A DNA stretch of 21,098 nucleotides from Candidatus Rokuibacteriota bacterium (GTDB taxonomy: Bacteria > Methylomirabilota > Methylomirabilia > Rokubacteriales > JACPHL01). The notes under the pieces are model-generated. The model ran no database searches. It had not been told where the DNA came from and worked only from the letters and a program-made list of their open reading frames with translations. Below are positions 1 through 21,098 of this stretch, piece after piece; within the stretch, counting starts at the first letter, position 1, and every line of letters begins with the position of its first letter. The DNA lies in NCBI GenBank assembly GCA_016188625.1, contig JACPHL010000204.1:1-21098 (forward strand), read 5' to 3'. Position numbers and translations under genes: made by a program.

Positions 1-2
1 AG

Positions 3-905
3 ATCCCCGGGGTCACCCACGAGTACGTCGGCCAGGAGGCGGTGGCCGTCGGCGTCTCGGGCGCGCTCAGATCCGACGACGTGACCACCAGCACCCACCG
101 GGGCCACGGTCACATCCTGGCCAAGGGGGGCGACCCCCGGCGGATGATGGCCGAGCTCATGGGCCGGAGGGGCGGCTACAACCGCGGGCGGGGCGGCTCG
201 ATGCACATCGCCGACTTGGCCCTCGGGATCTACGGGGCGAACGGGATCGTGGGGGCGGGGGCGCCGATCGCCTGCGGGGCGACCCTGGCCGCCAAGCTCC
301 AGGGGTCTGACCGGGTCGCCGTGGCGTTCTTTGGCGACGGGGGGATGAACCAGGGGGTGGTGCACGAGGCGTTGAACCTGGCCGCCATCTGGCGGCTGCC
401 GGTGGTCTTCATCTGCGAGAACAACGGCTACGCGATCTCGGCGCCCATCGGGCAGATGGCGGCCGTCGAGCGGCTCGCCGACCGGGCGGCCGGCTACGGG
501 ATGCCGGGGGAGTGGGTGGACGGAATGGATGTCCTGGCGGTCTATGACGCCGCGACCCTGGCGGTGGCGCGGGCGCGCCGGGGCGAGGGCCCGACCCTCC
601 TGGAGTGCCGGACCTACCGGTTCGTCGGCCACTTCACGGCGGAGCGGGTCCTCGGCCTCCGCTACCGGGGCGAGGAGGAGATCGCGGCCTGGCGCGAGCG
701 CGACCCGCTCCTGACCTACCCCCGGTGGCTCGAACGCCAGGGGGTCCTGACGGCCGCGGAGCGGGCGCGCGTGGAGGCGGAGGTCGAAGCCCGGCTCGAG
801 GAGGCGATCGCCTACGCGCGGGAGAGCCCCTGGCCGGAGCCGTCCGAGGCCCTGGAGGGGATGTACGCGGTGCCGTATCCCGGCCTCCCGGCCAGGGGGT
901 GGTAG
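3..905 (+). CDS. 2-oxoacid (pyruvate-type) dehydrogenase E1 component, alpha subunit, 5' partial
   Basis: This is the TPP-binding alpha subunit of a two-subunit E1, which decarboxylates pyruvate or a related 2-oxoacid (or acetoin) and passes the acyl group to a lipoyl domain. The frame is open from the first bases. The residues before the first GTG (HEYVGQEAVAVGV) already match the family, so the true start lies outside the window. The TPP motif begins with GDG at 333-341 and ends with the Asn pair at 420-425, about 30 residues apart as usual. The stretch after it (RTYRFVGHF) corresponds to the usual substrate-site RxxGHS region, with Phe where Ser is common. The stop is immediately followed by the E1 beta start. 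Pyruvate, acetoin and branched-chain E1 alphas cannot be separated by eye. Confidence 0.93.
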   Translation: MPGVTHEYVGQEAVAVGVSGALRSDDVTTSTHRGHGHILAKGGDPRRMMAELMGRRGGYNRGRGGSMHIADLALGIYGANGIVGAGAPIACGATLAAKLQGSDRVAVAFFGDGGMNQGVVHEALNLAAIWRLPVVFICENNGYAISAPIGQMAAVERLADRAAGYGMPGEWVDGMDVLAVYDAATLAVARARRGEGPTLLECRTYRFVGHFTAERVLGLRYRGEEEIAAWRERDPLLTYPRWLERQGVLTAAERARVEAEVEARLEEAIAYARESPWPEPSEALEGMYAVPYPGLPARGW

Positions 906-907
906 CC

Positions 908-1939
908 GTGGCCGAGGTCCGCTACCTCGAGGCCCTGAGCCAGGCGCTCCGGCAGGAGATGCGGCGGGACCCCCGCGTGATCGTGCTCGGGGAGGATGTG
1001 CGGGCGAGCCTCCGGGGGGTGACCAAGGGGTTCCTGGAGGAGTTCGGTCCCGACCGGGTTTTTGACACCCCCATCTCGGAGGCGGCCTTCACCGGGCTCG
1101 CCACGGGGGCGGCGCTGGCCGGGCTCCGCCCGGTGGTGGAGTACCAGATCAACGCCCTCCTCTTCGTCGCCTTCGACCAACTCGTAGACCAGGCGCAGAA
1201 GCTCCGCTACATGATGGGCGGGCAGGGGCGGATCCCGGTGACCTATCTCGTCCCGGCCTCCGGCGCCCGCCGAGGACTGGCGGGCCAGCACTCCGACCAC
1301 CCCTACCCCCTCCTGCTCCACATGGGGATGAAGGCCGTGATCCCGTCCACCCCGCGGGACGCCAAGGGGCTGTTCACGGCGGCGATCCGCGAGGACGATC
1401 CCGTGGTCGTCTTCGCGCCGGCCGCGTTGCTCGCCCAGAAGGGGCCGGTCCCCGAGGAGGAGTACGTGATCCCCCTGGGCCAGGCGGAGGTGAAGCGCGC
1501 GGGGGAAGACCTGACGATCATCGCCGTGGGGCCGCTGGTCCCCGAGGCCGTGAAGGCCGCGGAGCGGCTGGCCGCCGAGGGGATCTCGGCCGAGGTGGTG
1601 GACCCCCGGAGCCTCCTCCCCCTGGACCGTGAGACGCTCCTGGCCTCGGTGCGGAAGACCGGCCGGGTCGTGATCTTCGACGACAGCAACCGCACCTGCG
1701 GCTTCGCCGCGGAGCTGGTCGCGGTGATCGTCGAGGCGGCGTGGGAGGCCCTCCGGGGCCCGGTCCTGCGGCTCACGCGGGCCTGGGAGGCCCTCCGGGC
1801 CCCGGTCCGCCGGCTCACGCGGGCCGATGTCCCGGTCCCCTTCAGCCCGCCGCTCGAGGCCTACGTGCTCCCCGCCCAGGACCGTCTCCTGGCCGAGGCC
1901 CGCGCCCTCCTGGCCGCCTCCGCGGGCCGCCCGGCGTAG
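908..1939 (+). CDS. 2-oxoacid dehydrogenase E1 component, beta subunit, with a 14-residue tandem duplication
   Basis: This is the partner subunit of E1. It carries an N-terminal pyrimidine-binding domain (AEVRYLEAL, GEDV and the FDTPISEAAFTG motif near residues 54-65) and a C-terminal transketolase-like domain (VVDPRSLLPLD). The GTG at 908, two bases after the alpha-subunit stop, gives 343 aa, about 15-20 longer than most homologues; GTGs a few codons upstream are possible. The extra length is largely explained by residues 278-305, where a 14-aa unit occurs twice in tandem (AWEALRGPVLRLTR, then AWEALRAPVRRLTR). The second copy runs into the expected ADVPVPF strand. The frame is intact and the subunit may still be functional. 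Tight spacing indicates translational coupling with the alpha subunit. Confidence 0.93.
   Translation: MAEVRYLEALSQALRQEMRRDPRVIVLGEDVRASLRGVTKGFLEEFGPDRVFDTPISEAAFTGLATGAALAGLRPVVEYQINALLFVAFDQLVDQAQKLRYMMGGQGRIPVTYLVPASGARRGLAGQHSDHPYPLLLHMGMKAVIPSTPRDAKGLFTAAIREDDPVVVFAPAALLAQKGPVPEEEYVIPLGQAEVKRAGEDLTIIAVGPLVPEAVKAAERLAAEGISAEVVDPRSLLPLDRETLLASVRKTGRVVIFDDSNRTCGFAAELVAVIVEAAWEALRGPVLRLTRAWEALRAPVRRLTRADVPVPFSPPLEAYVLPAQDRLLAEARALLAASAGRPA
1739..1822 (+). repeat. 42-bp in-frame tandem duplication inside the E1 beta gene
   Basis: Unit A is 1739-1780 and unit B is 1781-1822. They match at 38 of 42 bases by hand alignment, so the duplication looks fairly recent. It adds 14 residues to the C-terminal domain of E1 beta without breaking the frame. 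Confidence 0.9.
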
Positions 1940-2199
1940 TGTCGTGCGCCAGCCATTCCCTCACGGTCTGCGGCCCGCTCCCCTGCAAGCCCGCGGCTCG
2001 CTCGGCGCCGGGCGCCCCTCGCTCCACACGCTCCACGGCGCACCCGCCTGTGGCCCGCTGGGCGGGGCCCCTCCCGGTCGTGTTCCGCCCGCGAGCCGGC
2101 TTCCCCACCCGGCTCGCTCACGACGGGGACCCGCGCTGCTCCGCTTAACGTTCCGCTCGGGGCCCCGGCGCCGAGCGGGCGGATCAGACCGCTGAACTG
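1940..2199. repeat. Hairpin-rich noncoding spacer between E1 beta and the lipoyl gene, possible dispersed repeat
   Basis: I see no convincing gene in these 260 bases. Several inverted repeats are visible. One has 9-bp arms (2091-2099 with 2109-2117, 9-nt loop). Another has 8-bp arms (2153-2160 with 2171-2178). A long-range pair has 14-bp arms (1999-2012 with 2164-2177) enclosing about 150 bases. The plus strand is strongly C-rich. This fits a structured intergenic repeat or miniature element, but no target-site duplication or transposase was found and copy number cannot be judged from one window. Confidence 0.4.
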
Positions 2200-2439
2200 A
2201 TGTGGGAGATCCGGGTCCCCAAGCTCGGAATGGACACCACCGAGGCCGAGGTCAAGCGCTGGCTCGTCCGGGTCGGGGACCGGGTCGCGCCGGGGACCCC
2301 GCTCCTGGAGCTGGAGACCGAGAAGGCCGACGTCGTGCTCGAGGCCGAGGTGGCCGGCGTGGTCCGGGAGCTCCGGGCGCGGGAGGGCGAGACGATCCCG
2401 GTCGGCTCGGTCGTTGGCCTCATCGATGCGGGAGGATAG
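2200..2439 (+). CDS. Stand-alone lipoyl-domain (biotin/lipoyl attachment) protein
   Basis: This 79-aa protein is a single lipoyl domain of the type found at the N terminus of E2 acyltransferases. It begins with the usual strand (IRVPKLGMD) and carries the attachment loop ETEKAD, with Lys42 as the expected lipoylated residue. It ends in the usual second half of the barrel (GDRVAPG, then VGSVVGLID). There is no peripheral-subunit-binding or acyltransferase domain; the stop at 2437-2439 follows directly. It would carry acyl groups from the E1 alpha/beta pair upstream to an E2 core encoded elsewhere, or act in another lipoate-dependent reaction. The ATG at 2200 has only a weak ribosome-binding site. 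A biotin carrier is less likely because the attachment motif is ETEKAD rather than AMKM. Confidence 0.88.
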   Translation: MWEIRVPKLGMDTTEAEVKRWLVRVGDRVAPGTPLLELETEKADVVLEAEVAGVVRELRAREGETIPVGSVVGLIDAGG

Positions 2440-2469
2440 GCCACCAAGACCAACCCGTGGAGGTGTCCT

Positions 2470-2709
2470 GTGAGCCGCTTCCTGTTCGGCTACGCCGTGG
2501 CCCTGGCGGGGGTGGCGCTCCTGTTCCTGTCCGGGGCGTGGTGGTCGTGGGCCAGCAATGGGTACGAGGTGCCGGGAGGTCCGCCCTGGGCGTGGCGGGC
2601 CCTGGTGGCGGTGGGGTGGGCCCTGTTCGTCATCGGCCTCCTGGTCCAGGCGACCGGCTATGGCCTGATCCACCAGCTCCCTCAGCCTGGGATCGGGGCC
2701 CACATCTAA
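2470..2709 (+). CDS. Small membrane protein, two predicted transmembrane helices
   Basis: No family is recognised. The 79-aa product has two hydrophobic segments, about residues 5-27 and 42-64, separated by a short Trp- and Pro-rich loop. This suggests an inner-membrane hairpin with short tails. The GTG start is supported by a good ribosome-binding site (GGAGGTG at 2459-2465). It lies 30 bp after the lipoyl gene and is probably co-transcribed with it, but nothing in the sequence ties it to the dehydrogenase. Confidence 0.7.
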   Translation: MSRFLFGYAVALAGVALLFLSGAWWSWASNGYEVPGGPPWAWRALVAVGWALFVIGLLVQATGYGLIHQLPQPGIGAHI

Positions 2710-2720
2710 GCTTCACATTG

Positions 2721-2737
2721 CGCCGGCGGAGCCGGCG
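2721..2737 (+). terminator. Short GC hairpin after the small membrane protein gene
   Basis: Arms CGCCGGC (2721-2727) and GCCGGCG (2731-2737) form a perfect 7-bp stem with a 3-nt loop, 12 bases after the stop codon. No T run follows, so it may only stabilise the 3' end. Confidence 0.35.
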
Positions 2738-2799
2738 CTCGGAGTGGGCCGTCAGGAGCTGGAGGTGTTGTCGGAGACAGGGCGGGGCTTTCAAGCCGC

Positions 2800-2816
2800 G
2801 GGGGGGACACCCCCCC
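2800..2816 (+). terminator. G7/C7 hairpin upstream of the polyketide synthase operon
   Basis: Seven G, ACA, then seven C form a perfect stem-loop between the small membrane protein gene and the polyketide synthase. There is no clear T tail. It resembles the G/C-run hairpins at 5852-5877 and 18245-18277, which suggests a common terminator style in this genome. Confidence 0.4.
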
Positions 2817-2858
2817 TCCTGAATTGAATACCCGTCACCCGGGTCGGTCTAACAGGCG

Positions 2859-3884
2859 ATGAAGCTCCCCCGGATCGCCGCGGTCGCGACCGCCGTCCCG
2901 CGGCCGCGCTTCTCCCAGGACGAGCTCCTCCGCTTGGCCGGCTACCAGGACCCCCTCCGCCAGGGCTTCTTCCGGCGGAGCGGGATCGAGGGGCGCCACC
3001 TCTGGGTCGATCCCATCCGCCCCCGCCGCGACGAGGGGGTGGACGAGCTGGCCGCGCGGTTCCGGGCCGGGGCCCTCGCGCTGGGGCAGGAGGCCGTCCT
3101 CCGCTGCCTCGAGCGGGCCCGGCTGACCGTCCAGGACCTCGACTTCTTCGCCACCACGACCTGCACGGGCCGGCTCTGCCCGAGCCTCGACGCCCACCTG
3201 ATCCAGGCCCTCGGGATGCGCGAGGATATCCAGCGCGTCCACGTCGGGGACACCGGGTGCTCGAGCGCCGTGGTGGCGCTCCAGCAGGCCTGGAACCACC
3301 TGCGGGCCTTCCCGGGGCATCGGGCCCTCGTGCTGGCGGTCGAGGTCTGCTCGGCGGCCTACTCCCTCGACGACAGCCTCGAGACCGCCGTGGCGAACGC
3401 CATCTTCGCCGACGGGGCCGGGGCCGCCCTCCTGGCGACGGGGGAGGCCGGGGTCGCGGTGGTGGACCACCGGACGCTCTTCCGCTCCGAGCACCTCCCG
3501 GCCATGGGGTTCGTCTTCCCGGGCGGCCGCCCCCGGGTGGTGCTCAGCAAGGAGGTCCGCCGGATCGCGCCGGCCATGATGGGGGAGCTGGCGGACCGGC
3601 TCCTGAAGGACCACGGGCTCGCGCGGGAGGCGATCCGCTTCTGGGTCCTCCACTCGGCCGGCCGGCGGGTCCTGGAGCGCGCCGCGACCGCCCTGGGGCT
3701 CAGCGAGGCCGACCTGGCCTACTCCCGGGACGTCCTCCGGCGGTTCGGGAACCTCTCCTCCGCCACGATCCTCTTCGTCCTGGAGGCGATCCTGGCCTCG
3801 GGCGCCCCCCAGCCCGGCGACTGGGGGGTCATGATCGCCCTCGGCCCGGGGTTCGCGGCCGAGGGGGCCCTGCTCCGCTGGTAG
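2859..3884 (+). CDS. Type III polyketide synthase (chalcone/stilbene synthase family)
   Basis: This 341-aa thiolase-fold enzyme extends a CoA- or ACP-linked starter with malonyl-CoA and cyclises the chain. The catalytic triad is complete: Cys134 (GDTGCSSAV), His265 (WVLHSAG) and Asn298 (FGNLSSAT). The His-to-Asn spacing of 33 residues equals that of plant chalcone synthase, and the family's GNMSSATVLF motif is nearly intact. Ketoacyl-ACP synthase III is less likely because the GNxSSATILFVLE signature is typical of type III synthases. The gene leads an operon with a methyltransferase 7 bp downstream and an FAD oxidoreductase. By analogy with Streptomyces srsABC, the product may be an alkylresorcinol, alkylpyrone or quinone-type lipid; the exact compound cannot be read from sequence. 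The ribosome-binding site is weak. Confidence 0.92.
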   Translation: MKLPRIAAVATAVPRPRFSQDELLRLAGYQDPLRQGFFRRSGIEGRHLWVDPIRPRRDEGVDELAARFRAGALALGQEAVLRCLERARLTVQDLDFFATTTCTGRLCPSLDAHLIQALGMREDIQRVHVGDTGCSSAVVALQQAWNHLRAFPGHRALVLAVEVCSAAYSLDDSLETAVANAIFADGAGAALLATGEAGVAVVDHRTLFRSEHLPAMGFVFPGGRPRVVLSKEVRRIAPAMMGELADRLLKDHGLAREAIRFWVLHSAGRRVLERAATALGLSEADLAYSRDVLRRFGNLSSATILFVLEAILASGAPQPGDWGVMIALGPGFAAEGALLRW

Positions 3885-3891
3885 GCTGACG

Positions 3892-4614
3892 ATGCTCCTT
3901 CGCGAGGAGGCGGCGACCGAGCTCCTGGACCACCCGGGCGACGGCTCGGCCGAGCTGGCCGGGAACCTCGCCGACCTGGCCCGCCTGAACCGCTACTTCG
4001 GGGCGACCCGCACGGTCCTCGGCCAGCTCGAGCGGCTCCTGGCCTCCACCGCGCCGGAGACACCGGTCTGGGTCCTGGACCTCGGCACCGGCGGAGCCGA
4101 CATCCCGGCCGCCATCGTCCGCTGGGCCCGGCGTCGCGGCCGCCGGCTCCGGGTCCGGGCCGTGGAGCGCGACCGGGCCATCCTCGCCCAGGCCCGCCGG
4201 GCGGTCGCCGCGTACCCCGAGATCACCCTGCTCCGGGCCGACGCCCTGGCCCTCCCCGTGCGGGACGGGGGCGTCGAGGTCGCCTTCTCGACGCTCACGC
4301 TCCACCACCTCTCGCGCGAGGAGGCGACCCGGCTCCTCGGCGTCATGGAGCGCGTGGCGCGCGTGGGGTTCTTCGCACTGGACCTCGCGCGGAGCCGCCT
4401 CGCCTACGCGGGCGTCTGGCTCGTCACCCGGCTCCTGTCGCGCAACCGGATGACCCGCCACGACGGCCCCCTCTCGGTCCGGCGGGCCTTCACCGGACCG
4501 GAGCTGGCGGCGCTGGCGGCCCGGGCGGGGATCGAGGGGCTCTCGATCTCGCGCCCGCGGCTCTTCCGCCTCATGGCCCTCCGTCGCAAGGCGACGGGGG
4601 CGGCCGGGCGCTGA
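3892..4614 (+). CDS. Class I SAM-dependent methyltransferase
   Basis: This 240-aa soluble methyltransferase has motif I VLDLGTGGAD (residues 61-70), an acidic residue after strand 2 (AVERD), motif II-like ADALALPVRDG and the post-motif segment FSTLTLHHLS, as in the Methyltransf_11/25 families. It sits between the polyketide synthase (7-bp gap) and the oxidoreductase (4-bp gap), so it most likely methylates the polyketide or its oxidised product on oxygen or carbon. It differs from SrsB of Streptomyces, which is a membrane methyltransferase of the isoprenylcysteine type. The substrate is unproven. Confidence 0.88.
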   Translation: MLLREEAATELLDHPGDGSAELAGNLADLARLNRYFGATRTVLGQLERLLASTAPETPVWVLDLGTGGADIPAAIVRWARRRGRRLRVRAVERDRAILAQARRAVAAYPEITLLRADALALPVRDGGVEVAFSTLTLHHLSREEATRLLGVMERVARVGFFALDLARSRLAYAGVWLVTRLLSRNRMTRHDGPLSVRRAFTGPELAALAARAGIEGLSISRPRLFRLMALRRKATGAAGR

Positions 4615-4618
4615 CCTC

Positions 4619-5845
4619 GTGGGACCGGCCCGGCCTGAGGTCTACGACGCGATCGTGGTGGGCGCCGGCCCGGCGGGGAGCGCCTGCGCCGTCCACCTGG
4701 CGGCGCGCGGGCGCTCGGTCCTGCTCCTCGACAAGGCCGGCTTCCCCCGGGCGAAGGTCTGCGGCGAGTACCTCTCGCCGGAGACCGCCCGGCTCCTGGA
4801 TCGCCTCGGCGCCCTCGAGGTGGTCGAGGCGGCGGCCCGACCGGTCAGGGGGATGCGGATCGTCGCCCCGGACGGCACCGAGCTGGTCGCCGAGTACCCG
4901 CGCGCGGGGCCCCACCGGGGCTACCGGGATCACGCCCTGGCCATCCCGCGGCTCGAGCTGGACCGGATCCTCCTGGAGCGCGCCAGGGCCTACCCCATCG
5001 ACGTCCGGGAGGGGTTCCGGGTCACGGACCTGCTGCTCGCCGGGGAGCAGGTGACGGGGGTGCGCGGTCTCGCCCGCGACGGCGGGGTCGAGGCCTTCCG
5101 CGGCCGGCTGGTGGTCGGGGCCGACGGCCGCCACTCCGCGGTCGCCCGCCGGCTCGGCCTGATCCACCCCCATCCCCGGCTCCGCCGGCTCGCCCTCGTC
5201 ACCCATCTCCGCGGGGTCGAACGGTTCGACGGGCACGGCGAGATCTACCTGGCCCCGCCGTTCTACGCGATCCTCAACCCCCTCCGGGGGGATCGGTGCA
5301 ACGTGAGCGTGGTGGGGCCGCTCGGGCGGGTCGCCCCGCGGCAGTGCGAGGTCGAGGCCCGCTTCGCCGCCTGGCTCGCCTGCGTCCCCGCCGCGGCCGC
5401 GCGGGTCGCCGGGGCGACCCCGGCCGGGCCGATCCGGGCCCTCGGCCCGCTGGCCTATCGGGTCGCCCGCCCGCGCCAGGCCGGGGTCCTGCTGGTCGGC
5501 GACGCGCGGGGGTTCTACGATCCGTTCACCGGCGAGGGGATCTACACGGCCCTCCGCTCGGCCGAGCTGGCGGCGGAGGTCGCGGTAGCCGCCCTGGCGG
5601 CGGGCGACTATTCCCAGAGTGCCCTCGCCCCCTACGAGGCCGGGTGCCGGGGGGCCTTCGCCCCCAAGCAGCGGGTGTCGAGGCTGCTCCAGGCCCTCAT
5701 CGCGCGCCGGCGGCTGGCGAACCTCGTCGCCTGTCGCCTCGCGCGGCGGGCTGAGCTCCTCGGGCCGCTGATGGGCGTGCTCGGCGACTTCGTCCCCCCG
5801 AGCCAGCTCCTGACCTCCGCCTACCTCCGCCGCCTCCTCCTCTAA
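4619..5845 (+). CDS. FAD-dependent oxidoreductase (geranylgeranyl reductase / UbiH-like family)
   Basis: This 408-aa flavoprotein has the N-terminal dinucleotide-binding motif GAGPAG (residues 15-20), the KVCGE motif around Cys48 and the second FAD motif GDARGFYDPFTGEGI starting near residue 294. That architecture is shared by geranylgeranyl-reductase-like enzymes and aromatic hydroxylases. As the third gene of the polyketide operon it probably hydroxylates the aromatic polyketide or reduces or oxidises its ring, as SrsC does in Streptomyces. The GTG start, 4 bp after the methyltransferase stop, implies translational coupling. It also resembles FAD enzymes linked to type III synthases in other soil bacteria, from memory only. 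Confidence 0.88.
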   Translation: MGPARPEVYDAIVVGAGPAGSACAVHLAARGRSVLLLDKAGFPRAKVCGEYLSPETARLLDRLGALEVVEAAARPVRGMRIVAPDGTELVAEYPRAGPHRGYRDHALAIPRLELDRILLERARAYPIDVREGFRVTDLLLAGEQVTGVRGLARDGGVEAFRGRLVVGADGRHSAVARRLGLIHPHPRLRRLALVTHLRGVERFDGHGEIYLAPPFYAILNPLRGDRCNVSVVGPLGRVAPRQCEVEARFAAWLACVPAAAARVAGATPAGPIRALGPLAYRVARPRQAGVLLVGDARGFYDPFTGEGIYTALRSAELAAEVAVAALAAGDYSQSALAPYEAGCRGAFAPKQRVSRLLQALIARRRLANLVACRLARRAELLGPLMGVLGDFVPPSQLLTSAYLRRLLL

Positions 5846-5851
5846 ACCCCT

Positions 5852-5877
5852 GGGAGGGGGGCGGTGCCCCCCCTTCC
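5852..5877 (+). terminator. GC-rich hairpin terminator of the polyketide operon
   Basis: A G-rich arm (5852-5862) pairs with a C-rich arm (5866-5877) around a GGT loop; the perfect core is seven G:C pairs. It starts six bases after the oxidoreductase stop codon. The T run typical of E. coli terminators is absent, but position and shape fit termination. Confidence 0.55.
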
Positions 5878-6112
5878 GAGCGAACAAATTTTGCGATCGC
5901 CCTGACGAATTGCGTCAACCTGCCCGCGCCCCCGGGCGCTCCCCCCCGGCAGGCGGGAAGCCAAACGCGCGGGCCTCCGAGCCTCGGGACCATTGGCACC
6001 GATCGTGCAACATGTGCAACATGTCGGACGCCAGGGCTCCAAGGGGGCGGTGCGACCAAAGTCGGAGGGTCCGGGGGGGTGGGGGGCGCAGGGTTGTCTA
6101 CGGATCGATACC
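5878..6112. promoter_or_regulatory. Upstream control region of the exopolysaccharide locus: inverted repeat and 9-bp tandem repeat
   Basis: The intergenic stretch 5846-6230 holds no credible gene. Besides the terminator and the promoter it contains an AT-richer block near 5885-5917 with GCGATCGC at 5894-5901 and the inverted repeat TGACG-AATTG-CGTCA at 5903-5917. It also has a perfect tandem 9-mer, GTGCAACAT at 6005-6013 and 6014-6022, about 90 bp upstream of the -35 box. These are possible binding sites for a regulator; no factor can be named. Confidence 0.35.
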
Positions 6113-6141
6113 TTGACACTTTGGCGACGATTGGCCATGAT
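6113..6141 (+). promoter_or_regulatory. Sigma70-like promoter for the exopolysaccharide operon
   Basis: A perfect -35 box TTGACA (6113-6118) is followed after 17 bp by CATGAT (6136-6141), which matches the -10 consensus at four of six positions. Transcription would start near 6148 and leave a leader of about 80 nt. The leader contains a 6-bp hairpin (GGGATG 6191-6196 with CATCCC 6214-6219) just ahead of the ribosome-binding site GGGAGGG at 6221-6227. Confidence 0.7.
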
Positions 6142-6230
6142 GGTGGTTCGCGTCTAGAGGCAGATCTGAGCCGTGAGGGGGTCCGGGGCCGGGATGGGCG
6201 CACCCGCTCACCGCATCCCAGGGAGGGTTG

Positions 6231-7499
6231 ATGGCGAGCCCGATCGTCATAGTGCTCCTCGTCGTCATCGTGTTGACGGTCGGGGCGATCACCGGGTTCT
6301 TTGCGGTCACGGTCTTCCGGCGGATCAACGCCAGGCGCCGGTATCAGCGCCTGGATCGGGAGCGGAAGGTTTTTCGAGAGGCGGTGGCCAGGGTGCTGGC
6401 GGCGCCCGACCTCCGGCTGGACGAGATCAGGGTGTCGCCCCGAGAGAAGATCCGATGGCAGGCCCTGGAGGACGTGTTGCTGGATCTGATCCCCAAGGAG
6501 GAGTACCGGGAGAGGGTCAAGGAGATCTTCCGCCAGCTCGGGTACATCGCGTACTACGAGAACCGGCTCAGGAGGCGGAGCGTGATCGACCGGGCGGCGG
6601 CGATCGACCGGCTGGGGGGGATGCGGAGCGAGGCGTCCGTGGAGCACCTCATCCGCATGCTGGACAGCAAGAACTCGGAGCTGGTCTCCGGGGCGGTGAG
6701 GGCGATCACGCGGATACGCTCGATGGAAGGGTTGAGGGCCATCCTGGAGCGGCTGCCCGCCCTTCGGGCAACCCACCTGATCGCCCAGAAGCTGGTGGAG
6801 GCCTCGCTCGCGAAGCTCGGCCGGGACGGGGCCCCGGTGCTCCTGGAGCACGCCAGGGGGTCCGAGGACCCCGAGATGGTGGCCCTGGTCCTGGAGGTGA
6901 TCTCGAACTTCGAGTTCCCCGAGGCCCTGCCGTTCGTCATCGACCGGCTGCGCGACGGGAATCCCGAGGTCAGGGCCAAGGCGGCCAAGGCGTTCGGAAA
7001 GGTCGATCCCAGGCGGGCCGGCCCCCAGGCCGAGCTGTTGCTCCCCATGCTCGAGGACCCCGTCTGGTACGTCAGGCTCCAGGCCGCCAAGACCCTCGGC
7101 AGCATGAAGCACACCCCGGCCCGGGCCGGGGTGGGGCGGCTCTTGCTGGACGACAAGTGGCAGGTGCGGGGGACCGCCGCGACCGCCCTGGTGAGCATCG
7201 GCGAGGGGGTTATCGACATCTTCTGGCAGATCCTGAAGCAGAACGACCGCTACGCCAACGAGAGCATCTGCGAGGAGATCGGGAAGACCGAGCTCATCCG
7301 TCGCCTGATCGATAACCTCGCAGTCCCCGCCGCCGCGGACCACCAGAAGTCCCGGGAGGTCCTCGAGACCATGGTGTCGCTCCGGTTCACCGCCCAGCTC
7401 GAGGAGGCGATGGCCTCCGACCCCCGCCCGCATGTCCGGAGCGAGCTCGCGCGCATCCTCGAGGGCCCGCCGGCCGAGACGCCGTCCGAGAGGGCATGA
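6231..7499 (+). CDS. Membrane-anchored HEAT-repeat protein
   Basis: The 422-aa product has one N-terminal transmembrane segment (about residues 4-27) followed by a basic stretch and a long alpha-helical domain. Repeated two-helix units with HEAT-like features (for example DRLGGMRSEASVEHLIRML, then DRLRDGNPEVRAKAAKAFG, DPVWYVRLQAAKTLG) run from about residue 115 to 400. HEAT arrays are protein-interaction scaffolds, so this is likely a cytoplasmic scaffold held at the inner membrane. It is the first gene after the promoter at 6113 and its stop lies 4 bp before the glycosyltransferase start, so it probably assembles with or regulates that enzyme. ATG 6231 was chosen over the adjacent TTG 6228. 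No enzymatic motif was seen. Confidence 0.85.
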   Translation: MASPIVIVLLVVIVLTVGAITGFFAVTVFRRINARRRYQRLDRERKVFREAVARVLAAPDLRLDEIRVSPREKIRWQALEDVLLDLIPKEEYRERVKEIFRQLGYIAYYENRLRRRSVIDRAAAIDRLGGMRSEASVEHLIRMLDSKNSELVSGAVRAITRIRSMEGLRAILERLPALRATHLIAQKLVEASLAKLGRDGAPVLLEHARGSEDPEMVALVLEVISNFEFPEALPFVIDRLRDGNPEVRAKAAKAFGKVDPRRAGPQAELLLPMLEDPVWYVRLQAAKTLGSMKHTPARAGVGRLLLDDKWQVRGTAATALVSIGEGVIDIFWQILKQNDRYANESICEEIGKTELIRRLIDNLAVPAAADHQKSREVLETMVSLRFTAQLEEAMASDPRPHVRSELARILEGPPAETPSERA

Positions 7500-7503
7500 T
7501 TCG

Positions 7504-8925
7504 GTGAAGGCGTTCATCTCGACAGCGATCATCGGCTTCAACTATCTCGTGGCCTTCTACTACGGGATGATCAACTCGGTCTATACCGTCCTGCTCAGTC
7601 TCGCGCTCGTCGTCGTCCTCGCGCACATCCAGCGCATCCGATACTCGGCGGTCCGCGAGTTCCGGTTCTCGCCGGAGACCCCGCCGGTCTCCGTGCTGAT
7701 CCCGGCCTACAATGAGTCGGGCGTCATCGTGCAGGCCGTCACCGGCGCCCTGCAGCTCGACTACCCCTCCTTCGAGCTGATCGTGATCAACGACGGCTCC
7801 CGGGACGACACCCTCGAGAAGCTCATCGACACCTTCGGGCTGAAGCGGATCGACCTGGCCTACCGGAGCCTCCTCAAGACCAAGCCGGTCAGGGGGTTCT
7901 ACTACAGCCCCGAGCGGCCCAACCTCCTGGTCATCGACAAGGAGAACGGGGGCAAGGCCGACGCCTTGAACTGCGGCATCAACGCCGCCAAGAGCCCCTA
8001 CTTCGCCTCGGTGGACGCGGATTCGGTCCTCGAGCGCGACGCCCTCATCCGCCTGATGGCGCCCATCTCGCAGAGCACGCTCCCCGTCGTCGCGTGCGGC
8101 GGGGTCGTCCGCGTCCTGAACGGCACCGTGGTCAAGGACGGGATCGTCCAGGAGATCGCCCTGCCCCGGGACACCCTCAGCATGTTCCAGATCGTGGAGT
8201 ATCTCCGGGCGTTCCTCTTCGGCCGGGTCGGTTGGGACGCGGTCAACGGGCTCCTCATCGTCTCGGGCACGTTCTCGCTGTTCAGCAAGGCCGCCGTGAT
8301 GGCCGTGGGGGGGTACGATACCCGGAACGTGACCGAGGACATGGAGCTGATCGTCAGGCTCCAGCGGCACTACCTGACCCGGCGGGAACGCTACATCATC
8401 CGGTTCATCTCGGACCCGATCTGCTGGTCCGAGGCGCCCGAGAGCCTGAAGATGCTGGCCCGGCAGCGCCGCCGGTGGCACCTGGGCCTCATCCAGAGCA
8501 TCATGAAGCACCGGGTGATGCTCTTCAACCCCGCCTTCGGACGGATGGGGCTGTTCGTGGCCCCCTACTACCTCTTGTTCGAGGTCTTCGGCCCCGTGAT
8601 CGAGGTCTTCGGTTACGCCGCCGTCCTGCTCGCCCTGGGCCTCAGCCTGCTGAGCTTCGAGTTCTTCGCCCTGTACGTCCTGCTGGCCATCTTCTACGGG
8701 GTGTTCCTCTCGATCATCGGCGTGTTCCTGGAGGAGATCACCTATCGCCGCTACCCGACGTGGGAGCACCTGTTCCGGCTCCTGACCTACGCCCTCATCG
8801 AGAACTTCGGCTACCGGCAGCTCAACTCCCTCTGGCGCTTCGAGGCGACGTTCCTGTATATTTTCGGGCGGCGGCGCTGGGAGGTCGTCGAGGGGAAGGG
8901 TCGCTATCTCTCGCGACCCCGGTGA
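7504..8925 (+). CDS. Processive family 2 glycosyltransferase (PgaC/cellulose-synthase-like)
   Basis: This 473-aa inner-membrane enzyme should polymerise a nucleotide sugar and extrude the chain. An N-terminal hydrophobic region (about residues 4-40) precedes the GT-A domain. All four hallmarks are present: Asp97 (NDGS), Asp171-x-Asp173 (DAD), the catalytic base Asp279 in TED, and Q321-RRR-W325, the QxxRW motif of processive beta-synthases. Further hydrophobic segments follow (about residues 350-420). The order and the ENGGKADALN segment resemble poly-N-acetylglucosamine synthase PgaC/IcaA and hyaluronan synthase more than BcsA. No C-terminal PilZ domain is present. The deacetylase and barrel protein downstream favour an amino-sugar polymer, but the donor sugar cannot be proved. 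The GTG start is 4 bp after the HEAT gene. Confidence 0.92.
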   Translation: MKAFISTAIIGFNYLVAFYYGMINSVYTVLLSLALVVVLAHIQRIRYSAVREFRFSPETPPVSVLIPAYNESGVIVQAVTGALQLDYPSFELIVINDGSRDDTLEKLIDTFGLKRIDLAYRSLLKTKPVRGFYYSPERPNLLVIDKENGGKADALNCGINAAKSPYFASVDADSVLERDALIRLMAPISQSTLPVVACGGVVRVLNGTVVKDGIVQEIALPRDTLSMFQIVEYLRAFLFGRVGWDAVNGLLIVSGTFSLFSKAAVMAVGGYDTRNVTEDMELIVRLQRHYLTRRERYIIRFISDPICWSEAPESLKMLARQRRRWHLGLIQSIMKHRVMLFNPAFGRMGLFVAPYYLLFEVFGPVIEVFGYAAVLLALGLSLLSFEFFALYVLLAIFYGVFLSIIGVFLEEITYRRYPTWEHLFRLLTYALIENFGYRQLNSLWRFEATFLYIFGRRRWEVVEGKGRYLSRPR

Positions 8926-8958
8926 CCCGCCCGTGACACCCCGTCGTGAGGGGAGAGG

Positions 8959-11805
8959 ATGCGCCACTTCGGGTTGATCAGGGCCGATTTTCTGGTCGCC
9001 CTGGCGTTGACCGTGGGGGTCGTGGCGGGGCTCTCCTACGGGCTGTACCTCCTGGTCTCCGGACGCGGAACGGTGGCCTACGACGCTGCGCTGGAGGCGT
9101 ACAACCGCGGCGACCACCGCGAGGCCCTCCGACTCCTCGAGGCGGCCTCCACCGACCGCCCCGACTCGGTCGGCGTCGTGACGCTGCTCGGCTGGAGCTA
9201 CTATCGGAGCGGGGAATACGGGCTGGCGGAGCAGTCGTTCCGCCGGGCGACCGCGCTGGAGCCCAAGCTGGAGGAGGCCAGGCTGGGTCTGGCCTACGCG
9301 AGCCTCGCCAACGACCGCCCCACGGTCGCCCTGCCCTTGCTGGAGGAGCTGATCCCCAAGAGGCCGGAGGACGCCGAGCTCCACCTGGCCCGCGCCGAGG
9401 CGCGGTTCAAGCAGGGCGAGAACTTCGCCGCCGCCGCGGCGTACCGCGACCTGATCCAGCGCGGTCTCGGGGCCGCGACCGCCCGGGAGCGCCTCCTCGC
9501 CCTCTACGGGTACCCACCGTATGCGAGTCTCGACGATCTCCCGCGGGAGTTGCCGCCCATGAGCCGGTCCCCCTCCCTGGTCTTCGACTTCCGCACCCGC
9601 GGGAATTACTTCGAGGTCCGCGACGGCGCCGGCTGGAGGCGGACGTACCTGAAGGGGGTGAACATCGGTCCGGCGCGCCCCGGCGAATTCCCCTCCACGC
9701 CTCCCCTCGACGTCGCGACCTATCGCGAGTGGCTCGATCAGATCGGCCGCATGAACGCCAACGTCGTCCGCGCCTACACCATCCTGCCGCCGGCCTTCTA
9801 CCGGGCCCTCAGGATCCACAACGAGGGCTCCCCCCGCAAGCTGTGGCTGGTCCAGGAGGTCTGGCTCACGGAGCGGGAGGACCACGAGGACTGCGACCTC
9901 TACGACGCGGCGACCGTGGAGGAGTTCCAGCGGGAGATCCGCCACGTGATCGACCTCCTCCACGGCCACGCCGACATCCCGTACCGGCGCGGTCACGCCG
10001 CCGGTATCTACACGGTCGACGTCTCCCCCTACGTGATCGCCCTGGCGCTGGGGCGCGAGGTCGATCCCTACGTCGCCCTCTGCACCAACAAGGCCAATCC
10101 CGCGAAGACCGGCCACCGGGGACGCTTCGTGAGCCTCGCGGGCGGCAACGCCACGGAGACCTGGTTCGCGGAGATGGCCGACCTCGCGATCCAGTACGAG
10201 CTCGAGCGGTACCACGCCCAGCGCCCGCTGACCGTCGTCAACTGGCCGCCCCTGGATCCCATACCCCACGTCACGGAGGCCAACTACGCCGAAGAGGTGA
10301 AGATCCGGCGGGCCCGCGGGGAGGAGGTGGACGAGGTGCTGACCCGCCCGCCGAACGACGCCGACGCGGTGGCGCTCCACATCGGGAAGTTCACGGTGAC
10401 CCCGGAGTTCCGCGCCGGGCTCTTCGCCACGTACCACGTCTACTCCTACTGGCCGGACTTCATGCTCTACGATCCCGCCTATCCGCTGACCCGGGACGAG
10501 GAGGGCACCAACCGCTACCTCGGGTACCTCCTGAACCTGAAGCGGCACTACCCCGACATGCCGGTGTTGATCGCCGAGTACGGGGTGCCGGCCAGCTGGG
10601 GGGTCGCCCACATCCATCCCGAGGGGTGGAGCAACGGCGGCTTCTCGGAGAAAGGCCAGGCCGAGCTGCTGGTCCGGATGACCCGGAACATCCGGGGCGC
10701 GGGGATGGCGGGGGGGATCGTGTTCGCCTGGCAGGACGAGTGGTGGAAGCGGGTGTCGGACGACTTCACCCGCCCCTTCATGCGGCCGGCCTGGCGCAAG
10801 CCCCTCTGGCTCAACCAGCTCGACCCCGAGGAGCACTTCGGGCTGTTGGGCTACCGCCCCCCCGCGCCGGTCCCCCTGCTCCGCGGGGACCCCGACGACT
10901 GGAGAAAGGCGACGCGGCTGATCGCGACACCCTCGAAGCGGCCCGCGGCCGGGGCCCTGAAGGCCGTGTCCGCGTTCTCGGATGCCGCCTTCCTCTACCT
11001 CCGGCTGGACATCGAGAAGGGCGACGGCGCCGAGCGGCTCTTCGACTGGACCCGGGTCCAGTACTGGATCGCGCTGAACGCGCTCCCCGGCGAGGCGGGA
11101 TCGCGGGCGCTGCCCGAGGTCGATCTCACCCTCGGGACGGGCGCCACCTTCCTGCTGCAGCTCGCCGGCCCCGACTCGGGGCGTCTCCACATCGCCAAGA
11201 ACTACAACCCCCAAGTGTGGCGCGCCAAGAACGGCGTGCCGGGAGGGTGGCGGTTGTGGCGCTGGGCCGGGCTCCGGGCGGCGCTGGAGGACGCCGCGCC
11301 GTTCGGGGAGCTGATCATCGAGCCGAACCCGCCGCGCTACGGCCGGGACGGCAGCGTGTTCCCCCCCCTGTTCATGAGCCGGAGCGGGCTCGAGCACGGG
11401 ACGGCCGATCCGGCCTCGGACGACTCCTCCAGCCGCTCGGCCTGGCGCGCCGATGAGGCCAGGGGCATGATCGAGGTGCGGATCCCCTGGGGTCTGCTCT
11501 ACGTCATGGATCCGTCGAGCCGCCTGGTCCTCGGGGGGACCGACGACGACGCCAGTCCCGTGGCCCGCGAGAGCCCGGGGATGGCCGTGGTCGCGCTCGC
11601 GGTCAGGGTGTCCGTGGACGAGAAGGGCGTGCGCCGGGCGCTGCTGGACGCCTTGCCCGCCCCCAGCCGGGGGCGGATCAGCGCGGACCGGGTGCCGGTG
11701 TACGCCTGGCCGAGGTGGGACCGCGTCCACTACGAGCCGTATCTCAAGCCGAGTTACTTCGCCCTGCAGAAGGCCTTCGGCGGGCTGGAGGCCCCGGCCG
11801 AGTGA
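8959..11805 (+). CDS. Membrane-anchored TPR / TIM-barrel glycoside-hydrolase-like protein
   Basis: The 948-aa product begins with a transmembrane anchor (about residues 11-35). Tetratricopeptide repeats (about 40-175) follow, then a TIM-barrel domain of the GH2/GH5 clan (about 205-640) opening with KGVNIGPARPGEFPS and NANVVRAYT. Candidate catalytic acids are Glu367 (LGREVDP) and Glu540 (LIAEYGVP), followed by the aromatic loop FAWQDEWW. The C-terminal 300 residues form beta-rich sequence (VSAFSDAAFLYLRLDI) like DOMON/CBM9-type domains. It is probably periplasmic and acts on, trims or guides the polymer made by the glycosyltransferase. In PgaB a deacetylase and a hydrolase domain are fused; here they are separate genes. 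Substrate and activity are unproven. The ATG has a GGGGAGAGG ribosome-binding site. Confidence 0.82.
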   Translation: MRHFGLIRADFLVALALTVGVVAGLSYGLYLLVSGRGTVAYDAALEAYNRGDHREALRLLEAASTDRPDSVGVVTLLGWSYYRSGEYGLAEQSFRRATALEPKLEEARLGLAYASLANDRPTVALPLLEELIPKRPEDAELHLARAEARFKQGENFAAAAAYRDLIQRGLGAATARERLLALYGYPPYASLDDLPRELPPMSRSPSLVFDFRTRGNYFEVRDGAGWRRTYLKGVNIGPARPGEFPSTPPLDVATYREWLDQIGRMNANVVRAYTILPPAFYRALRIHNEGSPRKLWLVQEVWLTEREDHEDCDLYDAATVEEFQREIRHVIDLLHGHADIPYRRGHAAGIYTVDVSPYVIALALGREVDPYVALCTNKANPAKTGHRGRFVSLAGGNATETWFAEMADLAIQYELERYHAQRPLTVVNWPPLDPIPHVTEANYAEEVKIRRARGEEVDEVLTRPPNDADAVALHIGKFTVTPEFRAGLFATYHVYSYWPDFMLYDPAYPLTRDEEGTNRYLGYLLNLKRHYPDMPVLIAEYGVPASWGVAHIHPEGWSNGGFSEKGQAELLVRMTRNIRGAGMAGGIVFAWQDEWWKRVSDDFTRPFMRPAWRKPLWLNQLDPEEHFGLLGYRPPAPVPLLRGDPDDWRKATRLIATPSKRPAAGALKAVSAFSDAAFLYLRLDIEKGDGAERLFDWTRVQYWIALNALPGEAGSRALPEVDLTLGTGATFLLQLAGPDSGRLHIAKNYNPQVWRAKNGVPGGWRLWRWAGLRAALEDAAPFGELIIEPNPPRYGRDGSVFPPLFMSRSGLEHGTADPASDDSSSRSAWRADEARGMIEVRIPWGLLYVMDPSSRLVLGGTDDDASPVARESPGMAVVALAVRVSVDEKGVRRALLDALPAPSRGRISADRVPVYAWPRWDRVHYEPYLKPSYFALQKAFGGLEAPAE

Positions 11806-11823
11806 CCGGGCTCGAGGGGGCCG

Positions 11824-11903
11824 AAAAAAAGGCGGCGAAGGCCTCGACAGGTGGGTTACCCTCTTCACGACGGTGGGTCGAGTTGGGCACCCCGGGACGG
11901 GAG
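11824..11903 (+). promoter_or_regulatory. Structured leader and ribosome-binding site ahead of the barrel gene
   Basis: The 104-nt gap holds an A7 run (11824-11830, unusual here) and an inverted repeat CTCGAC (11843-11848) with GTCGAG (11877-11882). It also contains a small GGG-TTA-CCC stem inside that repeat, and a good ribosome-binding site GGGAGG (11898-11903) that supports ATG 11910. It may adjust expression of the barrel protein relative to the genes before it. It matches no riboswitch consensus I know. Confidence 0.3.
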
Positions 11904-11909
11904 GCTACC

Positions 11910-13559
11910 ATGCTAATGCCGTTGCGACTTACAGGACGCCATCATTGCCCCCCACCTTGTGCCGTGCCTCGTGCCTCAGCGACACGTCCGAGACAGCTCG
12001 CGAGAGTTGGAACGGCCCTGGCGATACTGGTCGGCGTCCTGATGCTGTTCGCGGGGATCGGGGCGGCCGCGGCGGACGAGCGCGTCGAGCAGCTCAAGAA
12101 GGCGATCGAGGCGACGACCGACGTCAAGGAGCAGGCCCGCCTCCACCGGCAGCTCGGCGAGCACTACACCTTTCAGAACCAGCTCGAGGAGGCGGCGGAG
12201 CAGTACCTGAAGGCCCTCTCCCTGGCCCGGGACGCCTTCTCGCCCGAGGAGCGGAAGACCATGGCCGTGCACCTCTCGTGGGCGGGGCGTCGGCAGGAGG
12301 CCGTGGCGGAGCTCCGGGGCGTGGTGGCCGAGGAGCCGGGGAACCTGGACGCGCGGATCCATCTCGCCCGGATCCTGTCGTGGATGGGTGAGCAGAGCGC
12401 GGCGGTGGAGGAGGCGGACCGCGCCCTGCGGGAGTCGCCGGGGAATCGGGACGCGCTGCTGGTCAAGGCGAACGCCCTCCGGTGGAAGGGAGACGCGGCG
12501 GCCGCCATCCCCGTCTACCGCAGGCTGCTCGAGGAGAAGGACGATTTCGACGCGCGGCTCGGGCTGGGCCACGCCCTGCTCGTCGTCGGAGACATCAAGG
12601 GCGCGCGGGAGGCGAGCCGGGGGTTGGCGGCCGAGGCCCCCCAGCAGGAGAAGGATCTGGAGGCCTACCGGCAGGCGGAGAGGGCGGCCACCCGCCCCAG
12701 CATCGACCTGCGCTACAACTACTATGACGATTCGGACGACAACATCGCGAACAGCTATACGCTGCTCTACGGCTTCCTGGTCCAGAACTGGAGGCTGACG
12801 CTGAGGTACGGGCATACCGATGCCAAGGACCCGAGACGGGATGTCCGGGCCGACCATCTCAGCGCCTCGGCGTCGGTCCCCCTGACTGCGCGGCTCCGCG
12901 TGCGCGGCGGCGCCGGGGTCACCCGGCTCGAGAACGGCGACGCCTCCAACGTCCCGACAGGCCACGTCGGCGGCGAGGCGAGCCTCTGGCGGGGGACCGT
13001 CGGGGCAGGGGTCTCGCGCGAGGCCCTCACCGACATCGCCCAGCTCATCGACAACAAGATCAAGGTCAACGATGCCGAGCTGGTCGTCTCGCAGCAGCTG
13101 GCGGCCCGCGTGTCGTTCTACGGCGAGTACCACTACCGCGACTACTCGAACACCAACTTCTCCCACGATCTCCTGCTGAGCCCGAGCTATGTCATCTACG
13201 CGGGGAACCCCCATATCAGCGTCAGTTACCGGTTCAGGTACCGGGATTTCGATCGGCAGACCCGCGGCGGCTACTTCGATCCGCAAGGGTATGTCGCGCA
13301 CCAGGGGACCGGCTCGGTGTCGTTCGAGCTGGGGCGGCTGTACGGAACCGGTTTCGTGTTCGGGGGGTACGAGTCGTTCCGAGACCCGGAGCAGGAGGAG
13401 GGCGACTTCCTCGGGGGAGGCGGGACCCTCGGGTTCCGGCCGACCTCGAACCTCTCCCTCGAGATCGACGGGATCACCAGCTCCGCCGCGGGCCCCGCCG
13501 CGGGGGGGCCCGGCTTCCGGTTCTTCTCGGTCGGTGCCCGACTCCTCTATCGGTTCTAG
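11910..13559 (+). CDS. TPR plus outer-membrane beta-barrel export protein (YaiO/PgaA-like)
   Basis: The 549-aa product has a long basic N region and a hydrophobic core ending GIGAAAADE, a signal peptide cleaved near residue 55. Tetratricopeptide repeats follow (about 60-255), then a predicted beta-barrel (about 265-549) of alternating polar and aromatic strands. It ends in ARLLYRF; a terminal Phe is the usual insertion signal of outer-membrane proteins. This is the layout of PgaA, and the barrel resembles the YaiO family, which in E. coli lies next to a GT2 enzyme (YaiP) and a deacetylase-like protein (YaiS). It is likely the export pore for the polymer. ATG 11910 has the better ribosome-binding site; GTG 11964 would give a more ordinary signal peptide. 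Confidence 0.85.
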   Translation: MLMPLRLTGRHHCPPPCAVPRASATRPRQLARVGTALAILVGVLMLFAGIGAAAADERVEQLKKAIEATTDVKEQARLHRQLGEHYTFQNQLEEAAEQYLKALSLARDAFSPEERKTMAVHLSWAGRRQEAVAELRGVVAEEPGNLDARIHLARILSWMGEQSAAVEEADRALRESPGNRDALLVKANALRWKGDAAAAIPVYRRLLEEKDDFDARLGLGHALLVVGDIKGAREASRGLAAEAPQQEKDLEAYRQAERAATRPSIDLRYNYYDDSDDNIANSYTLLYGFLVQNWRLTLRYGHTDAKDPRRDVRADHLSASASVPLTARLRVRGGAGVTRLENGDASNVPTGHVGGEASLWRGTVGAGVSREALTDIAQLIDNKIKVNDAELVVSQQLAARVSFYGEYHYRDYSNTNFSHDLLLSPSYVIYAGNPHISVSYRFRYRDFDRQTRGGYFDPQGYVAHQGTGSVSFELGRLYGTGFVFGGYESFRDPEQEEGDFLGGGGTLGFRPTSNLSLEIDGITSSAAGPAAGGPGFRFFSVGARLLYRF

Positions 13560-13613
13560 CCCCGCGGCGGTGGCGCCCCCCGGGTCCGGCCGTCGCGGGC
13601 AAGGCCCGATCCC

Positions 13614-14846
13614 GTGAGCGCCCGCTGGCGATTACGGCGGCGCCGGGCCCGCGAGCGATCACGGCGGCGCCGAGCCCTCGGCCTCGCCGTCCTCGCGCTC
13701 GCCCTCGTCGCCCTGGGCGTCCTGGCGTACCTCTACCTCACCCGCAAGACCTGGTGGGAGATCGCCCTGGAACCGGCCCCGGCCAGCTGTCGCTGCGTGG
13801 CCTTCCGGCTAGACGACATCCAGGACTTCTTCACCCGGGAGGCCCAGGTCGATCTGATCAAGATCTTCCTGGAGGAGGGCGTCCCGCTGACCATGGCCGT
13901 GATCGGCGGGAGCCTCCACGACGACCGCGAGCTGATCGAGTTCCTCCAGCCGGCGGCCTCGGCGGGCATCGAGGCGGCCAACCACGGCTGGGTCCACTCC
14001 GACCACACCGCCCTCACCGGCCGGGAGCAGCGCGACTCCATCGTCCGAACCAACGACCGGATCCGGGCGCTCTTCGGGGTCGAGGCCAGGACCTTCGTGC
14101 CGCCGGAGAACCCGTTCAACGACCAGACGCTCTCCATCATGAAGGAGTTCGGCCTCACCCACCTGAGCGGCTCGGTCTTCCTCAAGGCCGATCAGCCTCC
14201 CTTCCCATTGAAGAACGGCGACATGATCTTCCACTTCCCGCAGACGGCCTTCGTGAGCGATGTGGACACGCCCACCGGGGTCTGGCGGTTGGTGCCGCCG
14301 GAGCAGATCCTCGAGATGATCAGGGATTCCGTGGGGCAACACGGGTTCGCCGTGGTCGTCACGCACCCGATCGCGTACTACGACCGGACCGAGGCGGGGT
14401 ACGTCTACCACCGGGCCCTCCTCGAGCCGCTCCGCGAGCTGCTGCGCGAGGTCAAGCGGGGTTTCAAGGTCGTCAGGATCGATGAGATCGACCGGCAGGG
14501 GTGGATCCCGAAGGACGTCCCGCGGACGCTCCGGCTCCGCGAGCACGCGGTCTCCTGGAGGGGGGGCGCGACCAGGCTCGCGACCGGCGCCGAGGTCGCG
14601 ATCGAGGTGCGCGGGGAGCGGCTCGTGCTCGAACGGCGGGGTGGGGCTTGGCCGGCGCCGTTCGTCCTGCTGCTCCCCGAGGCCATCACGCCGGGGGCGC
14701 CCACGATCCTCGCCGCGGGGGAGAGCCTGCCCACCCTCCGGTGGTTCAACCCGGAGGCCGCCACCTGGATCGTCTACGCCGACCCGCCCCCCTGGGCCCG
14801 CTCGCTCCAGGTCATGCCCCAGGGCGGCCCGGCCCCGGGAAGATGA
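13614..14846 (+). CDS. Membrane-anchored polysaccharide deacetylase (NodB/CE4 fold)
   Basis: The 410-aa product has a very basic N terminus (RRRRARERSRRRR), one transmembrane segment (about residues 22-42) and a periplasmic NodB-type domain. Motif 1 is FRLDDIQD with Asp67 and Asp68. Motif 2 is His124-x-x-x-His128 in NHGWVHSDH. Motif 3 is probably FVPPENPFND and a late histidine lies in VVTHPIAYY. Such metal-dependent enzymes remove acetyl groups from N-acetyl sugars. Position after the glycosyltransferase and barrel genes suggests it partially deacetylates the exported polymer, as PgaB and IcaB do. About 110 C-terminal residues form a beta-rich domain of unknown role. GTG start, 54 bp after the barrel gene. 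The RLDDIQD variant differs from the usual TFDDG, so substrate preference may differ. Confidence 0.85.
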   Translation: MSARWRLRRRRARERSRRRRALGLAVLALALVALGVLAYLYLTRKTWWEIALEPAPASCRCVAFRLDDIQDFFTREAQVDLIKIFLEEGVPLTMAVIGGSLHDDRELIEFLQPAASAGIEAANHGWVHSDHTALTGREQRDSIVRTNDRIRALFGVEARTFVPPENPFNDQTLSIMKEFGLTHLSGSVFLKADQPPFPLKNGDMIFHFPQTAFVSDVDTPTGVWRLVPPEQILEMIRDSVGQHGFAVVVTHPIAYYDRTEAGYVYHRALLEPLRELLREVKRGFKVVRIDEIDRQGWIPKDVPRTLRLREHAVSWRGGATRLATGAEVAIEVRGERLVLERRGGAWPAPFVLLLPEAITPGAPTILAAGESLPTLRWFNPEAATWIVYADPPPWARSLQVMPQGGPAPGR

Positions 14847-14917
14847 GGGACGGTCCGCGGAAGTCGCCGGTTGGTGTCGGGGGGAGGGTCCAGCCGGGTG
14901 TCCGGCCGGGGGGCAGG

Positions 14918-15916
14918 TTACGAGGGGGCGGGGTCGCCGGCTTGAGGCGCGGAGCCCGGGCGGCTCCACTCGAGGACGTCGTGCTCGTCCACCTTCTTCT
15001 CGATGGGGACGAACCCCTCCTTCCGCGCGGCGAGGTCGAGCGCCGCCTTGGAGATCCAGATCGTGTCCGGGGCCGCGTACTTCTGCAGGTGTCCGGCCAC
15101 GTCGATCACGTGATCGCTGACCTCCTCCATCCGGGCGTCGTCGTCGAACATCACCTTCCCGTGGTTGACCCCAGACCGGACCGCGAAGCTCGCCCTGATC
15201 TGCTTGACGTTCCGGTTGAAGTGCTCCAGGCCGCCGAGGACGTCCTGCGCCGCCTTGATCGCGTCGTCCACGCTGGGGAACGCGCACATCATGCCGTCCG
15301 GCGTCCACGCCACCTTCCAGGCCTTGTTGGCCTGCAGGGCCCCGTTCACGAACCTCTTGTACTCGTTGAACGAGTACTCGATCGAGGCCGGCTCTTCGTT
15401 CTCCTTCATCTTCGTCGAGCCGATCACGTCGATGGAGAGAAACGCGAGGTCCTTCTGGGCCTCCTCCAGCTTCCGCTTCGCCTCGATGAACTGCCGGAGC
15501 AGGGTCTCGCGGTCCTCCTTGGTGGCGCCCTTGAGCTGTTCGAGCTTCGTGTCCAGCGCCTGGAGGGCCTCGGACTTCGGGGACAGCCCCCCCCGTAGCT
15601 GCGCCAGCGCCCGTTTGTGCGCGGCGTATTCAGCGTGGAGCTGGAGGCGCTCGCCGTAGGCCCGGAAGGTGCCCCGCAGGACCAGGGCGAGGGCCACGAC
15701 GATCCAGGGCGCCGCGTCGTATCCCCGGATCCTGGTCGGGGCGTTCTGCTGGAGCGTGGCGATGACGGGTTGCGTGATGCGGGTGGCTTCCCTGACCACC
15801 TGGTATTTCTGGGCGCCGTCGATGAACTGGGCCGCCGCCGGGATGACGAACAGGATCGCCGGCAGGAGCATCAGCACCCCCAGGATCCGCAACACGATCC
15901 CCAGCCATTTCAGCAT
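14918..15916 (-). CDS. Membrane protein with degenerate class III nucleotidyl cyclase domain
   Basis: The 332-aa product has an N-terminal membrane segment (about residues 4-30), a likely second one (about 63-80), a charged coiled-coil linker (about 85-155) and a class III adenylate/guanylate cyclase-like domain (about 158-320). Both metal-binding aspartates are present, Asp163 (SIDVIGST) and Asp207 (TPDGMM), and the RSGVNHGKV loop is recognisable. The transition-state Asn and Arg of the canonical VNxAAR segment appear as Asp272 and His276 (IDVAGHL). It may therefore be weak, altered or a binding-only domain. ATG 15916 is set by GGGAGGT seven bases upstream. It converges on the deacetylase gene, with 71 bp between the stops and no obvious terminator. 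Confidence 0.85.
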   Translation of the reverse strand: MLKWLGIVLRILGVLMLLPAILFVIPAAAQFIDGAQKYQVVREATRITQPVIATLQQNAPTRIRGYDAAPWIVVALALVLRGTFRAYGERLQLHAEYAAHKRALAQLRGGLSPKSEALQALDTKLEQLKGATKEDRETLLRQFIEAKRKLEEAQKDLAFLSIDVIGSTKMKENEEPASIEYSFNEYKRFVNGALQANKAWKVAWTPDGMMCAFPSVDDAIKAAQDVLGGLEHFNRNVKQIRASFAVRSGVNHGKVMFDDDARMEEVSDHVIDVAGHLQKYAAPDTIWISKAALDLAARKEGFVPIEKKVDEHDVLEWSRPGSAPQAGDPAPS

Positions 15917-16033
15917 GGGCCGGACCTCCCGTACCCCTCGTGCTCCCGGCCGACCCGCTGGCGGGGGTCCTCCCCGCTGGGGGCCGGGAGGGCGGCACGG
16001 GGAGCCCACCGCTCGGGTCCGATCATAGCCCAA

Positions 16034-16062
16034 TGAATATTACCTTTCGGTCTAGCTGTCAA
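16034..16062 (-). promoter_or_regulatory. Candidate promoter for the cyclase-like gene
   Basis: Read on the minus strand, TTGACA (16062-16057) is followed after 17 bp by TATTCA (16039-16034) within an AT-rich patch that also contains TAATAT. The -35 box is perfect; the -10 assignment is less certain. It lies about 120 bp upstream of the start codon. Confidence 0.5.
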
Positions 16063-16130
16063 GCCGAACCCGCGAGGCGCCCCCGCCAGGATCCTCGGGG
16101 AGACCATCCCCCCGTGGCGCGACTTCGGCA

Positions 16131-16160
16131 TTCACTGGGGTGTCCTGGCTGTGGTAAGAT
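16131..16160 (+). promoter_or_regulatory. Candidate promoter for the HD-GYP gene
   Basis: TTCACT (16131-16136), 18 bp, then TAAGAT (16155-16160): each box matches the sigma70 consensus at four of six positions. The start would be near 16167, about 80 nt before ATG 16247. The 330-bp region 15917-16246 otherwise shows no gene. Confidence 0.45.
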
Positions 16161-16246
16161 GAGGGCTCCCTGGCGGAGGCCCAGGGGGGCAGTTGACTGG
16201 ACGGGGGGCGCGCCGCCGGCGAGGGCCCCGGATGAAAGGAGACGGT

Positions 16247-18238
16247 ATGGGCGAGCCCGAGAAAGGGATCCTGTACTGGGGCGGGCCTGGGATTGCTCAC
16301 CCGAGCCAGCTCTACCCGGACGAGCCCGAGATCCACTGCGCCGCGCTGGGCGAGGACGGGAGCCTGCCGGCCAAGCTCCCGCCCCTCCAGGAGGCCATCA
16401 TCCTGGCCGAGTGGTCGCGGCTCCACTCCAACGTCTCGCTGATCGACCGGTGGCGCCAGGCCGTCGACCAGCTCGCCGTCTTCGTGCTGGTGGAGCGGGC
16501 CAAGCTGGGCGAGGCGATCTTCTATCTCGCCGCCAGGGAGGTGGACGACATCATCGAGACCCCCCTGGACTTCGAGGTCATGCGGCGGCGGTTGCGGAGC
16601 ACCTTCCGGCATCTCGCCGCCCGGCGGGAGGCCAAGCGCCTCACCCGGGAGCTCGCCGATCAGACCTTCGACTTCAACGAGTTCAACCGGGTGGCGGTCG
16701 CCCTCTCGGCCGAGCGCGACGTCAACCGCCTGCTCGAGGTCATCCTGACCAAGTGCCGCGAGCTCACCATGGCCGACGCCGGGAGCCTCTACCTCGTCGA
16801 GGGGAAGGAGCCGGACCCCGGGCAGTGGGACGTCTCGGGCGACGTCAAGGTGCTCCGCTTCGTCATCGCCCAGAACGACTCCAAGGCCCTCGACCTCAAG
16901 CAGGCGGTCCTCCCCCTGGACCGCTCGAGCATCGCCGGGTACGTGGCCCTCACCCGCACCCCCCTGAACATCAGGGACGTCTACGACCTCCCCCCCGGCA
17001 CCGGGCTCTCGTTCAACCCCGCCATGGACCAGAAGCTCGGCTACCGGACCAAGTCGATGCTGGTCATCCCCATGGTGGACCATACCGACGAGGTCATCGG
17101 CGTGGTCCAGGTGATCAACCGCAAGCGCTCACGGGAGATCCTCCTGGACACCCCGGAGCGGGCCGAGGCGGAGGTGCTCCCCTTCGGGCTGCGTGACCAG
17201 GAGATGGTGGGCTCCCTGGCCAGCCTGGCCGCGGTGGCCCTCAACAAGGCCATCCTGATCACCCGGATCGAGCGGTTGCTCGAGGGGATCGTGCGGGCCT
17301 CGGTGACGGCCATCGAGCAGCGCGACCCCGTGACCGCGGGCCACTCGGACCGGGTGGCGCGGCTGACCGTCGGATTGGCGGAGGTGGTGGACCGGACGGA
17401 TCGGGGGGAGTACCGGCACGTCCGCTTCGCCCCCGAGGAGCTGAGGGAGCTCCAGTACGCCTCGCTCCTCCACGACGTCGGCAAGGTCGGGGTCCGGGAG
17501 CACGTCCTGATCAAGGGGAAGAAGCTGTTCGAGCATCAGCTCGTGATGATCCGGCTGCGCTTCGACGTCATCGCCCGGACCGTGGAGGCCGAGTACGAGC
17601 GGCGCAAGCTGGAGATCCTCCTGCGCAAAGGGCGGGGGGCGGAGGCGGAGCTCCGGCAGCTGGAGGAGGAGAAGGCGGCGAGGCTCGCGGAGCTCGAGGA
17701 GTACTACCGCGTCGTGACCCAGGCCAACGAGCCCGCGGTCCTCCGCTCCGAGACCAGGACCGGCCTGGAGACCCTCGCCCGGCTCACGTACCCGGATCTC
17801 ACGAGCGCCCCGCGGCCCTACCTCACCGAGCAGGAGATCCTCGACCTCGGGATCCCCAAGGGGAGCCTCAACGACCAGGAGCGGCGGGAGATCGAGTCGC
17901 ACGTCACCCACACCTTCCGCTTCCTGATGCAGATCCCCTGGACGAAGGAGCTGCGGCGGGTCCCGCTCATCGCCTACAGCCACCACGAGAAGCTGGACGG
18001 CACCGGCTATCCCAGGGGGGTGCAGGGCGCGGAGGTGCCGATCCAGGCCCGGATGATGACCATCTCGGACATCTACGACGCCCTGACCGCGGCGGACCGC
18101 CCCTACAAGCGCGCGGTGCCGCTTGACAAGGCCCTGGACATCCTGAAGAGCGAGGCTGCCGCCAGCCATCTCGACAGCGCCCTCCTGGACCTCTTCATCG
18201 AGGCCCAGGTCTACACCTGCCTCGCCAAACCCGCCTGA
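16247..18238 (+). CDS. GAF and HD-GYP domain protein (putative cyclic-dinucleotide phosphodiesterase)
   Basis: The 663-aa cytoplasmic protein has an N-terminal helical region (about 1-145), a GAF sensor domain (about 155-340: LTMADAGSLYLVEG, YRTKSMLVIPM) and an HD-GYP output domain (about 345-655). HD-GYP enzymes hydrolyse cyclic di-GMP or related dinucleotides. The key motifs are present: HSDRVARL, His409-Asp410 (LHDVGK), His552/His555, HHEKLDGTGYP (His579, Gly587-Tyr588-Pro589) and SDIYDALTAADRPYK. Between HD and the next histidine block there are about 140 residues, some 110 more than usual, including a Glu/Arg-rich coiled coil (about 436-490). ATG 16247 has AAAGGAG five bases upstream. 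It lies next to the cyclase-like and exopolysaccharide genes, so control of polymer production is a reasonable inference. Confidence 0.92.
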   Translation: MGEPEKGILYWGGPGIAHPSQLYPDEPEIHCAALGEDGSLPAKLPPLQEAIILAEWSRLHSNVSLIDRWRQAVDQLAVFVLVERAKLGEAIFYLAAREVDDIIETPLDFEVMRRRLRSTFRHLAARREAKRLTRELADQTFDFNEFNRVAVALSAERDVNRLLEVILTKCRELTMADAGSLYLVEGKEPDPGQWDVSGDVKVLRFVIAQNDSKALDLKQAVLPLDRSSIAGYVALTRTPLNIRDVYDLPPGTGLSFNPAMDQKLGYRTKSMLVIPMVDHTDEVIGVVQVINRKRSREILLDTPERAEAEVLPFGLRDQEMVGSLASLAAVALNKAILITRIERLLEGIVRASVTAIEQRDPVTAGHSDRVARLTVGLAEVVDRTDRGEYRHVRFAPEELRELQYASLLHDVGKVGVREHVLIKGKKLFEHQLVMIRLRFDVIARTVEAEYERRKLEILLRKGRGAEAELRQLEEEKAARLAELEEYYRVVTQANEPAVLRSETRTGLETLARLTYPDLTSAPRPYLTEQEILDLGIPKGSLNDQERREIESHVTHTFRFLMQIPWTKELRRVPLIAYSHHEKLDGTGYPRGVQGAEVPIQARMMTISDIYDALTAADRPYKRAVPLDKALDILKSEAAASHLDSALLDLFIEAQVYTCLAKPA

Positions 18239-18244
18239 GCCGAC

Positions 18245-18277
18245 AACTCGGAGGGGGGCTCCGCCCCCCTCCGAGTT
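18245..18277. terminator. Strong bidirectional rho-independent-type terminator
   Basis: Arms 18245-18259 and 18263-18277 form a perfect 15-bp stem (AACTCGGAGGGGGG core) with a TCC loop. It lies six bases after the HD-GYP stop and two bases beyond the stop of the converging minus-strand gene. The AA/TT ends give a short U tract in both directions. Confidence 0.88.
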
Positions 18278-18279
18278 TA

Positions 18280-18990
18280 CTAGGGGGTCTTCGGGGAGAC
18301 GCCGAGTCGCGGCTGGGGAGGGGTGGAGGTGATCTGGGGCCGAATGCGGCGCTCCCCGCGACCTGCCCCCCTGCGCTCCGGGAGATCCCGGCGATCCACG
18401 AGGACGTAGATCTCGACCCCGTGGTACGCCACCTGGAACCGGCGGAGGATCTCCGCCAGGTCGGCGTGGGTCCGGCTGACGACGATGTAGCGCTGGACGG
18501 GCGGGGGCGGGGCTTCCTCTTCCGTCTTGACCTCGATCTCGGGGATCTCGACGGCGTCGTCCTCCGGGACGACGGCCGGGCCCGGCGGGCTGGCGAGGAC
18601 GGGTTCGGCGCGATGGGCGGCCACCTCTGGGGGCTGCACGGGCAACCGTCGGTCCACGACGATCTGGACCCCCTCCACCCCGGCGAGCAGCCGCTGGAGG
18701 ATCGGGAAGAGGTCGGCGTGCCCCCGGCTCAGGACGAGATAGCGTCGCCCGGGCTCTTCGAGGTCCCCGGGTTCGGCCTCCTGAAGCTCCTCGAGGGGGA
18801 TCAGCGACCAGAATTCCTCCGGGAGTCCCTCCGGAGGAAACTGGTCCGACTCCTGCTGCCGGGAGGCCTCGCCCTCCGCGGTGAACTCGCTCATCCTCTC
18901 CTCGCCGACTCCCGGCGCCTCCGCGCCCGTCAAGACCTTCCCGGACCGGGGGGGGACTGCGCGGGCCTGCTGGATCATCGGGTTCGACAT
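18280..18990 (-). CDS. Unrecognised protein with two copies of a small alpha/beta domain
   Basis: I do not recognise this 236-aa family. Two copies of a module are visible: residues 82-115 (RRYLVLSRGHADLFPIL, ending VVDRR) and 166-201 (QRYIVVSRTHADLAEIL, ending VLVDRR). Each predicts strand, SRxHADL turn, helix, then a hydrophobic strand ending in VDRR, like half of a Rossmann-type domain. They are joined by an acidic, Pro-rich, probably disordered linker; the ends are also disordered and the tail is basic. There is no signal peptide or membrane segment. ATG 18990 is favoured by GGAGG eight bases upstream; ATG 18894 (GAGGAG) and starts up to GTG 19026 are alternatives. It has its own strong promoter and a shared terminator, so it is a single-gene unit. 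Confidence 0.7.
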   Translation of the reverse strand: MSNPMIQQARAVPPRSGKVLTGAEAPGVGEERMSEFTAEGEASRQQESDQFPPEGLPEEFWSLIPLEELQEAEPGDLEEPGRRYLVLSRGHADLFPILQRLLAGVEGVQIVVDRRLPVQPPEVAAHRAEPVLASPPGPAVVPEDDAVEIPEIEVKTEEEAPPPPVQRYIVVSRTHADLAEILRRFQVAYHGVEIYVLVDRRDLPERRGAGRGERRIRPQITSTPPQPRLGVSPKTP

Positions 18991-19089
18991 CCTGACGGCC
19001 TCCATAGGGAGAATGTGCATCTCCACATGGTAGGACGCAGACGCGGGAGCGCAGGGTTCTGAGACTGAGATCTCCTCAAAATCCTGACC

Positions 19090-19118
19090 ATTATCGGGAA
19101 TTCGGGCTTCGCTGTCAA
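19090..19118 (-). promoter_or_regulatory. Near-consensus sigma70 promoter for the two-repeat protein
   Basis: Read on the minus strand, TTGACA (19118-19113), 17 bp, then GATAAT (19095-19090): eleven of twelve consensus bases at ideal spacing. Transcription would start near 19083, about 90 nt before ATG 18990. This is the best promoter in the window and suggests high or constitutive expression. Confidence 0.8.
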
Positions 19119-19164
19119 GGGAAAGGGCCCCGCGCGAGCGCGCCGAGCCCTGAGGGGCGAGCCG

Positions 19165-19842
19165 TCACCCGGCGACGAGCCGGCGGAGGGTCGGACGGAG
19201 GCGCTCGGCGAGGCGCCGGTGTCCCTCGGCGCTCGGGTGGAGGCCGTCGAGGGTGAGCCCGGGGGTCCGGGGGATCTCGCCCAGGAAGTCCTCCACCAGG
19301 AGCGCCCCCTCGCGGCGGGCCAGCTCGCGATACCCCTCCAGGTAGGGATCGGCGAGGAGGCCGAGGCGGATGTGGACCAGCACCGCCGCCGCGCCGTCCT
19401 GCCGGACCCTCCGCACGATCGCCTCGAGGTTCGCCAGGGTCCCGGCCACGGGGAGCCGGCGGAAGAAGTCGTTGGCCCCCAGCTCCACGACGACCACCCG
19501 AGGCCGCCACGCCAGGACGTCGGCCTGGAGCCGCGCCAGGGCGCCGGCCGAGGTGTCGCCGTTGACCCCCGCGTTCCGCACCGGCACGCCGAGGGCCTCC
19601 CCCACCAGGTGCGGGAAGGCCTGCTCCCGGGGCAGGGTATACCCCGCGGTGATGCTGTCGCCGAGGAAGACGATGAGGTGTCGGGAGGGGTCGCCGGCGG
19701 GGGGTGGGGACGGCGGCCGCGGCCAGAGCCAGAGCCCGCCGAGGACGAGCGCGGCCAGGAGCGCCGCCGCGAGACCGACGGCCCTGCCGCCGCGCGGCCT
19801 GGTCGAGATCCGGGTCGGTCGAAGCCCTCCGCTCCCGCGCAT
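19165..19842 (-). CDS. SGNH/GDSL-family esterase (TesA-like lipase/arylesterase)
   Basis: The 225-aa product has a hydrophobic N-terminal segment (about residues 21-40, after a basic start) that acts as a signal anchor, followed by a complete SGNH hydrolase domain. Block I is GDSIT with the nucleophile Ser63, block II is NAGVNGDT, block III is GAND (Asn124) and block V is DGLHP with Asp199 and His202. These enzymes cleave thioesters, lysophospholipids or aryl esters in the periplasm. Size and motif order match E. coli TesA, although substrate cannot be deduced. The ATG lies 101 bp from the divergent transporter gene, so the two may share control. No strong promoter was picked out on this strand. 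Confidence 0.88.
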   Translation of the reverse strand: MRGSGGLRPTRISTRPRGGRAVGLAAALLAALVLGGLWLWPRPPSPPPAGDPSRHLIVFLGDSITAGYTLPREQAFPHLVGEALGVPVRNAGVNGDTSAGALARLQADVLAWRPRVVVVELGANDFFRRLPVAGTLANLEAIVRRVRQDGAAAVLVHIRLGLLADPYLEGYRELARREGALLVEDFLGEIPRTPGLTLDGLHPSAEGHRRLAERLRPTLRRLVAG

Positions 19843-19891
19843 CGCGTCCCTGATAGCACGGCGCCGGGGCGCCCCGCAAGGGCGGCCCCGC

Positions 19892-19920
19892 TTGTGTCGT
19901 GCCGGGGCCCCCCGTATACT
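19892..19920 (+). promoter_or_regulatory. Promoter for the EamA transporter gene
   Basis: TTGTGT (19892-19897), 17 bp, then TATACT (19915-19920), a strong -10 box in very GC-rich surroundings. The start would be near 19927, leaving a leader of only about 17 nt that includes a weak GGAG (19932-19935). Confidence 0.65.
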
Positions 19921-19943
19921 GACCGCGCGACCGGAGCGCCAGG

Positions 19944-20828
19944 GTGCCCACGCGACGCCTGCCGACCTATCTTCTGCTCGTGATCGTGGTCGTCATCTGG
20001 GCGAGCTACCCCACGCTCACCAAGTTCGCCCTCCGGGACATGCCGCCGTTCACCATCGCCGCGCTCCGATGCAGCCTCGCCTCCGGCCTCCTGATCTGGC
20101 TCCTGGTCCGTCGGCCGAGGAGCGGCCACGGGGCCGTCACCCGGGCCGACCTCCGGGACCTGCTCCTCCTCGGGGTCAGCGGGATCACGGTCTCCACCGG
20201 CTTCTACTACCTCGCCATCGCCCTGACCAGCGCCTCGAACGCGGTCATCCTCACGGCTACCACCCCGGTCCTGGTGGCCCTGGGCGGCCACCTCGTCCTC
20301 GGTGACCGCCTCCAGCGCCTCCAGTGGGTCGGGGTCGGCTGCTCCGCCGCCGGGGTCCTCCTCACGGTGACCCGGGGCGAGGTCGCCGCCCTGCTGGGCG
20401 AGCTGCGCCTCGGGGATTTCATCGTCCTCGTCGGCCAGGTCGGCTGGGCGGGCTACACCCTCTACGGCAAGCCGGTCCTCGCCCGGCTTTCCCCAGGGCT
20501 CGCCACGACCGGGGCGTACGTGGCGGGGACGGTCTTCCTCATCCCCCTCGCGCTCCTGACCGCCCCCGCCTTCCCACCGGCGCGCTACACGGCCGTGGTC
20601 CCCTGGGCGGTGATCCTCTTCCAGGGGACCGTGGGCGCCATCATCCACGTCTGGTACTACCAGGCCGTCCAGGCGGTCGGGCCCAGCCGGTCGGCCATCT
20701 TCATGAACCTCCAGCCCCTGGTCGGCGTGCTCCTGGCCACGCTCCTCCTGGGCGAGGAGGTGGGCATCGCCCAGATCATCGGCGGCCTCGCCATCCTGAC
20801 CGGCGTCTACCTGACCACCCAGCGTTGA
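19944..20828 (+). CDS. EamA/DMT-superfamily transporter (drug/metabolite exporter type)
   Basis: The 294-aa inner-membrane protein consists of two EamA repeats of about five transmembrane helices each. Typical features are IWASYPTLTKFAL in helix 1, the end of the first repeat LTSASNAVILTATTPVLVAL and its counterpart VGPSRSAIFMNLQPLVGVLLATLLLGE in the second repeat (split here by a charged LGE end). Members export amino acids, metabolites or drugs, and the substrate cannot be assigned. The GTG start follows a short leader from the promoter at 19892. It is divergent from the esterase gene, with no evident functional link. Confidence 0.9.
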   Translation: MPTRRLPTYLLLVIVVVIWASYPTLTKFALRDMPPFTIAALRCSLASGLLIWLLVRRPRSGHGAVTRADLRDLLLLGVSGITVSTGFYYLAIALTSASNAVILTATTPVLVALGGHLVLGDRLQRLQWVGVGCSAAGVLLTVTRGEVAALLGELRLGDFIVLVGQVGWAGYTLYGKPVLARLSPGLATTGAYVAGTVFLIPLALLTAPAFPPARYTAVVPWAVILFQGTVGAIIHVWYYQAVQAVGPSRSAIFMNLQPLVGVLLATLLLGEEVGIAQIIGGLAILTGVYLTTQR

Positions 20829-20972
20829 GCCCGGCCCGCGGACCGGGCGCGGCGGTCGGGGCGTGGGGCGCGCGCCCGGGATTCCATTCGCGGCGTTCCG
20901 GGGATACACTTGAACTCCAAGGGACAGGGGGGCGGGCGAAGAATCCGGGCCGGACCGGGAGGAGGGGGGTCC

Positions 20973-21098
20973 GTGGTCAGGATCGGGATCGCGCTGGTCG
21001 GGGCGGGGCGAGGCGGGGCGGCCCTGCTCGCGGTCCTCCGGGACGAGCCCGGGGTCTCCATCGAGGTCGTGGTGGACACCAATCCGGACGCCCCAGGC
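20973..21098 (+). CDS. Rossmann-fold NAD(P)-binding protein, 3' partial
   Basis: Only the first 42 codons are in the window. They start at a GTG preceded by a strong purine-rich ribosome-binding site (GGGAGGAGG, 20958-20966). The sequence IALVGAGRGGAALLAVL followed by VVVDTNPDAPG is a nucleotide-binding beta-alpha-beta unit with an acidic residue at the end of strand 2, as in NAD-preferring domains. Similar N termini occur, from memory, on signalling proteins of deltaproteobacteria and on Gfo/Idh-type dehydrogenases. The rest is outside the window, so no function is assigned. A weak TACACT box at 20905-20910 could serve as its -10. Confidence 0.7.
   Translation, partial: MVRIGIALVGAGRGGAALLAVLRDEPGVSIEVVVDTNPDAPG

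Follow-up and report, generated by a model that had tools for sequence, protein, structure and literature searches.

The operon at positions 6228 to 14846 of the window, the 21,098-nucleotide stretch of a Candidatus Rokuibacteriota contig analysed here, very probably encodes a complete system for synthase-dependent exopolysaccharide production, of a class not described before, with the synthesis and export of a polymer being inferred. The first-pass annotation had proposed such a system, and this proposal is supported by the absence of a characterised match and by the conservation of the genes together in other genomes, while the joint function of the proteins is still an inference. We interpret the operon as one form of a variant of such systems that is widespread but has gone undescribed, and in which both the polymer and the role of the HEAT-repeat protein are inferred.

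Gene content of the operon and predicted proteins

The five genes are co-directional and tightly packed (open reading frames and Pfam), in the order HEAT, GT2, TPR-GH, TPR-barrel and NodB deacetylase, with intergenic gaps of 4, 33, ~105 and 54 bp. The source genome is a MAG, 84% complete. The features of the window are the following.

6113..6141, + strand: sigma-70-like promoter match TTGACA-17-CATGAT, upstream of the operon; weak
6228..7499, + strand: HEAT-repeat protein, 423 aa (422 aa from ATG 6231); ORF, Pfam, hydropathy
7504..8925, + strand: processive GT2 polysaccharide synthase, 473 aa; Pfam, NCBIfam, motifs, tree
8959..11805, + strand: membrane-anchored periplasmic TPR + GH protein, 948 aa; Pfam (TPR), predicted fold, hydropathy
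~11910..13559, + strand: TPR + 16-strand barrel, predicted outer-membrane export porin; Pfam (TPR), model, hydropathy
13614..14846, + strand: membrane-anchored NodB-fold polysaccharide deacetylase, 410 aa, DUF2334-like subfamily; Pfam, hydropathy
16193..18238, + strand: GAF-HD-GYP protein, possible c-di-GMP phosphodiesterase; Pfam, NCBIfam; a neighbour whose membership in the system is not shown

The GT2 start was taken at 7504, as the listed start at 7432 would overlap the HEAT gene; for the barrel gene, ATG 11910 was taken and GTG 12006 is an alternative. The first-pass annotation had described five co-directional genes, led by a membrane-anchored HEAT-repeat protein and followed by a GT2 with its catalytic motifs, a periplasmic hydrolase-like protein, an outer-membrane TPR barrel and a NodB deacetylase, and all of these are borne out by the evidence given below. 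It had also placed the genes behind one promoter. A single sigma-70-like site was indeed found, but chance alone would yield 0.5 such sites in the region, and the promoter remains only a suggestion.

Pfam recognised the HEAT protein with 95 bits, the GT2 with 85 bits and the deacetylase (Polysacc_deac_1) with 60 bits, and matched TPRs in two of the operon proteins. The HEAT protein displays a single N-terminal TM in the hydropathy profile, followed by the Arg-rich stretch RRINARRRYQR, because of which its HEAT domain is predicted, via the positive-inside rule, to be cytoplasmic. The motifs DADS, TED and QRRRW can all be read from the GT2 sequence. Together with the Pfam match and several hydrophobic segments, QRRRW meets the definition of an inner-membrane synthase in synthase-dependent systems (PMC7112194). 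The GT2 carries no PilZ domain (Pfam); the HEAT protein is a candidate partner instead, and GGDEF neighbours occur in Bacillota loci. The earlier statement that PilZ is absent thus holds for the locus and its GT2, but PilZ proteins are encoded elsewhere in the genome.

The third protein consists of a TM at residues 11-29, preceded by basic residues (hydropathy), TPRs at ~40-170, a predicted clan GH-A TIM barrel and a C-terminal beta-rich domain. Its GH part has no Pfam match at E up to 5 and no meaningful relative among PDB sequences (phmmer), and a profile of 45 GH sequences matched no GH157 chain in the PDB, so that relatives were obtained from fold comparison alone. The AlphaFold2 model, built from 45 sequences (pLDDT 89.6, pTM 0.92), displays a barrel of eight strands and, after it, beta-rich C-terminal parts. 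The closest solved fold in VIA-align is that of GH157 (Z 33.0, rmsd 2.5, 315 residues, 18% identity), with GH2 beta-glucuronidases and a GH5 mannanase next at Z near 27. Glu residues on strands 4 and 7 are the arrangement of clan GH-A. In the model, the two putative catalytic residues, E367 and E540 in full-length numbering (E185 and E358 when the folded part is numbered alone), lie just past strand 4 and at the end of strand 7, and the domain shows the clan GH-A barrel and the two Glu positions expected of GH157. Compared with GH157, an endo-beta-1,3-glucanase family, the window protein adds TPRs, a membrane anchor and the context of a synthase operon. Both Glu are kept in 93 of 100 family sequences, the departures being the Planococcus/CotH type and the second tandem copies of Paenibacillus. 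Since some members have lost one or both of these residues, hydrolysis is perhaps not the activity on which the family depends; the fold and the conserved pair are computed, and hydrolase activity is inferred from them.

The barrel protein combines a signal-like N-terminal segment (hydropathy) with TPR helices and 16 modelled strands, and hence the predicted structure meets the definition of a TPR domain with an outer-membrane pore (PMC7112194). The model rests on only five sequences (pLDDT 73.8). In a Foldseek search against the PDB, BcsC was the best match, followed by PelB of PelBC, with AlgE further down. Whole-chain TM-scores are low, about 0.3, and this likeness to BcsC and PelB is to be taken as support rather than proof. 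A YaiO-like character of the barrel, as named in the first-pass annotation, had to be given up: no YaiO model in NCBIfam matched at E 0.01, and the fold neighbours are BcsC and PelB. The deacetylase has an N-terminal TM anchor preceded by basic residues (hydropathy). The NodB enzyme and the predicted GH-A domain, both TM-anchored, meet the definition of periplasmic modification enzymes (PMC7112194).

Distribution of the gene set and its origin in this lineage

A scan with a three-sequence alignment detected at least 574 relatives of the GH protein in GTDB species genomes. The best 80 of these at least 574 include bacteria from Acidobacteriota, Gemmatimonadota, Nitrospirota, Bacillota, Bacteroidota, Ignavibacteria, Cloacimonadota, Delongbacteria, Spirochaetes, Eisenbacteria, Cyanobacteria and Thermus, as well as the archaeon Halovivax. 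Their loci were surveyed with one HMM per component, including an improved HEAT model, and 52 of the loci were fully flanked (at least 5 kb on both sides). Within this fully flanked set, drawn from the best 80 of at least 574, a GT2 gene lies within 8 kb of the GH gene in 44 loci and is not nearby in eight; a HEAT gene is found directly beside GT2 in 37 of the 52, and in 49 of all 80 best loci. From this frequent adjacency, we infer a role of the HEAT protein as a synthase partner. Homologues of the TPR-GH protein were also found by tblastn on plasmids of Deinococcus radiophilus, Paenibacillus cellulosilyticus and Planococcus maritimus, and all three adjoin a HEAT protein and a GT2. Overall, the HEAT-GT2-GH triad spans more than 10 phyla, including Bacillota, Acidobacteriota, Gemmatimonadota and Deinococcota.

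Loci with a GT2 but no detected HEAT gene form a coherent Bacteroidota-type group, in which a TPR protein separates GT2 from GH, and one more such locus is from a spirochaete. These copies keep GT2 and GH without HEAT, indicating that the HEAT protein is not universally needed.

Absence of the joint conservation of the five genes had been set beforehand as a refutation of the proposal. Six further complete HEAT-GT2-GH-deacetylase-barrel operons were found (L044, L050, L059, L030, L115 and L118), in Nitrospirota, Ca. Abyssobacteria and an unassigned MAG, with the order of deacetylase and barrel swapped relative to the window. Ortholog-level barrels, at 37-43% identity, are present in L030, L044, L050 and L059, and in 10 of 245 genomes of the phylum of L059. 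Partial forms exist as well: L120 carries the last four genes of the five-gene operon and is cut off by the end of its contig, the deacetylase is missing from L116, L121 consists of barrel-HEAT-GT2 and L119 of a solitary barrel. In Geothrix, Acidobacteriales, Eisenbacteria and other diderms, GH is adjoined by TPR proteins that are more remote and match the barrel model only in part, and loci of the monoderm Bacillota display HEAT-GT2-GH without a barrel. The co-occurrence expected by the first-pass annotation therefore stands for all five genes, in the six further operons, and far more widely for HEAT, GT2 and TPR-GH; as judged from gene neighbourhoods, the triad is the conserved unit, and the barrel and deacetylase are additions to it. 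The deacetylase of the window shares only 19-21% identity with its counterparts in the six other operons and falls into a different, DUF2334-like subfamily, and hence it was probably recruited separately from the rest of the operon, although this is an inference.

In the GT2 tree, the window is placed inside the five-gene loci, with enclosing groups supported at 100/95 and 99/97. Among 95 genomes examined from the window's phylum, only one has the GH family, and no second GH copy was detected in the others or among 98 other relatives. A binning error is unlikely, as the PDH E1-beta encoded on the contig shares 83-85% identity with its counterparts in three members of the same order and 77-78% with those of two others. 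The tree placement, the rarity of the GH family in the phylum and the closeness of the E1-beta to those of the order together indicate that the operon was probably gained horizontally by this lineage.

Proposed mechanism and comparison with characterised systems

As inferred from its motifs and family, the GT2 would polymerise a nucleotide sugar in the cytoplasm and thread the chain through the inner membrane. On the cytoplasmic side, the HEAT protein may assemble or regulate the synthase in place of PgaD or BcsB, a role suggested by gene adjacency. In the periplasm, the anchored TPR-GH protein would bind and then cut or proof-read the nascent beta-glycan with a retaining GH-A site, provided that the inferred activity exists, and the anchored NodB enzyme, of established family and inferred substrate, would remove acetyl groups from the polymer. 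The TPR domain of the barrel would then receive the chain and the 16-strand pore export it, a fold predicted with moderate confidence. Monoderms would operate with HEAT-GT2-GH alone, without a barrel.

A survey from 2020 recognised five synthase-dependent polymers, namely cellulose, acetylated cellulose, PNAG, alginate and Pel, and contains no mention of HEAT (PMC7112194). Closest in plan are pgaABCD and icaADBC (PNAG), which share with the window a PgaC-like GT2, a deacetylase, a hydrolase-like domain and a TPR-containing 16-strand porin. The window differs in having a HEAT protein and no PgaD, in placing the GH-A domain on a TPR protein of its own and in encoding the deacetylase separately. 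The operon could be a divergent pga operon, with HEAT in place of PgaD and PgaB split in two. Pga-like operons without pgaB and pgaD have been reported from environmental bacteria (PMC7112194), PgaC_IcaA is the best NCBIfam match of the GT2, and deacetylase, hydrolase and TPR-barrel together follow the PNAG plan. We nevertheless regard this origin as improbable. The GT2 reaches only 135 bits against the PgaC/IcaA model TIGR03937 (cut-off 422) and the porin only 29 bits against the PgaA model TIGR03939 (cut-off 367). PgaD (PF13994), stated earlier to be absent, has no match in the whole 84% complete genome. The GH domain belongs by its predicted fold to clan GH-A, near GH157, GH2 and GH5, and a PgaB-type domain differs from such a domain. 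Finally, the Nitrospirota-type deacetylase is not found beside most of the monoderm triad loci inspected.

The other known systems are more distant. The cellulose operon bcsABZC shares a GT2 synthase, a periplasmic hydrolase and a TPR-porin, with BcsC as the best fold match of the barrel, but the window GT2 lacks PilZ and reaches only 53 bits against the CelA model TIGR03030 (cut-off 699), and the window hydrolase fold is nearest to GH157; BcsB was not seen among the Pfam hits of the operon. Pel systems, including the Gram-positive form (PMC7112168), share hydrolase and deacetylase steps, the TPR porin PelB and a link to c-di-GMP, whereas in the window a membrane GT2, with a HEAT protein as its proposed partner, serves as the synthase; Pfam and NCBIfam hits of the operon include no Pel-type genes. 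NfrBA-YbcH of E. coli, a synthase system outside the classical five, likewise pairs a GT2 with an outer-membrane protein, but NfrB contains an MshEN c-di-GMP domain and neither a HEAT nor a GH-A protein is reported (PMC8669469). No description of a HEAT-GT2-GH system and no biochemical or genetic test of any member was found in the open-access literature, although a subscription paper could exist. With the PNAG, cellulose and PgaA models far below their cut-offs, PgaD missing and this literature silent, the expectation that no characterised locus has this gene set is upheld.

The triad might alternatively glycosylate a lipid or a surface protein, or make a short oligosaccharide, without any exported polymer. 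Such a function, which we rate as very improbable, would be compatible with the generic nature of HEAT and TPR scaffolds, with the lipid-linked sugars that GT2 enzymes also make and with monoderm forms lacking an export pore; it agrees poorly with the QxxRW motif, typical of processive enzymes, and the hydrophobic segments of the GT2, with the BcsC/PelB-like barrel of the diderm five-gene form and with the diguanylate cyclase and deacetylase neighbours. That the GH protein is a polysaccharide-utilising enzyme of a catabolic locus would fit its GH157 and GH2 fold neighbours, which are mostly degradative enzymes. This reading is barely tenable, since most loci pair the protein with HEAT and a GT2 synthase, it is membrane anchored in the window and no recurrent sugar transporters lie beside it in the loci inspected by eye.

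Regulation, accessory genes and NELoc-2

The synthase-dependent exopolysaccharide system may in addition be responsive to signals. Several Bacillota triads are flanked by a response regulator (REC), a PAS-histidine kinase and an Hpt-GGDEF-REC protein, and a single-sequence search located a GGDEF gene in 11 of the loci, in most cases immediately 5' of HEAT. In the window, the GAF-HD-GYP gene lies 1.3 kb downstream of the operon, beyond a divergent cyclase-like gene. A link to c-di-GMP is plausible because of these GGDEF and HD-GYP genes: in Bacillota, control by c-di-GMP is likely, as inferred from the diguanylate cyclase gene often beside the triad, and in the window it is possible. The HEAT protein as a c-di-GMP receptor is speculation.

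The Planococcus-type GH is present in 29 of 297 genomes of a Clostridia order, and eight (L148-L155) of nine Clostridia loci inspected display the order VTC-DUF4956-CotH-GH-HEAT-GT2. NELoc-2 of Clostridium perfringens contains, in order, VTC genes of 232/230 aa, 'tubulin/FtsZ' genes of 226/222 aa (membrane), CotH of 497 aa, a hypothetical protein of 685 aa, HEAT of 377 aa and a GT2 of 466 aa annotated from a 'chitin synthase' hit (Lepp 2010, PMC2879425). This published order and the gene sizes closely match those of the eight Clostridia loci, in a comparison of tables only, and from this likeness, without sequence comparison, we infer that NELoc-2 belongs to the HEAT-GT2-GH loci; its 222-226 aa 'tubulin/FtsZ' genes are probably DUF4956 membrane proteins. 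Unlike the window, NELoc-2 has no barrel, and no polysaccharide role was assigned to it in the literature consulted. CotH, polyphosphate polymerase and DUF4956 genes are shared between triad loci and pel, where they accompany Gram-positive operons (PMC7112168), which suggests a general accessory module.

In its widest form, the interpretation would make HEAT-GT2-GH a sixth, pan-phylum synthase-dependent class of monoderms and diderms, with NELoc-2 as a member and with HEAT as a signal-responsive co-polymerase that answers, in Bacillota, a diguanylate cyclase under phosphorelay control. We consider this full reading possible but rather doubtful. The triad nonetheless looks like further machinery beyond the five surveyed polymers (PMC7112194), spread over the phyla named above, and the set supplies a GH-A family without a Pfam model together with a HEAT protein as candidate synthase partner. 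Culturable carriers exist in Geothrix, Paenibacillus, Metabacillus and Deinococcus, making the polymer directly testable. For NELoc-2, which is associated with avian necrotic enteritis and has been unexplained, the triad supplies a testable hypothesis, namely that the locus may direct surface polysaccharide synthesis.

Genes flanking the operon in the window

Upstream of the probable exopolysaccharide operon lie three consecutive plus-strand genes that together look like a small polyketide cluster. Downstream are genes for a cyclase-like protein, a GAF-HD-GYP protein and a putative esterase.

2859-5845, +, genes for a type III PKS-like protein (chalcone synthase), a methyltransferase-like protein and an FAD-dependent oxidoreductase
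14918-16033, -, class III nucleotidyl-cyclase-like protein (weak Guanylate_cyc match), oriented divergently from the operon
16193-18238, +, GAF-HD-GYP protein, a possible c-di-GMP phosphodiesterase
19165-19842, -, putative SGNH-type esterase, inferred solely from a GDSITAGY motif in the sequence

Versions of the locus in other lineages

The Bacteroidota version (loci L047, L053, L061 and L065) combines the GT2 synthase with a longer GH-family protein of ~1000 aa and a TPR protein, the latter confirmed in L047 and L061; no HEAT protein was seen in these four loci. An archaeal GH-family member, from Halovivax asiaticus (L089, 9860-12139), carries a Tat-like signal, with a GT2 gene ~4.6 kb distant. 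In eight Clostridia loci (L148-L155), GH-HEAT-GT2 is preceded by VTC, DUF4956 and CotH genes. The membrane 'tubulin/FtsZ' genes (222-226 aa) of NELoc-2, a Clostridium perfringens locus of similar gene order, are probably DUF4956.

GH-family proteins of Bacillota

Three Bacillota GH-family proteins of ~1030-1095 aa are extended at the N-terminus, and the added segment contains a DKTVP-like motif.

L064, 8768-12052
L088, 8652-11891
L010, 10057-13158

In L116, a locus without the deacetylase, the motif also starts a gene of its own that follows the barrel (589-1719, minus strand).

Paenibacillus carries tandem GH copies.

L010, 7845-13158
L072, 9809-15101

In both pairs the first putative catalytic Glu of the second copy is altered, and this copy is perhaps a non-catalytic binding partner.
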